Source of the DNA: a virus
DNA: 64,000 bases
Direction: 5' to 3' (one strand)
IMG/VR virus record: IMGVR_UViG_3300037359_000101
Location: 1 to 64,000 of that record
Shown in pieces: positions 1-64,000 of this stretch. Below the pieces are notes generated by a model. It had not been told where the DNA came from and made no database searches. It worked only from the letters and a program-made list of their open reading frames with translations. The position numbers were made by a program, and so were the translations under genes. Numbering within the stretch: the stretch's first letter is position 1; each line of letters opens with the position of its first letter.

Positions 1-20
1 AGGGCATCAATGGACGTCAT
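1..20 (-). CDS. start of a partial gene running off the left edge
   Basis: An ATG on the minus strand at 20 opens a frame (M-T-S-I-D-A) that leaves the window after six codons. It lies 25 bp downstream of the stop of the preceding minus-strand gene, and a GGTG purine stretch sits about 20 bp before it. Spacing and strand fit the tightly packed early operon, but too little is visible to prove a gene. Confidence 0.25.
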
Positions 21-44
21 CAATCGTCTGTGTGCTTTCACCTT

Positions 45-248
45 TTACCTTTCGGATTGGCTGATCTGTTGCAGTTGGTCTGAGGTGAACTCGTCCCGGA
101 AGTGGCGTTCGCTGGTGAGGATGAATAGCCCCACGATGTCCCGGGGCTGCTCTTCTCGCTCAGACAGTTTTCCACCGTTCCGATACTGGCAGTCCGGGCA
201 CTCGTTGTTACTTGACGGACACCCACATTTTTGACACTTGCCGCTCAT
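45..248 (-). CDS. small zinc-ribbon-like protein (67 aa)
   Basis: The protein opens with a cysteine cluster, CQKCGC then ECPDC, spaced like a rubredoxin or zinc-ribbon knuckle, followed by a hydrophilic segment ending in QISQSER. The ATG at 248 is preferred over an upstream in-frame start because the longer version would run through the coding region of the neighbour upstream, whose stop overlaps this ATG (ATGA). It probably binds one zinc ion. Its role is unknown; it is the last complete gene of the minus-strand arm at this edge. Confidence 0.6.
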   Translation of the reverse strand: MSGKCQKCGCPSSNNECPDCQYRNGGKLSEREEQPRDIVGLFILTSERHFRDEFTSDQLQQISQSER

Positions 249-514
249 GCCGCACCCCCACAGTCGCACTTCGGCGCGTTCTGCCAGTGCGGGTGCCGGC
301 TCGGCAGATACTTGTGGTGGCTCAACCAGACCGCCTGGGCGCAACCATGCTTGTGCCCGTCCACTTGCTTCGAGAAAATAGGCAACACATGGCGGTCGCA
401 CTTCCACCGGTTCTCCAGTATCGGAAGTTGCATTGAATGCTCGTTGCACCCCGGGTAGTTGCACTGAACCATCCGCCTCACCCGCGCGAGGTTCTCGTAG
501 GGAACGGGGTGCAT
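245..514 (-). CDS. Cys/His-rich hypothetical protein (89 aa)
   Basis: Contains many paired cysteines and histidines (CNYPGCNEH, CDRH, HKHGC, HWQNAPKCDCGG), consistent with one or two structural zinc sites. The start ATG at 514 overlaps the TAA stop of the upstream gene (TAATG), which implies translational coupling and argues against the longer frame. It is followed by the 67-residue zinc-ribbon gene with an ATGA overlap, so both may come from one small metal-binding gene group. No family was recognised. Confidence 0.6.
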   Translation of the reverse strand: MHPVPYENLARVRRMVQCNYPGCNEHSMQLPILENRWKCDRHVLPIFSKQVDGHKHGCAQAVWLSHHKYLPSRHPHWQNAPKCDCGGAA

Positions 515-807
515 TAAACGGCCCTCCCGTCGCCCACGACTGCCGCTATGGCAGCATTGCGCCCACCGTCTTTCTTGTAGAAGAACCCGGCCAGCTTGCA
601 GGGGAAACCGATGCCGATGAACGCCTTCCACGGATAGATGGTGCAGGCGTCATCGTGAAACTTTTCGACGAAGCCGATGTCATTTCCGTTCAGGTTGATT
701 ACCTGCCGGACCATCCGGAAGTCGTTCTGGACTTCGACGATTTTTAATGCAGGGTTCGGGGCCTTGCGAGCCACTGAGAACCGAGACTTATTTGCTGCTA
801 TATTCAT
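514..807 (-). CDS. hypothetical protein (97 aa)
   Basis: Basic N-terminus (MNIAANKSRFSVARK) followed by a mixed alpha/beta-looking stretch (VEVQNDFRMVRQVINLNGND, then FIGIGFPCKLAGFFYK). A GTG at 822 would add five residues. The ATG at 807 is preferred because a promoter-like pair of boxes lies at 814-841 with only 6 bp between its -10 box and this ATG, as at other starts in this genome. It heads a three-gene string ending at 45. Function unknown. Confidence 0.6.
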   Translation of the reverse strand: MNIAANKSRFSVARKAPNPALKIVEVQNDFRMVRQVINLNGNDIGFVEKFHDDACTIYPWKAFIGIGFPCKLAGFFYKKDGGRNAAIAAVVGDGRAV

Positions 808-813
808 GCCTCC

Positions 814-841
814 AAAATACACGAGGGCAGCGGATTGTAAA
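814..841 (-). promoter_or_regulatory. putative sigma-70-type promoter before the 807 gene
   Basis: On the minus strand a TTTACA box (836-841) is followed by a 16-bp spacer and TATTTT (814-819). The ATG at 807 begins 6 bp beyond the -10 box, so a transcript would have almost no 5' leader. The site lies in the 823-881 gap between genes. No transcript data support it. Confidence 0.4.
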
Positions 842-881
842 CACCCAAAGTGACGATTTTTACGATTATAGTTTCTCTTAT

Positions 882-2384
882 CTATCCAGCCCGGATGATA
901 AGATTCGACGGATTCAGGTCCGCGTCGTTCAGGGCGTCCATGTTGTTGAGCTTTGAACGGAGGGCTCGATGGATCGCCTTTTCGACGGTGTGCGCCGCGA
1001 GTAGGACGCGATAGTGTGCGATTGACTTTCCCCCGTCTCTCGGAAGCCGACCGAAGACTTGACGTATCGTAACAGCGGAGTGACAGGGCATCACGTATCC
1101 GATCCTCGGGTGTTCGCCGTCCAGGTCCTGCATCGAGAGACAGACACCTCCGGCATCGTTGTTCACAATCAAGGTGCGGCAGCTATTCTCCTGGAAGCGT
1201 GCGACCGACGCATCTCGTGTCTTGACCGACTCTGGCGAGCCGTCGATTATCAGTGCCGAGGGAAACCGTTTCGCCAGTTCGTCAATCGTTTGGCGGAAGT
1301 TCACGAAGAACACAACTGAAAAACCCTTCTCCAAAGAATCGCGGCCAAGCTCTTCCGCAATCGGGACCTTTATCAGTTCAAGTTCCTGCCGTGCTCTGAG
1401 GATTCTCGTCAGCGGGTGGTCCGGCGCTTTGTCGTCTGCCGCCCGAGTCTTCAATAGCTCGATTGCCTCCGCCACCTGTTCATACAACTCGTTTACACGC
1501 TCTGGATTCGACAGGTCGTAAAGCTCGGGCTCGATGTCGCAGGCGGGAAATCCCGGGATGTCTTCGCACCGCACTCGCACTCCGCGTTCCGGGATGATCT
1601 GGTTGTGGAGCGCGAGCATGACCTGCCGCTGCTCTGCTTCGCTGGCCATCCACTTCCACCCATGAAAACGGTCATCCCGCCGGCAGCCATAGTGGGACGC
1701 CCAGCGGTAGAAGGACGGACGGATTTTCTTCTCTAGGCCGTTGCCGGTGAAAATAAAATCGTGGTCGAGGTTATGCAGGTCCAGCAAGTAGCCGAGCGCG
1801 CGCATCTGGAGCGGGTTGCTGGCGACCGTGGCGGATAGCCCCAGCACCCGGAGACCCTGGCGCTTGGCGGCAATCAGCATGTCGGCGTTGAGCGAGTCCT
1901 GGCCCCCGCAGCGGTGAACCTCGTCGAAGATGACCTGCTTTACGCCCGGGTGAAACGAAAAATGTCCGTAGTCATGTTGGCGCGTTTTCTTCTCAATGCA
2001 GTGAATTCCCTGGGAATGGACGTAACAGGGCTCAATCGAATCCAAGGACACGTTCCTCTGGCAGCACTGGCACTGATAGTAAACCTCGCGCCGGCCCGCA
2101 CCGCCCGACCACTGGCCAAAGGGAGTATTTCCTGCGCGGAGCAATTCGTATCCGACCTGGGAGAACTTTTCTCCAAAGTGTTCAGCCGCACGAGCCCAAG
2201 TCGAATGAGCAACCTTCGGGTGAACAACCAAAGTGGGAAGCCCAGAATCCACGGCGACAGCAGCAGCAACGTAGGTTTTGCCGGTGCCAGTGCCGGACTT
2301 GTCGATACCGGTGCGCCGATTAGCGAGGATTGTTCTGAGTCGCTCGAAAGGTTCGTGCTGGTGGTCTCGGAGCTTTTCATTCAT
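882..2384 (-). CDS. SF2 DNA/RNA helicase (DEAD/SNF2-like)
   Basis: A 500-residue superfamily 2 ATPase that probably unwinds or remodels DNA during replication or recombination. Motif I is GTGTGKT (residues 31-37), motif II is DEVH (about 153-156, VIFDEVHRCGG), motif III is LSATV, and a C-terminal RecA-like lobe carries VVFFVNFRQT and a late arginine motif (VFGRLPRDGG, motif VI-like). A CxxC...C segment between motifs I and II (YQCQCCQRN) may hold zinc. The ATG at 2384 overlaps the stop of the 90-residue gene upstream (ATGA), so it is chosen over an in-frame ATG at 2396. It forms a coupled block with the SMC-like ATPase. Confidence 0.88.
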   Translation of the reverse strand: MNEKLRDHQHEPFERLRTILANRRTGIDKSGTGTGKTYVAAAVAVDSGLPTLVVHPKVAHSTWARAAEHFGEKFSQVGYELLRAGNTPFGQWSGGAGRREVYYQCQCCQRNVSLDSIEPCYVHSQGIHCIEKKTRQHDYGHFSFHPGVKQVIFDEVHRCGGQDSLNADMLIAAKRQGLRVLGLSATVASNPLQMRALGYLLDLHNLDHDFIFTGNGLEKKIRPSFYRWASHYGCRRDDRFHGWKWMASEAEQRQVMLALHNQIIPERGVRVRCEDIPGFPACDIEPELYDLSNPERVNELYEQVAEAIELLKTRAADDKAPDHPLTRILRARQELELIKVPIAEELGRDSLEKGFSVVFFVNFRQTIDELAKRFPSALIIDGSPESVKTRDASVARFQENSCRTLIVNNDAGGVCLSMQDLDGEHPRIGYVMPCHSAVTIRQVFGRLPRDGGKSIAHYRVLLAAHTVEKAIHRALRSKLNNMDALNDADLNPSNLIIRAG

Positions 2385-2653
2385 GGGAAGGGGCACCGCA
2401 GGGTAGCGGGCACCCGAGTCGCCCAGAGCTTTTTCGGTATCGGCGAGGGCGTGCTCAACCCCTCGAATCCCGCGATACCACGATACCGCCAGACCTGCGC
2501 GTCCTCAATGTATGGATGCCGCCGGTTGTAGCCGATGATTACCCAGCGCAAGAGTAGCGCGTGCCAGAGTTTGCCGAGCCACCAGCGGAAAAGCGTCCGC
2601 CGCCCTTTCCAGGACAGCGGACAATACTTCAGCTGTGACTGAAGCTCTTTCAT
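2381..2653 (-). CDS. hypothetical basic protein (90 aa)
   Basis: A tryptophan- and arginine-rich protein (WKGRRTLFRWWLGKLWHALLLRWVIIGYNRR), predicted to be helical and possibly membrane-associated. Its ATG overlaps the stop of the SMC-like gene and its TGA overlaps the start of the helicase gene, so all three are probably translated together. The similar coupling on both sides supports it being a real gene despite no recognised family. Confidence 0.6.
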   Translation of the reverse strand: MKELQSQLKYCPLSWKGRRTLFRWWLGKLWHALLLRWVIIGYNRRHPYIEDAQVWRYRGIAGFEGLSTPSPIPKKLWATRVPATLRCPFP

Positions 2654-4032
2654 GCCGCCTTGACTGAGCCTCCCTCGACCACGAAGACACCCACGTCCGC
2701 CGGCACCATCGCGGGCTTCTCGCCCACTATCGCGGCCAGGATCGTCTTGTTCTGAGACTTCGCTTGTTCGATGAAGTCAAAGACGCTTCGGCCCAAGCTT
2801 TCCGCGCGGTCCAAAAGTTCGATGCCGAATCCCGGAGGGTAGAGCGACGACAGTTGCGAGGAGAGCTTCATCAACTGCGACGTGGACAGCATCCCGGCCT
2901 CGCAGCCTTCGTAACTAAAGTTGCCGGCCCCGTCAAAAGCCAACCCCGGTATTCCTGACGACTCCCCGCAGGTCTTCAGCTTCGCCAGCCGCTTGTTTCG
3001 CAGTTCTCGCGTCGTGGCCTCCAGAGAAAGGATCAGGGCCTCGTCGGCCTCGCGTTCTTTCTGGCGGGTTTGGTTTTTCACATACTGATCGTATAGGACT
3101 TGTTCCGCTTGCCGCTTGCTCAACGCCGCGTCCACAGTCGCCGTGTCGGCGGTGTTGGAAATCCTCGCTTCGAGGGCGGTAGTGTCGGGCAACCCCGGCG
3201 CTGGAACCTCGTCCTTCCTCTGGTAAGCCGCCAGCCAGTTCTCGGTCTCCTTCAGGCTGGTCTGCTGAATTTCAAGCTCCCGCTGCAAGCGTGTTATCTG
3301 CTCTTTATAAACCCGCACATTCCCCTCAGCGGTGTCCACCTTGGCATTAAGGTCCCGGATAAGCCGATTCTCCGCGTTCGCTGCGTCCAACTTCGACTGG
3401 TAGCCTTGTCGAAGGTTCGCCAATTCGACGTGCAGGGCTGCTTGCGATTCGATGTGCAGCCTGACGATCTCGGCCCGCTGGACCTGGAGAGTCATCAGGT
3501 CCTCCGGCTTGGCCACCTCAGTCAGGTCAATCTCCCCATAGGCTTTAAGCGTCTCGCGCGCCCGGGACGCTTTTTCCTCAGTGGCGAGAATCTCAGCGTC
3601 CAGCCCGGCGGTATCAACGGCGAACACCGAAGCGAAGTATTTCTTCCGCTCAAGCTCAGTCATGGCGGATAGGTGGTTCTGGTCCAAGAGAAAAGGGTTC
3701 AGCATTTTCTTAACCTCCGCCACCGCGTCTCTGACGGGCGTTCCGTTCTTCTCGAAGACCAACGCCCGGGCTTTCGTGCTGCCATCCTTGGCAACATAAA
3801 AAGTGCGTTGGACCGCGCCTGTGTCCAGGTCCATTCGGATCAGCGCTTCGGTCTCGCCCCGGCGGATGATGTCGGAGGGAAAAGTCCCACCGAATACCCA
3901 CTTGACAGCGTTCAGCAGCGTGGTTTTCCCCTGGCGTATCTCCCCGTAGAAACAGAGAAGGGGCTTGTTCAGTTCGATCACGGCGTCCTCGACGAGGCCG
4001 ACATTCTTAATGGTTAATTTCAGTGCTTTCAT
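2650..4032 (-). CDS. SMC/RecF/SbcC-like ATPase
   Basis: 460 residues. The N-terminus has the RecF/SMC beta-strand signature (LTIKNVGLVEDAVIEL) and Walker A GEIRQGKT (30-37). The centre (about 150-330) is rich in K, E, Q and L, consistent with a coiled coil. A Walker B/D-loop-like segment follows (GIELLDRAESL, near 400), then KTILAAIVGEKP. It is much shorter than bacterial SMC or SbcC and lacks a classic D-E pair, so it may be a compact phage RecF/RecN-type protein acting at DNA ends with the neighbouring helicase. Start: the ATG at 4032 overlaps the stop of a 29-residue membrane peptide (ATGA); a longer frame to 4152 is rejected. Confidence 0.78.
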   Translation of the reverse strand: MKALKLTIKNVGLVEDAVIELNKPLLCFYGEIRQGKTTLLNAVKWVFGGTFPSDIIRRGETEALIRMDLDTGAVQRTFYVAKDGSTKARALVFEKNGTPVRDAVAEVKKMLNPFLLDQNHLSAMTELERKKYFASVFAVDTAGLDAEILATEEKASRARETLKAYGEIDLTEVAKPEDLMTLQVQRAEIVRLHIESQAALHVELANLRQGYQSKLDAANAENRLIRDLNAKVDTAEGNVRVYKEQITRLQRELEIQQTSLKETENWLAAYQRKDEVPAPGLPDTTALEARISNTADTATVDAALSKRQAEQVLYDQYVKNQTRQKEREADEALILSLEATTRELRNKRLAKLKTCGESSGIPGLAFDGAGNFSYEGCEAGMLSTSQLMKLSSQLSSLYPPGFGIELLDRAESLGRSVFDFIEQAKSQNKTILAAIVGEKPAMVPADVGVFVVEGGSVKAA

Positions 4033-4118
4033 AATTGGTATCCTGCCGCTGGCTGCGCTTTCGGGCGGAGCCACAAAACAATGACTAGGACAAGGACTGC
4101 CCAGATAACGCAGGCCAT
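4029..4118 (-). CDS. 29-residue membrane peptide
   Basis: ATG at 4118, TGA at 4029-4031. The residues after the start (CVIWAVLVLVIVLWL) make one hydrophobic span, followed by a positively charged tail (RPKAQ), which predicts a single-pass inner-membrane peptide with a cytoplasmic C-terminus by the positive-inside rule. Its stop overlaps the SMC-like start in an ATGA junction, as at most true junctions in this arm. Function unknown. It could be chance, but membrane span plus exact coupling is suggestive. Confidence 0.45.
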   Translation of the reverse strand: MACVIWAVLVLVIVLWLRPKAQPAAGYQL

Positions 4119-4121
4119 ACT

Positions 4122-4199
4122 CTATCGGGAGGGGATGTTGGGGATAAACCACAAGGCTCCCGCCAAGACGAGCCCGTAAACAAACGTCACGTAAATCAT
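4122..4199 (-). CDS. 25-residue possible membrane peptide
   Basis: ATG at 4199, TAG at 4122, ending 3 bp before the next small gene. The peptide is mostly hydrophobic (IYVTFVYGLVLAGALWFI). No Shine-Dalgarno sequence is visible before the ATG. It fills the gap between the 114-residue gene and the 29-residue peptide, but evidence is limited to spacing and hydrophobicity. Confidence 0.3.
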   Translation of the reverse strand: MIYVTFVYGLVLAGALWFIPNIPSR

Positions 4200-4225
4200 A
4201 TTTTTCAGCTTATGTATTTTTCGGC

Positions 4226-4570
4226 TCAATACAGGTCTTCACTGAATAGCGTTCCTTTGGTCCAGCTTTGGTTCCTGATTTGCCCGGCAGCCTCGGCTAT
4301 CTTCCAAGCCTTCTGGCGGCTACAAAACTTGCCATCTTGGTCGATGAAGCCCTGCTCGGCGCTCATCCATTCGCTGGGGCGTTTTCCATCTACCAGAATG
4401 ACTCCGCGCATTACGCTATCCCAATGTCGTGCGCCCGCGACTATCTGGCCGGTTGCTTTAGAGCGGATCGCCGCGCACACAACGAGCCGAACGAGGCGCT
4501 TCGGACAACCGCCGCCAGCCTTTCGGCTTGGGGACAGTTTCGGCGCGGTCAAAGCGTTCTTGGTTTTCAC
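4226..4570 (-). CDS. phage early protein with GFI...AW.IA module (114 aa)
   Basis: The core reads CAAIRSKATGQIVAGARHW, then a QGFIDQDGKF strand, SRQKAWKIAEAAGQI helix and a SEDLY tail. This pattern is a widespread phage family of unknown function. The same module appears three times inside the giant virion protein of this phage (see 44367-54434), an unusual link between an early and a late gene. Start: a GTG at 4570 whose GTGA overlaps the stop of the upstream nucleotide-metabolism gene. Function unknown; a small ligand-binding domain is a guess. Confidence 0.7.
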   Translation of the reverse strand: MKTKNALTAPKLSPSRKAGGGCPKRLVRLVVCAAIRSKATGQIVAGARHWDSVMRGVILVDGKRPSEWMSAEQGFIDQDGKFCSRQKAWKIAEAAGQIRNQSWTKGTLFSEDLY

Positions 4571-5460
4571 GGCGGCGGTGTCTGAGCTTGGTTGTTACCG
4601 GCAGCCGTCATTTCCGCAATCAACCGCGCAGCGGCACCGGGGGCGGGGCGGTCATCCACCAAATTCCCAGTCGCCTTCGCGTCCAAAATGATTCCCATGC
4701 AAGCCGCCGCGTGCGCCGTGTGCGGCTGGCCGGATTCGGTGTCAAGCTCTTCGCCGTCCACGGCTGCGAAAATGTGCCGAAGCGCCGCGTCGATATACAC
4801 GGTGTAGCTGACGTTCTTCTGCCGCCAGTTGGCCCGGCCATATTTCTTCGCCCCCAGCCGCATGACTTGGGCCACATGGAGAACCAGGGCCGGCGGCACG
4901 AGACTCAGACAAGGCTTGGTTCGCCCAATCAAGTCCTTCGGGTTGGTGGCGGTGTCGCTGTCTTGGCTGATCTCCGTAACTGCCGGTTTGTCCGCCATGC
5001 CCGGGGATAACGGTCGGTATCCAGAAAGCCCCACAGAGCCATCCAAGACGGTGACAAGCCGGTAAGGATTACGTCCAGAACTGAGAGGGACCAAATACCA
5101 GACCTCCAAGCCGAGATACTGGGCGATCTCTGTTTCTGCCTTCACCCCCTTCGACCCGTCCCATCCCTCCAAAAGCAGCACTACGAGTTGTTTCGACACC
5201 CCGAGATACCCCCGGTCAAACTGCTCCCAGGTTGCCCAGTCCCCCGCGATGCCGCCTAGCTCATGCAGCGGGTGCGAATGGGTGATGGGCGAGAAGACAT
5301 TTAGGCCCTGGCTGGTAATCAACCACGCTGCCGCCTTCGTGGCCTGTTCGTATCGCCATTTCCTAATCGCCGGGTCCGGGCTGGAGTAGGGACAGGCCAG
5401 ATAAGTCAGGGGCGTTGCCGAATAAGTCAGGGGTGTTTTTTCTTTCACGTCTTTAATCAT
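4567..5460 (-). CDS. fusion: DUF1937 (deoxyribosyltransferase-like) + dATP/dGTP diphosphohydrolase
   Basis: 297 residues in two parts. The N-terminal half (about 15-125) matches the DUF1937 nucleoside 2-deoxyribosyltransferase-like pattern: YLACPYSSPDP, FSPITHSHPL, WEQFDRGYL and EGWDGSKGVKAETEIA. The C-terminal half (about 170-270) matches the phage dATP/dGTP diphosphohydrolase (DUF5664, MazZ-type) pattern: NPKDLIGRTKPCLSLVPP, GAKKYGRANWR and AALRHIFAAVDGEELDTESG. Expected roles are hydrolysis of deoxynucleotides to remodel the dNTP pool. A TTG at 5484 could add eight residues; ATG 5460 is preferred. The next gene upstream is a dNMP-kinase-like protein, supporting a nucleotide-metabolism unit. 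No PurZ homologue is seen in the window. Confidence 0.75.
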   Translation of the reverse strand: MIKDVKEKTPLTYSATPLTYLACPYSSPDPAIRKWRYEQATKAAAWLITSQGLNVFSPITHSHPLHELGGIAGDWATWEQFDRGYLGVSKQLVVLLLEGWDGSKGVKAETEIAQYLGLEVWYLVPLSSGRNPYRLVTVLDGSVGLSGYRPLSPGMADKPAVTEISQDSDTATNPKDLIGRTKPCLSLVPPALVLHVAQVMRLGAKKYGRANWRQKNVSYTVYIDAALRHIFAAVDGEELDTESGQPHTAHAAACMGIILDAKATGNLVDDRPAPGAAARLIAEMTAAGNNQAQTPPP

Positions 5461-5487
5461 AACACGCGTGCCTCGTATAGACAACCG

Positions 5488-6447
5488 CTATTCGCGGATT
5501 TGTGACAGGAATTCGTCCACCGACAACAGCCGGGGCGACGGCACCGGATACTTGTCGTCATTCCACACCGCCCAGAACTTCATCCCGCTGGGCGTCTGGC
5601 TTAGCTTGGTCGTGATGTCGCGCTCGATGCCATCCGCCAGCGGGTTCGTCAGCGGCTTTCCCCCGCGCGCGGACCGGGTGAGACTATTACAGAGAACGTG
5701 ATACGGAGCAAATCCCGCTTGACGCAACCCCTGGTATTGTTCGGTCGTTTCAACGCTCGTCACCACGATGGGGTTCTTCAAGTCGTTGGCCCGGACGGCG
5801 CGCGACAACAAGCTCCTGATCCAGAATCCCGGCGTCCCAAACTCTTGTGGATTGACACCGAAAAGCGCCAGCCCATCCTTGCCGGCACTGCGAATGTGAA
5901 TCGTGAAAAGCGCCCGCGCGGGAGTCATCGGCGTGGTATCGTTGCCGTCGCCCCAAGCGCGCACCTCGCCCACAAACTGATTCAGCGCTCCCTTGTCCTG
6001 CACCGGGCCGAATGCCGTGGCGGCCATAGCGTAGATCGGATCATCGAATTCCAAAACCGTAGCCCCCAGTTGGGCGGCCAGCCAAGACTTGCCTACCCGA
6101 GAGTGGCCCGTAAAGAACAGGGTGGGGACGCCCCTCACCAGCACCGACGTTTTATGCACTGCTCCGCTAACCGGCTGTTGTTTTTGCGCGGGTTTCGGCA
6201 GCACATTGGCCTTGGTCAGCTTGGGCAACGGCGCGGGCTGCCCTTCCGGTATTGCCGCAGCGGCCCCCGCAACGAGCTTGTTCATGGCCGCGCGCTCTTC
6301 GGGCGGCACTTCGGCCCCGGTGATGTTCGGGTCGTTAAGCATCCCGCACAGGGCTCGCAAGGACGCGGTATCATTCCCCATCGCCCCCGGGTCCATCGGA
6401 CGCTTCAGCGCCGCCGGTTTCATGTCTAAAGTATTGGTCTCGCTCAT
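5488..6447 (-). CDS. P-loop protein resembling phage dNMP kinase
   Basis: 319 residues. A disordered Pro/Ala-rich N-terminus (1-100) precedes a P-loop GHSRVGKS, then the motif EFDDPIYAMAATAFG. Later come FGTPGFWIRSL and a strand NPIVVTSVETTEQYQGLRQAGF. This order (P-loop, DPIY..A..FG, FWI, ..TEQ..LR..G) resembles T4 gp1/T7-type deoxynucleoside monophosphate kinases, which convert dNMP to dNDP. The substrate cannot be read from sequence, and a packaging or recombination ATPase is an alternative. It ends 27 bp before the chosen start of the DUF1937 fusion gene. Confidence 0.6.
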   Translation of the reverse strand: MSETNTLDMKPAALKRPMDPGAMGNDTASLRALCGMLNDPNITGAEVPPEERAAMNKLVAGAAAAIPEGQPAPLPKLTKANVLPKPAQKQQPVSGAVHKTSVLVRGVPTLFFTGHSRVGKSWLAAQLGATVLEFDDPIYAMAATAFGPVQDKGALNQFVGEVRAWGDGNDTTPMTPARALFTIHIRSAGKDGLALFGVNPQEFGTPGFWIRSLLSRAVRANDLKNPIVVTSVETTEQYQGLRQAGFAPYHVLCNSLTRSARGGKPLTNPLADGIERDITTKLSQTPSGMKFWAVWNDDKYPVPSPRLLSVDEFLSQIRE

Positions 6448-6571
6448 ATATCAGTTTAGTTTTCGACGTTACAATTTCACTCTTGCAGGGTTTCGCCGGC
6501 AACTCGGTGGGCTGCTCCAACTCCAACAGAGACAGGAACGCACGCCGCCAAGCTGTCAGCAGGATCGTCAT
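6371..6571 (-). CDS. hypothetical protein (66 aa), overlapping
   Basis: ATG at 6571 overlaps the stop of the 195-residue gene (ATGA), giving MTILLTAWRRAFLSLLELEQP and a charged C-terminal half. Its last 77 bp overlap the start of the dNMP-kinase-like gene in another frame, more than usual here. The start coupling is good, the large overlap is a warning, and no family is recognised. Confidence 0.4.
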   Translation of the reverse strand: MTILLTAWRRAFLSLLELEQPTELPAKPCKSEIVTSKTKLIYERDQYFRHETGGAEASDGPGGDGE

Positions 6572-7155
6572 CGGGTGGCGTAGGTGGGAGAGATTTCGCT
6601 CGGGACGGACCCCAAGCGGCACCAGTGCAATTCGCCGTTGCTCCAGAAGAAGCTCGCCCGCAGCGCCGGGACGAAAAGCAGGTCAGCCGCGCCGATGTTC
6701 CCGATGACGAGGTTCTCCCGCGTGCCCAGTTCCTCGGCAGCGGCGTCCAAGAAAAGGTCGATCTGAGCGGCCCGGAGGTTCAGCCCTGCGATCAGCCGTT
6801 CGATCACTGGATTCGGATTCCCCGAGGCAGCTTGGAGACCGATGGCCGCTGAATACTTGCGCTGCACCCCCCGGCGCTTTTTCTCAGCCCGATGCTGCCA
6901 CTTGCCAATCTGCGCCAGGGTAAATCCCGGCATCTTGCGCGCCAGCTTTTCCGATGCGGGCTTCCGCTCAGCGGTGGAAATGAATTCCCGGCTCCGGGCA
7001 GTCATCAGCACTTTGCGCTCCCGGTTGGTCATCCGCCGGCCCTTCTGGCTGAGAAGGTCCATCGCCACACTCTCGGGCAGGTGGTCAGTATTGGTCTGAC
7101 GCAGTTGCCTGATCTCGATTTGTTCGTTGCTCAATTTGTTCTTTGCGTTTTTCAT
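6568..7155 (-). CDS. hypothetical basic protein (195 aa)
   Basis: Starts at an ATG (MKNAKNKLSNEQIEIRQLRQ). The N-terminal half is highly charged and helical and includes RMTNRERKVLMTARSREF and MPGFTLAQIGKWQHRAEKK, which could be a DNA-binding helix pair. The C-terminal half (AAEELGTRENLVIGN, FFWSNGELHWCRL) looks like a small alpha/beta domain. A longer frame to 7251 would overlap the coding region upstream and is rejected. No family recognised. Confidence 0.6.
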   Translation of the reverse strand: MKNAKNKLSNEQIEIRQLRQTNTDHLPESVAMDLLSQKGRRMTNRERKVLMTARSREFISTAERKPASEKLARKMPGFTLAQIGKWQHRAEKKRRGVQRKYSAAIGLQAASGNPNPVIERLIAGLNLRAAQIDLFLDAAAEELGTRENLVIGNIGAADLLFVPALRASFFWSNGELHWCRLGSVPSEISPTYATR

Positions 7156-7160
7156 AAAAG

Positions 7161-7400
7161 TCAGTCTCCGTCTTTGCCCGCGTGAAACGCCTCTAGGGCA
7201 AGTCGTTCCGTTCGGAACGCCCGCGCGTGGAGCATTTGCCGCAAAGCCCACCTGCGGAATCGGTGCAGGTCTCGTCGCTCCGCCAGCAGCCCGCTGTTCG
7301 CCTGCCGCAGATAGAACACGTCGCGCTCAAGCTCCAAGTGAATCGCCGGATTGGGCAAATTCCACCGGCGGCACAGAAAAGAAATCAGCCGACGTTTCAT
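7161..7400 (-). CDS. hypothetical basic protein (79 aa)
   Basis: Arg/Leu-rich, predicted all-helical (MKRRLISFLCRRWNLP, then LLAERRDLHRFRRWALRQML). Its ATG at 7400 overlaps the stop of the 62-residue gene (ATGA). It ends five bases before the 195-residue gene. No family recognised; the charge would fit nucleic-acid binding. Confidence 0.55.
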   Translation of the reverse strand: MKRRLISFLCRRWNLPNPAIHLELERDVFYLRQANSGLLAERRDLHRFRRWALRQMLHARAFRTERLALEAFHAGKDGD

Positions 7401-7585
7401 GGCTGGAGTGTCCTGGGAATCGCGAGCTTCACGCCGTCGTCGTCGTGGTGTTCCCAGAAGAGTCGCTCTAGGTCTGGAAAGGTGGATTCCTCCCACCCAA
7501 ACCGATTGCACTCATCTATCCATCGGAGACACGCGCGGATTCCCTTGATGGTGGCCGCCGCCGGGCGCTTGGTTTCTACTGGCAT
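7397..7585 (-). CDS. hypothetical protein (62 aa)
   Basis: Short acidic-basic protein with IRACLRWIDECNRFGW and LERLFWEHHDDDG. Overlaps the upstream 93-residue gene by 10 bp and the downstream gene by an ATGA junction. No motif recognised. Confidence 0.5.
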   Translation of the reverse strand: MPVETKRPAAATIKGIRACLRWIDECNRFGWEESTFPDLERLFWEHHDDDGVKLAIPRTLQP

Positions 7586-7857
7586 GATCCGCCCTCCGGT
7601 CTGCGATCTGCCGCCGCTATCAGGCGCGTCATCTCTTGGTTGAATGCCTCCTGGACCTCTGGGAAAACAAACTTCGCCACTCTGCCGGGCTGCCCATAAA
7701 GCTTCACCTGCTTGTTGCCCCGGCGCGCAAATCCGTCAGGCGCTTCGCTCCGGTGGAAGTCAATCCCCGAGTAGTTGGCGCGCCAGCCGGGGCTGCGCTC
7801 CTTGTCTCCTTTGCCCGCGCTGTGGTTGAGAAGGTCGTGTGTGTGTGAGTGGTTCAT
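7576..7857 (-). CDS. hypothetical protein (93 aa)
   Basis: His-rich N-terminus (MNHSHTHDLLNHS) then a charged region (KERSPGWRANYSGIDFHR, NKQVKLYGQPGRV) and a C-terminal helix (VQEAFNQEMTRLIAAADRR). Directly follows the 47-residue membrane gene. No family recognised. Confidence 0.55.
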   Translation of the reverse strand: MNHSHTHDLLNHSAGKGDKERSPGWRANYSGIDFHRSEAPDGFARRGNKQVKLYGQPGRVAKFVFPEVQEAFNQEMTRLIAAADRRPEGGSCQ

Positions 7858-7858
7858 A

Positions 7859-8002
7859 TCAGTTTGCTTGTTGCTGTGCCCGCGCTGTCTGCACCGCTTC
7901 CGGGAGATCGTGCGCGGCGAGAAGAAAAGCCATTACTACGATGGCCACGGCGGCACCGATAAGCCAGCCAGAGAAAAAGAACAAGGCGTAGGTGGGTATC
8001 AT
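7859..8002 (-). CDS. small membrane protein (47 aa)
   Basis: From the ATG at 8002 the protein begins MIPTYALFFFSGWLIGAAVA and continues hydrophobic to about residue 30, then has a hydrophilic helical tail (HDLPEAVQTARAQQQAN). This predicts one N-terminal transmembrane helix. The longer frame to 8206 lacks coding character and overlaps the neighbour. Could be an inner-membrane effector or holin-like peptide; nothing fixes the role. Confidence 0.5.
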   Translation of the reverse strand: MIPTYALFFFSGWLIGAAVAIVVMAFLLAAHDLPEAVQTARAQQQAN

Positions 8003-8006
8003 TGGA

Positions 8007-8225
8007 TCAAGTATCAAGCGTGCCGTGGTATTCGACGCTCCGGGCGACCCCCAAGTCCGGGAATTCCGGTTTTCCTTTGCAGAATCGCCGAGCGGATCGG
8101 CGGCACTCGGTTTCACTTTTTTCGTCGGTGGTGATGTTAAGCCACACCCATCCCGGGTGCCCGTGCTTGTTGTGATGCACGAGCACCCGGTAGAGATGGC
8201 GTCCAATGTGACTAGCTCTTGACAT
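8007..8225 (-). CDS. hypothetical protein (72 aa)
   Basis: Small His/Arg-rich protein (HIGRHLYRVLVHHNKHGHPGW, then SETECRRSARRFCKGKPEF). Two cysteines and many histidines may hold metal. Overlaps the end of the 117-residue gene by 14 bp. No family recognised. Confidence 0.5.
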   Translation of the reverse strand: MSRASHIGRHLYRVLVHHNKHGHPGWVWLNITTDEKSETECRRSARRFCKGKPEFPDLGVARSVEYHGTLDT

Positions 8226-8565
8226 TATCCGGTGCTGGTGGCTGCTGGAGCGAGACGACGCTACTCGGCTCGGGTTGTTGTCTCTCTTCCTTCGGCGGCG
8301 GTTGCGGAATCGACTGGCGTTGCTGGATCACCTGGAACGCAGTTCCCAGGAGTCCGGCCATGCCTTGCACCAGCGGCTTGTATTCATTCTCCACGATGGC
8401 CCACCGGGCGAGCAAGTCGCCGGCATTCGCGCGGAGTGTGGTGGTCACAAAGGCGTCCAGGGCACGCTTCTCCCCCGCGTCTTCCGACACGATGATCTTC
8501 TTCGCGTCGAGTTCTGCGATGCGACTTAGCGCACCGCCCAGTTCTGTCAGTGTTTTGCTTTCCAT
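8212..8565 (-). CDS. hypothetical helical protein (117 aa)
   Basis: Predicted mostly helical (LTELGGALSRIAELDAKKII, then ALDAFVTTTLRANAGDLLAR) with a Pro/Gln-rich disordered C-terminal third (SIPQPPPKEERQQPEP). Sits in the tight early operon, overlapping both neighbours. No recognised family. Confidence 0.6.
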   Translation of the reverse strand: MESKTLTELGGALSRIAELDAKKIIVSEDAGEKRALDAFVTTTLRANAGDLLARWAIVENEYKPLVQGMAGLLGTAFQVIQQRQSIPQPPPKEERQQPEPSSVVSLQQPPAPDNVKS

Positions 8566-8891
8566 AAAGTATTACTTGCGTTTGTGACCCAGACCGCGTC
8601 GGGGCAAATCGCCAGTTCGTCGCACCACCAGTTTCCGCAAGCAGCACTAGCCTGTTCCTTCGTGGCGTGCTCTACAACGGTCGTTTCGCCGTCGGGCCAC
8701 CGGGCACAGGAATTCCATCGCTCCGGGACGCGGTTGCGGACTACCCCCGCGATGTCCTCTGACAGGTCAGCGCGCAGGCAATCCACGGTGGCCCGACAGT
8801 GGGGAGGACAGTTCGCCGCCATCCATTCGATCAGCGGCTGCGCCGCTGCGCCGAATTCCTCAAATTGCTTGGCTGTGAGAGAGGACTTCAT
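8547..8891 (-). CDS. hypothetical protein (114 aa)
   Basis: Begins MKSSLTAKQFEEFGAAAQP and carries cysteine/tryptophan-rich stretches (CPPHCRATVDCLRA, ERWNSCARWPDGE, CGNWWCDELAICPDA). Six cysteines could form zinc or disulfide sites. Overlaps the next gene by 19 bp. No family recognised. Confidence 0.6.
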   Translation of the reverse strand: MKSSLTAKQFEEFGAAAQPLIEWMAANCPPHCRATVDCLRADLSEDIAGVVRNRVPERWNSCARWPDGETTVVEHATKEQASAACGNWWCDELAICPDAVWVTNASNTLWKAKH

Positions 8892-8894
8892 AAA

Positions 8895-9095
8895 CTACTT
8901 GCCGGCGTATTTGCCTGACGCCGCAACTTTGCAACAGGGCACCGAGCCGCCGCAGCAGGGTTTGGCATCCTTGGGATCGGTAAGAGCGCCAGCGGATTGC
9001 TGCGCTTTGATGGCTTCGATGGTTTTGCGTTTCTCTTCGGCATTCTTCCGCTGCTCGGGAGACTGACCGGTCGTGCTGTTTAGTCGAACATTCAT
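8895..9095 (-). CDS. small Cys-containing protein (66 aa)
   Basis: A lysine/glutamate-rich helical N-terminal half (EQRKNAEEKRKTIEAIKAQQ) precedes a cysteine pair cluster (KPCCGGSVPCCKV) near the C-terminus, suggestive of a metal-binding or redox loop. Three bases separate it from the next gene. Function unknown. Confidence 0.5.
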   Translation of the reverse strand: MNVRLNSTTGQSPEQRKNAEEKRKTIEAIKAQQSAGALTDPKDAKPCCGGSVPCCKVAASGKYAGK

Positions 9096-9174
9096 ATTAT
9101 CTTTTGCTGTCGTTGTTATTCATTACCCGCAAACCTTAGCACCGCTGGCGAAAAGGCAAAACCGCTATTTTCAA

Positions 9175-10071
9175 TTAACTCACACCCCGCGCGTCGCTGC
9201 CGCCGCAGAGCCCCGGGCTTGCCGGAAGGGGCGAGGACGTAGTGTAGGTAGCATAGGGGGCCCCCGTCCAGTTCGGCGGCAGCGGGCCCGGACCAGGGTG
9301 ATAAGGCCAGCCGGGCTGCATCGGGGTTATGTTGGGCTGCGGACATGGCGTGGTGGGAAAATAGGGGACGGCGTTTACACACACCGCCAGGTTCTTGACT
9401 TCCTCCGTCAAGCGCTTAATGTTCTCCGTCTGGGCCTGGAGACCGGCGAAAAGGGAATCCACCACTTCCGAGAGCCGCTTGACGGTGGTGTCCAAGGCCG
9501 CATACTTGTCCTGCACTTCCTGGATGCGGGTCCGCCACAGGCCCATCATCTCCTCGAACGTGCCTGAGATCGTGCGCCGCCGGCTGTTGTCGGCGCGCCG
9601 GTCCTGCCGCTGCTTCTCCTGGTCTGCGCCCGTGGTGAGCGCGCCCAGCTTCAGCAGGTGGGCCTCAATGTCCTTGAGCATCTGAAGCGCGTCCGGCTCC
9701 CCCACCATGTCCAGCTTGGCCCGCTCCACGGAGAGGTTTAGCTCGCCGTCAGTGGGCTCGTGAGCCCCCCGGAGCTTGTATTTCCAGAAATACATCTTCA
9801 CCATGTCGGCGAAGCGAAAAGCGTTCTGGAGGTCCGGCCCGCGGAGCAACCCCAGCGTGCGCTGCGCGCCGCCTAGATACATGCGCACTGCCCAAGTCGT
9901 GAAGTCGGGCATGGGTGACACCAGCCGTCGGCTGGCGTCGGGGTTGCGCTGAAGCTCGTTGCAGGTGTCTTCCTCCAAGGGCGACAGTTCAGTTTGCCAC
10001 TGAAGGGTGCCCAGGCGCTTAGCGATTACGTTGAGATCAGGATCGATTGCGTGACGGCCTATGATTTTCAT
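9175..10071 (-). CDS. first gene of the left operon; hypothetical protein (298 aa)
   Basis: The N-terminal region (1-110) contains NELQRNPDASRRLVS, AVRMYLGGAQRTLGLLRG and FADMVKMYFWKYKLRG. The middle (110-220) is charged and coiled-coil-like, with heptad-like repeats near 190-220 (TTVKRLSEVVDSLFAGLQAQ). The C-terminal 75 residues are Pro/Gly/Tyr-rich and disordered. The ATG at 10071 is chosen over the longer frame to 10200 because a TTGACA/GACTAC promoter pair ends 7 bp before it. As the first gene of the leftward operon it is likely expressed early. No family recognised. Confidence 0.65.
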   Translation of the reverse strand: MKIIGRHAIDPDLNVIAKRLGTLQWQTELSPLEEDTCNELQRNPDASRRLVSPMPDFTTWAVRMYLGGAQRTLGLLRGPDLQNAFRFADMVKMYFWKYKLRGAHEPTDGELNLSVERAKLDMVGEPDALQMLKDIEAHLLKLGALTTGADQEKQRQDRRADNSRRRTISGTFEEMMGLWRTRIQEVQDKYAALDTTVKRLSEVVDSLFAGLQAQTENIKRLTEEVKNLAVCVNAVPYFPTTPCPQPNITPMQPGWPYHPGPGPLPPNWTGAPYATYTTSSPLPASPGLCGGSDARGVS

Positions 10072-10078
10072 ACACCCA

Positions 10079-10107
10079 GTAGTCGCACAGAAGTTCTGAC
10101 ATGTCAA
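10079..10107 (-). promoter_or_regulatory. promoter of the leftward (early) operon
   Basis: On the minus strand, TTGACA (10102-10107) is followed by 17 bp and GACTAC (10079-10084), then 7 bp to the ATG at 10071. The pair matches the TTGAC / GACTRT pattern seen before several rightward genes. The region also holds the 10-bp palindrome TGACATGTCA and the inverted repeat CAGAA-C-TTCTG, both overlapping the promoter and suitable as operator half-sites. Confidence 0.6.
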
Positions 10108-10119
10108 CCGATAACAGAT

Positions 10120-10484
10120 AGACTGTTCGCCATGTCGCCTATGGTATGCTAACGGCCTAATCAGGGGACAAGCGAACGGACGTAAGTGCATAAACATCAA
10201 TGAGGCTGGTAATTAGCGCGCTTCGCAAGAGCGTCAATGACCCGGGGTATTCTCCCAGACCCCCCTATCCGGGGCGTGGGGCTGGCGGCCCCCCTATTTA
10301 TATATATATTTTCTATTGGAGAAGATATGGAGCGTTGACGGTCGTGAATAGTGAAAAGATACCCTACATGACTTGGAGTGAAGAGACGAATCCCAATGTG
10401 GGCTAACTAAATATCACTATTCTAACCTAGCAGTCAGAATAGAAACCGACGGTTCGCCGATTCGACAATTCGCCGTGCCGGCGG
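10120..10484 (+). other. divergent intergenic region
   Basis: No convincing gene between the two divergent operons; a 68-codon frame at 10200-10406 has odd composition. Visible features are a GC hairpin GGGGC-TGGCG-GCCCC (10278-10292), an AT-rich run just after it (about 10295-10320, alternating TA), and two direct TTCGCCG repeats (10453-10459 and 10469-10475). An AT-rich block between divergent operons could be a replication origin or control region, but no iteron array is visible. Confidence 0.4.
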
Positions 10485-10513
10485 TTGCCGCGGGGACCTT
10501 TTCTAGGGACTAT
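10485..10513 (+). promoter_or_regulatory. promoter of the rightward operon
   Basis: TTGCCG (10485-10490), 17-bp spacer, GACTAT (10508-10513), then 5 bp to a GTG start at 10519. Same spacing and -10 hexamer as the sites at 15587, 22087 and 30165. It would start the rightward transcript at or next to the first codon. Confidence 0.55.
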
Positions 10514-10518
10514 TGGAC

Positions 10519-10743
10519 GTGAGCAATTTTTCTGGACCCGCGCCGAAGCCGGCGGATGCCGGGCTTTTCGGATCGCACGCCGCACACGGGCTGGCCGCCC
10601 TCAACAAGCAATCCCGCAAGGAGCTTCGGGACGGAGCCCGAGCCCGCTTCTGGAGTCAGAAGCAGGCGGCTGACGCCCGGGCGGCGGCCAGCGCCGCGCC
10701 CACCGTCGCCACCCCGCAGGAAACCTCAACCCCCGCGCAATGA
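10519..10743 (+). CDS. first rightward gene; hypothetical protein (74 aa)
   Basis: Starts at GTG 10519 (or TTG 10513, which would overlap the promoter's -10 box). N-terminal Pro/Ala region, a central charged helix (LAALNKQSRKELRDGARARF) and a disordered Ala/Pro/Thr tail. Ends one base before the next gene. No family recognised; its place before a DNA-binding protein suggests a shared role. Confidence 0.5.
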   Translation: MSNFSGPAPKPADAGLFGSHAAHGLAALNKQSRKELRDGARARFWSQKQAADARAAASAAPTVATPQETSTPAQ

Positions 10744-10744
10744 A

Positions 10745-11548
10745 ATGAGCTACGGAGTAAAAAAGGACGCGTCTCAGACCAGCGTAAAGGCCCAGCAGCC
10801 CCGTCGGACCCGGCTGGAGTTGGAGAACGCCACGAAGATCGCAGGCATCCGGTGCAGTGTGCTCCCCGAGGAGTTTGGTGTCGAGGCCGCTGTGCGGATT
10901 GACGCTGACCAGATTTTCCTCCTCTACGCCACGTTCTGCGGGGACATACAGAAGACAGCCCACGCTTCCGGGGCCACGGTGAAGGAAGTCGCGGCGTTGG
11001 TCGCGCGCAACGATTGGGACGAGCGTATCCGAGGGCTGATCGAAATTAAGAAGACGGACAAGGCCGGCGAGATCGAGCGGGGCATCAGCCGGGCCATGAA
11101 CTTCGTCCAGGCGCACCGCTGCCGCATGTATATCGAAGCCATCCTTCGGGACTTGACTCAGCGGGACCTGAAGGAGGTGTTGAACCTTTTCATTAAGGAC
11201 AGAGTGAGCAAGGAGGGTGCTGTTACCGGCTCCGAGCTTTCGTTCAAGCCCATCTCTGATTTGACGGCGGCGATGGAGAAGGTTCACTGGATGACGTATC
11301 AAGCGCTGTGCGATTCTGCTGCTGAGCGTGTCAAGCGCAAAGAGAAGGTGGACGACGATGTAACCGAGACCGATATTCACGCGCGCATATCGAAGGCGCT
11401 GTCCTCCATGCGCGCTGCTCAGCCCCTCGCTCAACTCAGAGACGCCCAGGAGGACATGGCCGCGCACATTGCCGCTACGCCCTCCGTGACCGGCATCGTT
11501 GACCCTCCGTCTGCGTCAGCCGCGCCAGCCGCGCCACCCCCTCCATAA
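10745..11548 (+). CDS. HTH protein, candidate small terminase (267 aa)
   Basis: Residues about 55-100 contain a helix-turn-helix-like segment: FLLYATFCGDIQKTAHASG followed by ATVKEVAALVARNDWDERIRG. This layout (helix, KTA..TG turn, V..L...N.W) is typical of small terminase subunits, which recognise the packaging site. The rest is helical and charged, with a disordered Pro/Ala tail. TerL lies 8 kb downstream, so the assignment is tentative; a transcription regulator is the main alternative. The start is the ATG three bases after the previous stop codon begins. Confidence 0.5.
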   Translation: MSYGVKKDASQTSVKAQQPRRTRLELENATKIAGIRCSVLPEEFGVEAAVRIDADQIFLLYATFCGDIQKTAHASGATVKEVAALVARNDWDERIRGLIEIKKTDKAGEIERGISRAMNFVQAHRCRMYIEAILRDLTQRDLKEVLNLFIKDRVSKEGAVTGSELSFKPISDLTAAMEKVHWMTYQALCDSAAERVKRKEKVDDDVTETDIHARISKALSSMRAAQPLAQLRDAQEDMAAHIAATPSVTGIVDPPSASAAPAAPPPP

Positions 11549-12033
11549 GTTTACGACCCAGTCTGGGCTAGGCGGTTAAGCTAGCCTAATCATAAGTAAG
11601 TCACTCAAGATTAGGTAGTATAGCCGAAGCGAGAAGATCGCGCGGGCGCGCCGGGGAAGGTGAGTCGTCCCTATATGCTCCCCATACGATACTGGTATGC
11701 TCCCCATACGATACTGGTATGCTCCCCATATGATACCACAACAAGAAGTTGCGAGATTTCGTAACCTCGACCCGGATGTCCGCTGTAGCGGCTATAATCT
11801 GTTCGTCGTTCTGTGGAATTCCCAACAGCCCCACGGATGGCCGCTGGACCGGCTATCCGGCGGACCTGGATCAGGTCCTCGGCAGGCCACCTCCCCCGGG
11901 GTGGCGGGAGGGCCTCGGGGGGTTTCGGCTGGCTGGAAGTCGCTTAGGCGCTATACCGAGGGACAAGAAAAAGGGGATCGCGGGCCGCCCGGCCCGGTCA
12001 GAAAAAGGTAGCAGCTTTTCTGACAGAAAGCGG
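11549..12033 (+). other. long non-coding region with hairpins
   Basis: About 480 bp without a convincing gene. After the 3 x 22-bp repeats come several stems: GGACCTG-GAT-CAGGTCC (11862-11878), GCCACC...GGTGGC (11886-11905), and GGGCCG-CC-CGGCCC near 11985. Near 11566-11586 there is GGCTAG...CTAGCC, and CCTAAT...ATTAGG spans about 11585-11614. The density of perfect stems suggests a structured RNA, a packaging (pac/cos) site or an attachment site; none is proven. Confidence 0.4.
11675..11737 (+). repeat. three tandem 22-bp repeats
   Basis: Two perfect 22-bp units (11675-11696, 11697-11718) beginning ATGCTCCCCATACGA are followed by a third, slightly diverged unit (11719-11737, T for C at one position). 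Each unit includes the small inverted repeat ATAC-TG-GTAT at its junction. Tandem, non-coding and upstream of an operon, they could be binding sites for a regulator or the small terminase. Confidence 0.6.
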
Positions 12034-12062
12034 TTGTGTCTTTGCCGACAGTCTGATAGGAT
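12034..12062 (+). promoter_or_regulatory. putative promoter before 12071
   Basis: TTGTGT (12034-12039), 17-bp spacer, TAGGAT (12057-12062), then 8 bp to ATG 12071. The 15-bp stretch AGCGGTTGTGTCTTT around the -35 box recurs identically at 15164-15178, again upstream of a gene, which supports a shared control element. Confidence 0.5.
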
Positions 12063-12070
12063 TTTTCAAT

Positions 12071-12766
12071 ATGAATGGTTGTCCGTATTGCGTCGAAGAC
12101 AGCGGTGATGTTTGCCGAGCGCGGCGTTCTCCCGGGGGCCGGTACTGCACGAGACCTTTGGGACACGAGGGAACGCATGTGGCGTGCGGCACTGACAAGC
12201 ATGTTGTGGAAAGCTGGGAACAAGGCTCGCCGAATCGGCGAAATTTCGATCCGGTGAATTCAACACCCAAAGAACAAGCAGCTAACTGGAACAAGAACAA
12301 CCCGATTGGAACCCAGGTCACAATGACGAGAGATGGCGGGGAGGTTCAAACCACCAGGACAAGTAGTGCTGCTTGGGTGGCCGCGTGTGGGGGCGCAGTG
12401 GTCCTCATGGAGGGCGTCAGGGGGGCTTACTTGTTGGATCGGGTGAAGCCGGTGAAGTTGACGAAATCAACACCCGAAGAAATCGTGGCTCGCATCAACG
12501 GCTACCTTCAGTCCGGCGGGCTGTTTAACCCCGAGATGGTCGAGCATGAAAAAGTTCGGGACCTTCTGCTCGACTGCCGGGATACCCTCACGAAGCCGAA
12601 GCCGAAACCTCCTTTGGGAATTGACCCCGAATACCTTTGGAAGGACAGGCGCATCGAAGCGCTGTCGGAGGCGATTGACCGCTACGTCTGCGGGGGCTTC
12701 TTGCTTCCATGCGTAACCGAGTGGGCGCTGGAGCGGCGTAAGCTCGAAGGAGTTGCGCCAGCATGA
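12071..12766 (+). CDS. hypothetical protein with N-terminal zinc motif (231 aa)
   Basis: The N-terminus carries CPYC, then a CTRPLGHEGTHVAC block and a later HVVESW, a Cys/His pattern common in small phage proteins and likely to bind zinc. The C-terminal part includes CGGAVVLMEGVRGAYLLDR and several charged helices. It is coupled to the next gene through an ATGA overlap. Function unknown. Confidence 0.6.
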   Translation: MNGCPYCVEDSGDVCRARRSPGGRYCTRPLGHEGTHVACGTDKHVVESWEQGSPNRRNFDPVNSTPKEQAANWNKNNPIGTQVTMTRDGGEVQTTRTSSAAWVAACGGAVVLMEGVRGAYLLDRVKPVKLTKSTPEEIVARINGYLQSGGLFNPEMVEHEKVRDLLLDCRDTLTKPKPKPPLGIDPEYLWKDRRIEALSEAIDRYVCGGFLLPCVTEWALERRKLEGVAPA

Positions 12767-13356
12767 ACACTCCAAAGACTCTCGAAAGCGGACAGCCTCC
12801 GTTGGCTGACGCGATTGGTTCGGCTGAATCGCGTGAACAGACATTAGAGCGGCTCGTGAAAAGTTTACACGATGAACTTACTCATTGCCTGCGCCGGGGC
12901 GTAAAATGGGAATGCGGCCCAGCGTGGGCTGCCGTATCGGAGGCCCGCGAATTGCTGGCACTCGAAGCTCCGCAGCATCACTTTAAGGAGGACGGGTCGG
13001 AGGGCGCGACGGTGGAGGTGCAGCCCTATCGCGGCGCAGTCCTCGTGTCGAAAGCGCCAGCGGAATGCGTGGCACTGACTTTCCGCCGAAGTGATGTGCG
13101 CGCGTCGTGGAGTGCTCAGCTAGTCGGAATCTTTGGGAAAGGTTCCGACGCTTTTCTCGCCGGCAAAAAGGCGGAGGAGAACCCGTATGTGTGGGCGCGC
13201 TGCGGATTCAATCGCCAGCGGCACGACTACTGGCGGCAGGGCTGGGAGTCGGAGCGGGACATTGCTATGGACCAGCGCCTGTTTGACCGTGCTCAGCGCA
13301 TCGGCAGGGGCCGGGTGGGGACCTGCGGGCACGAGGCAAAAGAGGTGGCGGCGTGA
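12763..13356 (+). CDS. hypothetical protein with RMF-like C-terminal motif (197 aa)
   Basis: The N-terminal half is helical (REQTLERLVKSLHDELTHCL). The C-terminal part has the pattern NPYVWARCGFNRQRHDYWRQGWESERD, i.e. NPY....W..GW, seen in ribosome-modulation-factor-like domains often found at phage protein ends. Whether it touches ribosomes is not known. Overlaps both neighbours by four bases, so it is probably translated with them. Confidence 0.55.
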   Translation: MNTPKTLESGQPPLADAIGSAESREQTLERLVKSLHDELTHCLRRGVKWECGPAWAAVSEARELLALEAPQHHFKEDGSEGATVEVQPYRGAVLVSKAPAECVALTFRRSDVRASWSAQLVGIFGKGSDAFLAGKKAEENPYVWARCGFNRQRHDYWRQGWESERDIAMDQRLFDRAQRIGRGRVGTCGHEAKEVAA

Positions 13357-13721
13357 GCGTGGCCACTGTCATAGTGCCGAGCCGGGAGCGCGCCGATTGT
13401 TCGGTCCGCGCCCTGGCGGCAGCCGCTGGATACCCTTATGAGACTGCGGCGAAGGTTGTGGCCGCGTGGGGGAGGAAGTCTCGGGCGAGTATGCCGTGGT
13501 CCAAGTGGGTTCCCGGGATGCTCCGAAACGGTTTCGAGATGGCGCCCGAGGCTGCCGGGGTTACAGTTGAGACGGCCCTGAAGGCGCTTCCTGCGGGACG
13601 GTATGTCTTCCGAGTGCCCCGCCACGTTTTCGCTGTGGTGGATGGGGTCGCGCACGATCACAAGCCGGTTAATCCCCGGCAACGGGTGAAGATGGCCTAC
13701 CGGCGTATTGAATCTGTGTAA
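13353..13721 (+). CDS. papain-like cysteine-peptidase-fold protein (122 aa)
   Basis: GTG start overlapping the previous stop (GTGA). The pattern DCSVRALAAAAGYPYETA (Cys near residue 16), a central GMLRNG...TVETALKALPAGRYVFR and a late HVFAVVDGVAHDHKP (His then Asp) follow the Cys...His...Asp order of C39/papain-like peptidase-fold proteins common in phages. It may be a protease or an inactive relative; substrate unknown. Confidence 0.55.
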   Translation: MSVATVIVPSRERADCSVRALAAAAGYPYETAAKVVAAWGRKSRASMPWSKWVPGMLRNGFEMAPEAAGVTVETALKALPAGRYVFRVPRHVFAVVDGVAHDHKPVNPRQRVKMAYRRIESV

Positions 13722-13753
13722 ACACTTTCAGCAAACATTAACAAAATAACATT

Positions 13754-14392
13754 ATGACATTCAAAGAACTAAACGAAAAGTTGGGTGGTGACGAAGACGC
13801 AAAGAACTGGCGGCAGGCAGCCGGCGGTGGGTGGTTGCACAAGTCGGCTAACGTTGCGGACGAATTGAGGATCACAGAAAATGCCATTGTCTGTGGGAGA
13901 GTGGAGGACAACGCGCGGGTCTTCGGCAACGCGCAGGTCTCCGGCAACGCGCAGGTCTCCGGCGACGCGCAGGTCTCCGGCAACGCGTGGGTCTCCGGCA
14001 ACGCGCGGGTCTCCGGCGACGCGCGGGTCTTCGGCAACGCGCAGGTCTCCGGCAACGCGTGGGTCTTCGGCAACGCGTGGGTCTCCGGCGACGCGCGGGT
14101 CTTCGGCAACGCGCAGGTCTCCGGCAACGCGTGGGTCTTCGGCAACGCGCGGGTCTTCGGCAACGCGCGGGTCTTCGGTGGAGAGTGGGAGCAAAGCCCG
14201 CTTTTCATTGTGGGGACTTCGTTTTCGCTCACTAACGCAAAGCCGGGGCACATTCAGATCGGATGTGAGTGCCACGAGTTTTCATGGTGGAAAAAGAACG
14301 GAATGGAGTTGGCGGAGCAGCACGGCTTTACCCCGGAACAGGTCAAGGAATATACGGCGTATGTCGCGCTGTTTGCCATAATCGGAAAATGA
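13754..14392 (+). CDS. hexapeptide-repeat beta-helix protein (212 aa)
   Basis: Residues about 54-142 consist of 15 near-identical six-residue units of the form A-(R/Q/W)-V-(S/F)-G-(N/D), the pattern of left-handed beta-helix/bactofilin-like structures. Around them are an N-terminal FKELNEKLGG segment and a C-terminal domain (SPLFIVGTSFSLTNAKPGH, ECHEFSWWKKNG). Known relatives appear as phage and bacterial proteins of unknown role; a structural or host-surface function is possible. The DNA repeat makes copy-number change by slippage likely. AT-rich DNA precedes the ATG and no clear SD is present. Confidence 0.7.
   Translation: MTFKELNEKLGGDEDAKNWRQAAGGGWLHKSANVADELRITENAIVCGRVEDNARVFGNAQVSGNAQVSGDAQVSGNAWVSGNARVSGDARVFGNAQVSGNAWVFGNAWVSGDARVFGNAQVSGNAWVFGNARVFGNARVFGGEWEQSPLFIVGTSFSLTNAKPGHIQIGCECHEFSWWKKNGMELAEQHGFTPEQVKEYTAYVALFAIIGK
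13911..14180 (+). repeat. 15 x 18-bp tandem repeat inside a gene
   Basis: The unit is 18 bp, e.g. ACGCGCGGGTCTTCGGCA, with variants at the second (CGG/CAG/TGG), fourth (TTC/TCC) and sixth (AAC/GAC) codon. The frame is kept throughout, so each copy adds one six-residue beta-helix coil. Repeats are similar enough for slipped-strand copy-number changes. Confidence 0.85.
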
Positions 14393-14920
14393 AACTTAAA
14401 ACTGCATTGGTGTTGGCCGGGCTGGTTATGTGTCAGGCCGCCGCGAAGGGAGAGACGGTGCTGTGGGATTACAGCGAGACGGTATCGGGGTTTGTCGTCT
14501 ACTGCCGAGAGGTGGGCGCATCCGATGTGCGGAAGTGGGACATTCCGGACGGAGAAGCGCGCTCGTTGGTGGTGACGGACCTCATACCGGGCTCGGACTA
14601 CGAGTTTTGGGGCACCGCATACAACAAAGTGACCGGGTTTCCTCGGGTTACTTCGGACCCGTCCGGGGTAGTGGTGTATACAAAGGCGCTGGTTGCCTAC
14701 AGCGGTCCGCCCAAGGTGTTGCCGCCGAGACTGTTAAAGTCGGGCGGCGCGCGTATTACCTTTTTTCGGTCCGGCGGGAAAGTCAAATGGCGTGTGGGTA
14801 TCGTCGGATCAGAAAACGTGGCAGCGGCTGGGGACAGCGATAGAGATTGTCAGCGGCCAGTATCAATTTACGGATACCGACACGAGCTATCACAGTTCAC
14901 GGTTCTACAAAATATTATGA
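14389..14920 (+). pseudogene. secreted FN3-like protein, interrupted by a frameshift
   Basis: The ATG at 14389 starts a signal peptide (MKLKTALVLAGLVMCQAAAKG) and a fibronectin-III-like domain (FVVYCREVGA, VVTDLIPGSDYEFWGTAYN). In this frame the sequence loses sense after ARITFF at the T6 run 14761-14766. In the +1 frame it resumes as a second domain (GVWVSSDQKTWQRLGTAIE, then FTDTDTSYHSSRFYKIL) ending in TGA at 14918-14920, which overlaps the next ATG as ATGA. So the gene needs a +1 shift: an extra T in this sequence, a true mutation, or programmed slippage at the T run. Total about 176 residues, probably exported. Confidence 0.6.
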
Positions 14921-15165
14921 GCGATAATGAAGATCGAATGGCGGCGCTGGCAATTCGGCAGATCGGAAAAGCGGGTGTCTGCGAGGAACGCGTGGCGCTA
15001 CTTAACGGGCGGCTGAAAGTATTGGAGCGGGACAACGCGGTGCAGCGGGAGTTGATTTCGTGGGCGGAGACGCTGCTGTGCAACTCGTTGCCCCAGGCGC
15101 ATTGCCTGCCGGCTGATTGGGACCGCATCGTCAAGAACTGGCGAGACCAAGTTCACGAGAAATAG
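14917..15165 (+). CDS. hypothetical helical protein (82 aa)
   Basis: ATG at 14917, overlapping the TGA of the frameshifted gene. Predicted helical throughout (MAALAIRQIGKAG, LLNGRLKVLERDNAVQREL) with three cysteines. The same frame also extends upstream across the frameshift, which would misleadingly give one 258-residue protein; the ATGA junction favours a separate gene. Confidence 0.55.
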   Translation: MSDNEDRMAALAIRQIGKAGVCEERVALLNGRLKVLERDNAVQRELISWAETLLCNSLPQAHCLPADWDRIVKNWRDQVHEK

Positions 15166-15168
15166 CGG

Positions 15169-15197
15169 TTGTGTCTTTTTCTTGAGTGTCGGTTAAA
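15169..15197 (+). promoter_or_regulatory. putative promoter before 15211
   Basis: TTGTGT (15169-15174), 17-bp spacer, GTTAAA (15192-15197), then an A-rich stretch and ATG 15211. The 15-bp block around the -35 box (AGCGGTTGTGTCTTT) is identical to the one before 12071. The -10 box is weak. Confidence 0.4.
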
Positions 15198-15210
15198 CAG
15201 AAAAAAAAAA

Positions 15211-15573
15211 ATGCAAATTGAACTGAAGCAATACAATACGGTGGTGGACGGTCTCCGGCAGCAACTCGAATTGGCGCGGGCGCTGGTCTCGGAGAAGATC
15301 GAGGTTATCAAATACCTGGACGAGAACCTCCGCGCGACGCGGGCGGCGCTGGCGAAGGAGGCGCAGGACCACAAGGACAATATCAGCACGATGGCAGACA
15401 TTGTTCAGGGGACTCGCGCGCAGTTGGAGGCGTGCAAGCACGCGGCCATGGATTGGCCGGTCCCGGCCTGCGCTCCCTGCGACCATCTCGATGCGGTCTT
15501 GGCCCTGCGGAGGGACCTCGCGTCGGTCTGCGCGGACAACAAGGCTTTGCGCGCCCGTAAGCGCAGCAAGTAA
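15211..15573 (+). CDS. coiled-coil protein (120 aa)
   Basis: The first two thirds are heptad-like (IELKQYNTVVDGLRQQLELA, LDENLRATRAALAKEAQDH), predicting a coiled coil. A cysteine pair region follows (CAPCDHLDAVLALRRDL). The ATG at 15211 follows a run of A. No signal peptide. Position before the adhesin gene suggests an accessory or regulatory role; unknown. Confidence 0.55.
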   Translation: MQIELKQYNTVVDGLRQQLELARALVSEKIEVIKYLDENLRATRAALAKEAQDHKDNISTMADIVQGTRAQLEACKHAAMDWPVPACAPCDHLDAVLALRRDLASVCADNKALRARKRSK

Positions 15574-15586
15574 TCCCGGCTCGGGG

Positions 15587-15615
15587 TTGACCCGGCGGCC
15601 ATTCTGGGAGACTAT
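15587..15615 (+). promoter_or_regulatory. GACTRT-class promoter before the adhesin gene
   Basis: TTGACC (15587-15592), 17 bp, GACTAT (15610-15615), 8 bp, ATG 15624. GGGAG immediately precedes the -10 box, so part of the motif could also act as a Shine-Dalgarno sequence. Confidence 0.6.
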
Positions 15616-15623
15616 TTTTCCAG

Positions 15624-17414
15624 ATGGCCGCCGTCTCTTTTTCTCAGGCTCTGCTTGATGACACCGCCCAGCGATTGACCTACAAAATCGCGGTAGCGAT
15701 GTTTTCTGCCGGGAGCAATCCAAAGTTCCACCCCCGGATGGACGACACGCAGCAGCGGCTGACTTGGAAAATCGTGTCCCTCCTATCGCCGGTCAATCCG
15801 AGGTTTACCCCGCGCTTGGACGACACGCTCCAGCGGTTGCTGTGGAAGTGGTGCTCGGTGCTTTTTGTTTCAGGCAGCAGCCCGAAGTTTGCTCCGCGCA
15901 TGGACGACACGCAGCAGCGGCTGCTGTGGAAGATTGCCTCGTTGCTTCTTGGCACTGACACGGACGACTCGCAATGGGTGCCGCGTTTGGATGACACTCA
16001 GCAGCGGTTGCTCTGGAAGATTTCTTCCATATCCCAGGAGGTGGAGCCCCCATCGGGGAACCCCCCTAATAAAGCGGTCAATCCGAATCCCACGGCGGGA
16101 GCAACGGGGATCGCGGTTACCGGAACTTCTCTATCTTGGCAGAACGGCGGCGGAGCGTCCACCTACCGGGTTTGGTTCAACGGAGTGCTTCAGGGGACGC
16201 AGGCAGGAACCACTTTTTCTCTCGGGACAGGACTGCTCAATTCCACGGTGTATTCATGGCGCATCGATTCGATCAACGCTGAAGGAACCACTATCGGGGA
16301 TACTTGGACATTTACCACGGCGGCCATCGCTTTTGCGTTCACTCCAGCTACGCAGTTGGTCCACTGGACACAGCTAGGAAACGAAACTCCGGGGCTCACG
16401 GGGACCTTGGCGCAGTTTAACGCGACGGCAGACAAGCCAAATGTTTTTACCATAGATTTTTCTCATGCGGACTCGCTGTCGGTTACCAGCGTAACCGGGC
16501 TCCAGGCGCTGCCCGCGCTCTTCGCGTTCGACTGCCAAGATCAAGTAATCACTTCTTTGGACGCGTCTAATTGCCCGAAGCTCAGCGCGATGCAGGTGCA
16601 GAATAATCCGAATCTAGCCGGTCTCAATATCACGGGCTGCACTGAGTTGACAACTGTATCCTGTGCCAACGGGGGGGCGCTTGTGAGTTTGATCGGGCTC
16701 AATACCTGCGCGGCAATGACTGATTTCAGTTGTCTGTCCAGTTCACTGCCCTCGCTCGATTGCACGGGATTGGCTGCGTTGACCAATCTTGAGGGGTCTT
16801 TAAGTTCAGTGGGCTCGGTCAATATCACCGGATGCACTGCGCTGACTTTCTTCCATTTTGGGGTGTGCCCCAATCTGACTACGATAGTGGGGGGCGGGGT
16901 GTTGACCTTTGTAGACGTCCTCAGCTTGGAGGACAATCCGGGGCTTACAGTTTTGAATTTTCCGAGTTTGGTATCCGTGGGGAGCAACTTAAATATGGCC
17001 GGCAATTCCAGTATGACGTCGTTGTCGATGCCGGCGCTCGTAGCGTGCGCGTTTTATACAGGTGCCCTATCCGGATGCAACCTAACTGGAAATCTCAATT
17101 TATCGTCGTTGCTTGACATCCCCACCAGGTTTGACGGGGCGGGCAATCCGCTATTGACTTCCATTACCCTCAACCCGGCTCTCAACTTTAGTGGAAGCAC
17201 ATCTCAGAACGTCGTCGGGGCGGCAATCGCTTTCCCCGGCTGCGGATTAAACCAGTTCACGGTGGACACTCTCCTAGTCATCGCGGCTAATTCCGGCTTT
17301 GGGGCGCACGATACTATTGACATCAGCGGGGGCACCAATGCGGCTCCGGGGCCGGCGAGTGCCACGGCATTGGCTACGCTATCCGCTAACGGGTGCCCCG
17401 TTTCAACTAATTGA
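15624..17414 (+). CDS. adhesin/receptor-binding candidate: DDT repeats + FN3 + LRR (596 aa)
   Basis: The first 137 residues are five repeats of about 28 residues, each with a (M/L)DDTQQRLLWKI core preceded by P(K/R)F.PR. A Pro-rich linker leads to an FN3-like domain (about 150-235, ending DTWTFTT). From about 245 to 590 the protein is a leucine-rich repeat solenoid (NCPKLSAMQVQNNPNLAGLN, ITGCTELTTVSCANG and similar). LRR and FN3 domains are typical of surface binding. The DDT repeats may anchor or multimerise it. Likely a virion or secreted adhesin; function not proven. Confidence 0.6.
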   Translation: MAAVSFSQALLDDTAQRLTYKIAVAMFSAGSNPKFHPRMDDTQQRLTWKIVSLLSPVNPRFTPRLDDTLQRLLWKWCSVLFVSGSSPKFAPRMDDTQQRLLWKIASLLLGTDTDDSQWVPRLDDTQQRLLWKISSISQEVEPPSGNPPNKAVNPNPTAGATGIAVTGTSLSWQNGGGASTYRVWFNGVLQGTQAGTTFSLGTGLLNSTVYSWRIDSINAEGTTIGDTWTFTTAAIAFAFTPATQLVHWTQLGNETPGLTGTLAQFNATADKPNVFTIDFSHADSLSVTSVTGLQALPALFAFDCQDQVITSLDASNCPKLSAMQVQNNPNLAGLNITGCTELTTVSCANGGALVSLIGLNTCAAMTDFSCLSSSLPSLDCTGLAALTNLEGSLSSVGSVNITGCTALTFFHFGVCPNLTTIVGGGVLTFVDVLSLEDNPGLTVLNFPSLVSVGSNLNMAGNSSMTSLSMPALVACAFYTGALSGCNLTGNLNLSSLLDIPTRFDGAGNPLLTSITLNPALNFSGSTSQNVVGAAIAFPGCGLNQFTVDTLLVIAANSGFGAHDTIDISGGTNAAPGPASATALATLSANGCPVSTN

Positions 17415-17436
17415 TCCGGTCAGGTAAATTAAAAAT

Positions 17437-17685
17437 ATGGACATAAACACCACGATAACAGACGATCAGGCAGCGGCGCTAGCGACCGCATTGCGGGTAA
17501 AGAAATACGCAGATGGTAATGATCTGATCCAGCAGGGCGCGCTCCTGGCTACGGTTCAGGCACAGCGGACCTTCCTCGTTCAACATCTGATGCAGCAGAG
17601 CGACCCGGCAGTTCTCGCCTCTGTGACTACGAGCTTGGGTCCAGTGAACTTCGTGCTCGGACCGGCAGCCACACCCGCGGGTTGA
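17437..17685 (+). CDS. hypothetical protein (82 aa)
   Basis: Small helical, Ala/Gln-rich protein (DDQAAALATALRVKKYADGN, TVQAQRTFLVQHLMQQSDP). Follows the adhesin gene by 22 bp with an A-rich stretch before the ATG. Looks like a small virion or chaperone component; no family recognised. Confidence 0.5.
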   Translation: MDINTTITDDQAAALATALRVKKYADGNDLIQQGALLATVQAQRTFLVQHLMQQSDPAVLASVTTSLGPVNFVLGPAATPAG

Positions 17686-17711
17686 CCGGATGGCGGTAGC
17701 GAGGAGACTGT
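17682..17711 (+). promoter_or_regulatory. GACTRT-class promoter before 17721
   Basis: TTGACC (17682-17687, overlapping the previous stop), 18 bp, GACTGT (17706-17711), 9 bp, ATG 17721. GGAG lies just before the -10 box. Confidence 0.6.
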
Positions 17712-17720
17712 TTTATCGTT

Positions 17721-17945
17721 ATGGCAACACTCTCGACGGCGGCTAAGGCACAGGTCCAATCGGCGATTGATTATCTGCGGGAGGGCACCGCGCTCAACCT
17801 CCCCATATCGGAGAACTTGCTGGCGCGGCTCGCCCCGGCGGCAGTGTCCAGCGGATTCGTTCCCACTACGGGAGCGTTTTACGAGCGAATGACCAACGAG
17901 CCGATTCGGACCCTCTTGGGCTGGATCACGGTCCTCGGAAGTTAG
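17721..17945 (+). CDS. hypothetical protein (74 aa)
   Basis: Helical small protein (AAKAQVQSAIDYLREGTALN, NLLARLAPAAVSSGFVP, RTLLGWITVLGS). Served by its own promoter-like motif. Unknown function. It resembles the 82-residue upstream protein in size and helix content, but no clear homology is visible. Confidence 0.5.
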   Translation: MATLSTAAKAQVQSAIDYLREGTALNLPISENLLARLAPAAVSSGFVPTTGAFYERMTNEPIRTLLGWITVLGS

Positions 17946-18075
17946 GCGGCTCGCGGGCAAGGGAGTGCTTTCGCAACCTGCGAATTCGCTCACGCCGGAG
18001 CTACTTTTTGAAGATCAGAAAATCTTTACTCCCCGGTCTGAATAGTTAGCGTAGCTTCAATCGTATTTTCGGGTC

Positions 18076-18103
18076 TTGCGGGTTTCGTTATTGGTGGTAT
18101 TCT
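18076..18103 (+). promoter_or_regulatory. putative promoter before 18110
   Basis: TTGCGG (18076-18081), 16-bp spacer, TATTCT (18098-18103), then 6 bp to ATG 18110. The -10 box is nearer the sigma-70 consensus than the GACTRT class. The 164-bp gap before it (17946-18109) holds no gene. Confidence 0.4.
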
Positions 18104-18109
18104 CTGGCC

Positions 18110-18220
18110 ATGATTATCGTAGCATTAATCGGGGTGGCGCTGTTTACACACAGCCCGCATGTCTTTCTGGGGGCGTGTCTTGCGGCATTGTTCATGGGTG
18201 CCGTGGAGGGGAATAAGTGA
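18110..18220 (+). CDS. 36-residue membrane peptide
   Basis: MIIVALIGVALFTHSPHVFL, then GACLAALFMGAV and a charged end (EGNK). Two hydrophobic stretches or one long one predict membrane insertion. The stop overlaps the GTG of the recombinase (GTGA), so the two are probably translated together. Unknown role. Confidence 0.5.
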   Translation: MIIVALIGVALFTHSPHVFLGACLAALFMGAVEGNK

Positions 18221-18921
18221 ACGCCTACGGATACATCCGAGTAAGTGGCAAGGGCCAAGTGGACGGCGACGGACCCGAGCGCCAGAAGGACGCTATTCTT
18301 CGCTTCTGCCGGGCTCATGGCCTGGGCCAGCCAAGCCTGTTCAACGAGATGGCGGTCTCTGGCACGGTGGAGGCGATGGACCGGCCCGAGTTTGTTTCCA
18401 TGACGGATGCCATTAAGCGGCTCCGAAAAGTGCTCGGCGAGGACACCCCCGTCTGCATTGTGGTGGAACGCCAGGACCGAATAGCGCGGGACCTCATAGT
18501 CCAGGAGCTTCTGCTGGCGGAGTGCTCGAAGCTGAAGATTCCAGTTTACTCGGCGGACCAGAATTTGATGCAGGACTTGGCGGAGTCGGGAATGGACCCG
18601 ACACGGAAGATGCTCCGGCAGATTCTTGGAGTGGTGGCGGAGTGGGAAAAGTCCGTCCTGGTGATGAAGCTCCGCTCAGCCCGGGATCGAAAGCGGACTC
18701 AGACGGGACGCTGTGAAGGCCCGCTTCCGTTTGGGGCGACCGACGCGGAGCGCAACACGCAAGCGATTCTGCTCACACTGCACCACTCGGGCTGCTCGTA
18801 TGCGGAGATAGCCGAGAAGGCAAACGAGATGTCGATACGAAACCGGGGCGGACGGCATTGGACGCGGGGGGCCGTGTATCAGGCCGTGACTCAGCGGGGG
18901 GTTAAGACAATCTCGCGCTGA
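18217..18921 (+). CDS. serine recombinase (resolvase/invertase family)
   Basis: 234 residues. The N-terminal catalytic domain has YIRVSGKGQ (nucleophile Ser10) and the arginine-rich motif VVERQDRIARD, then the dimer/long helix (TRKMLRQILGVVAEWEKSVLVM). The C-terminal part (CSYAEIAEKANEMSIRNRGG, WTRGAVYQAVTQRG) is a short helix-turn-helix recombinase domain. It is near the size of small resolvases/invertases (180-200) and much smaller than large serine integrases. It could invert a tail gene, resolve multimers or integrate; no repeats obviously flanking it are visible. GTG start. Confidence 0.85.
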   Translation: MNAYGYIRVSGKGQVDGDGPERQKDAILRFCRAHGLGQPSLFNEMAVSGTVEAMDRPEFVSMTDAIKRLRKVLGEDTPVCIVVERQDRIARDLIVQELLLAECSKLKIPVYSADQNLMQDLAESGMDPTRKMLRQILGVVAEWEKSVLVMKLRSARDRKRTQTGRCEGPLPFGATDAERNTQAILLTLHHSGCSYAEIAEKANEMSIRNRGGRHWTRGAVYQAVTQRGVKTISR

Positions 18922-18947
18922 ACAACCGCCCCTCAGCAGGAGACTGT
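18918..18947 (+). promoter_or_regulatory. GACTRT-class promoter before 18954
   Basis: CTGAAC (18918-18923), 18 bp, GACTGT (18942-18947), then 6 bp to GTG 18954. AGGAG precedes the -10 box. It overlaps the recombinase stop and would drive the packaging block. Confidence 0.5.
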
Positions 18948-18953
18948 TGAGGC

Positions 18954-19037
18954 GTGGACACACTGGTTTTCGCGGTCTTGGCTGGCGTCGTGGTGACGGC
19001 GGTTATGTATTTCCTGCCGTTGGAGCGCCGGAAATGA
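18954..19037 (+). CDS. 27-residue membrane peptide
   Basis: GTG start; MDTLVFAVLAGVVVTAVMYF followed by LPLERRK, i.e. one transmembrane helix with a basic C-terminus. Its TGA overlaps the next ATG (ATGA). It sits 6 bp after a promoter-like motif, so it may be expressed from a leaderless message. Function unknown. Confidence 0.5.
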   Translation: MDTLVFAVLAGVVVTAVMYFLPLERRK

Positions 19038-19360
19038 AAAAGGTCTTCGCCGCATATTCCCGGGAGAAAGTAGGGCTGGTTCGCGTCTGGATGGAGTCCT
19101 GGGAAAGACGGGGGTGGCGGCCTCAGCTTCTTTCGGTCAAGGAGATTCAGGGCGCGGGCTCAGTTCGCAAAGCGGCGGAGGACCGGGGCGGGGGTGTTTT
19201 GGCGGACCTTCTGATAATCAATTTTGGATTCTGGTCCCGGGACCGGGCTCCCCTTCGATCCACTCGGATCAACCGGGCGGGGTGGGAAAGCGCGGCCTTG
19301 GTTCGTTTTTCTCCGGGGGCTTCTGAGACCGAAATAAGGGAGTGTGGCCGATGCCTCTGA
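19034..19360 (+). CDS. hypothetical protein (108 aa)
   Basis: Basic alpha/beta-looking protein (MKKVFAAYSREKVGLVRVWM, QLLSVKEIQGAGSV, VLADLLIINFGFWSRDR). The order of strand, helix, strand suggests a Rossmann-like small domain, seen in some phage proteins that sense nucleotides or sugars. Overlaps terL by 10 bp. Not recognised. Confidence 0.55.
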   Translation: MKKVFAAYSREKVGLVRVWMESWERRGWRPQLLSVKEIQGAGSVRKAAEDRGGGVLADLLIINFGFWSRDRAPLRSTRINRAGWESAALVRFSPGASETEIRECGRCL

Positions 19361-21273
19361 GCAACCAGGAGAAAGCACTGGCGTCAGAAATCTCGGGCTT
19401 GTTGCACGCGGACAAGAAGCCGGAGGCGGCGCGCATAGTTGCGGACTTGTGCAAGATCAAGCTCTCAACGAAACAGGCGGGGGACCCGAGCCGGGCCGAC
19501 CCGCTGTTGCAGTCGTATCTCCACAATTTGCTGGAGGCGGACGGGCTGGTTGAGGCGGCGCAGTTGCTCTGGTCTCCCACCCAGTTCAACCCCGCTCCGC
19601 AGAGCGCGCAGGACGTGTGGAAGTTGTTTGACGAGTCCTGCACGGGGCTGATTATGGGCGGCGCGAAGCTGTCCAAGTCGTTTTCGATGGGCGTCCGCCT
19701 TTTCCTGGAGTGGGTGCGTGATCCAGAATACACCTCGATCCGAGTGCTCGGCCCCTCGGAGAACCATTTGCAGGAGAACTTGTTCTCGCACCTAGTATCG
19801 CTCCACCAGCACGCCACGCTTCCAATGCCGGGGGCGGTGGGCGACCTGTTCATCGGGCTCAACCGGCGGGATCAGACCTCTTCGATCCGGGGGGTTATCA
19901 TCCCGAAGGGGAACGTGAAAAAGGCGGGCCGGCTGCAAGGCGGCCACCGGCGTCCTCGAATGGCTCCCCATCCGATTTTTGGCCCGCTGTCCCGGCTGTT
20001 TATCTTCCTCGATGAGATCGAGAACATCCCTTCAGGAGTGTGGCAGGACATTGACAATGTTCTCTCGGAAATTGAAAAGGGCGGCCAGGGGTTCAAAATC
20101 TTCGGGGCCTACAATCCCACCAACCCCACTGATGAGGTGGGCAAGCGGGCGGAACCTCCCTTCGGATATGCGGACCTTGATGAGGACGTTCACTTTCGGT
20201 GGAAGTCAGCCCGTGGGTGGGACGTGCTCCGGCTTGATGGAGAGCGCTGTGAGAATGTCATCCAGGGGAAGATTGTTTACCCGGGACTTCAGACGCGCGA
20301 GGGGCTGGAGAAGATAGCGGAGAATGCTGGCGGCAGGAACGCTCCGGGCTACCGGACGATGGGCCGGGGAATGTATCCCAGCATGGGGATTGAGGCTACG
20401 GTTATTCCGCCTGGGTTGCTTAACAAGTTCCGGGGGGAATACATCTGGTATCAGGAGCCGCAGCCCGTGGGAGCAACAGATTTGGCGTTGGAGGGCGGCG
20501 ACGGCTGCATTCACACCTTGGGGGAGTGGGGCTTGGCCAGCGGCGTAAAGTATCCGCCTTCGCTGGAATTTCCCAAGGGTCAAGTAGTGATGTTCAGGGA
20601 CCCTCGGGGGCAGGTCGTTCCGCGCTGGGGGCTTCAAGCCAAGCAGCAGTTCACGCTACCGAAAGGGGACACCGTAGCGATGAAAGCTTCGGTGATGGAC
20701 ATGAACCGAAAGTCAGGAGTTCGCCCCGATTATTATGCCTGTGACCGGACGGGGCACGGCGCGGGGGTGGCGGACCTGATAAGGAATGAATGGTCCTCCA
20801 CGATCCACGATGTCAACTACTCTTCAGGGGCCAGTGACACCAAGATCATGCTGGAGGATTCAGACATCTGCACGAAGGCTTACGAGCGAATTTTTTCCGA
20901 ATTATGGTTTGCTCTCCGGCTGTGGGGTGAATTTGGGTATTTGCTGATCCATCCTTCGATGGATATGACGAAGTTGACGCAGCAACTCACCAACCGTCGG
21001 TTTCGGACCAAGGCCGGCAGAAAGTGCGTTGAATCGAAGACCGATTACAAATCCCGGGGATTTGAGTCTCCCGGCGAAGCGGACTCGCTTACGCTTTTGG
21101 TTCACGCGGCGCGCCGGGGAAGCGGCGTCATACCTTCAATGCGGGGAGTGGCGGTGGACGGCCCGGGCGACGAGGGGGACGATTGGAATCCGGCGATGTA
21201 TTCGGGAGGAGCCCGGATAGACCAGTCTAATCGGTCCGATTTTCTCGACACGGGAGGGCTCACGATTTTGTAA
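19351..21273 (+). CDS. terL: terminase large subunit
   Basis: 640 residues. The DNA-packaging motor and nuclease: it pumps DNA into the prohead and cuts it. The ATPase half has a Walker A-like MGGAKLSKSFS (about 102-112), Walker B LFIFLDEIENI (about 216-226) and the coupling motif FGAYNPTNP. The C-terminal RNase H-like nuclease half has ATDLALEGGDG, CDRTGHGAG and GEADSLTLL acidic positions. The ATG at 19351 is used; an upstream GTG frame start at 19342 would add three residues. Followed directly by two Cys-rich genes and the portal, as in many podovirus late operons. Confidence 0.93.
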   Translation: MPLSNQEKALASEISGLLHADKKPEAARIVADLCKIKLSTKQAGDPSRADPLLQSYLHNLLEADGLVEAAQLLWSPTQFNPAPQSAQDVWKLFDESCTGLIMGGAKLSKSFSMGVRLFLEWVRDPEYTSIRVLGPSENHLQENLFSHLVSLHQHATLPMPGAVGDLFIGLNRRDQTSSIRGVIIPKGNVKKAGRLQGGHRRPRMAPHPIFGPLSRLFIFLDEIENIPSGVWQDIDNVLSEIEKGGQGFKIFGAYNPTNPTDEVGKRAEPPFGYADLDEDVHFRWKSARGWDVLRLDGERCENVIQGKIVYPGLQTREGLEKIAENAGGRNAPGYRTMGRGMYPSMGIEATVIPPGLLNKFRGEYIWYQEPQPVGATDLALEGGDGCIHTLGEWGLASGVKYPPSLEFPKGQVVMFRDPRGQVVPRWGLQAKQQFTLPKGDTVAMKASVMDMNRKSGVRPDYYACDRTGHGAGVADLIRNEWSSTIHDVNYSSGASDTKIMLEDSDICTKAYERIFSELWFALRLWGEFGYLLIHPSMDMTKLTQQLTNRRFRTKAGRKCVESKTDYKSRGFESPGEADSLTLLVHAARRGSGVIPSMRGVAVDGPGDEGDDWNPAMYSGGARIDQSNRSDFLDTGGLTIL

Positions 21274-21845
21274 TGCACATCAACCCAAACATATATCCGC
21301 ACGACGGTTTTGTGTTCAAGGATTCGGACGGCACGACGCATTCTGGAGACAGTTGGGCCGGGGTCATCGTCCGGGTCCAGAACTACCGCAGGCGGCAAGG
21401 GGGGCCGGTTGACTCGGTGGAGAGCGAAGTCATTTTCCAGGCGTGCCTGAAGAATCCCATCTTGTGCAAGGAGGACAACGGAATTACGCGAGCCGCGCGC
21501 AAGATTGTTTCCCTTAAGGGCCGGGTCCTCCAGTGGCTCAACGCACTCCGAGGAGTCAAGGAAAAAGAGGGGCTACGATACGTCGATCCCGACATGCACG
21601 CGGCCCGGACGGACGTATGTGTTCGGTGTCCGCTAAACAAGAGCATGACAGAAGGGTGTAGTTCGTGTAAGGCGGCCCTGGACTCGCTTCGGGATGAGTT
21701 GGTGGGACGCCGGGGGCGCACGGACGCTCGGATTACAGCCTGCCCGGTTTTGGGCGAATATCTCCCGGTATCCACTTGGATTGATGTCCCCACAGAGGTA
21801 AACGCAGATTTGCCAGCGGAGTGCTGGCGGAAAAGGACGCTATGA
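21273..21845 (+). CDS. Cys-cluster protein A (190 aa)
   Basis: Overlaps terL (TAATG). The N-terminal half includes a charged strand/helix region (VIVRVQNYRRRQGGPV). The middle holds CVRCPLNKSMTEGCSSCKAAL, a Cx2CP...Cx2C zinc-ribbon-like cluster, then a final CPVLGEYLPVSTW. The cluster resembles that of the next gene. Probably one zinc or iron-sulfur site; role near packaging unknown. Confidence 0.6.
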   Translation: MHINPNIYPHDGFVFKDSDGTTHSGDSWAGVIVRVQNYRRRQGGPVDSVESEVIFQACLKNPILCKEDNGITRAARKIVSLKGRVLQWLNALRGVKEKEGLRYVDPDMHAARTDVCVRCPLNKSMTEGCSSCKAALDSLRDELVGRRGRTDARITACPVLGEYLPVSTWIDVPTEVNADLPAECWRKRTL

Positions 21846-22090
21846 TTCGCATGGCTTGGAAGTTTTTCGTTTCGATGGCGAGGCACCAGTGGGCGCGTTG
21901 GCGAGGGTTTGAAGTGCTTGCTCCGTTCGGAATTCAGAAGTGGCGAATGCGTAGCTGCGGGGTCTGCCCTTTCAACGAAGAGGGCCAGTGTAGCAAGTGC
22001 AAATGCTTGGTCCTCTCCAAAACGATGATGGCTTTGGAGCGGTGCCCTGTCCGGCTGTGGAGTCCGGTGTGGGTGCGGCGTCCAAAATGA
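21842..22090 (+). CDS. Cys-cluster protein B (82 aa)
   Basis: ATG at 21842 overlaps the previous stop (ATGA). After a basic N-terminus (MIRMAWKFFVSMARHQWARW) it carries CGVCPFNEEGQCSKCKC, the same CxxCP....CxxC pattern as in protein A, then a CPVRLWSP tail. The pair probably arose by partial duplication or shares one fold. Role unknown; position between terL and portal is noteworthy. Confidence 0.6.
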   Translation: MIRMAWKFFVSMARHQWARWRGFEVLAPFGIQKWRMRSCGVCPFNEEGQCSKCKCLVLSKTMMALERCPVRLWSPVWVRRPK

Positions 22091-22115
22091 CATCAGCTTT
22101 TTTCTAAGAGACTAT
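22087..22115 (+). promoter_or_regulatory. GACTRT-class promoter before portal
   Basis: ATGACA (22087-22092, overlapping the previous stop), 17 bp, GACTAT (22110-22115), then 14 bp to ATG 22130. A second GACTA overlaps the leader. Confidence 0.55.
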
Positions 22116-22129
22116 CTATCAGACTAGCT

Positions 22130-24265
22130 ATGGCCGACTTATCTCAAACGCCTCTGAACAGCATGACCGGGACGGGCTATCCCCAGAACTACCTGGGATC
22201 GGTGATTCAGAGCCCGAAGCTCAGCACTTCAGGTAAGCCGACACAGCGCAGCATTCGAGACATCGGAATGGCTCGGGACGTAGTAAAGACGGTTATCATG
22301 GCGGGCAGGAATCGGTCCATCGTCAATTCTCGAATTCTCGCCAAGTATAACGCGGAGCGGCCCTACGACGCTTACAAACTGGAAGCGGAGGGGCTTGGGT
22401 GGCGAAGTAATTTCACGACGAAGCCCCTGCCGTCGATGATCGAGAAAGTGGCACCGCGCTTTGTCTCCGTGGTGGACGGGCTGAAGTATTTCACGAACGC
22501 CACGCTAAGCAACAAGTGGCAGGACAGCCAGGGAAAGACGGACAAGTTCCGGGCGGAGATTACGAAGACGATCCGCGCTCGTAAGGGGTGGCGCACGTTG
22601 ATCGAGGACATCGCTTTCGACGACGCGCTCTTCGGCCACACCATTGTCGCTTGGCTCGACGAGTTTTCTTGGTTTCCGAAGCACTTCAAGCAGGATGAGT
22701 CCTTCGTTGCGGACGGGACCAAATCAGACCCGCGCTGGGGGCAGATCGTGGTCTTGAAGGAAGTTTACCTTCCGCACGAGTTGTTCGCTCAGATCAGCCC
22801 GGACCCGGACGCGGCTAAGGACGCCGGCTGGGACCTGGGGGAAACCCGGGGGGCCATCAACCGGGCCTCTCCAATTCAAATTCGAGACCGGCTGAACGTG
22901 GGCGGCACCCTGGAGACGTGGTATCAGAATGCTCTTCGGGAGTTGACCATCGGAGCGTCTTATATGGCGGGGAACAGCGTAGTGGTTGTTTACACGCTCT
23001 TGGCGCGCGAAGTGACCGGCAAGGTTTCCCACTACCGCATGGCGGGGCCGGAGATGTCAAACATTTTCTCCCGGGAGGATCGGTTCCCGAGCATGGAGGA
23101 TTGCGTCACTTTCTACACCTTCCAAAAGGGCAACGGCACGCTGCACGGATCGAAAGGCGTAGGCCGGGATATTTACGAACTGGCCGGCATGATTGATCGG
23201 ACCCGCAACGAAGTGGTGGACCGGCTGATTATGTCTGGCAAGACTATGATCCAGGGGGATGTTCGGCGCATTCACACGTTCAAGATGTCGGTCATTGGCA
23301 ATACAGTGATTGTGCCTACCGGCTGGAACGTCTTGGAACAGAAGATGGACGGAAACGTGGAAGGTTTCCTGAAGCTGGACGCTTACTTCAAGCAGCTTGT
23401 CAACGAGCTTATCGGATCGACTTCGACGCCGCAGCCGGGAACCGGGGGCGAGGACATGCGGTCTCCGGCGGCTTGGAACCTCCTCGCGCAGCGGGAAGAG
23501 GAAAGCCGGGACGTTCGCATCACCCGATTCCTCGCACAGTTCACGGATATGGTGCAGGCGATGCAGAAGCGCCTTTGTGATCCCGACACGATGGAGTCTG
23601 ACGCGAAGGCGATGCAGGAAGAGCTTTTGAAGGCCATGACTCGGGAGGAATTGGACGAACTGGCCAAGCAGCCGGTGGCGGGAACGGTCAGCGATTTAAC
23701 CCCGTTGCAGCGCCAGTTGGTTGTGTCTATTGCCCAGGAGAAGAAGGGCAACCCGCTGTATAACCAGCGGCAGCTTGAGCAGGAGGACGTATCCGCTCGA
23801 ATGAATTCGGATTTTGCGGGCCGCGTGCTTCTCCCGGACAATGACCCCACGGAACAAGCGGAGCAGACGCGGGAACAGCTTTTGGAAATCACGCTCTTGG
23901 CGCACGGCGAGGCGGTTCCGGTGAGCCCGCGCGACAACCACTTGATCCACCTGCAAGTGCTCATGCCAGCGGCGGAACAGGCGGCAGGGCAGATGATGCA
24001 GGGCCAGTTTGGAACCGACACCTTGGAAACAATGGTGGCGCACATCAACGAGCACTATACCCAGGCCCGTCAACAGGGAGTGAAGCCGGAAGCATTGGCA
24101 GAAGTGGCCGCGTTTCTTGCAAAGGCCGGCCCGGAAATTGCCAAGCTCAAACAGATCGACCAGCAAGCGGCGTTGTTTTCGCAACAGCACAGCCAACTCG
24201 CAGCCGGTGGTGGCGCTCCCCCTGTGGGTGCGGCGACAGGTCCGCAACCGCCACCGCAGCAGTGA
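22130..24265 (+). CDS. portal protein
   Basis: 711 residues, the size of podovirus portals, which form the dodecameric ring at the capsid vertex. It follows terL by two genes and precedes a putative scaffold. Portal-like stretches include IVNSRILAKYNAERPYDAY, DDALFGHTIVAWLDEFSW, a central stem-like region (GVGRDIYELAGMIDRTRNEV) and a C-terminal helical, Gln-rich barrel-like tail (QQAALFSQQHSQLAAGG). The family is assigned from gene order, length and overall pattern, since no short catalytic motif exists. Confidence 0.78.
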   Translation: MADLSQTPLNSMTGTGYPQNYLGSVIQSPKLSTSGKPTQRSIRDIGMARDVVKTVIMAGRNRSIVNSRILAKYNAERPYDAYKLEAEGLGWRSNFTTKPLPSMIEKVAPRFVSVVDGLKYFTNATLSNKWQDSQGKTDKFRAEITKTIRARKGWRTLIEDIAFDDALFGHTIVAWLDEFSWFPKHFKQDESFVADGTKSDPRWGQIVVLKEVYLPHELFAQISPDPDAAKDAGWDLGETRGAINRASPIQIRDRLNVGGTLETWYQNALRELTIGASYMAGNSVVVVYTLLAREVTGKVSHYRMAGPEMSNIFSREDRFPSMEDCVTFYTFQKGNGTLHGSKGVGRDIYELAGMIDRTRNEVVDRLIMSGKTMIQGDVRRIHTFKMSVIGNTVIVPTGWNVLEQKMDGNVEGFLKLDAYFKQLVNELIGSTSTPQPGTGGEDMRSPAAWNLLAQREEESRDVRITRFLAQFTDMVQAMQKRLCDPDTMESDAKAMQEELLKAMTREELDELAKQPVAGTVSDLTPLQRQLVVSIAQEKKGNPLYNQRQLEQEDVSARMNSDFAGRVLLPDNDPTEQAEQTREQLLEITLLAHGEAVPVSPRDNHLIHLQVLMPAAEQAAGQMMQGQFGTDTLETMVAHINEHYTQARQQGVKPEALAEVAAFLAKAGPEIAKLKQIDQQAALFSQQHSQLAAGGGAPPVGAATGPQPPPQQ

Positions 24266-24293
24266 GTCTCCCCTCCCGTGAAAAAACACCCCT

Positions 24294-24626
24294 ATGGAAA
24301 TACTCGCAAACGAATCCGACTGGCTGCACACTGATGCGGAGAATTGGGCGGCTTTTCTTGGCACCGAAACGGGCAAGCGGCTGATTCCCGAGTTGGTAAA
24401 AGGCTTCCCCGCCCTGCTGGAGGGCGGCGACATAAACGCCATCCTTATCCGCAGCGGCGAAGTCCGGGCGGCCCAGAAACTCGTGGAGTCCCTGGTTCTT
24501 CTCGCGCATCCCTCCGCCCCCGCGCCCAAGGGGGCTTCGGAATACCCCCCGCTAGAGGATGACGCGGCCTGGAATGACGGGCAGAAGATAGCGGCCCCCG
24601 AAACGGAAACGGAAACCAAGACCTAG
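24294..24626 (+). CDS. hypothetical protein (110 aa)
   Basis: N-terminal helical domain (LHTDAENWAAFLGTETGKRL, then AQKLVESLVLLAHPS) and a disordered acidic C-terminus (EDDAAWNDGQKIAAPETETE). Placed between portal and scaffold, where phages often have small head-assembly factors. No family recognised. Confidence 0.6.
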   Translation: MEILANESDWLHTDAENWAAFLGTETGKRLIPELVKGFPALLEGGDINAILIRSGEVRAAQKLVESLVLLAHPSAPAPKGASEYPPLEDDAAWNDGQKIAAPETETETKT

Positions 24627-24630
24627 ATTT

Positions 24631-25953
24631 ATGGCAAACGAAATAGTCCCCGAAGTTAAGCCGGCGGCCCCTGCGGCTTACCCGGCAGCGCACAACGCCC
24701 AAATCGCCCAGCAGGTGAAGTCCCAGGATATAATGGGACAGTCAACTGCTACGGGGGAGTTTGGAGAAGCCACTGACGCGCTGGATAAGCTGGCCGCCCA
24801 GGTGAAGCCAGCCGAGGCGGTTCCCGCGCCAAAGCCGGACGTAGCGCCAGCGGCGAAACCGGCAGCACCCGCCCCCGACGCGGCTGAGATCGCCCAGGCG
24901 GCGGAAAATGAGAAACACCTGAAGCGGGCCGGAGAGCTTTTCAAGGATTCCCCCGCCCTCCCGCCCAACGCCAGCCCCAAATCGGCGGAGGCATTTTCTT
25001 CGATCAAGATACGCGCGGCTCAAGAGATCAGTGCGCGGGATCAGAAGATCGAGGAGATGGTCAAGCAAATCGAAGACGCGAAGAAGCCGGCCCCGGAACA
25101 GCTTCAGAGGGAGAAGGAGCTTGAGGAGCACCGGCAGTGGCGGCTTAAGATGGACGTGGACTTCGACCCGAAGTTCAAGGAGTTCGACAAGTCCATCGGC
25201 CAGCAGCGCGAGTTTATTTACGCGCAACTTGCCAAGTCCCCGGCAGTCACCCCCGAGGTTATCGAGCAGATCAAAAAGATCGGCGGCCCGGACAAGGTGA
25301 ATTTGTCCAAGCTTTTCGAGGCGATTAAGGACCCGACCCTTCAGCGGCTGGTGGAGTCCAAAGTGGCCGACATCGAGATGGCGAAGTATAACAAGGAGCA
25401 GGCGGTCACGGCGGCCAAAGGAAATCTGTCAAAGTATTTGGAAGAGCGCCAGCAGCAGCTTGCCCAGGAGACTTCGGCGGCCCGGCACACCACGGTTTCC
25501 AGCTTGGAAGGGATGCTGGGAAAGCTCGACTGGTTCTCCGAGAGGAAACTGGAGGCTTCGGCAGATGAGACCGCCAAGAAAGAAGCGGAGGAGCATAACA
25601 AGTTCTTGACGGACCTCAAAGGGCAACTGAGCGCGGCGGTTCAGGACGAGACCCCGGAAATGCGCGCGATCCTGCTTACGGGAATGGCACAGCTTTTCCA
25701 CCTTCAGCGGCGAGTGCCCGCGCTCGAAGCTCGGGCCGCCGCAGCCGAGAAGGAACTGGGAGAGGTCAAGGTCAAATGGGACGCGGTCCGCAACTCCAGC
25801 CGGTCGCGGCTGCAAGAATCGCAGGCCCCGGCGGGGGGAATTCCCGCGCAGAAGACCGGGACGAACTTCAACGAGCGCGCTTCAGACGCTCTCGACAACA
25901 TCGCGCGGCAGGTGATGGAGCAGCGGTCGCAACAGGCTTCCGGTAACGCATGA
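24631..25953 (+). CDS. putative scaffolding protein (440 aa)
   Basis: Long, highly charged and helical. An Ala/Pro/Lys-rich N-terminus leads into coiled-coil segments (AENEKHLKRAGELFKDS, KIEEMVKQIEDAKKPAPEQL, ELGEVKVKWDAVRNSSRSR). No enzyme motifs or signal peptide. Position after the portal and before the capsid gene, plus composition, match scaffold proteins that direct prohead assembly. The five sugar genes separate it from the capsid gene, which is unusual. Confidence 0.62.
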   Translation: MANEIVPEVKPAAPAAYPAAHNAQIAQQVKSQDIMGQSTATGEFGEATDALDKLAAQVKPAEAVPAPKPDVAPAAKPAAPAPDAAEIAQAAENEKHLKRAGELFKDSPALPPNASPKSAEAFSSIKIRAAQEISARDQKIEEMVKQIEDAKKPAPEQLQREKELEEHRQWRLKMDVDFDPKFKEFDKSIGQQREFIYAQLAKSPAVTPEVIEQIKKIGGPDKVNLSKLFEAIKDPTLQRLVESKVADIEMAKYNKEQAVTAAKGNLSKYLEERQQQLAQETSAARHTTVSSLEGMLGKLDWFSERKLEASADETAKKEAEEHNKFLTDLKGQLSAAVQDETPEMRAILLTGMAQLFHLQRRVPALEARAAAAEKELGEVKVKWDAVRNSSRSRLQESQAPAGGIPAQKTGTNFNERASDALDNIARQVMEQRSQQASGNA

Positions 25954-26870
25954 ACCTCGCCCAGTCAGATTCAACGTCAGGGGTTGCTCCAGTGGGAGTG
26001 GCCCCGGCGGAGTCTGTGGTGGTCTATCATAAGAAGGTGATGGTCGTCCTTCCGTGGTGGAAGCAGGTGTCGCCGATCACGGCGTTCTGCGTGGCGCAGT
26101 TGATCGACCGCAGGCGAACGTCGTCAATGTTGAATTTCGGGGATGCGTTCATAGCGCACTCCCGCAACTCGTGCGTTGACGTTTTTCTGCAAACCGAATG
26201 CGAATGGTTCTTGACTATCGACGATGACATGGTCGTTCCCTTCGGAAACGCAACGTGGTTTAGGGCGCATACGCGGTTTGACGACTTCCCGGAACAGTTT
26301 CTCTCGCTCAACGCGCTGGACCGGTTGATGAGCCACAAGAAATCGCTGGTGGGGGCGCTGTATTTTGGACGGCACCACCACGGGCCTCCGGTGTATAACG
26401 AGGCGGGATCAAGCCCGCAGGAAGCGGCGTTCGCGCGCAAGGCCCCACACGATTTGGTCAAGCCGACGCGATGGGTGGGCACGGGCTGTATGCTCGTGCA
26501 TCGGAAGGTGTTCGAGGACATTGAGAAGAAATTTCCACGGTTGTCGCGGGGACCAGACCGCAAGGGCGGGAATTGGTTCACGTCCACCGAGGCAAGCTTG
26601 CTTAGCGACGTGCAGGGCCTTCGGGACCGGCTGCAATCGGGACCACTGACGGTTGACAAGGCGTATCAGGCGATGGCAGGGCTTGAAGAGACGCTGGCCC
26701 GGTCCCAGGCGGAGAATTCTCTGGGCTATGGGGAAGACGTGAGCTTCTGTCTGCGCGCGGCGGCGGCGGGGCATCAGCCCCATGTGGATTTGGGGCTGGT
26801 GTGCGGTCATTTGGGGCACTTTTGCTACGGTCCGCGCAGCACCCAGCAAGCCGCGCTCCAGCATGGCTAA
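25950..26870 (+). CDS. GT-A type glycosyltransferase-like protein (306 aa)
   Basis: Contains VMVVLPWWKQVSPITAFCVA, then NSCVDVFLQTECEWFLTIDDDMVVP, whose DDD/DxD triad after a buried strand is the metal/nucleotide-sugar site of GT-A enzymes. Later GTGCMLVHRKVFEDI and GEDVSFCLRAAAAGH (ED..) complete the usual GT2-like order. It would transfer a sugar from an NDP-sugar to a virion or host target. ATGA overlap with the scaffold gene; first gene of the sugar cassette. Confidence 0.7.
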   Translation: MNLAQSDSTSGVAPVGVAPAESVVVYHKKVMVVLPWWKQVSPITAFCVAQLIDRRRTSSMLNFGDAFIAHSRNSCVDVFLQTECEWFLTIDDDMVVPFGNATWFRAHTRFDDFPEQFLSLNALDRLMSHKKSLVGALYFGRHHHGPPVYNEAGSSPQEAAFARKAPHDLVKPTRWVGTGCMLVHRKVFEDIEKKFPRLSRGPDRKGGNWFTSTEASLLSDVQGLRDRLQSGPLTVDKAYQAMAGLEETLARSQAENSLGYGEDVSFCLRAAAAGHQPHVDLGLVCGHLGHFCYGPRSTQQAALQHG

Positions 26871-27603
26871 CCAAATCTTAATTGCGCTTCAGTTTTGGGA
26901 GGGGGATAAGGCCCGGGCGATGGAACTGGCTCGGTTTTTGGCGGACTTGGAACCGGTCAAGCAACAACAGGCCGATTTTTTGTTCGCGGCGCGTTTTGAT
27001 TGCGACCCGGACCCGGCGACCGTGGCCTATGTCTCTCGAAAGTTCAATGTTTACACGCTGAAGAGCAAGCGTCAAGCGATAGGTTGGCCTGATGGGTGCA
27101 ATGAGTTGTGGTTTTCGGTGATGGAGTGGGTTCAGTCGTTAGTGTTTTACAAGAAAATCCCCCAATACAAGGCCATTTTTACTTGCGAGGCTGACGGCGC
27201 GCCGATTATTCAGGATTGGGTCAACTGGTTGTCTCTGGAGTGGGACCGGGTGAACCGACCGAAGCCGGTTTGCATGGCCGGCGCTCTCATTCCGCCCATA
27301 CCCGGATGCACGGATCGTTGGCACATCAACGGAAACGCGCTGATGTCTGGAAACCCGAAGTTTTTGTATTGGATCGCCCGGAGAATCGGGGGATCGCGCC
27401 CGGGTTGTGGCTGGGACTACTGCCTTGCAGGGGATTTCCAGCGAATCGGGTGGGCCGATGTTCCCGGGATAAAGAGCATTTACAACACCCCCACCTTCAC
27501 GCCCGAGCAGTATGTGGAGATGATAAAAAATCAGTGGGTCTGGATTCACGGCGTCAAGGACACTTCTCTCATACGCATGGGAAGGGAGAAATTCAGAGTA
27601 TGA
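26863..27603 (+). CDS. glycosyltransferase-like protein (246 aa)
   Basis: Begins MANQILIALQFWEGDKARAM. Mid-region KAIFTCEADGAPIIQDWV carries an acidic DxD-like site (EAD), followed by GALIPPIPGCTDRWHINGNA and CGWDYCLAGDFQRIGWAD. The layout fits a small GT-A-fold transferase, though the family is not certain. It overlaps the previous gene by 8 bp and the next by an ATGA junction, so it is expressed with the fucose pathway. Confidence 0.55.
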   Translation: MANQILIALQFWEGDKARAMELARFLADLEPVKQQQADFLFAARFDCDPDPATVAYVSRKFNVYTLKSKRQAIGWPDGCNELWFSVMEWVQSLVFYKKIPQYKAIFTCEADGAPIIQDWVNWLSLEWDRVNRPKPVCMAGALIPPIPGCTDRWHINGNALMSGNPKFLYWIARRIGGSRPGCGWDYCLAGDFQRIGWADVPGIKSIYNTPTFTPEQYVEMIKNQWVWIHGVKDTSLIRMGREKFRV

Positions 27604-28529
27604 ACCGAGATTCTCGCATTTTTGTGGCCGGGCACCGGGGATTGGTGGGCAGTGCGCTTTGCCGGGTCCTAAAGGCTCAGGGGTTCACGGGGGTTATCAC
27701 AGTTTCCCACTCCGATGCGGACTTGGAGGACCCGGTCGCCACCGCTTGGCTGTTTTCCTCATACCAACCCGAGTATGTTTTTTTAAGTGCGGCGAAAGTG
27801 GGGGGCATCGTAGCGAATTCGACGACGCCGGTTGAATTCATGGCGCAGAACCTGCGAATTCAGTTGAACGTCCTCGAAAGTGCTTATCGGCAGGGCGTCA
27901 AGAAGCTGTTGTTCCTCGGGAGCGCGTGCGCGTATCCGAAACTTGCTGAGAATCCGATAAAGGAGAGCGCGCTGTTGACCGGGGCTCTGGAGCCGTCCAA
28001 CGAGTGCTACGCGCTGGCGAAGATCGCCGGAATCCGGCTGTGTGAAGCCTACCGGCGGCAGTATGGATGCGATTTCATCAGCGTGATGCCGACTAACCTC
28101 TACGGCATCGGCGATAATTACGACCCGGAGAATTCCCACGTCCTCCCAGGCATGATTCGCCGGCTGGACCAGTGTGTTCGGAATCGGGCAGACGTGGCCG
28201 TCATGTGGGGCTCTGGAAAGCCCGTCCGGGAATTCCTTTTCTCCGACGATCTCGCGCGCGCGTGCGTTCTGCTGATGCAGGAGTATCGCGGGGTAGGGTT
28301 GGTGAATGCGGGCTCGGGGGATTGGATCAAGCTCTCTGATCTTGCTACCCTGGCCGCTCAAGTGATCGGCTTTCGGGGCCGAATCGAGTGGGATGCAGGC
28401 CGGCCAGATGGGACTCCGATACGATACCTGGACAACTCGATCCTGCTCGACTTGGGGTGGCGGCCCGAGGTGGACTTGGCTGAGGGAATACGAATCGCAC
28501 ACGAAGACTTCAAATGCAGAAAGCGCTAA
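27600..28529 (+). CDS. fcl: GDP-L-fucose synthase
   Basis: 309 residues of the short-chain dehydrogenase (SDR) family. GHRGLVGSALC (about 9-19) is the NADPH-binding GxxGxxG. The GSACAYPK motif and YALAKIAGIRL (Tyr-x3-Lys) form the catalytic site, followed by PTNLYGIGDNYDPENSHVLP, a hallmark of this enzyme. It converts GDP-4-keto-6-deoxy-mannose to GDP-L-fucose by 3,5-epimerisation and reduction. Length is close to E. coli Fcl (about 320). Overlaps gmd by 16 bp. Confidence 0.9.
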   Translation: MNRDSRIFVAGHRGLVGSALCRVLKAQGFTGVITVSHSDADLEDPVATAWLFSSYQPEYVFLSAAKVGGIVANSTTPVEFMAQNLRIQLNVLESAYRQGVKKLLFLGSACAYPKLAENPIKESALLTGALEPSNECYALAKIAGIRLCEAYRRQYGCDFISVMPTNLYGIGDNYDPENSHVLPGMIRRLDQCVRNRADVAVMWGSGKPVREFLFSDDLARACVLLMQEYRGVGLVNAGSGDWIKLSDLATLAAQVIGFRGRIEWDAGRPDGTPIRYLDNSILLDLGWRPEVDLAEGIRIAHEDFKCRKR

Positions 28530-29458
28530 TACTCGGAATCACAGGCCAAGACGGCGCGTATCTTTCCAAGCTCTTGCTTGAGAAAGGATACGAGGTTCAC
28601 GGAATGGTGCGCCGGTCGAGCGTGGACAATACGCCCCGCCTACGCGACATCATGGACCAGATAGACCTCCACTACGGGGACCTCTCTGACAGCGCCTCTA
28701 TCATGGGAATACTGGACGCGTGCGCCCCCGATGAAGTCTATAACTTGGCGGCTATGAGTGACGTGGGGGTGAGTTTCAAGACCCCCATTTACTCGGCGGA
28801 CGTTACCGGCACGGGGACGATTCGTGTTCTGGAGGCGGTCCGGGCGGTGTGCGGGGTCAACACGAGGTTTTATCAGGCGTCGTCCAGCGAGATGTTCGGA
28901 AGCTCGCCGCCCCCGCAGAGCGAGGCTGCCTCTTTCCATCCGCGCAGTCCCTACGGGTGCGCCAAGGTCTTTTCGTTTCACGCGGTTGTGAATTATCGCG
29001 AGGCATACGGTATGCACGCCAGCAACGGGGTGCTCTTCAACCACGAGTCCCCCCTTCGGGGCACTAACTTTGTGACGCGGAAGATTGCGAAAGCTGTGGC
29101 CCGCATTACGATGGGGCTACAGAAGGAGCTTCGCTTGGGTAATCTCGAAGCCCGACGAGATTGGGGATTCGCGGGCGATTACGTGGAGGCGATGTGGCGC
29201 ATGTTGCAGCAGCGCTCGCCGGGAGATTATGTGGTGGCGACGGGCGAGGCGCATTCAGTCCGGGAATTTGTGGAAGAGGCGTTTACACACGTCAACCTAG
29301 ACTATCGCAATTTCGTCAAGACGGACCCGAGTTTGTTCAGGCCCTCGGAGGTTGAGTATTTGCTGGGGGACTCCAGCAAGGCGAAGCGAGTGCTGGGCTG
29401 GGAACCGAAAGTCAAGTTTCAAGAGTTGGTGAAAATGATGGTTGACGCAGAACTATGA
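28514..29458 (+). CDS. gmd: GDP-mannose 4,6-dehydratase
   Basis: 314 residues. GITGQDGAYLSKLLLEKGY is the cofactor-binding motif at the N-terminus, with the family signature RRSSVDNTPRL. SSSEMFGSSPPPQSE and SPYGCAKVF (Tyr-x3-Lys) give the active site, and FNHESPLRGTNFVTRKI is the family's substrate-loop sequence. It makes GDP-4-keto-6-deoxy-mannose from GDP-mannose, the substrate of the fcl product. Slightly shorter than bacterial Gmd (about 345-370). GDP-mannose itself must come from the host, as no manC is seen. Confidence 0.92.
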   Translation: MQKALILGITGQDGAYLSKLLLEKGYEVHGMVRRSSVDNTPRLRDIMDQIDLHYGDLSDSASIMGILDACAPDEVYNLAAMSDVGVSFKTPIYSADVTGTGTIRVLEAVRAVCGVNTRFYQASSSEMFGSSPPPQSEAASFHPRSPYGCAKVFSFHAVVNYREAYGMHASNGVLFNHESPLRGTNFVTRKIAKAVARITMGLQKELRLGNLEARRDWGFAGDYVEAMWRMLQQRSPGDYVVATGEAHSVREFVEEAFTHVNLDYRNFVKTDPSLFRPSEVEYLLGDSSKAKRVLGWEPKVKFQELVKMMVDAEL

Positions 29459-30168
29459 ATGAGGACACGAGAATCGCGGTCTGCTGCTATGCCGGCGACC
29501 AGCATCAAATAATCAAGACGCTGGGGGTTTATTTGCACCACCAACGCCCCGTTGTGATTCTCTCTCCCGAGGATTCCCCGGCGATCATCAACTATCCCGG
29601 CATTGAGAACCGAACCGGAGGAAAGCGGTGCTACATTGGTCAGGACTCGCTCGACCGGCAGCGCCGGCACCTGGAGATTCTGCTGGAGTTTCCCGAGAAG
29701 TATTTTTTGATCCACGACGCAGACTCGATGTGCTTGGAGCCGAAGATTCCCGCCTACCTGTATGAGGAGCCCGACCACGTCTGGTCCAACATTGTCAACG
29801 ACGGCATCCCGGAGCATCAGGCCGCCTATCCGCCGGGGTTTCCGCACTTAGCTTTTCAGCCACCCTACTTTTTGTCGCGGGCGACAATCGAGAAGCTGCT
29901 GTCCGTGGCTGGCGAGATCAGGGCCAACCCGGTTCTTCCCTTCATAGATCATTACATGATCCAGCTTGCACTGAAATTCGGCGCATCGTATCGGAGTTTC
30001 CGGGACGGGGTGAGTTGTCCTATTTCTTGGGACCCCCCGTCAAAAGCGGTGGCGCTGAATGGCGTGCGGACGGAGGGCCTCATTTTCATCCACTCGGTAA
30101 AACGGAAAGAAGACCTCGACGACCTGTTGGCGGCGCGCGCAGATTATTTGCGGCAGCACCCCGGTTGA
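29455..30168 (+). CDS. glycosyltransferase-like protein (237 aa)
   Basis: Starts at an ATG overlapping gmd (ATGA). IAVCCYAGDQHQIIKTLGVY begins the nucleotide-sugar domain, YFLIHDADSMCLEP is the DxD site, and HVWSNIVNDGIPEHQ / QPPYFLSRATIEKLL follow. Probable acceptor site: PFIDHYMIQLALKF. It may attach fucose made by the two upstream enzymes. Exact specificity cannot be read. Confidence 0.65.
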   Translation: MNEDTRIAVCCYAGDQHQIIKTLGVYLHHQRPVVILSPEDSPAIINYPGIENRTGGKRCYIGQDSLDRQRRHLEILLEFPEKYFLIHDADSMCLEPKIPAYLYEEPDHVWSNIVNDGIPEHQAAYPPGFPHLAFQPPYFLSRATIEKLLSVAGEIRANPVLPFIDHYMIQLALKFGASYRSFRDGVSCPISWDPPSKAVALNGVRTEGLIFIHSVKRKEDLDDLLAARADYLRQHPG

Positions 30169-30193
30169 CGGTTTCTCCAGGGAGTGCGACTGT
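30165..30193 (+). promoter_or_regulatory. GACTRT-class promoter before the capsid gene
   Basis: TTGACG (30165-30170, overlapping the previous stop), 17 bp, GACTGT (30188-30193). Unlike the others, the real gene start (ATG 30320) lies 126 bp further, so this promoter would give a long structured leader for the major capsid gene. A GTG follows after 4 bp, but its frame overlaps the capsid gene and has poor coding character. Confidence 0.6.
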
Positions 30194-30212
30194 TTTAGTG
30201 GCGACTATTGCC

Positions 30213-30297
30213 TCTCCCCGTCGCCGGGAGAACGGCCTTAAAGTGTGCGCTCGATGGCCAGGAGCGAGAGACAAACCTGAGTGCGGGCTAATCCCGC
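30213..30297 (+). other. structured 5' leader of the capsid mRNA
   Basis: Three consecutive perfect stems: TCTCCC-(7)-GGGAGA (30213-30231), CGCTC-(9)-GAGCG (30248-30266), GCGGG-CTAAT-CCCGC (30283-30297), then an A-rich stretch and ATG 30320. Three hairpins between a promoter and the most strongly expressed gene suggest a stabilising or regulatory leader RNA. No known riboswitch is recognised. Confidence 0.45.
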
Positions 30298-30319
30298 CAA
30301 GTCAAAAAAGACACACTAT

Positions 30320-31648
30320 ATGGCCTTTTTCTGCGACAACCCCAGTGCGATCAGTGACATCGCCAGTAAGGACACCAACCGGATCGTTGGCGTAATTGCC
30401 AAGGCACTCGCTGCCAACAGCCCTTACATGAACACCATCAACGGCGGCGTTTTCCCGAGCGGGACTTCTGACGCCATCCGTTCAATCGTCCAAATGCAGG
30501 CCGCGCCGGGTGACTCCTTGGCGATCCCGACCTTCGTTTGCGATACCGACATCTGCGGTCTGACCGGCGTGCAGGACCTCACCGACACCGTGGAGTTTAC
30601 CCTCCGCCTGGAGTCGTTCCGTGGTCGCGGCCCGAACATCTGCGTCAAGAAAGGCTATGCGGCCTTCAAGGGCAGCTACGTCATGGCGGAAGACTCCATG
30701 AAGAAGCTGGTCACGCAGTATATCAACTCGGACATCCGCGCCCAGTTGTATCTGCGCTCCGCTTCCAAGTTCACCGCCAACGCCAATTACGATTTCAACT
30801 CGCTCTATTCGGGCGGCTTGGAGACGGACCTGGGCGTCAAGTTTGCGCCATTGCTCCCCACGGGGCCGATGACGTTCAAGGCTCTCCATTACATCGCCCG
30901 GTATCTCCGGGAAGTGCTCTTCGGCGAGTGGTATTCGCAGGATCAGGGTATGCCCCATTTCCGGTTCATCGGCGGGGCCGACCAGATCGAGTATTTCCGC
31001 AGTGAAGTCGGCGTCCAGAACGTGATGATCGGCCTCACCACTGGCGGCTACAAGCTCGGCGAGACCACCCTGACGGCCTACAGTTTCGAGCAGTCCCCGG
31101 CTTACCGGGGCCTCGCTTTCGGCGTCGATCAACGCCCGCTCCGCGCGCTCGGTTTCAACGCGGACGGCACGCTGAATCTGGTCAATCCCGTCACCATCGT
31201 CAGCAACCCCGGGCGCGGCACCGCTTTTGCGAAGCCGAATCCCGCGTGGCTCAGCGCTCCCTACGAGGTGGGCACGCTGATTGCGGACGGCAGCTTCGAG
31301 CGGCTCGTGCCCGAGAAGTATGTCGGCGAGGGCAGCTTCAAGTTCGCGCCACAGCTTCACATGGGCGAACTGGAGTGGCACTACCAGATCGACAATCAAT
31401 GTAATCAGTGGGGGGACTTCGGCTGGCACAAGTATCAGATCACGCGTGCTTACCGGCCGCTCCGCCCGCAACACATCATCCCGATTCTGTATCAGCGCTG
31501 CACCGCTGACCTGGGCTTGGTTAGCTGCATCACCACTGGCGCGTCCAGCTACAGCGGCGGCAACAGCTACACCACCATTGGGGTGTGCGGCGACAACGAG
31601 ACGCCCATCGTTCGCGGAGCCGCGAATGATCCGACGTTGACCCTGTAA
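30320..31648 (+). CDS. major capsid protein
   Basis: 442 residues with no enzyme motifs, a hydrophilic-hydrophobic mix typical of HK97-fold shells, and strongly biased, translation-friendly codons (unlike its neighbours). It has its own promoter and a strong terminator, as for the most abundant virion protein. Sequence landmarks: MAFFCDNPSAISDIASKDT, GLTGVQDLTDTVEFTLRLES, HMGELEWHYQIDNQCNQWGD. Order portal-scaffold-(sugar genes)-capsid supports it. A longer in-frame start at 30281 is less likely. Homology search would settle it. Confidence 0.72.
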   Translation: MAFFCDNPSAISDIASKDTNRIVGVIAKALAANSPYMNTINGGVFPSGTSDAIRSIVQMQAAPGDSLAIPTFVCDTDICGLTGVQDLTDTVEFTLRLESFRGRGPNICVKKGYAAFKGSYVMAEDSMKKLVTQYINSDIRAQLYLRSASKFTANANYDFNSLYSGGLETDLGVKFAPLLPTGPMTFKALHYIARYLREVLFGEWYSQDQGMPHFRFIGGADQIEYFRSEVGVQNVMIGLTTGGYKLGETTLTAYSFEQSPAYRGLAFGVDQRPLRALGFNADGTLNLVNPVTIVSNPGRGTAFAKPNPAWLSAPYEVGTLIADGSFERLVPEKYVGEGSFKFAPQLHMGELEWHYQIDNQCNQWGDFGWHKYQITRAYRPLRPQHIIPILYQRCTADLGLVSCITTGASSYSGGNSYTTIGVCGDNETPIVRGAANDPTLTL

Positions 31649-31675
31649 GCCGCCCATCAGGGTAGGGGACAACCC

Positions 31676-31707
31676 GGGGGCGTGGTCTAGGCCACGCCCC
31701 CTTTTTT
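31676..31707 (+). terminator. Rho-independent terminator after the capsid gene
   Basis: Perfect 10-bp stem GGGGGCGTGG / CCACGCCCCC with loop TCTAGG, immediately followed by six T (31702-31707). It lies 28 bp after the capsid stop codon, so it would set a short abundant capsid transcript; read-through is needed for genes further on. Confidence 0.93.
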
Positions 31708-31721
31708 GAACGAAACTTTAT

Positions 31722-31943
31722 ATGCCCTTGGGTGCGATCATAGAAGGCGAACGTAGGCTCCTCGGAGTTTTGGGGGCTAACGTCACCCTTGGCGGGGTGC
31801 GCGTGGTGGCGGAAAAGGCTCACAACCAGATTGCGGACCTTATGCCCCTGTGCTCGGACTTACTAGTGCTGGTCCAGGTGGCGGTAGGTATCGCCACGCT
31901 GGTTTACATGATAATCAAAATCCGTAAGATAACAAAGAAATGA
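31722..31943 (+). CDS. small membrane protein (73 aa), possible holin
   Basis: A hydrophilic N-terminal half (GERRLLGVLGANVTLGGV) then a long hydrophobic span (LLVLVQVAVGIATLVYMII) and basic end KIRKITKK. One TM segment near the C-terminus with a positive tail is compatible with a pinholin/holin or spanin partner, but also with a virion membrane protein. It overlaps the lipoprotein gene by four bases (ATGA). No lysis enzyme is seen nearby. Confidence 0.5.
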   Translation: MPLGAIIEGERRLLGVLGANVTLGGVRVVAEKAHNQIADLMPLCSDLLVLVQVAVGIATLVYMIIKIRKITKK

Positions 31944-32689
31944 AGACGACATCCCTACTCCTAGCGTCACTGGTCTTGTTGGCCGGCTGCGGCACGCTCG
32001 TTCCCAAAAAGGTTGAGCTTTTCCAGGACAAGGTGAAACCTTTTCCAGAACAGAGCGCCAAGCTCCGGGAGCTTGAACGCGAAGCGATTTATCGTGCCTC
32101 CGACAAAACGGCGCAGACCCTGCAAGTGGCGCTGCTCGAAGGCGCGAGCACGAATGTCATTCAGCCGGCCCAGGAGGCTCGGGTGCTCACCCGGGCGGTA
32201 GCGGTGGCGCTGGGTCCGCCCCTCACTCCGTCCCCCACCAACGAGCCCGCCGTAGGACTCGCGGAGGGCCTGGAGAGTGCGGTGGCGGGCTACAACGTCA
32301 AGCTCGACACGTTCAAGGCCAAGAATAACGAGAACGAAGGGAAGAAGATCGAGGGAACGGGCCTTTTTCAAATCTCGTATATCTACTGGATCGGGGGCGC
32401 TGTCGGCGCGGTCCTCGTGGTGTTAGTAGTGGGAAAACTCCTGCTTACCGCCGCCGCAGTAGCGAACCCGGGCGCGGCGGTTGGGCTGAATGTCGTCAAC
32501 GCGGCGGAGTCAGTGGCGATCAAGGGCTTCAACCAACTGGTGAAGGGCGGCGAGGACTTCAAGGGATGGGTGGAAAAGGAAGTTACGGACTCGGGCCTGA
32601 AGCAGAAGATACTGGACGCATTTTCCTCGGCGCACCAAAAGGCGCAAGACACCGATGTCCAGAACGTAGTGGCGGCGATAACCAAATAA
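31940..32689 (+). CDS. lipoprotein with one membrane span (249 aa)
   Basis: Signal peptide with lipobox LLAGC (about residues 14-18), so the mature Cys is lipidated. A periplasmic helical region follows (PEQSAKLRELEREAIYRASD), and a second hydrophobic span about 150-175 (YWIGGAVGAVLVVLVVGKL) with a C-terminal soluble helix. A lipid anchor plus a TM span could link outer and inner membranes, like a unimolecular spanin; superinfection exclusion is the alternative. Confidence 0.6.
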   Translation: MKTTSLLLASLVLLAGCGTLVPKKVELFQDKVKPFPEQSAKLRELEREAIYRASDKTAQTLQVALLEGASTNVIQPAQEARVLTRAVAVALGPPLTPSPTNEPAVGLAEGLESAVAGYNVKLDTFKAKNNENEGKKIEGTGLFQISYIYWIGGAVGAVLVVLVVGKLLLTAAAVANPGAAVGLNVVNAAESVAIKGFNQLVKGGEDFKGWVEKEVTDSGLKQKILDAFSSAHQKAQDTDVQNVVAAITK

Positions 32690-32694
32690 CGTCT

Positions 32695-33819
32695 ATGGCT
32701 GGCGACACACACACTTGCGGCAACTGCGGAGGCGGACAGAACTCCAATGCCATTGGCTCTTGCGGGCGGGGAGACATCGGCTGTAATAATCCGTGCGGTC
32801 ACGGCCCGGGGAATACTCCGCAGTGCGAATCTCTCCCGAGCCAAATCCAGAATTTCACAGACCAGTTTTTCGGCACGGTGGTAAAGACATCGGTGAACGG
32901 TGAGATTAAGTGGTCTCTTCCGTGCCAGCTTGACGTGGGCCTCCCATCGAATCCTCGCGGCGTGGACGAGGGCCTCGCGTGCTACTTCCTCCGGCTGTTC
33001 AACGCCGGCATCACCGGCCGGCAGGGGCCGCCCGGCTGTCCGGGGACCAATGGCACCAACGGCTACAACGCCTACACGGTGGTTGCGAAGAGTTTTCCGC
33101 AGCCTACACTGGCGAATCCGCTAACCCAGGTATCGGTTTTTGCGGACCCGGCAATGATTGCCGGCCTAACAGTTTTCATCGCGGGTTCCGGGACGTATCT
33201 AATCACGGACGCGCAGCCTGGGGGAGTCCTTACGCTGACGTTGATCCAGCCGGTATCGAATCCGGGGACCACGGTTCCCATCGGGGCTTTGGTGGTTCCC
33301 TCGGGTCCCGCGATACCGGGGCCGCAAGGAGTCCAAGGAGTCCAAGGAATCCCCGGGATTCAAGGTCTGGTTGGCGGGACGGTGGCGGTTGACGCGGGCC
33401 TTTACAGCTCGCTCGACTCTATCGGCGGAGTGATCCCGGGGCGCGGAGATTTTGGAATCACTGGGGGCATTTCAACGGTGGTCTTCGGCTCCAGCACTCC
33501 GGGGTTTGCCCCGGCATACGCGGGCACTTACTTGGTCACGGTCTCCACCGTGGTCCAGGCGAACGGCACCCCAGGACCGAGCGACTCGTTTAATATGAGA
33601 CTGCGGACCTCGGATGGCATCATTTTCTACCCTACGCAGTATTTCGTAACCGGATTTTACCTTAACGAGATTCGGGGCTTGTCTTTCACGGCGACAGTCA
33701 CTACGACCGGGACGGTTGGGCAGAAGGTCCAACTTCAAGCATGGGCCGGAAGCTTTACCGCCGGACTGTTTTCGGTAATGACTCGGCAGACGTTAATTTC
33801 ATGGGCGCGAGTTGCTTAG
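32695..33819 (+). CDS. collagen-like virion fibre/decoration protein (374 aa)
   Basis: Cys/Gly-rich N-terminus (CGNCGGGQNSN, CGRGDIGCNNPCG). Two collagen-like Gly-X-Y stretches (GRQGPPGCPGTNGTNG and GPQGVQGVQGIPGIQG) flank a small beta domain. The C-terminal 130 residues form a C1q/TNF-like trimeric jelly-roll candidate (STVVFGSSTPGF, FNMRLRTSDGIIFYPTQYF). Collagen stems and trimeric heads are common in capsid fibres and tail-tip proteins. Gly-X-Y repeats can trimerise without a phage chaperone. Confidence 0.68.
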   Translation: MAGDTHTCGNCGGGQNSNAIGSCGRGDIGCNNPCGHGPGNTPQCESLPSQIQNFTDQFFGTVVKTSVNGEIKWSLPCQLDVGLPSNPRGVDEGLACYFLRLFNAGITGRQGPPGCPGTNGTNGYNAYTVVAKSFPQPTLANPLTQVSVFADPAMIAGLTVFIAGSGTYLITDAQPGGVLTLTLIQPVSNPGTTVPIGALVVPSGPAIPGPQGVQGVQGIPGIQGLVGGTVAVDAGLYSSLDSIGGVIPGRGDFGITGGISTVVFGSSTPGFAPAYAGTYLVTVSTVVQANGTPGPSDSFNMRLRTSDGIIFYPTQYFVTGFYLNEIRGLSFTATVTTTGTVGQKVQLQAWAGSFTAGLFSVMTRQTLISWARVA

Positions 33820-33992
33820 GCGCAGTCGGTCCAAAGGGATGCAAGGGGCAGCATCCGGTGATCCATGTCGGGGAAGAGAACGGCATGGAGGGCGAGTGCA
33901 AGAGCGCGCGGGGCGGAACAAAAACGGTTGGCGTCCCGGAGTATGTGATGACAGTAACCAATCCGGAAGAACCCGGGTGTAGCACGAACTGA
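33801..33992 (+). CDS. small Cys/Gly protein (63 aa)
   Basis: ATG at 33801 overlaps the end of the fibre gene in another frame by 19 bp; an upstream in-frame start at 33741 would overlap 79 bp and is less likely. MGASCLGAVGPKGCKGQHPV and CKSARGGTKTVGV make a glycine-rich protein with four cysteines. No family recognised. Confidence 0.5.
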   Translation: MGASCLGAVGPKGCKGQHPVIHVGEENGMEGECKSARGGTKTVGVPEYVMTVTNPEEPGCSTN

Positions 33993-33994
33993 TT

Positions 33995-34357
33995 ATGAGC
34001 GACGACAAGATCGACCTTGGTGTGGGCATGGATGAAAAGTATGGCAGTCTCGGAAGTCCGGTAGAGGTGCGTCCTCCCGAGAATCGGACGGTGTATCCGC
34101 AGTTCCACTACTCCGGCCCGAAGGAGCTTGAGTTGCCTGACGAGGGCTGCATGACGATCCACTTCAAGAAGACCTCGGAGACCAGTGCCACCCGCCAGGA
34201 TGGCAAGCACTGGTATGAATGCAGCATCGAGGTGCGGCAGATTTGCGACGTAGAGGACAACGAGCCGGATGCGCCTTCGAGGCGGGATACCAGTGCGGAG
34301 GACGCGCTCGACATGCTGGCCGCGAAGCTTGCGGAGCGGCGGGGAGACTCTGAATAA
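33995..34357 (+). CDS. hypothetical structural protein (120 aa)
   Basis: A mixed beta/charged protein (PQFHYSGPKELELPDEGCMT, HWYECSIEVRQICDVED) with a helical C-terminus (EDALDMLAAKLAERRG). Lies right before the connector gene and overlaps it by one base, so it is likely a head-completion factor. Family not recognised. Confidence 0.6.
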   Translation: MSDDKIDLGVGMDEKYGSLGSPVEVRPPENRTVYPQFHYSGPKELELPDEGCMTIHFKKTSETSATRQDGKHWYECSIEVRQICDVEDNEPDAPSRRDTSAEDALDMLAAKLAERRGDSE

Positions 34358-35364
34358 TGTTTGTCATAAACGATCTGTATGACGAGGCGCGCAAGATAAT
34401 CGGCGTCTGCGACGACACCAAGCTCTTTCGGTGGCTGAGCGACGCGGTGTCGATGATTGCGAACAAGGAGGACCTCGAAGGGTGGAAGGGCTTCCTTGAC
34501 ATTTGCACCGCCGGCTGCAAGAACTGCGATGGCGCGACGACCTGCAACAATCCGGCGGGTTGTGGCCGGCGATGCGTGGCCCTCCCTCGGGAGGTGGATA
34601 CCGTTATTGGTGTCAACATCGGCGGGCAGCCCGTGCTTGGCTACGGGATGCTCTTTTCGTTCCATCTTAACGGACCCGGCGACTGCCGCACCGTCTGCGA
34701 GTGGAAATGGCAGGATCAAGGCAAGATGCACTGCACTTACAAGGACCTGCTGGAACCCGCGAAACTCGTGGCGTATCTCCAGACGCCGGAGGACAACAAT
34801 TCCCAGGTCATCGTTTATGGTTTCGACAACAAGGGAAATGTGTTGCGGCGTCAAGACCCATCTGGGACTTGGGTGAATGGGTATCAGGTGCCCACGATCT
34901 ACGGGGCGGCCATTCCTGATGTTGGCGCGCCGACCATCGCCCGCATCACGGGCCTATTCAAGCAGCCCACCGCAGGCAGTGTGCGACTGTCCACTATCGA
35001 CGACTCGGGAGCAACCGGGACGCTGCTTTCGGTGATGGAACCGGACGAGACACTTCCGCAATACCGGCGGATTCAACTTAACCGGTCCTGCAACTGGGTC
35101 AGGATTGCCTATCGCCGGACCAACCCCGTTTACACATCGCGTTACGATCACATCGCTTTGCGGAGTCGAGTAGCTATCCTGATGGCTCTCCAGGCACGCA
35201 AACACATGGCCGACAATCAGATTGCGGAAGCTCACAGTTACGAGGCGGACGCGGCTAGACTAGAGTTGGAGGCTCAACAGATGGCCGAGCCGCCTGTTTA
35301 CAATCCGGTCCAGGTCATCGACATGAGCAATCCGCGCGATAAATACGATTACGATATTCGGTAA
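34357..35364 (+). CDS. head-to-tail connector (adaptor, gp11-like)
   Basis: 335 residues. The opening DLYDEARKIIGVCDDTKLF, then RWLSDAVSMIANKEDLEGWKG, is the hallmark helix layout of tail tubular/adaptor proteins of podoviruses. A Cys-rich loop (CTAGCKNCDGATTCNNPAGC) follows, and a helical C-terminus (SRVAILMALQARKHMADN). The protein binds under the portal and starts the tail. Position before the nozzle-like gene supports this. Confidence 0.7.
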   Translation: MFVINDLYDEARKIIGVCDDTKLFRWLSDAVSMIANKEDLEGWKGFLDICTAGCKNCDGATTCNNPAGCGRRCVALPREVDTVIGVNIGGQPVLGYGMLFSFHLNGPGDCRTVCEWKWQDQGKMHCTYKDLLEPAKLVAYLQTPEDNNSQVIVYGFDNKGNVLRRQDPSGTWVNGYQVPTIYGAAIPDVGAPTIARITGLFKQPTAGSVRLSTIDDSGATGTLLSVMEPDETLPQYRRIQLNRSCNWVRIAYRRTNPVYTSRYDHIALRSRVAILMALQARKHMADNQIAEAHSYEADAARLELEAQQMAEPPVYNPVQVIDMSNPRDKYDYDIR

Positions 35365-36284
35365 TGCCCCCGAGCCCTTCAACCCGGATCATCGACAGCG
35401 ATACGACCTTCTTCAGCGGGATGAAGTCGGATACTGACCCTAGCCAGGTCCCCCTCGGCAACTACTACGCGGGCATCAATGTCATCAACACGGGGGGAAC
35501 ACTGTCCTGCCGGCCCGGGTATCGTTGCGTTTACACACTCCCGGATGGAAACCTGCAAGCCGGGTTCATCTTCCAGCCGCAGGACGGCTTAGAACAGGCG
35601 ATGGTGGTAGTCGATGGGCGCGTCTATGTGGCGGACTGGCCGTTCTCTACCTTTCGTTGGCTGGAGGGCATTCAGTTCTCCCCGTATGCCCGCCAGATAT
35701 TCTGGTGTCAGGCGGTGCAGTCGGCGGTGCGCGACGGCCCCGGAACAGACCCGGCGATAACAGTCATTCCGTCCAAGGCGATCATGTTCATGCAGGACGG
35801 CGGCCTGACTGCGCCCGCGTGGTATGATGGTTCTGATTTCGGGCACCTCACCGGGGACCCGTATAGCACTCCCTCCGGGGGGCCGATGGCCTGGGTGGGC
35901 GACCGGCTGTGGGTGGCGAGCGGGCATCAGGTTCTAGCCAGCGACATCTCGAACCCGTTCAGTTTTCGGGAGATAGGGTATCTCGGCGGTCAAGTCTCCT
36001 TCTATTTCAGGTCCGTAGTGACGGCGATGGTGGTCACGCCGTCCACCGAATCTCCGCAGTTGATGGTGTTCACGGACTCCAACGGCTCGATCCTCCAAGC
36101 CAACATTCGCGAGCGGGATTTGTGGACTACGACCCCCAATTTTCAGGAAGAGGTCATCGGCGTGGGGTGCCTCTCGTCCCGCTCCGCCGTGTCCCACTAT
36201 GGGAGGCTCGTGTGGTATTCTCCTTCGGGAATCGTTTTCTATGACCCGGCGCTGAGTGGTAACGAGGATTCCGGTCCGGGATAA
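35364..36284 (+). CDS. tail nozzle (gp12-like), N-terminal part
   Basis: 306 residues with beta-rich, propeller-like repeats (GLEQAMVVVDGRVYVADWPF, AWVGDRLWVASGHQVL, RLVWYSPSGIVFYDPALSG), as in T7 gp12-type nozzle proteins, usually 700-800 residues. The frame closes at 36282, and the continuation is found in the +1 frame from 36256. The two halves together (about 730 residues) match the expected length, so this is probably one gene broken by a frameshift. ATG overlaps the connector stop (TAATG). Confidence 0.62.
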   Translation: MPPSPSTRIIDSDTTFFSGMKSDTDPSQVPLGNYYAGINVINTGGTLSCRPGYRCVYTLPDGNLQAGFIFQPQDGLEQAMVVVDGRVYVADWPFSTFRWLEGIQFSPYARQIFWCQAVQSAVRDGPGTDPAITVIPSKAIMFMQDGGLTAPAWYDGSDFGHLTGDPYSTPSGGPMAWVGDRLWVASGHQVLASDISNPFSFREIGYLGGQVSFYFRSVVTAMVVTPSTESPQLMVFTDSNGSILQANIRERDLWTTTPNFQEEVIGVGCLSSRSAVSHYGRLVWYSPSGIVFYDPALSGNEDSGPG

Positions 36285-37536
36285 TGAGATGCTCGTTAGC
36301 AAGGCGGTCGTGAGCGAAGACACGTCCCAGGTATCGACCGGAATCTTTGGCCAGTATTTGATGATCTCGCTGCCGGCGGAGGACAGCTACAACCGGCACA
36401 CTTGGGTTCTAAACCACGCCAGTCTCACGACGCTCTCGGATGACTCGGGGCCATCGTGGGCTGGCTATTGGATTGGCACCCGCCCGGTGGAGTGGATGTA
36501 TGGCCAGATTGCCAACGCCGAACGCGCCTATCACGTCTCCGTCGATTTTGACGGGAAGAATCGCCTGTGGGAAGCCTTCATGCCCGACCGGCTGGACAAC
36601 GGCTGCCCGATTACGTGGGGAGTGCTCACCCGGGGATACTTCGGCGCAACGGCGGCAATTCAGGAGAAGCCGCCGGGCACCCGCTGCCGGCTGTCCTGGG
36701 TGGACTTGGGCTTCTCGGCCATCGAGGAGGATACGAACCTCGGAGTGTTTTACGCGGGCGGCACACGCGGCGCTTTCCGGCAGATATTCAACAAGCTCAT
36801 TGCGGTGTCCAAAGGCAGCTTGCACTACGGGCAGCAGCTTACCGCAAATTCTTCGATCTATGCGTTCAAGGCCCAGTCGAGAACGCTCCGCACCGAAGAC
36901 GCGAACCAGCAAACTTCGGTGGACTCGGCGGGAGCGTGCGGGGTTGAAACGCGCGACGAGGACAACATTGACCGGAGCTTTCAGCTTTTCATTGTGGGGC
37001 ACGGCCCGGCGACCTTGAAGTGGATTCGGCCCTTTGCTTTTCTCGTGCCAGAGGACCTATCTGGCAATGGGGAGGCGTGCCAGGACGAGGCCGAGTTGCG
37101 AGCCACTCGATTCGACGGCGTCGGCGTCGAGGATGCGGACTATGCTGCGCTGGTGGCAGACCTCGCTTCGCAAACGATGGCGGATTATACGTCAGCGAAA
37201 ACGGCATCAGTCTCCGAATCTGGATTTCAGGCGGTGGGTGTGGGTTTCGCGGAGAGCGTAGTGTCACAGTCGGCAGCGGATAGGGTGGCGGGGATAATCG
37301 CTACTAAGGTGGCGGACAACGAACTGACCGCGATGCTGCCGGTCATCACTTCCTATGGGAAGGGCTCGGATAGCACCAACGGAGGAAGCGGCGGTGGCGG
37401 CTCTGGGGACAACCCGGAGAATAATACCCCGGGACCCTTGGACCACTTCGGAATCGGCCCCATCGCGACGCAGACGGTCATAGCCACCGCAGCTTCGGTG
37501 ACGATAGACCAGCAGCCTACTGTAACCTTTGTATGA
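36256..37536 (+). CDS. tail nozzle (gp12-like), C-terminal part
   Basis: 426 residues starting at GTG 36256, one base after TGA in the same frame. The N-terminal VTRIPVRDNEMLVSKAVVSED reads as a natural continuation of the preceding gene's IVFYDPALSG. Beta-rich core (AYHVSVDFDGKNRLWEAFMP) and a Ser/Gly/Asn-rich tail (STNGGSGGGGSGDNPEN). The overlap with part 1 is 29 bp. Either a +1 error in this sequence or a real split protein with coupled re-start. Confidence 0.58.
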   Translation: MVTRIPVRDNEMLVSKAVVSEDTSQVSTGIFGQYLMISLPAEDSYNRHTWVLNHASLTTLSDDSGPSWAGYWIGTRPVEWMYGQIANAERAYHVSVDFDGKNRLWEAFMPDRLDNGCPITWGVLTRGYFGATAAIQEKPPGTRCRLSWVDLGFSAIEEDTNLGVFYAGGTRGAFRQIFNKLIAVSKGSLHYGQQLTANSSIYAFKAQSRTLRTEDANQQTSVDSAGACGVETRDEDNIDRSFQLFIVGHGPATLKWIRPFAFLVPEDLSGNGEACQDEAELRATRFDGVGVEDADYAALVADLASQTMADYTSAKTASVSESGFQAVGVGFAESVVSQSAADRVAGIIATKVADNELTAMLPVITSYGKGSDSTNGGSGGGGSGDNPENNTPGPLDHFGIGPIATQTVIATAASVTIDQQPTVTFV

Positions 37537-39764
37537 ACATCGCCATTGACGTGCTGAAGCTTCGGAGGATGCGGTTCGACTACGTGTCCCCGCCCATCTG
37601 CCCGCCACAGATCAGTGGCTCGGGCTCCGCGATGCTGGTGGAAGCAGTGGATAGCGCCCAGGCTCCGGCAAACTTGCGCTTTGTCGGTCAGTGCGATAGG
37701 TTTCTCACTTGGACGCCGGCTCCGGGGACGCTCTGCACCTCCCTATATCGAGCGCAGGACCCGGGCAACATTGCCGGAGCCTATGTGCTTGTGTCGGAGT
37801 GCTTCGCCCCGGGTCTTATCCAGGTGAATAGCCCGGGGTGGTGGTCTATCACTACCACGGATAGCAGCGGTGCTGAAAGCTCTCGGTCCACTCCAGTAGA
37901 GGGTCCCGCGCAGATCGTGATACCGACGGGGTGCTTTGTCTCGTTCACGCTCTATAAGAATCCAGACCCGGTCAACCAAGCCGGGACATACTACCCTGTC
38001 TTGACCGCCCCCGTGTCGGCCCCCGGCGTGATCGAGATCATGGGTGATGCCGGGTGCTATCGGCTCCAAGCAATCGCGGGTGTCGGAGTATCCAATCTAA
38101 GCGCTCCAATTTGTCGAGACACTATTCCGGGGTGTTGCCCGGAGCGTCCCTGTTCTCCCGAGTATGTCTGGGACTCCGACCTGTGCTCGTGCAAGCCGGA
38201 CACCTTCGACAGCATCACCGCGCCGGCATCGGATAACTTTTGCGTGGGCGTCCCCTATGCGGGACAGTTTCAGGCAGTCGGGGGCACCGCGCCGTTCACT
38301 TGGTCTGTGGTCTCGGGAACGACTCCCCCGGGAATTATTTTCAATAGCGCATCCACAACCGGCATCGCCGCCCTGTCCGGCATACCTACCGCGAGCGGGA
38401 CGTTTTCGCTCGTCGTCCGGGCCACCGACGCCGGGGGAAAGTCCCTGCAAAGCTCGGTGACTTTCGTGGGGCTAGACCCGAATCAGTATTCTCTATTTTC
38501 GGGTAGCTTCATGGTGGATGTCGCCTTTGATAAGCAGCTACTCTCGACTGGGGGGACTCCTCCCTACGCTTTTGTAATCACGGCGGGGGCGTTACCTCCC
38601 GGGCTGTCGATGACTTCCGGGGGACACATAACTGGAACGCCATACTGCCCCGGAGTCTATCCCTTCGAGGTGACGATAACTGACAGTCTCGGCGTGGTTT
38701 GCGTGGTAGAGCTATCCATCAACATTTCTGCGTGTCCGGTGGTTTTGACTTATCCTACTATCCCTCGGTGGGGAACTTCGCTAGACGGACACTTCGGTCC
38801 CCAGACTAATCTCTCCTATGCGGCGTTCGACGCGTCTTGCAACCGGACCTTGTGGATTCCGCAGAGTAGCTATCTGACCGTGGCTCCGTTCCAAGTAGTA
38901 AGTTTGGTGAGCACTAGAACGGTATCCCTGGCGGGGTATGCGACGGACTCGTCAGGTGCGATAAACACGGCGGCCAAAGGAGACCGGAGCAACGGGATGG
39001 GGCAGCCGGTGATTGACACGAAATACAACCAGTGTGTTGTAGGCGGCGACCAGGGTTATTTCTCGTGGTATGGTCTGAATTCAAAAGACCTGTTGGCGCT
39101 GACTTTTATCGCGCATCCGCCGGCTGGCATCTACCAATTCCTCCAGCCTCGACCCGCGTATGACCCAGGACGGGGCAGGATTTACATGACCCAATCGACT
39201 GCTGGACAGTTGGAAGTTCAAGTGCTGGATTGCGGCACCCGTGCGGTTGCGGGGGACTACACTCATCCGGGCCGCCTTGGCGGAGCGGGGGCATACTGCC
39301 CAGTCAACGACACCCTGTATTTGGTGAATGCGGAAACCTATTCCGGGGCTCGGGAGTTTCACACTTGGAACCCTAGCACTAACGTCTTCACTATCGACGC
39401 GCCCACGGCTCCGTTGACCTCCTCGCCGGTATCGAACATCTGGTTTTTACCCGGGATCAATTTGATTGCCGTTCAAAACGGGAACAGTGTTCAGTTTTTT
39501 GACCCTACCAGCGCCAACGCTCTAATAGGAACAGCCACTAACACTGGAACGGTAGTGGACATCTGCTACAATTCATGCAACGGGCTTATATACATCTGTA
39601 GTGGAGCCGCCGGAATTTCCCGGCGGGACCCGGCGAATGCTTTCGTGTTTAGCGCGACTTCGTTCAGCACAGCTACGCACTATGCTTCTTTGAATTTCGA
39701 TCCGGCCAGTAACCGGATTTTCGCTGTCGCCCAAGGCAGTTGGCAGATTGACACCGGAGTCTAA
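37533..39764 (+). CDS. tail fibre/receptor-binding candidate with Ig-like and propeller domains (743 aa)
   Basis: N-terminal beta domains with many Cys pairs (CCPERPCSPEYVWDSDLCSC). From about 225 to 410 two Ig-like (He_PIG type) domains, marked by GTAPFTWSVVSGTTPPGI and GTPPYAFVITAGALPPGLSM with the TGTP/SGIP ending. From about 420 to the end, propeller-like repeats (CVVGGDQGYFSWYGLNSKDL, RIYMTQSTAGQLEVQVLD). Such proteins bind host surfaces. ATGA overlap with the nozzle gene. Confidence 0.65.
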   Translation: MNIAIDVLKLRRMRFDYVSPPICPPQISGSGSAMLVEAVDSAQAPANLRFVGQCDRFLTWTPAPGTLCTSLYRAQDPGNIAGAYVLVSECFAPGLIQVNSPGWWSITTTDSSGAESSRSTPVEGPAQIVIPTGCFVSFTLYKNPDPVNQAGTYYPVLTAPVSAPGVIEIMGDAGCYRLQAIAGVGVSNLSAPICRDTIPGCCPERPCSPEYVWDSDLCSCKPDTFDSITAPASDNFCVGVPYAGQFQAVGGTAPFTWSVVSGTTPPGIIFNSASTTGIAALSGIPTASGTFSLVVRATDAGGKSLQSSVTFVGLDPNQYSLFSGSFMVDVAFDKQLLSTGGTPPYAFVITAGALPPGLSMTSGGHITGTPYCPGVYPFEVTITDSLGVVCVVELSINISACPVVLTYPTIPRWGTSLDGHFGPQTNLSYAAFDASCNRTLWIPQSSYLTVAPFQVVSLVSTRTVSLAGYATDSSGAINTAAKGDRSNGMGQPVIDTKYNQCVVGGDQGYFSWYGLNSKDLLALTFIAHPPAGIYQFLQPRPAYDPGRGRIYMTQSTAGQLEVQVLDCGTRAVAGDYTHPGRLGGAGAYCPVNDTLYLVNAETYSGAREFHTWNPSTNVFTIDAPTAPLTSSPVSNIWFLPGINLIAVQNGNSVQFFDPTSANALIGTATNTGTVVDICYNSCNGLIYICSGAAGISRRDPANAFVFSATSFSTATHYASLNFDPASNRIFAVAQGSWQIDTGV

Positions 39765-39766
39765 TT

Positions 39767-40699
39767 ATGAGTCTAAACGCAACCAACCTATACATTCAAG
39801 CCGCCCCAATCCCCGCAACCTTTGTGGGATCGCCCAACGACCTTTTTGCCGAGATGATTAAGCGGATGCGAATCCTCTCTCCTAGCGGAACAAATTTCAT
39901 TTTCATCGGCGACACGGAGCCCACGTCTAACGTCGGCCCGTGGCTGAAGAATGGGACCCAGTGGTATGTCTGGGACCCGGCCACGAAAGAATACCAGCCC
40001 CAAGACATCTCGGCTTCGTTCACTCCGTCGTTTAGCATCGGCAACGCTGTTCCGGCTTCGACGGTTCCTCCGGTCTGGCTTCGGACCACCAAGGACGCCA
40101 CCTCGGCCAACGCGAACGATTACGGCAGTCCGATTCGATGGTTTACGTTTGACGCGACCGTCGGAAACTGGACCTCGCCGCACCCGGTCCAAGTTGCCGA
40201 CTCCGCGAATGAGCGCCGGCTTTGGGTAGGTTCGGAAGCGGCGCTCTGGTCGTATGACGGCGGCGACGGGACCAACCCGGCAGTCAGTCCGCCCACCGCC
40301 GCGACGGGGGCCATGTGGCAGGTTGACCACAACTTCGATTTCAGATTCCCGGTGGGCGCTGGCGTCAACCCGACCGCCTACTCCCCGTATCCGGCCTCGG
40401 CGGTAGCTGTCGGCGGCGCAGGCGGCGAAGAGCGCCACTTCCTTACCCCCACCGAGCAAGCGGCGGTCCCTGATTTGACCCTCTCGGGGGCTTCGGGGCC
40501 TACCAACTTTTCGGGGGCCAGCTTCCACCCGCTCCTTCAAGTCACCGTCAACAATGTGACCGTGGATGGGGCGAATCTCGTGCCGGGAACCGTTCCCATG
40601 ACTCCGACAGCCAACGCCACTGTGGCGCACAATACAATGCCCCCGTATTACGGGGTATTCTTCATCTCTCGCACCACTCGGCAATACTACACGCCTTGA
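39767..40699 (+). CDS. tail fibre-associated structural protein (310 aa)
   Basis: Beta-rich with Trp/Pro motifs (GPWLKNGTQWYVWDPATKEY, PPVWLRTTKDATSAN, FTFDATVGNWTSPHPVQVAD) resembling carbohydrate-binding or fibre shaft modules repeated twice. A short glycine loop (AVAVGGAGGEERHFLTPTE) precedes the C-terminal domain. Located between fibre and cupin genes; probably a virion protein. Function unproven. Confidence 0.55.
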   Translation: MSLNATNLYIQAAPIPATFVGSPNDLFAEMIKRMRILSPSGTNFIFIGDTEPTSNVGPWLKNGTQWYVWDPATKEYQPQDISASFTPSFSIGNAVPASTVPPVWLRTTKDATSANANDYGSPIRWFTFDATVGNWTSPHPVQVADSANERRLWVGSEAALWSYDGGDGTNPAVSPPTAATGAMWQVDHNFDFRFPVGAGVNPTAYSPYPASAVAVGGAGGEERHFLTPTEQAAVPDLTLSGASGPTNFSGASFHPLLQVTVNNVTVDGANLVPGTVPMTPTANATVAHNTMPPYYGVFFISRTTRQYYTP

Positions 40700-40714
40700 T
40701 TTCTGGGAGACTGT
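40686..40714 (+). promoter_or_regulatory. possible GACTRT-class promoter before the cupin gene
   Basis: GACTGT (40709-40714) lies 7 bp before ATG 40722, and GGGAG overlaps its start. The expected -35 position at 17 bp holds ACTACA (40686-40691), matching only the last half of TTGACA, so it is the weakest member of the set. Confidence 0.4.
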
Positions 40715-40721
40715 TGTAAGA

Positions 40722-41153
40722 ATGGACGCGCTAGTTCCAACTCTGGAAAAGATTGAGCAGATTGAGGCTCGGTTGCTAGCATTGCCCCAGGTGGAAGTCC
40801 CCGTGACCAACCTGTTCGCGGCGGGGTTGTATTGGCGGGAGATCACGCTTGACGCGGGCACCTTCGCCATCGGGCATAAACACAAACAGGAGCACATCAA
40901 CGTCATCTTGACGGGGCGGCTTCGCGTGTTGGCGGACGGCAAGGTTACGGAAATTGTCGCGCCAGCGGTGTTCAAGTCCGGTCCGGGAATTCGGAAGGTT
41001 GCTTACGCGGTTGAGACTACCCGCTGGGCGAACGTCCTGGCAAACCCCACCGAGGAGTCGGACGTGGACAAGTTGGAAATTCTTTTTGTGGAAAAAAGTC
41101 CGGCGTGGCTGGCGTGCGCGGCGGAAATGAAGTTGCTCACAGACTCGATATAA
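40722..41153 (+). CDS. cupin-fold protein (143 aa)
   Basis: Residues about 37-105 follow the small cupin layout: GLYWREITLDAGTFAIGHKHKQEH (two metal His), NVILTGRLRVLADGKVTEI and FKSGPGIRKVAYAVETTRW. Cupins bind metals, sugars or small acids; in phages related ones sit among tail genes with unknown roles. A structural or chaperone role is equally possible. Preceded by its own motif and followed by ejection proteins. Confidence 0.7.
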   Translation: MDALVPTLEKIEQIEARLLALPQVEVPVTNLFAAGLYWREITLDAGTFAIGHKHKQEHINVILTGRLRVLADGKVTEIVAPAVFKSGPGIRKVAYAVETTRWANVLANPTEESDVDKLEILFVEKSPAWLACAAEMKLLTDSI

Positions 41154-41154
41154 T

Positions 41155-42168
41155 ATGGCTTTTGTAGCAGTGGCAATCGGAGGGGCCGCCCTGGCAGGGG
41201 TGGCGAGCAGCGCAATCAGCAGCAGTTCGGCCAGCAAAGCCGCGCAGTCGCAAACGAATGCGATCAACGCCGCGCAGGCGAATCTCGACAACCTTGATCC
41301 GAATGTCGTAAACGAGCAAGCATTGCAGGCGGATACCGCGCGGGCGAAGAATCAGATCGCGCTTCAGGCGCAGATAGACCCCGCACTTGCGGCACAGCGC
41401 CAGCAGTCTGAGGGAATGCTTTCGGCTCAGCTTTCTCAGATTGGAAATGCTCAGAGCGATCAGGTTGCCAACGCGGCTACCCAGTCGGCGCTGGCCGGTG
41501 TTCCCGGGCTCCAATCCGGCGAAGCTTCTTTGGTGTCCGCCGCGAACCAGAACCTTGCCGCTGGCGCGACGCTGCCGGCGGACCTGCAAGCGCAGATGAT
41601 GCAGTCCGGTCTGGAACAGACCGGCGCAGTCACCGGCACAGCCACCGCGCGAGGCGCGGGCGGCCCGATTCTTCAGCAGGTTCTTGGCACCGCTGGACTT
41701 CAACTTCAGCAGCAGCGACAGACTCAAGCGGCCAATCTGATGACCGCCGCTGGCAATCTCGACTCGCAGCGTCAACAGATTTTGCAAAGCCTTTTCCCGA
41801 AGCTCCAGACGCAGCAGTTGAACAACATGTCGGCGACTTCGGGAGTGCTGAACAACTCGAACAACCTGCTTCCGCAGGCGGGCCTATCGGGCGCGAACGT
41901 AGCGAACATTTGGCTGGCTAAAGTGGGAGCCACGAATCAGCTTACGATCCAAGCGGGGAACGTCAACGCGCAGAACGCACTCGCTCAGGGCGCGGCGACC
42001 AACCAGGGCATCGGGGCGGTGTCGGGAACCCTTCCCGGGCTGGCTTCCTATTTCAACAGTGCGGGCAGCAGCGGTGGGAGTGGCAGCAGCGGCCTTAGCG
42101 ACTTATTTGGCACGGCAACTACGGGCGGGGGTTCGACCGCTAGTGGTCTGGCAGTCCCCAGCATCTGA
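41155..42168 (+). CDS. internal virion/ejection protein (gp14-like, 337 aa)
   Basis: A short hydrophobic N-terminus (FVAVAIGGAALAGVASSAIS), then an Ala/Gln/Asn-rich helical body (QSQTNAINAAQANLDNLD, QQLNNMSATSGVLNNSNNLL) and a Gly/Ser tail. This composition is typical of podovirus ejection proteins (T7 gp14-like) that form a channel across the cell envelope. Position before two other such genes supports it. No motif is specific. Confidence 0.62.
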   Translation: MAFVAVAIGGAALAGVASSAISSSSASKAAQSQTNAINAAQANLDNLDPNVVNEQALQADTARAKNQIALQAQIDPALAAQRQQSEGMLSAQLSQIGNAQSDQVANAATQSALAGVPGLQSGEASLVSAANQNLAAGATLPADLQAQMMQSGLEQTGAVTGTATARGAGGPILQQVLGTAGLQLQQQRQTQAANLMTAAGNLDSQRQQILQSLFPKLQTQQLNNMSATSGVLNNSNNLLPQAGLSGANVANIWLAKVGATNQLTIQAGNVNAQNALAQGAATNQGIGAVSGTLPGLASYFNSAGSSGGSGSSGLSDLFGTATTGGGSTASGLAVPSI

Positions 42169-42170
42169 AC

Positions 42171-42464
42171 ATGGCACTCTCCCCACATGGCGGTTGGACG
42201 GCGTCTTCGTTGTTGCCCGGGCTCGCGGCTGGTTTCTCCGCCGGTATGACTCCTGGGTCGAAGCTCGCTCCGGCTCAGGTGTCTGGCAATCCGAACAGCC
42301 AGAAAGTTGCGCTCGCGCAATCGACGGCATCCCGGAAGGCCCTGCTGGACCGGGTCATGGGAAAACAAAGCACCTTGGCCCCCGCGAAACAGCCGAACCA
42401 GAACCTAGCGGCAAATTCTTTTTCAACCCAAGGCTATCAATTCTCTCCGGTAACTAAACTTTGA
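42171..42464 (+). CDS. small virion protein (97 aa)
   Basis: Gly/Ala-rich start (SSLLPGLAAGFSAGMTPGSK) and a Gln/Asn-rich end (QPNQNLAANSFSTQGYQFSP). Low-complexity composition resembles its neighbours, so it probably belongs to the ejection complex. Function unknown. Confidence 0.5.
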   Translation: MALSPHGGWTASSLLPGLAAGFSAGMTPGSKLAPAQVSGNPNSQKVALAQSTASRKALLDRVMGKQSTLAPAKQPNQNLAANSFSTQGYQFSPVTKL

Positions 42465-42467
42465 GCT

Positions 42468-42623
42468 ATGGCTGCTGAACGAGACGACGGACAAGACAAG
42501 ACCGACCGCAGAGAAGACGCGCGGCTGGTTCAGAAGGAGCTTGACTTTCAAAACAAGATGCCGTTCTATGAGTCGGAACCGGACATCAAATACGCGCCTC
42601 GGGTGAAGGGAGAGAACGAATAA
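42468..42623 (+). CDS. small charged protein (51 aa)
   Basis: ATG 42468, TAA 42621-42623. Charged Lys/Asp/Arg-rich (MAAERDDGQDKTDRREDARL, then QKELDFQNKMPFYESEPD). Three bases follow the previous stop and one precedes the next ATG, so it is embedded in the ejection operon. Unknown function. Confidence 0.5.
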   Translation: MAAERDDGQDKTDRREDARLVQKELDFQNKMPFYESEPDIKYAPRVKGENE

Positions 42624-42624
42624 T

Positions 42625-44322
42625 ATGGCAGGCATCCAAGACCCGCAACCTTTGTCGATTTCCACTCTCGGGCAGCCGCTGGTGAGCCCGCTCGATCCCG
42701 CCGCGACACCACAGGTAGTGGCGCTTGACCAGCAGATCAATCAGCAGGCGCAGGCAAGCTCTGCCGGGCTCATCCAGGCCATCCAGAATGCTCCCGTTGC
42801 GGCAGCGCAGAGACAGTTAGCGCTTCAGCAGGCTGCGGAAACGCTGGACCCGAATGCAGTGGCTGCAAGGGAAGCCCAGGTTCAAGCGGCTGCCGCGACA
42901 GCGGCAGCGACGACTGCACAGGCGAATCTTGCCACCAAGCCGCCCGGGACCGCAGACTTGATCGCGCTGCACATAAAGTATCACGGCGTCCCCGTGCGGG
43001 GGACCAACGGAATGCCGGATTTAGATGCAACGGCGGAGAGTGGTGCGGCGTGTTGGCGTGCCGAAAACCAGCTTCAATACGCTTTGAAGGGACTCCAAGC
43101 GACTCCGCAGGTGTTTTGGGAAAACGGTCAACAGCGCAGCCGGCTCGTCAACGGGTTTGGGGATAACCTGACCCCCGGCCCGGATGGATCGAACCCGGTT
43201 CGCGAAAAGTTTGAGAAGATGCGGGACTCCGCAGCCTCCACTCTCTTTGGGAGCCCGGACTACTCTGGAAACACGCCGGGGCAGTTGAACCCCACCCCGG
43301 AAACAGGAGCGGCCCCGGGCGCGCCAACGCTTTCGGCGGCTGACGTTGCTCCCGCCACTCCACCGGTGTCCGCGTATCCCGCATGGGCAGCGGCGCAGCA
43401 GCCGGCGTTAGCGGCACCCGTTGACCCGTCCCAGGCCCGCGCGTGGCTGCTGAACGCCGGGGTTAATCCGGCAACGATGTCTGACACGGACGCGGTGGAA
43501 GCCTATCAGTCATTGCAGTCCAGGGTTGCTTCAGCAGTCGTTCCTCTCGCCCCGCCGGCAGCCGCGCCCGCCGTTGCGCCGATCACGACGGTTTCGTCAC
43601 AGCCCACAGCCACGGGCGGCCATACCACCACGATCTCTGTCGAACCGAAACCGGCTCCCGGGATTCCGATGGCTCAGCGGCCAGTCGTCAGCCCGTGGGG
43701 GCCGAGTTTTCTCGCAGCACCAATGCCCGGGACCGATCCGAAGTCGCAGGTGATGAACTTGAAGAACCCGGAAAACGAAGCGTATCACACTTGGAACAAA
43801 TCCAAGGGAGAGATAGCGGAAGTCCGCTCGCTGGCCGCTGACCCAGAATATGCGGGCAAGACTCCGGCACAGCAGAATGCTACCGACCTGAACCCGTTTG
43901 ACCTTCGGCTGAAGGCAGCGGTTTCGGCGATGACGAATCCGCAGACTGCTGAAGGCAGGTCTGGTTACAAGATGATGGAGCTTGAGTTGAAGCAGCCCTA
44001 CGTTCAGAAATACGTCCAAAACATCCGAGAAGCGCTCACGGGCACGGGCACGCTGACCCCGCAGAGTCGCGCGGCGTTACTTACCGCCGCGCAACGAATT
44101 GGGCAGGCGAAGGAGGCAACCGCCGCACCCCAAGTTCGCAACACGGTTCAATCGCTGGCGCGCATGGGCGTTTCACAGGACAGTATGCGCGCGCTGGGCT
44201 TGGACGATGAAGACCTCGCACTCGGTATGGCGGCCCCTGCTGACGCCGCGCCGCCGACGCCACCGACGCCGCCCCGGACGACTACGGTGGGCGGCAAGAC
44301 CTACTACATGAAAACGTGGTAG
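42625..44322 (+). CDS. internal virion protein (565 aa)
   Basis: Ala/Gln-rich N-terminal third (QQINQQAQASSAGLIQAI, AAREAQVQAAAATAAATTAQ), Pro-rich middle (AAAPAVAPITTVSSQPTA), and a helical C-terminus (RAALLTAAQRIGQAKEATA). The composition resembles T7 gp15-type ejection proteins. It directly precedes the giant gene, as gp15 precedes gp16. Function by analogy. Confidence 0.6.
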   Translation: MAGIQDPQPLSISTLGQPLVSPLDPAATPQVVALDQQINQQAQASSAGLIQAIQNAPVAAAQRQLALQQAAETLDPNAVAAREAQVQAAAATAAATTAQANLATKPPGTADLIALHIKYHGVPVRGTNGMPDLDATAESGAACWRAENQLQYALKGLQATPQVFWENGQQRSRLVNGFGDNLTPGPDGSNPVREKFEKMRDSAASTLFGSPDYSGNTPGQLNPTPETGAAPGAPTLSAADVAPATPPVSAYPAWAAAQQPALAAPVDPSQARAWLLNAGVNPATMSDTDAVEAYQSLQSRVASAVVPLAPPAAAPAVAPITTVSSQPTATGGHTTTISVEPKPAPGIPMAQRPVVSPWGPSFLAAPMPGTDPKSQVMNLKNPENEAYHTWNKSKGEIAEVRSLAADPEYAGKTPAQQNATDLNPFDLRLKAAVSAMTNPQTAEGRSGYKMMELELKQPYVQKYVQNIREALTGTGTLTPQSRAALLTAAQRIGQAKEATAAPQVRNTVQSLARMGVSQDSMRALGLDDEDLALGMAAPADAAPPTPPTPPRTTTVGGKTYYMKTW

Positions 44323-44366
44323 CAACCGGTTGCGCCCGCTACCGTTTTCGCATAACCTAACACCAA

Positions 44367-47300
44367 ATGGCTGACATCAACACCAGCGACGCGACCGCGC
44401 AAGCACCGGCGCAAGCGCCCACCTTCACGGATGCGGCAGGCAATCCAGTCCAGTTCACTCCCGAGCAACAAGCGGAGGCACTGCAAAATCTCTCTCCTGC
44501 ACCCACCACAGCCGCTACAGCCGCCCCGCCCGAGGCACCGCAAGAGCTACTGAACCCCTACAAGGGAATGCAGTTGACCGACGAAGCTGGCAAACCGGCA
44601 GCGCTTACGCCCGCGCAGCAGGCAGAAGCGCGCAAGAATGCGGGAGTTGTCGATCCACTGCTCGACCTGTCGGCGGATGACATGTTCGCCCTTGCTCGAA
44701 ACCCGGACAACAATTTTAGCATCCTCCAGGCATTCCGAGCCCGGCAAAAGGAAGTGGCACAGGACCCGGGAGCGACCCGGCGAGTTGCCGACGCCTGGGC
44801 AAAATACAAAGCCAGCACGGGGTTGGGTGATCTTCCCTCTGTTAGCGACATGGCCAACAATGTCTGGGGATTCGTCAGCAACGCTGCCAAGTATGCCGGC
44901 GGACTCGTCCAGTCGTATCCGGCTCGAATCGGGGCTGCCTTGGGGGGAACAGACGGGGAGATGACCCCAGCGGAAGCGGAAGCGCTGCAAACTCAGGCAG
45001 AACGCGCGGCGGCCACGGGAACGGCGCTCACGGGGTTAGGGCAACAAGTGGGCCGTCTGTTCGAGCCTAACGCAGGCTCCCCCAGTATTATACCCAGCCC
45101 GGTAATCAGCGCCGGAATGAACCGCGTTGCTGGCCTCTTTGGAATTCCCGAAGAAAAGCCTAGCGCGCCACCGAACCCTGTTGAAACCCTTTTTCGGGAC
45201 TCCACCAAGGCAGACCAACTCCAGAAAGCCACTGAAGGCAAACTCGGCGGCCCCATCGGTGATCTTCCTCCAGAAACCCTCGCAGCAATGGCCAAAGCAG
45301 GCTATCCCCTGCGGCCCGACGTTGTCGCCAGCCTCGCGCAGGGCGATCCACTTTCGCTCTACCTCATGGGCAAAGCGTTCGGCGCTGCCGGGGAGGCCAT
45401 TCCCACGGTCATCCCCAAAGCGGCGCTAAACTCCGCCGGGGAGGCGGTCGCTACTGGTGCCGGGGGGACTATCAGCGCGTTGTCGAAAGGCGCGCAGGCA
45501 GTAATCCCGAAAGTGACCCCGTTTCTTCCGCCGGCTTTCGCCGCAAAGGGCGCGGCGACGGGTGCGGTGAGCGTCGGTCCGATAACCGGAGCCGCTATCG
45601 GCTGGGGCGCGGGCAAAGCAGCGGCCAAGCAGTTGACTTCGCTGGCCCCCACCCTGGAAAAACTGGAACTGGCGGGGCAGCAAATCGCGGGCAAGCTTCC
45701 GGTGTCAAGTTCCTATACTCAGCTTGCCAAAGACATTTTCCAGTCGGTTCCAGCGGCAGCGTATGAGGTTGGCAAAGGCGCGCTTTTTGACGTGGCGATG
45801 GGCGAGTCGGCAGATACTCCCGAGGAGGTTAATGGAGTCGGAATCGGAACTGCCTTTGGGATTCTCGGCGGCGGAATGGTAGCCGGCCAGCACGTATTGA
45901 GCGGTCAGCTAATCGCACCAAGAGCCTACGGGTCCCGGGTGACTGTTCCGTCAAACGGATTTTATCCCGCGCTGGATGCCGTGCATCAAGCGGCGGCGAG
46001 CGTGGCACCAGATGGAGTGAAAACGCGTGTAAACGCTATTCGGGCTTTCGTCAAAGGCGCGCTCCCGGACTACGATTTCATTTACGCCGGCCCCAAACCC
46101 GCTGAGGGTCCCGACCCGTTGGTTTCGGCGTTGACCAAGATGGGAGTCCCGGAAGAGCAAGCGAACACCTGGGCTGCTCAAGACGGTATCACCAGCCGAG
46201 TTCTCGGCGACCACAAAGTCATCATCGCTCGGGACGTGGACGCCGCCCCGCACGAAGCTGGGCATGGCATTGAAGACGTTCTGGGCGAGTCGATCATGCG
46301 CGGCTTCGACCGAGCGATACAGGCTGACCCGCAGTATGCTAACAACTGGGACCGCTTGGGCCAGAGCTATGCCGATGCCTTGGGCGGAAGACCTGACGAA
46401 TCGTGGCAGGACACAATCCTGCGGAAGTCTGGGTGGGGTGCCCGGGAGGCTCAAGAGAAGCTTGGTCAGCCCGCAGTTGGCGAAGGTCCCTCCGATCCGG
46501 CAGCCGCCCAATCCAAATGGGCTCAAGCGCTCGACGCCGCTGGCGGCGACCCCACCGAAGCCTACAAAGCGGTCTTGACCCCCGGGGAGCAGAGTGAAGT
46601 GGCAAACCGCTACATCTCCCGGGAAGTGGCTGCTGAAAACTTCGATGCGATGTTCAAGCATACCGGCGGATTTACGTCGGAGGACAATTCGATACCCGCA
46701 CGCATGGCGCGGGTAGTCGGTGGAATGGTGTCCTACCTCGGCGGAGAACCGCTGGCCGGACGCACCTCGGAATACCGCAAGTTTCCGCTCAGCTACGACG
46801 TTACCAAAGCCCAGGCCGAAGGAGTCGAGGGCGTCTTGGGAAACAAGCCGATGATCGAACCACCCACCCCGAGGGGTCTGAAAAACTTCGGGCCGCCGGT
46901 GACGCAGCAGCAAAAAGACGATGCCCAGAAGTCCGCGCAGGCGATGGCCGCAGAGGCAAGCCCGACACCGCTCGAACCCGGAGCCAGCAGCCCGCGTGAA
47001 AGTATTGCAACTCTTGCTGAGGCAATGGCCGGGGGCAGCCCAGTCCAAATCACAGGCCGCGCAGCCGCTCCGGGCGATCCTAGCTCGTCCATCGCGTCCA
47101 ACCGCACGGTCCGCCGGGCGATTATCGAAGTCTGGCGGCGGATGCCTGACTCGGCTAAGTCGCTGGTGCAGAAACTTTTCTTCCCCACCCGCATAATCAA
47201 GACCAAAGGCGGCACCTATCAGGCCGAGGGCTGGTCTCCAGAAGTGCTCGCCGCGAATGCTCAGAAGAGCGCAGAATTCCTCAGTCAGCTATCTGAGAAG

Positions 47301-50300
47301 GGTTCGCCGATTGCCTTGCCCGCCGGAGTTGAGCTAGACCCGGCAACCAAGTCTTTCACCCCCGACAGTTGGAAGCTGATTTTCGACCAGTTGGACAAAT
47401 TTGCTGCCAATCAGCGCGCGGGCAGAACGGGTGCCGGTGGGCCGCTGGTGGTCCCGAAAGAAGTCACCGAGTCCGGCGGCTATGCCCCTCCCGTCAGGGG
47501 AGAAGTCTCGCCGGTGCCACAGGACATGGCGGACTTCCTGAACTACCTCTACAATTTCAAGCTGCCGGACACCGCGCTGATTCGCAAAGGCACGCCGGCC
47601 AATATCCAAGCGCAGCGGGTCAGCGAGGCAACAATGCCCGGGCGAGTCAGCGAGCCGGTTACTCCCAGAGGAGTGTTTGGCGAATACGGGAAGACTGAAG
47701 CGACCCGAGCCAAACAGCGCGCTGCCGCTGAACTGTTGGGAATCTCGGGCACTCCAGTCGCCGAAGTCAATCCTTTTCGGAAGACCGTGGAACAAGCCGC
47801 AGCGGCAACTGGAATCCCGGCTCCGTCTTTGTTCGAGGCGATCCAGCATCTTAATGTTGAGGGCATCAAGAGTGTTGAACACGCGCCCGAACAAGGAACG
47901 CCGAACATCCCGGCGAACACGGCGACGCTGACCGCCGGCTTTCAACCGCCCCGTGTAAACGACGAACCTGCGGAACATTTAATTCTCCCCGAGGGAATTA
48001 AAGGATCGACTGTTTCCAAACCACAGCCACTCTATCATATCGCTTCGGCAGAAGAGGGCAACCCGTGGGTCCGCCGGTCCGCCGATCCTACGCGCTCAAG
48101 CGCTACCGACAACTCGGGACGCACGCTTCTGGTCCAGGTATCCAGCGACTTGATAAACCCCGAGGCGCTGGCCGGCAACAAGGACCAAGCCACCCAGTAT
48201 TACGATAAGCTCTACTCTGGCGCTCGCCCCGGTTACGCGCGGATGCAGGACTTCTGGGAAATCCCGCAGTGGATTGGCTTTGCCAGCCACTTCGTTCCAG
48301 ACGCGGATGTCTATGTCGTGCGCGACGTGGCGACCGCAAAGAAATTCCTGAACGAGGCCGGCTATGGCCGCGTCGCCTTCTCCGCACTAGACACCAACAA
48401 GGCGCTAATCCGCGATCTCGTAACGGACTACCCGGGCAAGGTGGACATCGGCGGGTATGTGGACCCGAAGACTTTCTCCGACCTGCCGAACGTCAAATGG
48501 CATGATTCGATGGAGTCCTTGGCTAACGACATGGGCCTCCCATATAAAAATGGGGTTGACTATCGGCACTTCCAAGGTTCCGACGTTATCCCGCGCCTCA
48601 CTATGTCTCAAGGGTGCCGTCATAAATGCGCCTTCTGTTCGGTCTCGAAAAAGGTGACGGAGACTCCCTCAGCTACCATCGTCCAACAGGCCGACCAAAT
48701 TGCCAAGCTTGGCTCGAAGCTCGTCTATCTCAATGACAAGACTTTTGGCCAAGCGAGCAACTACAAGCAGCTTTCTGACCTTAACCAGCAAATCCTAGCG
48801 CAGAATCCCGACTTCAAGGGGTTCATCGTCCAGACGACGGCGGCTCAGTTGAAGACAATGCCTGCCGACTGGCTGGCGAAGTCGGGCATCAAGTTCGTGG
48901 AGCTTGGCATTGAAAGCTATAACGACCCGATCTTGAAGGCGATGCACAAGCCCGCGACGACTTCGATGATCGACCAGGTGACTCAGAAGTTGCGTGACAA
49001 TCACATCGCGCTGATCCCGAACATCATCATCGGGTATCCGGGCGAGACGCCCGAGACCTACAAGGCGACCCTCGATTACCTCAAGTCGAATAAGGACATC
49101 ATCAGCCACGCCAACATCTACAACTTGGCACTCTACAAGGACGCCGAGTTAGGCAAACAGATCGCGACCGGTGCGGACGCGGACTTCAACGAGAATGTCC
49201 TGGAGAAGTCTTTCCACACCAACCCGGAGGTGCATCGCCAGTTCGCCGGAGACGTTTACGGTTTGGCCCAGTCGATGCTCGAAGGTTCGCCGGAGAGCGC
49301 GCAGTTCCAAGCACCGCGCGAGGGCGTGGAAAAGCTGGACGACATGCCAGACTCGATGGAAAAGATTTTCCCGAAGAGTCTGCCCAATTTTCAGTTCCAG
49401 CCGAACAAGGACCCGCGCGCCGTTCGCACCGCCGCCGTAAGAGACCCGGAGACGGGCCGCATTTTTGAGGGCGCGATGCACTATAACGCGCTCACGAAGG
49501 CGATGAACGAGGGCGGCATCGCGGGGCCGGACTTGGTGAAGCTGGATCACGGCTTCCTGACTAATGAAAACGAATACCTGACACGTCAAGAGGCGTGGGA
49601 GCGCGCAAAGGAACTTAATCAGCTTGGAAAAGGCTCCTTGGAGCGCGACGGAAAACAGTATGCCGGGTTCGATAGCGGGTTGGTTTCCGAGGACCTGCCC
49701 AAACCCGCGCCGGCAGAAGTAGTTCCCGAGGTGCAAAAGCTCCTCGACAATGTTTACAACTTGACCCCGGAACAGTGGTCCGCGATGGTGAAATCGCCAG
49801 AAGCGCGGGGCGGGTCAAGTTACGCTCACCGCACCGGAATGGCCGCCAAATCGACTGCCGATCTCGCGGCACTCCGCGAGGCGCATGGGGTCACGTCTGA
49901 ACTTGGCCGGCAGTCACTCCAAAATAAAGACCCGATGGGGGCGATGAATTTCGGAGTCAAAGCCCAAGCTTTGAGAGAGGCATACGAGGCGGCCACGGGG
50001 AAGACGATGGATGGCACCCAAGACGTTAGTGGGACGATCCGCGCGCTGCATGATCCCAACTACCAGCCGCCCGTGACCGGACAATACCAAGTGGCCCCCG
50101 AAGTCCGCGAGCTTGTGGACCGAATGAACAGCACTTCTCCCGAAGAGTGGTCCGACTGGGCGCACGCAGGCGGTGGCATGTCCTTCGCCGCCCACACCGC
50201 CGGCACCAAAGCTCGCTCGGCGGCAGACCTCGATGCCCTCCGCACAGCATACGCGATCCACAGCCGGATTGCCGAGAAGGCGCTGGCCGCTGATGATATT

Positions 50301-53300
50301 GACTTGGCCTCAGTCGCCGGCAACAAAGCACAAGCAGCCAACGAGGCGATAATGGGCGCGACTGGCCGGGATATAAAAGGACGTGATGTCACTTCGACGC
50401 TTCGCCAAGTTCACGACAAGAATTTTCAACCCCCGCTATCCGCAACCACGGACCGGCAAGCAAGCGCGCAATTCCAAGCCCAGACTGACGCCGGAAAAAA
50501 ACTTGAGGAGGATGGGCATACCTTCACGGAGCACAACTACTCCGGGGGACACCTGATCGTCGTTTCCAAAGGCAAAAAGCAAATAGGTGTGATCGAAAGC
50601 TCTCCGGTGGACGATACCACTGCTCGGGTTATGGGGGTGAAGGTAACTCCCAGCGCGCAAGGCAAGGGGATTGCTGAGACTCTTTACCGGGAACTGGCTA
50701 CCCGGCTTCAGGCAGAAGGCAAGACCTCGCTCACGGGAGACGTAATACACCCGGCTCCCCTGAAGATACGAGAGAAACTCTTCGGCGCAGCCACTCCTGC
50801 GGGAAGAGAATTGACCACCGCCTATGGGGGCTACGCGCAGCCCGTAACGTCCCCCATCAACCCCGAGGCACAGTTTTCTGCGCCGAAAAGGGATTACGAG
50901 GGCGAGCAAGTTACTCACGCCGCCGTGCGGTTGCCCAGCGGAAGGGTGTTCAAGGCCCGCGCTCCCCTTGGCGGGAGCGACCGGCGAAACGCAGTTCACG
51001 GTTCCGCGTTCCTCCGGGCCTCGGAGTCTGGAGATGATACCTCTAGTTGGGAAGAGGGGTTTGTCACCACCAAGCGGCCTTTCGTGGACCGGGCCACGGG
51101 CTACCGGATTGCCATCAAGTCTGGGCAATTTTCCAGAGAGGAATACGACCGGGCAGAAAGGGAAAAAATGGGTCCCCGTGGGGAGTCGCAGGGGCTAGGC
51201 GACAATCCCGACTTAGAGACGCTGTCCGCACGCCGGGCGGTCCAGATGCGAAGAGACGCAATCGCGCGGGGTATCTCGCTCGACTCACAGGCGCAGGCCC
51301 CGAAGACCTACATCATCCGCCACGGCAGCACGTCAATGAACGCGGATGATCCCGCGAAGGACAAGATTCGGGGGTTTGTCAATGTTCCCCTCTCCGAGGA
51401 TGGGAAGAAAGAGGCTCAGCAAACTGCCGACCAACTCAAGTCCTCGGGAATCACTACCTTGGTGACTTCCGACCTGAAACGGGCTCGGCAGACCGCTGAC
51501 GCAATCGCGAAGACAACGGGAGCGACCGTGGTAGAGAATCCCGGCTTCCGACCGTGGCACTTGGGGCCAACTATCGAGGGCAAGCCGACTAAAGAGATGT
51601 TGCCGGTCATCGCCGGCTACACCGAGAAACCGGATAAAGTTCCCCCCGGCGGTGAGTCCTTCAACAATTTCAAGGACCGCTTCCTCGGGGCTTTTCACGA
51701 TACCCAAGAAAAGTATCCAGACGAGAATGTCGGCATCGTCACCCACTACCGGGGCTCGAAGCTCATGGACGCATGGCGGGACACCGGCACAGACAACGAC
51801 ACGATTAACCCAGAACTTTTCGAGAAGTATTCGCCCGACACGAAGCCGGGCAGCTTCGACGTGGTGGACAAGGAAGGCGCTGAGATCAAACCCGAAAAGG
51901 AAGGTTTCCTGGGCCGAGTCCGCCGAGAGATTGGCGAGATGGCGGGGACGGTTGCCGGAATCGAGCCGGGTATTCAATTCCAGCCGAGCGCAAATCCTCG
52001 GGCTATAAAATGGCCTGCGGTCCGCTATGAAGACGACAGGGGACACGTATGGGAATATGCCGCTCCCCGACACGCTGAAGCCGAAAAAAAACTCGTGGAG
52101 GCCCTAGGGTATACCCCCCACTACAACCGGGTAGAAGACGGATTTGTTACAAACTCCGGTGATTTTCTTGATCGAGAGGCCGCCTATCGCCGAGCTATCG
52201 AGACCAAACAGTATTCTCCCAGGACCCGAGATCGCGGAAGCCTGATCGCCGAGGAGACCTCTGGGATGGCTCCCCGGGAGGACGTTCAATTCACGCCGAA
52301 GAGAGCGACAGACAAAGACTGGAAACTCAAGCTTGGAGCTAACGGTTTCTCGAAGGCGTGGATCACCCCCGAGGGGAAGCCAATCCAACTGGGGGGCACT
52401 TTTCACGACGTATGGCTAAACCAGAATCCAGACGTAAAGAAGCAACACGGCATCCCGGAGGACGTGACCGAGGAAACTCCGGTGCGTCAAGCTGCCCTGA
52501 AAGCGGGATTTGCCCGGATCAATTACTCCGTAAACAATGGCGGCCTGATTGTCGAAGCGCGGAGCAAGGACTGGCCAAAGCTCGCGCCGGCAGTCCGTCA
52601 GTTTGTTCAGGCGAATGCGGGCAAGATCGACAACATGACGGTCGATCTTCTCGACAACAAAGCCGACCGCTCGATTGACTCCGACTTCGCGCCGCTTTTC
52701 CAGTTCTCCGACAAGGAGAAAATGAACCACCTGCCACTGATCTCGCCGCCGAGTCCGACGACTGAAATGTCTCCGCAGGCCAGCAGCGCACAGTATCAGG
52801 CCCCCAAGCTTTTTCCTGAGCCCGCGTTCGACGAGGAGCTTGAAAAGATTCGCTCTGGTGCCACAGGCGGCCAGTCGTTCACTCCCGCTGGCGCGGTGTG
52901 GAAAGCGCCAGCCGACTCGAAGATTGACTTGGTGTCGCTGGCCTCGAAGAACATTCCACTTGGAGACCTGGACCGCGAGACGGTATCGAAGGCGCTCAAG
53001 AATTACGCGGACTTGCTGGACGAGCCGAATGTCGTGGCTGGCCTCTATGCTTTTTCTAAAGACGGCAAGCCGATGGTTTCGGTGGACATCAATGCCGCCG
53101 TCTCGAAGAAACACCGGGACAACACCCTCGCCTTTGCCAAGGCAAACGATCAAGTGGCAATCTGGGACGTGGAGCACAACAAGGAGGTGCCGGCGGGTGG
53201 AAAGGGCGACACTCGGCTCCAGACCCCCGGTGAGATTCTCGACGCGATAAATGATCTGTCCAAAGGCAACCCGGTGGACGTGGACAATATCATCAAGGAG

Positions 53301-54434
53301 AACCGGACCACAGGCCGACCCGAGGAGATGGGATTGCCGGGCATCGGTGGAAAGCGCGCGTTGTCGCCCTCCCAGATGTCCAACATGACCAAGGCGGACA
53401 TTGCGGAATACTATCCCGAGTCCGTGATTCCCCGGGCTCGCACCGACGCCGTCCCTTCGGAGATTACCAAATCGCCGCTTTACCGGGATTCTGACAACCC
53501 CGCTCAGTCTTTCGGGCGAAAGCTGGCGGAGTTTGCTAAGGAGTGGCGGGACCACCCGTCGTTCCAATCGGGAGCCCGGTGGTATTCCGAGTTTACGCCG
53601 AAGCTCAAGGAAATTTTCAAGGACGACGCACCCATCATGGCCGAATTACTGGCCGGGACTTCTCCGCAGCAGCCGCCCACGCAGAACTACGCGATGGCGC
53701 TTGACGCGCTCCAAGGATTCAAACAGGGGCGCTTCGCCAAACAGATTGCCAAGTTTGAAGAGGGCCTGGAGAAGTTGAAAGACGGCTCCTGGAAGCGCTG
53801 GCTGGACCGTGAAATCAAGGGCGAAAAGGTAAAGAACGCGCCCGAGACTCCGACTGCGGAAACCTTCGTCAACCACTGGGTTGCCAAGCACAATCTACTG
53901 CCGCGCCAGTCAAACGGGAAGCGCTACTCGATCTCCTCGGACGCTGTGCTCAAGATTCTCGCCCGCAAATGGATGGGCGAGACCGCCGGTCTGAAGACCC
54001 AGAACTTCGTGAAGAACCTTCTCGGCGTTGGCAAAGAAGCCACGATTGACCTTTGGGCGGACAGAACCATGAGGCGCATTGGCTACGCGGGCCACAAAGA
54101 ACGCTGGCGGATTCTCCCCAAGAATGCGACGGGGGTGTCGGATGAAGACTTCCTTTTCAGCCAAAAAGCCTTCCGCGCCGCCGCCGAAGAGCTTGGGATG
54201 GAGCCTTCGGAACTTCAGGGCGCGCTCTGGTTCGCCGAAAAGCAGTTGTGGGCGGACAACGGATGGGGCAGACTTGACTTAGGCGACTTCCGAAAGGAGA
54301 TTGCCAAGACGGACATGTTGAAAAAAGGCATCGAACAACGAACGCGGCTGGCGAAGGGCGAGGCAAAAGCCAAAACCCAGGAGCAGCCTGAGCTAATCAT
54401 GCCAACCGTTGAGCCCCGAAACTTACGACCATGA
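44367..54434 (+). CDS. giant polyvalent virion protein with zincin, radical-SAM, GNAT and phosphatase domains (3355 aa)
   Basis: One uninterrupted 10-kb frame, the position of T7 gp16-like ejection proteins. In order: disordered and hydrophobic N-terminus (1-560), zincin-like HEAGH (629-633), a region with fold unknown (700-1190), a B12-like strand region and radical-SAM domain with C1417-x3-C1421-x2-C1424 (about 1330-1640). Then repeat module A1 (1685-1776), a tandem pair (about 1789-1901 and 1908-2027), GNAT acetyltransferase with QGKG (2098), module A2 (2182-2278), histidine phosphatase with RHG (2318-2320), module A3 (2547-2631) and a C-terminal helical DUF7178-like domain (about 3035-3355). 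It is likely injected into the host. Enzyme activities are predictions. Confidence 0.85.
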   Translation: MADINTSDATAQAPAQAPTFTDAAGNPVQFTPEQQAEALQNLSPAPTTAATAAPPEAPQELLNPYKGMQLTDEAGKPAALTPAQQAEARKNAGVVDPLLDLSADDMFALARNPDNNFSILQAFRARQKEVAQDPGATRRVADAWAKYKASTGLGDLPSVSDMANNVWGFVSNAAKYAGGLVQSYPARIGAALGGTDGEMTPAEAEALQTQAERAAATGTALTGLGQQVGRLFEPNAGSPSIIPSPVISAGMNRVAGLFGIPEEKPSAPPNPVETLFRDSTKADQLQKATEGKLGGPIGDLPPETLAAMAKAGYPLRPDVVASLAQGDPLSLYLMGKAFGAAGEAIPTVIPKAALNSAGEAVATGAGGTISALSKGAQAVIPKVTPFLPPAFAAKGAATGAVSVGPITGAAIGWGAGKAAAKQLTSLAPTLEKLELAGQQIAGKLPVSSSYTQLAKDIFQSVPAAAYEVGKGALFDVAMGESADTPEEVNGVGIGTAFGILGGGMVAGQHVLSGQLIAPRAYGSRVTVPSNGFYPALDAVHQAAASVAPDGVKTRVNAIRAFVKGALPDYDFIYAGPKPAEGPDPLVSALTKMGVPEEQANTWAAQDGITSRVLGDHKVIIARDVDAAPHEAGHGIEDVLGESIMRGFDRAIQADPQYANNWDRLGQSYADALGGRPDESWQDTILRKSGWGAREAQEKLGQPAVGEGPSDPAAAQSKWAQALDAAGGDPTEAYKAVLTPGEQSEVANRYISREVAAENFDAMFKHTGGFTSEDNSIPARMARVVGGMVSYLGGEPLAGRTSEYRKFPLSYDVTKAQAEGVEGVLGNKPMIEPPTPRGLKNFGPPVTQQQKDDAQKSAQAMAAEASPTPLEPGASSPRESIATLAEAMAGGSPVQITGRAAAPGDPSSSIASNRTVRRAIIEVWRRMPDSAKSLVQKLFFPTRIIKTKGGTYQAEGWSPEVLAANAQKSAEFLSQLSEKGSPIALPAGVELDPATKSFTPDSWKLIFDQLDKFAANQRAGRTGAGGPLVVPKEVTESGGYAPPVRGEVSPVPQDMADFLNYLYNFKLPDTALIRKGTPANIQAQRVSEATMPGRVSEPVTPRGVFGEYGKTEATRAKQRAAAELLGISGTPVAEVNPFRKTVEQAAAATGIPAPSLFEAIQHLNVEGIKSVEHAPEQGTPNIPANTATLTAGFQPPRVNDEPAEHLILPEGIKGSTVSKPQPLYHIASAEEGNPWVRRSADPTRSSATDNSGRTLLVQVSSDLINPEALAGNKDQATQYYDKLYSGARPGYARMQDFWEIPQWIGFASHFVPDADVYVVRDVATAKKFLNEAGYGRVAFSALDTNKALIRDLVTDYPGKVDIGGYVDPKTFSDLPNVKWHDSMESLANDMGLPYKNGVDYRHFQGSDVIPRLTMSQGCRHKCAFCSVSKKVTETPSATIVQQADQIAKLGSKLVYLNDKTFGQASNYKQLSDLNQQILAQNPDFKGFIVQTTAAQLKTMPADWLAKSGIKFVELGIESYNDPILKAMHKPATTSMIDQVTQKLRDNHIALIPNIIIGYPGETPETYKATLDYLKSNKDIISHANIYNLALYKDAELGKQIATGADADFNENVLEKSFHTNPEVHRQFAGDVYGLAQSMLEGSPESAQFQAPREGVEKLDDMPDSMEKIFPKSLPNFQFQPNKDPRAVRTAAVRDPETGRIFEGAMHYNALTKAMNEGGIAGPDLVKLDHGFLTNENEYLTRQEAWERAKELNQLGKGSLERDGKQYAGFDSGLVSEDLPKPAPAEVVPEVQKLLDNVYNLTPEQWSAMVKSPEARGGSSYAHRTGMAAKSTADLAALREAHGVTSELGRQSLQNKDPMGAMNFGVKAQALREAYEAATGKTMDGTQDVSGTIRALHDPNYQPPVTGQYQVAPEVRELVDRMNSTSPEEWSDWAHAGGGMSFAAHTAGTKARSAADLDALRTAYAIHSRIAEKALAADDIDLASVAGNKAQAANEAIMGATGRDIKGRDVTSTLRQVHDKNFQPPLSATTDRQASAQFQAQTDAGKKLEEDGHTFTEHNYSGGHLIVVSKGKKQIGVIESSPVDDTTARVMGVKVTPSAQGKGIAETLYRELATRLQAEGKTSLTGDVIHPAPLKIREKLFGAATPAGRELTTAYGGYAQPVTSPINPEAQFSAPKRDYEGEQVTHAAVRLPSGRVFKARAPLGGSDRRNAVHGSAFLRASESGDDTSSWEEGFVTTKRPFVDRATGYRIAIKSGQFSREEYDRAEREKMGPRGESQGLGDNPDLETLSARRAVQMRRDAIARGISLDSQAQAPKTYIIRHGSTSMNADDPAKDKIRGFVNVPLSEDGKKEAQQTADQLKSSGITTLVTSDLKRARQTADAIAKTTGATVVENPGFRPWHLGPTIEGKPTKEMLPVIAGYTEKPDKVPPGGESFNNFKDRFLGAFHDTQEKYPDENVGIVTHYRGSKLMDAWRDTGTDNDTINPELFEKYSPDTKPGSFDVVDKEGAEIKPEKEGFLGRVRREIGEMAGTVAGIEPGIQFQPSANPRAIKWPAVRYEDDRGHVWEYAAPRHAEAEKKLVEALGYTPHYNRVEDGFVTNSGDFLDREAAYRRAIETKQYSPRTRDRGSLIAEETSGMAPREDVQFTPKRATDKDWKLKLGANGFSKAWITPEGKPIQLGGTFHDVWLNQNPDVKKQHGIPEDVTEETPVRQAALKAGFARINYSVNNGGLIVEARSKDWPKLAPAVRQFVQANAGKIDNMTVDLLDNKADRSIDSDFAPLFQFSDKEKMNHLPLISPPSPTTEMSPQASSAQYQAPKLFPEPAFDEELEKIRSGATGGQSFTPAGAVWKAPADSKIDLVSLASKNIPLGDLDRETVSKALKNYADLLDEPNVVAGLYAFSKDGKPMVSVDINAAVSKKHRDNTLAFAKANDQVAIWDVEHNKEVPAGGKGDTRLQTPGEILDAINDLSKGNPVDVDNIIKENRTTGRPEEMGLPGIGGKRALSPSQMSNMTKADIAEYYPESVIPRARTDAVPSEITKSPLYRDSDNPAQSFGRKLAEFAKEWRDHPSFQSGARWYSEFTPKLKEIFKDDAPIMAELLAGTSPQQPPTQNYAMALDALQGFKQGRFAKQIAKFEEGLEKLKDGSWKRWLDREIKGEKVKNAPETPTAETFVNHWVAKHNLLPRQSNGKRYSISSDAVLKILARKWMGETAGLKTQNFVKNLLGVGKEATIDLWADRTMRRIGYAGHKERWRILPKNATGVSDEDFLFSQKAFRAAAEELGMEPSELQGALWFAEKQLWADNGWGRLDLGDFRKEIAKTDMLKKGIEQRTRLAKGEAKAKTQEQPELIMPTVEPRNLRP

Positions 54435-54607
54435 GCGCTGACTTTTCAGACCAAGACAAGCCCGATCTGGTGGAATCCGCCCGGCGTGCGGCACCCGACA
54501 CCGAGGGGATTTGGGACCAGATTTCCGACTACTTCGACCGTCAGCACGCCCGCGCCGAAGCGATAGTGGAAAAGCGACCCGAAGCTGGAAACCCGCAACT
54601 GTTGTAA
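54431..54607 (+). CDS. small protein (58 aa)
   Basis: ATG 54431 overlaps the giant gene's stop (ATGA), TAA at 54605-54607. Helical and charged (SDQDKPDLVESARRAAPD, GIWDQISDYFDRQHARAE). Probably translated with its neighbours. Unknown function. Confidence 0.5.
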   Translation: MSADFSDQDKPDLVESARRAAPDTEGIWDQISDYFDRQHARAEAIVEKRPEAGNPQLL

Positions 54608-54608
54608 T

Positions 54609-55304
54609 ATGCCGTCTGACAACACCACTTCGATGCCTGTAGTTGAGCCCTCGCCGCAAGCCCAGGCACCCCAAACACCCCAAGCACCCCAAGCACCCCA
54701 AACACCCCAAGCCCCGCCGCCCGCTAACGCTCCTTCCCAGCAGCCCGCTGGCGCGCCGGCTGCCCTTCCCCCGGCGTTCCTAAAGGTCCCCGCCTTCCAG
54801 GCGCTCCTGGCCGGCACGCCGCCCGCAGTATCCATGCGTGTGAAGGGGGCTGAGGACCGCGACGAGATAAAGATGGTGTCCGAGAACAAGGAAGCCATCC
54901 TCGGGGCCGGAATGGGGTTTTACCGTTCGATGTCTGGCCAGTTAGGAGTGATCTTCAATGCCCTCAAAATCCATCCCCAGGACCTCCAGGCCGCCGATAA
55001 GGCGGGCAAGCTTCCGGTGGTAGCCCCCGACTTCGACACGATCAACCACGAGGTCTCCAAGCTCAATCTGACCCATCCGATTCGGAATGCTCAGCCGCCG
55101 CCGGCACAGTTTGCCTCCCCGATGTCCACCGCCGCTCCGCAAGCTGCTTCTGGGATGCTCCCCCTCGTTCCCCCGGCTCCTGCATCGGTGGCGCGGAAGC
55201 TGGCCGCCCAGCGGATTTTGAACATGCAGGCTGGGGCACCGACTTCTGGACCCGAACCGGGCGCTGGCCGGCTGCTGAATTCGATAATGAAGCCGGTGGT
55301 CTAG
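54609..55304 (+). CDS. Pro/Gln-rich virion-like protein (231 aa)
   Basis: N-terminal low-complexity stretch of alternating PQ/AP triplets (QAQAPQTPQAPQAP), encoded by short CACCCCAAG-type DNA repeats at about 54665-54715. A structured middle (FLKVPAFQALLAGTPPAVSM, VSENKEAILGAGMGFYRSMS, GVIFNALKIHPQDLQ) and a disordered C-terminus follow. It ends the late arm; its stop codon overlaps the end of the LuxR-type gene by four bases, tail to tail. Confidence 0.6.
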   Translation: MPSDNTTSMPVVEPSPQAQAPQTPQAPQAPQTPQAPPPANAPSQQPAGAPAALPPAFLKVPAFQALLAGTPPAVSMRVKGAEDRDEIKMVSENKEAILGAGMGFYRSMSGQLGVIFNALKIHPQDLQAADKAGKLPVVAPDFDTINHEVSKLNLTHPIRNAQPPPAQFASPMSTAAPQAASGMLPLVPPAPASVARKLAAQRILNMQAGAPTSGPEPGAGRLLNSIMKPVV

Positions 55305-55585
55305 GCTTCGATCAGCCCAATCCGCACCGCAAGCCGGGTAAGCCCCGCTACATCGAACACCTGCAAGTCGTAGTAGAGTTCGTTGCGGTGGTATTCGACA
55401 GTCTTCGCGCTCACCCCCAGGCTCAGCGCAATCCCCTTCGTGGTCTCACTGAGCGCAATTCCGCGCCAGACTTCCTCCCGGCGTTTTGACAGCATCTTAC
55501 GGGGGCCGACCAGCACGCCTCCCCCGCAGCGCACCGGGAAGTTGCTCACGGTGTTGTCTTCCCCGCTCTTTCGGATGTTTTTCAT
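55301..55585 (-). CDS. LuxR/GerE-type HTH regulator (94 aa)
   Basis: The C-terminal 65 residues have the LuxR-type HTH: LSKRREEVWRGIALSETTKG, IALSLGVSAKTVEYHRNELY, VFDVAGLTRLAVRIGLI. Without a sensory domain it is a stand-alone DNA-binding unit, likely a transcription regulator. ATG 55585 is chosen; a GTG at 55591 adds two residues. Converges with the last late gene. Confidence 0.8.
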   Translation of the reverse strand: MKNIRKSGEDNTVSNFPVRCGGGVLVGPRKMLSKRREEVWRGIALSETTKGIALSLGVSAKTVEYHRNELYYDLQVFDVAGLTRLAVRIGLIEA

Positions 55586-55676
55586 TCCCACAGAATACCG
55601 TAGTAATACGTAGCGGCAACCCCCGAGTCGCCGCTTTTTACGATTTGAGGGCCACTAATACGGAGGCCGTCCAGAA

Positions 55677-56948
55677 TCAGCGCATCTTGAATTCCGTCGG
55701 GATCGAATACGGGGCCGACCCGCTAACTTCGGCGAACTTCAGAGAAATGTCATACGTGGCGGTCTTGCCGTATTGGGGATGCACGAAGAACAGCTTTTGC
55801 GACGGGTCCGCTGGGGTGAACATCTCACTTAGCCCGAACTCGTCCACTCCCGGAAATCCACCATTAACGAGGATCGAACCCGTCGCGTGCGGCAGCACAA
55901 TATCCCGGTGCAAGTGCCCCAGAAGGTAGAAGTTGGGGGCCTTGCACCCGTATTTGTTCATCAACTGAGTGGCCGTGCTGACGAGCCGCCCGAAGGCGTG
56001 ATTCGGGACGCCGAGCGTTTTGTCTCCCCCACGCATGGTGTCCCCGTGGGCAGCGAAAAAGGTGAAGCCCTGCACGTCAAACACCGCGTATGGCTGGGCG
56101 TCCAAGTTCCACTTGATGCTCGGGATGTCCCGCACCAACTCTCTCACCAGCGCGTAAAGAAACTTGTCAAAATTCGAGTAGCGGTTCTTCGTGGGCATCC
56201 GCTTCTGATTCTGGAAGCGCGTATGGTTTCCCACGCAATCGTAAATCCGAATCGCCGGGAAGTGGGGGGCTAAGTTTCGGAGGAACTGGGCGAGCGCGTG
56301 CGCGCCGCAGTAGAACTGATTGAACACCGGGTCAACCTGCCCCACCTCGTTAGAGTGGCTTAAGGCACCGTCAAGGAAGTCCCCCAACATAGTCACCACT
56401 AGCTCGGGCACCTCGGTAGTAATGTGGTTCTCGGAGATGGAGATAACCGACTCTTCCAGATATTTCAGCCGAGCCATGAAAGTCGCGAAGTCGTATTTCC
56501 CAAAAGAGAGCGTCTGGTCTGGGCTGACCTCTTTCCCGATATGGGTGTCCGACAACATCAGCAGCGCCGTCTGCGGTTTTCCGCTCCCCTGGCGGACTCC
56601 TTTTCTCACCGCCGGCTGCGGCGAGTAGGCCACGGGTGCCAGGGCGGAGACTCCCGAGACCAGCCGGTCAACCGCGTTCTCCGCCTTCAGGAGCTTCTGA
56701 TACTTTTGGGCGAGGGACCCAAACTCTCGTTTCCAGTAAAGCTCGTCTTGCTTTTCGAGGTCTTTGGACACCGAAGAGCCGGAAGCGGCTTTGGGCGCGG
56801 TGCGCGTAAAACCCCCGTGGGTGACTTGCCGCTCAACCGCCCGGTAAGTGCGCCCCAGCTTTTCCGCTATCTCCCGCACTGTCACCCTCGCTGCTCGCAG
56901 GCTCTTCAGCTTCACAATCTCCGCTTTGGTCCACGCTGTCGTTTTCAT
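55677..56948 (-). CDS. metallophosphoesterase with N-terminal Myb-like domain (423 aa)
   Basis: Residues 1-50 resemble a SANT/Myb or resolvase-type DNA-binding unit (WTKAEIVKLKSLRAARVTVR, EIAEKLGRTYRAVERQVTH). A coiled linker follows. The calcineurin-like domain has SDTHIGK (133-139), GDFLDG, GNHTR, HGD and GHLH metal sites. Such phage enzymes act as DNA nucleases/phosphatases (SbcD/Mre11-like). The Myb-like part may direct it to DNA. Overlaps the 236-residue gene by 116 bp in another frame. Confidence 0.8.
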   Translation of the reverse strand: MKTTAWTKAEIVKLKSLRAARVTVREIAEKLGRTYRAVERQVTHGGFTRTAPKAASGSSVSKDLEKQDELYWKREFGSLAQKYQKLLKAENAVDRLVSGVSALAPVAYSPQPAVRKGVRQGSGKPQTALLMLSDTHIGKEVSPDQTLSFGKYDFATFMARLKYLEESVISISENHITTEVPELVVTMLGDFLDGALSHSNEVGQVDPVFNQFYCGAHALAQFLRNLAPHFPAIRIYDCVGNHTRFQNQKRMPTKNRYSNFDKFLYALVRELVRDIPSIKWNLDAQPYAVFDVQGFTFFAAHGDTMRGGDKTLGVPNHAFGRLVSTATQLMNKYGCKAPNFYLLGHLHRDIVLPHATGSILVNGGFPGVDEFGLSEMFTPADPSQKLFFVHPQYGKTATYDISLKFAEVSGSAPYSIPTEFKMR

Positions 56949-57543
56949 TCAGTTCGATTTTTCTATCCACTACCGTCCGTTGTTGTTTTTCTGAGAGGAC
57001 TCCCAGGAAAGCCAAGTCGAAGGCTTTCACCGCCGCTTCTGGGCATCCCCCCAGACCAAAAACGCAGGTGTCTTGGTCCTTCGGGTCTCCCAGAAAAGCA
57101 ATCCACTCGCCACTCTCTGACTTCGTGAGCATTGGGCGATAGATGAAGTGCGGCGTCTGCGCCGACTCGGCAGCGGTCCGCTGAGCGTTCGCTTTTTCGG
57201 TCTCCGCCGTCAGGGCGGCAGCCTGCTTCTCCGCCATCTGATGCGCCAGCCGAGTGTTCTCTTCAAAAAGCTTTTCCAAGGAAAGCTGGTAGTCCATGCC
57301 CCATCGGGAGCTATCATCGAGGATTTTGTCCAGCCGGTCGCACGCTTTGATGAACGTCACCTCGGCGGCAATCCCCGCCTCGCCGGCCACTTCGGGGCGC
57401 GTTCCCGGCGTTTCACCCGGCTCCGCCGGCTCCGCGAACACCAAATCCGCCATTGCGCCGCAGATGGACAGCAGCATACCCACTTGGTTGCCGGTGGACA
57501 GGTCCCGGTGGAGAAAGGTTACGGGGTCTTTGCTTTCGCTCAC
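56833..57543 (-). CDS. hypothetical protein (236 aa)
   Basis: GTG start at 57543 overlapping the RuvC stop (GTGA). Helical domains (VTFIKACDRLDKILDDSS, SLEKLFEENTRLAHQMAEKQ), an acidic Ser/Glu-rich C-terminus (CEAEEPASSEGDSAGDSG) and an extended middle (TPHFIYRPMLTKSESGEWI). The last 116 bp overlap the start of the metallophosphoesterase, larger than usual, so the end may be shorter or truly overprinted. Unknown function. Confidence 0.6.
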   Translation of the reverse strand: MSESKDPVTFLHRDLSTGNQVGMLLSICGAMADLVFAEPAEPGETPGTRPEVAGEAGIAAEVTFIKACDRLDKILDDSSRWGMDYQLSLEKLFEENTRLAHQMAEKQAAALTAETEKANAQRTAAESAQTPHFIYRPMLTKSESGEWIAFLGDPKDQDTCVFGLGGCPEAAVKAFDLAFLGVLSEKQQRTVVDRKIELNENDSVDQSGDCEAEEPASSEGDSAGDSGKAGAHLPGG

Positions 57544-58031
57544 AGGTGAATGCGTCCCAGATTGTGTTCCGCCCATTTGAGGACCCACAGCGCGTCAATC
57601 GCATTGTCGTCCAAGTCCGGGCGCGTCTGTGGAAACTGTGTAAACATCGCGCGCCGCATGGCCTCCTTATCTGCCGCACCCGATCCAGTGGCAAACTTTT
57701 TGAGCGTCGTCACGGGAACGCACTCGATGCAATCGCCCGCGAAGGCGAGCCACACCGCCGTTCGGAACGCCGACCAAAGCTGGGTTTGCTTGGTGTAGGT
57801 GGAAAACTCGACATCCTCAAAAACTACGATCTCCGGGCGCTCCACCAGGATAAGCTGGTTGAACAGCCGGGAAATGCGAGGATCACACCGGCGGGTCAAG
57901 CGCTCTTTCCCCCAAGCCGCAACTTCCTTTGCCGTAGCAAGCTGGAGGGTCTGGGCTCCCGGCAGAAGGCCGTAGTTCATGGCCACCCCGGTTTTGGTGC
58001 CCAAGTCCAGGGCGAGGATTTTTGGCATCAT
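57540..58031 (-). CDS. RuvC-like Holliday junction resolvase
   Basis: 163 residues with the RNase H fold: ALDLGTKTG (first Asp near residue 9), VVFEDVEFSTYTK (central Glu), and DLDDNAIDALWVLKW (C-terminal acidic pair). It resolves four-way junctions before packaging; relatives are common in phages with terL packaging. ATGA overlap with the sigma-factor gene upstream, GTGA overlap downstream, so the three are coupled. Confidence 0.87.
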   Translation of the reverse strand: MMPKILALDLGTKTGVAMNYGLLPGAQTLQLATAKEVAAWGKERLTRRCDPRISRLFNQLILVERPEIVVFEDVEFSTYTKQTQLWSAFRTAVWLAFAGDCIECVPVTTLKKFATGSGAADKEAMRRAMFTQFPQTRPDLDDNAIDALWVLKWAEHNLGRIHL

Positions 58032-58723
58032 AGCAACAGTTCCTTATGTTCAGCGATCCCGTCACGCAGCTTGGCGATTGCTTTTCGGTGCGCGGCGTGG
58101 ACGCCCGACCGCGTAATTCCAAGCAGGTTTCCGATCTGCACAAAATTCAATTCACCCATGTAAGCCAAGTCAAGGATCATCCACTGTTGCTCTGACAGAT
58201 TATCAGCCAGCACGCGGCGGATTGTCTCCCAGTGGTCTTTGGCCAGCAACGGCTCCGGGTCCGGCGTCTGAATCTCACCCGTGATTATCTCCCGCTTGGA
58301 GATTTCTCGGTCGTCCTCGGGACCCGTAGGCCGGCCCCGATCCTTTTTCAAGCATCCCCCCTGATGATCCAGCACGTCCACCGACAAGACTTCGGCGGCA
58401 TTACGGACCGTGTTCAAAGAGGACCAATACCGCTTCATCCGTCCGCGCAACCCCGCTTTGGCGAAGGCAAAGAACCTTCCCTTGCTCGGGTCAAATCGCC
58501 GGCCACTCATGGTCAACTCCTGATAACAGAGGCTTATGCGGTCTCGCACCCCGATTTGATCGTAGCTCACCCGCTGAGAGTAAAGCAACGCCGCGTGCAT
58601 GTTGGCCATGACCAAAGTGTTCAGCGCCGTCTCGTCACGCCGCTTTATTTTCTGGGCAAGCTCCGCTTCCGCTTCGCGGGAGAGCTTCACCTTGTCAAAC
58701 TGATCTAGCGGGTTGTCGTTCAT
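58028..58723 (-). CDS. phage RNA polymerase sigma factor (sigma-70 family)
   Basis: 231 residues. Region 2: ALNTLVMANMHAALLYSQRV, ICYQELTMSGRRFD-like segment (YQELTMSGRRFDPSKG) and FFAFAKAGLRGRMKRYW. Region 4 (about 170-220): LSEQQWMILDLAYMGELNFV, then IGNLLGITRSGVHAAHRKAI, the HTH that contacts the -35 box. It would redirect host RNA polymerase to phage promoters, and the GACTRT-class motifs in this genome are its likely targets (inferred). ATG 58723 overlaps the primase stop (TAATG). Confidence 0.87.
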   Translation of the reverse strand: MNDNPLDQFDKVKLSREAEAELAQKIKRRDETALNTLVMANMHAALLYSQRVSYDQIGVRDRISLCYQELTMSGRRFDPSKGRFFAFAKAGLRGRMKRYWSSLNTVRNAAEVLSVDVLDHQGGCLKKDRGRPTGPEDDREISKREIITGEIQTPDPEPLLAKDHWETIRRVLADNLSEQQWMILDLAYMGELNFVQIGNLLGITRSGVHAAHRKAIAKLRDGIAEHKELLL

Positions 58724-60843
58724 TAAAATCGGTAAAACCTCCAAATTCGAGAGTTGTGCGCGCCCTGGTTGACCTCGCCCCGGATGGAGCCCTCGCGTTG
58801 AATCTGCTCCAGAAATCGGCTGATTTGATCCAGCCGAAGCGACTTGAGCACGAGGTCGTTTCCTTGCGTGGCAAGAACCGCTCGAAGCAGTGAGGAAACG
58901 GTTCCCTCCCAGAACTTGCCATCCGGGTTATCCCGAAAGTGAACCGCCAGGAATTCCACCAACACCTCTTTGAAGGACGCCGTCGGCGAACTTTGATACG
59001 TCTGGTCCAGCAGCGCTTTCTCTTGATACGCCTTGTAGCCATATCGGGCATCTCGCTCCACCTCGGCGGGCGGCTCCCAGTCCAACAGCCAGCGCAGGAG
59101 GAACGGAAGCTCGACGCTGATGGTGCGCGACAGTTCCCCGCGATCTGGAAAAACTATCTGTGAGGTGGACTGGCACCGGAACAGGCAGGTCTTGTCGAGG
59201 CTTGAGTTATCCAAGGGACCAACGATTCGACTGGAAATAAAGTCAAGATTCGTCGTGCAGCCGATTCGACCCATCCATTCCACCATCACCGCATTTTGAA
59301 ACTTGGTGTTACAGAGAAACTGCTGGTTCGCGGCGACCTTCTTGAACATCATGTGCGTTCGATTCACCGACTGCTGTGATCCCGAAGGAGAGTCATCGTC
59401 CAGGACCCAGTGCGCCCGCTTCATCAAATGCGAGTTGAACGTCGAGCCCGCCACGAGGTAGTCGGAAGCATCGACGTATCCGCCCACCGCGTTACCAACC
59501 ACCTGACGATTGCACAGAGTTTTCCCGATGCCCGCGCCGCCCATCAAGAAAAAGTTCTGCCCCGGGCGCGGGTCGTAGTTCAGCGCCGATTGGTAGAAGT
59601 GCTTGAAGCCGGCCAGCCAGAAAGGAAGTTGAGTCGGCGGATTGAAAAGCAAGTCCAACCACCTCGACAGGAATGGGAAATTGCCCTGGCCGCCCCAAGA
59701 CTGGGTTCCTTCGGCAGGAGGCACCGGCGTTCCAGAGTAGGTGTTCAGCTTGCGTTCGCCGTCGAACATGATGAGCCCGGACCGGCGCAGCACAAACGGG
59801 GCAGCCCCGGTCACGCACTGGTGGTTGAACAGATGCTCCAGGGCGGCTTCCTGCTGGCTGATTCCGCCCTGTCCTGGCTTGGCGCTCAGCCGACAGGACA
59901 CCTTGAAGTAGTTCAGCAACTCGGCTTTCTCCAAGGCCACATAGACCCCGCTTTTTCGACGCCAGAACTGCTTGGAGTCCCACCAGATGTCCTCGGTCGC
60001 TTTTGCTATGGCGTCCGCCTGAAATTTGTCGGTAAACTCTTTACCAAGCAAATCCGTCCAGGAATAGAACGGCTTTGCAGCGTGGGCGGCGAAGGTAAAC
60101 AGTCCGCCGAGCTTGAGGATAGCGGACTGCGGCGACACACTCCCCGCGATCCAGAACGAGGGTCCTTGGGTGTCCAAGTCGAACGGACCCGGCCAGTTGA
60201 ACGCAGGATACCGCTCTTTCAGCGCTTTCTCCACCAGATCAAGCGGGACGCCCTCGTCATCGCCGGCCTTGAATCGGAATTTCTTCCCGCACTCGACAAA
60301 GAACGATTGCGCCACGTTGGCTGGAACTGGCGGGTTAAGCTGTTCCCACTGGCACCCGTTACAGTAAAGCCGGCTGGTCTCCTCGAACGCTGGCCGGTCC
60401 AGGCCCGGGAGCAACCCGAGGCGCAGCCAGTCGTGAGCTTCCTGGAGGATGAAGGTGCAGAAGGCCCGGTCACATACGGGGAGGGGAACGTCAAGCACCC
60501 ATACCAGCCGGAAGTTTCCGCCCAGCGAGGTCTCGAAGTAGGTGGGCTTGATCTCCATCACCTTTATCGCTTCCGCGATTCGCTCCGCTGGAATCTGAAT
60601 ATCGTAGTCAGCTACGAAACCGTGAATTGACTGCGGCGGATTGTCCTTGCTCACCCGCTGCGTAGCGGAGACGGCCTCAATCGCCGTGTAGAAGTTGTGG
60701 CGTGTGGATGGATTCTGATACCACCTTTGGCGATCCGACTTATCGCCGCGAATCTGCGCGGTGATCTCCTCGGTGGACTTGAATGCCCAGGGATCGGACG
60801 GTTGCAGCGACGGTGTGGTCAGGTTCTCTACGGCGAAAAACAT
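58723..60843 (-). CDS. primase-helicase (AEP-like primase + SF3-like helicase, 706 aa)
   Basis: The N-terminal 300 residues have IHGFVADYDIQIP (acidic primase-type site near 73-80), FRLVWVLDVPLP and CNGCQWEQLN, resembling archaeo-eukaryotic primases. The C-terminal helicase domain has FFLMGGAGIGKT (Walker A about 434-442), HWVLDDDSPSG (Walker B) and GRIGCTTNLDF. It should prime and unwind at the fork, working with the family A polymerase. Overlaps the sigma gene's start. Confidence 0.82.
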   Translation of the reverse strand: MFFAVENLTTPSLQPSDPWAFKSTEEITAQIRGDKSDRQRWYQNPSTRHNFYTAIEAVSATQRVSKDNPPQSIHGFVADYDIQIPAERIAEAIKVMEIKPTYFETSLGGNFRLVWVLDVPLPVCDRAFCTFILQEAHDWLRLGLLPGLDRPAFEETSRLYCNGCQWEQLNPPVPANVAQSFFVECGKKFRFKAGDDEGVPLDLVEKALKERYPAFNWPGPFDLDTQGPSFWIAGSVSPQSAILKLGGLFTFAAHAAKPFYSWTDLLGKEFTDKFQADAIAKATEDIWWDSKQFWRRKSGVYVALEKAELLNYFKVSCRLSAKPGQGGISQQEAALEHLFNHQCVTGAAPFVLRRSGLIMFDGERKLNTYSGTPVPPAEGTQSWGGQGNFPFLSRWLDLLFNPPTQLPFWLAGFKHFYQSALNYDPRPGQNFFLMGGAGIGKTLCNRQVVGNAVGGYVDASDYLVAGSTFNSHLMKRAHWVLDDDSPSGSQQSVNRTHMMFKKVAANQQFLCNTKFQNAVMVEWMGRIGCTTNLDFISSRIVGPLDNSSLDKTCLFRCQSTSQIVFPDRGELSRTISVELPFLLRWLLDWEPPAEVERDARYGYKAYQEKALLDQTYQSSPTASFKEVLVEFLAVHFRDNPDGKFWEGTVSSLLRAVLATQGNDLVLKSLRLDQISRFLEQIQREGSIRGEVNQGAHNSRIWRFYRF

Positions 60844-60857
60844 TTGATTTAGGGAGC

Positions 60858-61358
60858 CTACTTGGATTTAGGTGCGGAGACAACCGGTTTCGGGAAGTTC
60901 AACTGAGCGATAGCGCCGAAGTAGCGGAGGGCTGCTGCGTCCCGGGCACGGGCTGCCGCCTCCTCTGAAAGGAAAAGTCCCAAATACACGCTTTTATTGT
61001 CCACGGTAATCCCGGCTTGCCACTTCTGAGCCTTTCGATGGAGAAATACCCCACGAAAACGGGACGTCTTCTGGGTCCTCGGCGTGCGATACGCCCTCTG
61101 GTTTCCCGTGTGAGTGGTCAACTCCAAATTCTCCCGCAAATTATTCAATCCGTTTCCGTCAATGTGGTTGACTTCCAGCCCAGCCGGCGCGCGCAGGATA
61201 CAGCGATGGAGATACACATACCGCTTGCCCTCGTAGCGCGCGGCATTCCAAGTGTGCTTCCGTTTTTGGGCTGTCCAGCGGTGTTTACTAGCCCAGTTAA
61301 AAACATCGGTATCGACTTGGGCAAATAGCCCCTATGACAGCGGTAGCAGCTTTCTCAC
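60858..61358 (-). pseudogene. HNH-AP2 homing endonuclease with an in-frame amber stop
   Basis: The readable part has an HNH core (VNHIDGNGLNNLRENLELTT) and an AP2 DNA-binding domain (SRFRGVFLHRKAQKWQAGIT, YLGLFLSEEAAARARDAAA). Upstream in frame the reading continues to GTG 61358, which overlaps the polymerase stop as GTGA. The N-terminus would read MRKLLPLS-amber-GLFAQVD. In this family the position is the conserved Q of PLTQGK-type starts, so TAG (61332-61334) replaces CAG. TAG is a normal stop elsewhere here. A short product from GTG 61217 (119 aa) could still be made. Inserted between polymerase and primase, a typical target site. Confidence 0.75.
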
Positions 61359-63331
61359 TTTAGGTAGTGTTTCACTTCCTTGGCTTCGGCTGAAATCGGG
61401 CATCCCCGCAGCCACTCGGGGCAGTAGGACATAACCTGCTCGACGTCCTTGGCCGTAACGTTTTGGTCTACTTCCAACACAGCTTCGTCGTGTATGCTAA
61501 AGAGGGTGGTCCAGCCGGCGTCTTCCAGCTTAATGAGATGCTCGGCGAACACGTCCCGCGCGGTGGCCTGAACGAGATTCTCGGTCAACTTGCCCCCGTA
61601 GAATTTCTTCCAGCGGCCGTCAGTGGTTGCCGAATACTCGGTTGACCGCTTCGGCAGGCCGGTCTCTTTGTCCTTCTCGATCCGGGTGGATGCCCGCACG
61701 CGGTCATACCGGAGCTTTCTGCCATTGGGCAAGGTGATCGCAAAATCGCTTCCCACCGACATCTTGAACGAATTGCCCAGCCGCTCCCACAGCGCCACGA
61801 TCTTCGGATTCTGCGCGCGAAAATCCTTCACGATCTGCTTGCTCGTGGCTCCCCAGCCGGACGCTTTCTTGACTGCCCCGGTGAACGGATTAGTCTCCTC
61901 GATCCACTCGGGATCATCGACGGTAATGTCCAGCCGGGCGAGGTCCTGGGCCATAGCGATGAACTTCTCCCATCCGCACTGGTAGCCAAGCCCGAGGATA
62001 CGGGCTTTGGCCAACTTGTATTGCTTGGAATTCTTATCCATCTTGTCCCCGGTGAATCCCATCGACGTGCGAGCGTGGGCCACGTAGGGAGAATCGCCCG
62101 CAGACACCCGCTTGAGGAATTCCCAGTCACCCACGAGCCAAGCCAGCACCCGGGGCTCGATCTGGGACAAGTCCGACACGATCATTTTCTTGCCCGGGCG
62201 CGGGATAATCAAACTCCGGAAGTCGATCACGTAGCGCATCCAGGAGGGTAGCTTTCCGGTCTCTTCACCCTCGTCCAGGCCGGCATCCACCCGCTTGTCG
62301 CTCAACTCCAGCAGCCCAAGCTCGTTGCACACGGCGGGCCGCTTGCGTTGGTTCTGGAGGTTAATACGGGCATCCCCCGACCAGCGGCCGGTGTGAGCGC
62401 CGAAAAACTTCAGAGAAAAAGGCAGCACTCCCTCCGGAGACAGGCGCTCCTTAATTGTCTCGAAGCTCTTGTATAGCTTGTTGATTGACCGCCATGCTCC
62501 GAGCGCGAGAATCCAAGGATGCTTCGGCGCGTAGGTTGCCTCCCAGGCAAGATAGGCTTCCTCGTCATCGCCCTTCACCGGAGGGCACGGAATACCAACC
62601 CGGCGGCATTGCTCCGCGATGCACTTGGTAGCCGTGGGCTTCACGTTGAATTCGTCCCAAGTGTCATCTTCGCCGGACTCCTTGATCCAGGGGATTAGGT
62701 TCTCGGTGTTTAAACGCATCTCGTGCGATTGCCAGATGTAGTCGTTTAGCTTTCCGGTGTCGATCTGGACGCCGCGCATTCCCTGCTCGCGCGTCATCAC
62801 GCTCAGCCGGCGCTCCAGTTCGGGGAACTGCGGCGAGAACTTGTCCCAGAGCTTCCAGCACCAGAGGGCGTCCGACCGGCCAGCGGCCATGATCTGTTCC
62901 CGCTCCGCTTCGCTATAGTCCTGCGGCCAGTTCTTCCCATCGGCCACGTCGCGGTATTCCTTGCTCACCCGGACGCCGAAAAGATGCTCCACTGCTTGCT
63001 GGAGCGCCCGACGATTGCAGAGGTAGGAAGTCAGGTCAGCGGTGCAATACCAAGAGGGCGTATCCAAGGCGGGTGCCCAGCCCCGCTTGACCATCTCCAG
63101 GTAAACCGCCTTATCGAATCGGGCATTGTGAGAGAGTAGCGGGCGGCCCTTAATCGAATCCCAGTTGAAATCCTTCCGGGGGCCAGACCAGCACTGCGAC
63201 CCATCGGAGACTGAAATCAAGTAGGGATCGAATAGCTCGTGGGCGCAGTATTGCTCGGGGATCATTTGCTTGAGCCCGTAGCGGAGTTTCTTCGAGTAGA
63301 AAGTCTCGAAGTCGATTGCGACGGGATTCAA
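61355..63331 (-). CDS. DNA polymerase I family (family A)
   Basis: 658 residues. N-terminal 3'-5' exonuclease with AIDFETFYS and SHNARFDKAVYLE. Polymerase motif A DLSQIEPRVLAWL (near 387), motif B KARILGLGYQCGWEKF, and motif C SIHDEAV (near 614), all with the catalytic acidic residues. It is the replicative polymerase of the phage. Start: TTG 63331 forms a TTGA overlap with the preceding gene; a TTG two codons earlier (63337) is an alternative. Confidence 0.92.
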   Translation of the reverse strand: MNPVAIDFETFYSKKLRYGLKQMIPEQYCAHELFDPYLISVSDGSQCWSGPRKDFNWDSIKGRPLLSHNARFDKAVYLEMVKRGWAPALDTPSWYCTADLTSYLCNRRALQQAVEHLFGVRVSKEYRDVADGKNWPQDYSEAEREQIMAAGRSDALWCWKLWDKFSPQFPELERRLSVMTREQGMRGVQIDTGKLNDYIWQSHEMRLNTENLIPWIKESGEDDTWDEFNVKPTATKCIAEQCRRVGIPCPPVKGDDEEAYLAWEATYAPKHPWILALGAWRSINKLYKSFETIKERLSPEGVLPFSLKFFGAHTGRWSGDARINLQNQRKRPAVCNELGLLELSDKRVDAGLDEGEETGKLPSWMRYVIDFRSLIIPRPGKKMIVSDLSQIEPRVLAWLVGDWEFLKRVSAGDSPYVAHARTSMGFTGDKMDKNSKQYKLAKARILGLGYQCGWEKFIAMAQDLARLDITVDDPEWIEETNPFTGAVKKASGWGATSKQIVKDFRAQNPKIVALWERLGNSFKMSVGSDFAITLPNGRKLRYDRVRASTRIEKDKETGLPKRSTEYSATTDGRWKKFYGGKLTENLVQATARDVFAEHLIKLEDAGWTTLFSIHDEAVLEVDQNVTAKDVEQVMSYCPEWLRGCPISAEAKEVKHYLK

Positions 63332-63552
63332 GCGCAACGGTCCTCCACCATCGCCCGGTAGGCGTCAATAGTTCCTGACATTTGAGTTATCCTTTCTTCG
63401 AGAATTGCGATCTGCCGGTCTTTCTGTTCCAGCAGGCAGCCGGGACACACACCTGGATCAGAAGCGTGTGCCCGGCAGATTGTTACCGAGTCCGGCCCAG
63501 CGTCTTGCCGCAAGTCGGCTGGCGTCTCACTTTTTCTTGAATCATTCGACAT
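63328..63552 (-). CDS. small CxxC-containing protein (74 aa)
   Basis: CRAHASDPGVCPGCLLEQKD suggests a CxxC-type zinc site, followed by a leucine-zipper-like helix (RQIAILEERITQMSGTID). Its stop overlaps the polymerase start (TTGA). Could be a dimeric regulator; family unknown. Confidence 0.55.
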   Translation of the reverse strand: MSNDSRKSETPADLRQDAGPDSVTICRAHASDPGVCPGCLLEQKDRQIAILEERITQMSGTIDAYRAMVEDRCA

Positions 63553-63833
63553 ACGAGCCCATTGAGGGCAGCCCCAACCTTACCAAGGAGGGCACCCGTC
63601 AGACAACTGCTATTTTCGGCAGGCTCCAGCGGCTCGTATAGCTGAGTCGGATGCTGGTTCCGGATGTTCCGGACCAGCGCCTCGACATCGGCGCTCACCT
63701 CGTCCAGGAAGTCCTGGCCCACCCGGTTGAACCGGCCGCCCCGAAACTTTTCAGAGCACCGGAGGGCGTGAGCCCGGATTGCGGACTCGTTGAGAAAACG
63801 CCCCGAGGAGAGATCGAGTGGCACGTCATTCAT
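63483..63833 (-). CDS. hypothetical protein, faint histone-fold-like pattern (116 aa)
   Basis: Residues about 15-65 (NESAIRAHALRCSEKFRGG, FNRVGQDFLDEVSADVEALV) have the helix-turn-helix spacing seen in DUF1931-like bacterial/phage histone-fold proteins. The rest (LTGALLGKVGAALNGLVCRM) is helical and has several cysteines. The resemblance is by eye only. Overlaps the 74-residue gene by 70 bp in another frame. ATG 63833 is preferred over an upstream in-frame start. Confidence 0.5.
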   Translation of the reverse strand: MNDVPLDLSSGRFLNESAIRAHALRCSEKFRGGRFNRVGQDFLDEVSADVEALVRNIRNQHPTQLYEPLEPAENSSCLTGALLGKVGAALNGLVCRMIQEKVRRQPTCGKTLGRTR

Positions 63834-64000
63834 AATCGTCCTCGCCTTCCAGTTCCGCCGGTATCTCAAAGGACATCGGCTTTTTGTTGCAGGGACACAG
63901 GACAGCGCCAGACTCTTCCAGCCACTTCCGGCTGGTGCGGATGGAATAGCCGCAATCTTTGCACTCGCACTTGACCATGCGGGTGGTTTGTTTTTTCGTG
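63826..64000 (-). CDS. zinc-ribbon end of a gene cut by the window edge (SprT-like)
   Basis: The minus frame stays open to the edge. The visible C-terminus reads KKQTTRMVKCECKDCGYSIR, then TSRKWLEESGAVLCPC, a CxC..C....CxC zinc ribbon as found at the end of SprT-like metalloprotease-type phage proteins. The catalytic part would lie outside the window. An ATG at 63978 could give a 50-residue protein, but the sequence before it looks like true coding. Overlaps the next start by 8 bp. Confidence 0.55.
   Translation of the reverse strand, partial: TKKQTTRMVKCECKDCGYSIRTSRKWLEESGAVLCPCNKKPMSFEIPAELEGEDDYE

Follow-up and report, generated by a model that had tools for sequence, protein, structure and literature searches.

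What does an apparently complete radical-SAM enzyme do inside a phage protein of 3,355 amino acids, and does it enter the host together with the phage DNA? We address this question for a stretch of 64,000 nucleotides from an uncultured virus (IMG/VR record IMGVR_UViG_3300037359_000101, positions 1 to 64,000), referred to below as the window. The giant open frame and the features recognised within it are collected in Table 1.

Table 1. Features of the giant protein gene (positions in the window; aa, residues of the giant protein)
Feature	Residues (aa)	Position (nt)	Strand	Basis
Giant multi-domain open reading frame	3,355 aa	44367..54434	+	Open frame from ATG to stop; Pfam matches to unrelated families in a single chain
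Radical-SAM module	1211-1641	47997..49289	+	Conserved unit in 64 IMG/VR loci, 31-75% identity
B12-binding-like Rossmann part	~1253-1388	48123..48530	+	Strand/helix alternation in the model, Foldseek, invariance
Radical-SAM core	1413-1572	48603..49082	+	PF04055, E=3.5e-13
CxxxCxxC, expected [4Fe-4S] ligands	C1417, C1421, C1424	48615..48638	+	56/56 aligned family members
HEAGH zincin-type motif	629-633	46251..46265	+	Motif position in the open frame
phrog_839-like domain	1679-1777	49401..49697	+	E=3.1e-16
GNAT acetyltransferase domain	2049-2121	50511..50729	+	PF00583, E=2.9e-6
Histidine phosphatase domain	2315-2461	51309..51749	+	PF00300, E=1.6e-28
DUF7178 domain, Ogg2-like glycosylase/lyase fold (putative)		53550..54254	+	PF23802, E=2.6e-8; local profile coordinates
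QFQA, directly after the radical-SAM module	1646	49302..49313	+	One of nine Q[FY][QST][AP] copies
Q[FY][QST][AP] copies between domains		44451, 49302, 49392, 50469, 50871, 51975, 52209, 52287, 52791		

A radical-SAM module within the giant protein

The preliminary description had recognised a radical-SAM domain at 48000-49330, preceded by a B12-binding-like region, and had quoted two strand motifs, GIESYNDPILKAMHK and NIIIGYPGETPETYK. Both motifs are present in the open frame, the span lies close to the exact limits of the module, and the domain is borne out by the agreement of the Pfam match, the AlphaFold2 model and the Foldseek comparison. The match to Pfam Radical_SAM reaches 50.5 bits at a cut-off of 29.5, far above chance, and residues 1417 to 1424 read C-R-H-K-C-A-F-C. 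A model of residues 1211-1641, calculated by AlphaFold2 with 25 relatives in the alignment, has the radical-SAM fold at a pLDDT of 92.0 and a pTM of 0.89; an earlier model from 6 sequences was poor (pLDDT 65.7) and was discarded. In a Foldseek comparison with the PDB, AprD4 was the best match (E=8.7e-17, TM 0.62, full length), and TsrM, MtaB, CysS, MgmA, MiaB, TokK and OxsB were also matched over the full length. The upstream B12-binding-like region is included in these end-to-end matches (AprD4, TsrM, MtaB), and a sequence profile of the N-terminal domain found no match to any solved structure in the PDB. Nearly identical module boundaries follow from the stand-alone homologues, which are about 400 aa long. 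As modelled, the module is a complete radical-SAM enzyme, composed of a Rossmann-like domain of the B12-binding type and a radical-SAM barrel.

Conservation and phage family

Profile scans of IMG/VR revealed 64 loci with the module, all of which have CxxxCxxC. The three cysteines, whose loss in relatives had been looked for, are kept in each of the 56 distinct family sequences, as are S1339, GGY1362-1364, D1457, T1459, QTT1489-1491, E1512, E1516, KP1528-1529, N1552 and E1560. Because no cysteine beyond CxxxCxxC is invariant in these sequences, only one cluster is expected. Five pairs of sequences with unsaturated dS gave dN/dS values of 0.04-0.19 (two more pairs were saturated at synonymous sites), and the module is under purifying selection. 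Together, the predicted fold, the invariant cluster ligands and the purifying selection give the picture of an active-looking enzyme. A chance motif or a domain that has lost its function is ruled out by the Pfam score, the AlphaFold2 model, the conservation and the dN/dS values, and a degenerate one-off fusion by the 64 loci.

The same fusion recurs in related phages: about 38 distinct members lie within giant open frames of 1,100-4,600 aa, and some 16 others are separate genes encoding roughly 370-440 aa (562 in one case). Close relatives share about two-thirds identity over residues 1211-1642, and the rest of the giant is barely shared except for GNAT. The cargo of the giants is shuffled and includes GNAT, ART-PolyVal, NUDIX and HExxH zincins; in the window protein itself, phrog_839-like sequence occurs in two stretches. 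In a tree with moderate fork support and an arbitrary root, fused and stand-alone forms are nearly separate, with two non-fused rows amid the fused branch (L022, whose open frame is truncated at the contig end, and L053). Most simply read, a phage gene was recruited into giant proteins once, and their cargo was shuffled afterwards.

How far does the family reach? The module is absent from 100 random viral loci (876 kb). Cultured phages have no relatives of it beyond distant generic ones, nor was a cultured-phage relative found for the N-terminal 1,194 aa of the giant, and a phage collection and a viral structure library contained remote B12-type radical-SAM proteins only. A scan of genome contigs returned a single distant, generic B12 radical-SAM protein; it used narrow patterns from three near relatives and so leaves room for a bacterial reservoir. 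We conclude with high confidence, as for the fold and its conservation, that the module represents a previously undescribed phage family, present in dozens of uncultured phages either fused or as a separate gene. Directly 3′ of one stand-alone module gene (L068) lies a gene for a small radical-SAM-like protein of 176 aa (CNLDCSFCC) that is unrelated to the module.

The DUF7178 companion

The most frequent companion of the module is DUF7178: 20 of the 38 giants have it, in each case C-terminal to the module, and it occurs in the fetched flanks of 9 of the 16 stand-alone module genes. The open frames of DUF7178 (5964-6584) and module overlap in L064 and are about 200 bases apart in L062; DUF7178 is also found at 8359-9021 of L033, whose stand-alone module (396 aa) lies at 5117-6304. 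A profile built from 18 DUF7178 sequences finds the archaeal N-glycosylase/DNA lyase Ogg2 (3fhf, E=2.3e-6). In the next match, 3knt, which we take to be a mutant of Ogg2 in the catalytic lysine, the aligned Lys of 3fhf is replaced by Gln. The columns of Lys and Asp do not vary across the 18 sequences (motif positions 3210 and 3228 of the window protein). DUF7178 thus resembles Ogg2 in the profile match and in these two columns and is set apart from it as a phage family whose activity is predicted only; we regard it as a putative Ogg2-like DNA glycosylase/lyase. Some actinophage records annotate the DUF7178 gene as a glycosylase. This assignment would provide a testable function for a Pfam domain of unknown function.

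Whether the two domains work together is a different matter, and it comes close to an even prospect that they co-occur merely because both are common in such phages, with no function in common. DUF7178 is widespread, occurring in cyanopodoviruses, Roseobacter phage SIO1 (gp9) and actinophages; 20 of 24 loci from a separate DUF7178 scan are without the module, and 18 of the 38 module-bearing giants have no DUF7178 in the same open frame. One DUF7178 profile (A4) proved too diverse to be used in a contig scan. However, mere coincidence fits less well with the constant C-terminal place of DUF7178 in the giants that have it, with its adjacent or overlapping position in L062 and L064, and with its absence from the 100 random viral loci.

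Gene position and proposed delivery

The second part of our question concerns the place where the giant acts. In the window, a block of genes on the same strand extends from a terminase-like open frame (19342-21273) to the giant gene. This terminase was called from Walker-like motifs only, and the structural genes were recognised by motif and order; the terminase and capsid genes of the window had no database match, and a search of the window record for portal and tail families, also without a match, was uninformative, as its controls were equally silent. On the contigs L013 and L020 a terminase lies upstream of the giant on the same strand, and in L031 a tail protein (phrog_376, E=1e-202) and an endolysin-like gene lie just upstream of it. 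Podoviruses keep internal virion proteins at this genomic place. Large chains of unrelated enzymatic domains, termed polyvalent proteins, occur in phages and conjugative elements (Iyer et al. 2017, PMC5512222); in phages, they usually lie close to late genes, and their entry along with the DNA has been proposed (PMC5512222). From the gene order and the resemblance to this class, we infer, with moderate confidence, that the giant is packaged in the virion and ejected into the host.

It is imaginable, yet in our view unlikely, that the giant is made late and acts in the producing cell, either in assembly or by modifying progeny DNA or virion proteins before packaging, so that nothing is ejected. 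The stand-alone members, which lie among ordinary short phage genes, would agree with such a role, since they imply a function without delivery. However, the strong likeness to polyvalent proteins, the tail and endolysin-like genes of L031 and the precedent of phage N4, whose virion-packaged RNA polymerase acts on entry (cited in PMC5512222), argue for ejection. The module does not need ejection to work, as some phages encode it by a gene of its own.

Some other genes in these surroundings deserve mention. Nucleotide-sugar epimerase genes (27216-29458; PF01370, E=2.5e-59; phrog_540, E=3.7e-81) lie within the late-gene block of the window, and the gene of a protein with a resolvase N-terminal domain (18217-18921; PF00239, E=2.7e-21) adjoins the terminase-like gene. 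On the minus strand, at 4567-5484, a dATP/dGTP diphosphohydrolase N-terminal domain is fused to DUF1937. Downstream in L011, gene +7 (494 aa) encodes a RecA-like protein, apparently with an intein.

Short motifs recur between the domains of the giants. The window protein has nine Q[FY][QST][AP] tetrapeptides at an expectation of 0.31, a number seen in 0 of 2000 shuffles, with the pattern chosen post hoc. Patterns chosen in the same way are FM[AP][EKR], a separator with five copies in L025 and six in L028, and LQ[MT]G, with four copies in L012. In L028, FM[AP][EKR] is found on both sides of the module (1452 and 1886; module 1457-1880). These repeated tetrapeptides may be processing sites of a polyprotein.

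Proposed mechanism and target

In our model, the giant protein would be packaged, enter the host together with the DNA and refold there; its own zincin domain might also cleave it at the motifs repeated between the domains. With SAM and a [4Fe-4S] cluster supplied by the host, the module would then generate a 5′-deoxyadenosyl radical and modify some target during the first minutes of infection. Delivery presents a difficulty, as an Fe-S enzyme could traverse the tail tube only unfolded and would afterwards need to reload its cluster. Taken as a whole, an active-looking radical-SAM enzyme that travels as polyvalent cargo, is delivered with DNA and modifies an early target is the reading we consider probable.

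The preliminary description had suggested that host RNA, protein or a cofactor would be modified on entry. DUF7178 is the only contextual hint on the target, and if it points anywhere, it points to DNA. We therefore weakly favor a nucleic acid as the target, most likely a DNA base on which the module would act jointly with the DUF7178 glycosylase, as a tentative proposal that is more doubtful than not; because DUF7178 and the module often occur apart, the support is weak and we treat a DNA target as a lead. Distinctly unlikely, though consistent with the model, is its boldest form, in which the injected B12-type radical-SAM family and the Ogg2-like DUF7178 together subject DNA bases to a new radical chemistry as the phage enters, either protecting phage DNA or disabling host DNA. 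A known phage pathway links radical-SAM chemistry to DNA bases via 5hmdU. Thymidine hypermodification of this type is unsupported here, as the 20 records searched contained neither thymidylate synthase nor HMUDK domains.

Instead, the module might resemble MiaB/MtaB or RimO in function and modify RNA or protein, retuning the host tRNA or ribosome. Similarity in the core is indeed detectable: MtaB, MiaB and RimO rank among the closest matches by structure and by sequence, and the MiaB/RimO model TIGR00089 matches with E=2e-17. However, this match has 63 bits and stays far under the cut-off of 251, the cysteines of an auxiliary cluster are missing, and the stand-alone forms stop at the module end with no TRAM-like extension, all of which makes such a role improbable. 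Production or alteration of a small molecule or nucleotide for signalling or counter-defence, in the manner of AprD4 or CysS, is very doubtful: the best structural match, AprD4, is a small-molecule radical-SAM dehydratase, but this likeness is a generic fold similarity at 15% identity, and no recurrent biosynthetic neighbours were found near the stand-alone genes.

Known injected phage effectors include ADP-ribosyltransferases, kinases, peptidases and nucleic-acid enzymes. If the module is injected, an Fe-S-dependent radical enzyme would extend the chemistry of the first minutes of infection by a new class, and the question arises how such an enzyme survives the passage through the phage tail. 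The question can be tested now, because the family is large, its active site is conserved and, at about 400 aa, its stand-alone members are amenable to purification and assay.

Comparison with known systems

Among the known enzymes, the module belongs to the radical SAM superfamily by its CxxxCxxC in 56 of 56 sequences and by a TIM-barrel core above the Pfam cut-off. With AprD4, TsrM, CysS, MgmA and PhpK it shares CxxxCxxC and, over the whole length, a Rossmann-like N-terminal domain followed by the barrel; it differs from them by an identity of only 12-15% and has a signature of its own (WExPxW, FSxLD, GGY, NDKTFGQ and GFxxQTTA). The whole-length structural match to TsrM, CysS, TokK, OxsB and AprD4 includes their B12-binding-like Rossmann domain, and S1339 and GG1362-1363 are invariant in this putative cobalamin-binding-like part. 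AprD4 has the B12-type fold but is not known to bind cobalamin. The module scores far below every NCBIfam cut-off, including that of the PhpK P-methyltransferase model TIGR04479 (72 bits versus 600).

The giant is comparable to the virion RNA polymerase of N4 in its very large size and in packaging and action on entry, known for N4 and proposed here; the enzyme is unrelated. Its resemblance to polyvalent proteins (PMC5512222) is strong, as Radical_SAM, His_Phos, GNAT and DUF7178 are joined in one chain, and the zincin-type motif, GNAT and ART-PolyVal, all catalogued in that class, occur in the window protein or its relatives. The Pfam ART-PolyVal domain accompanies the same module in L013 and L014, and relatives with the module also carry NUDIX and GNAT. 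HExxH is present in 28 of the 38 giants, compared with 2.7 expected from shuffles, an excess that fits the zincin theme of PMC5512222. The preliminary description knew of no radical-SAM domain as a usual component of virion proteins. The main text of the founding paper (PMC5512222) has zero mentions of "radical SAM", "B12" or "glycosylase", a later jumbo-phage survey of the same school does not contain "radical", and no report of a radical-SAM/polyvalent fusion was found in the main texts of the open literature. By this resemblance, the giant is most readily described as a phage polyvalent protein with the module as one of its cargo domains, and radical SAM is a new type of cargo within the known polyvalent system.
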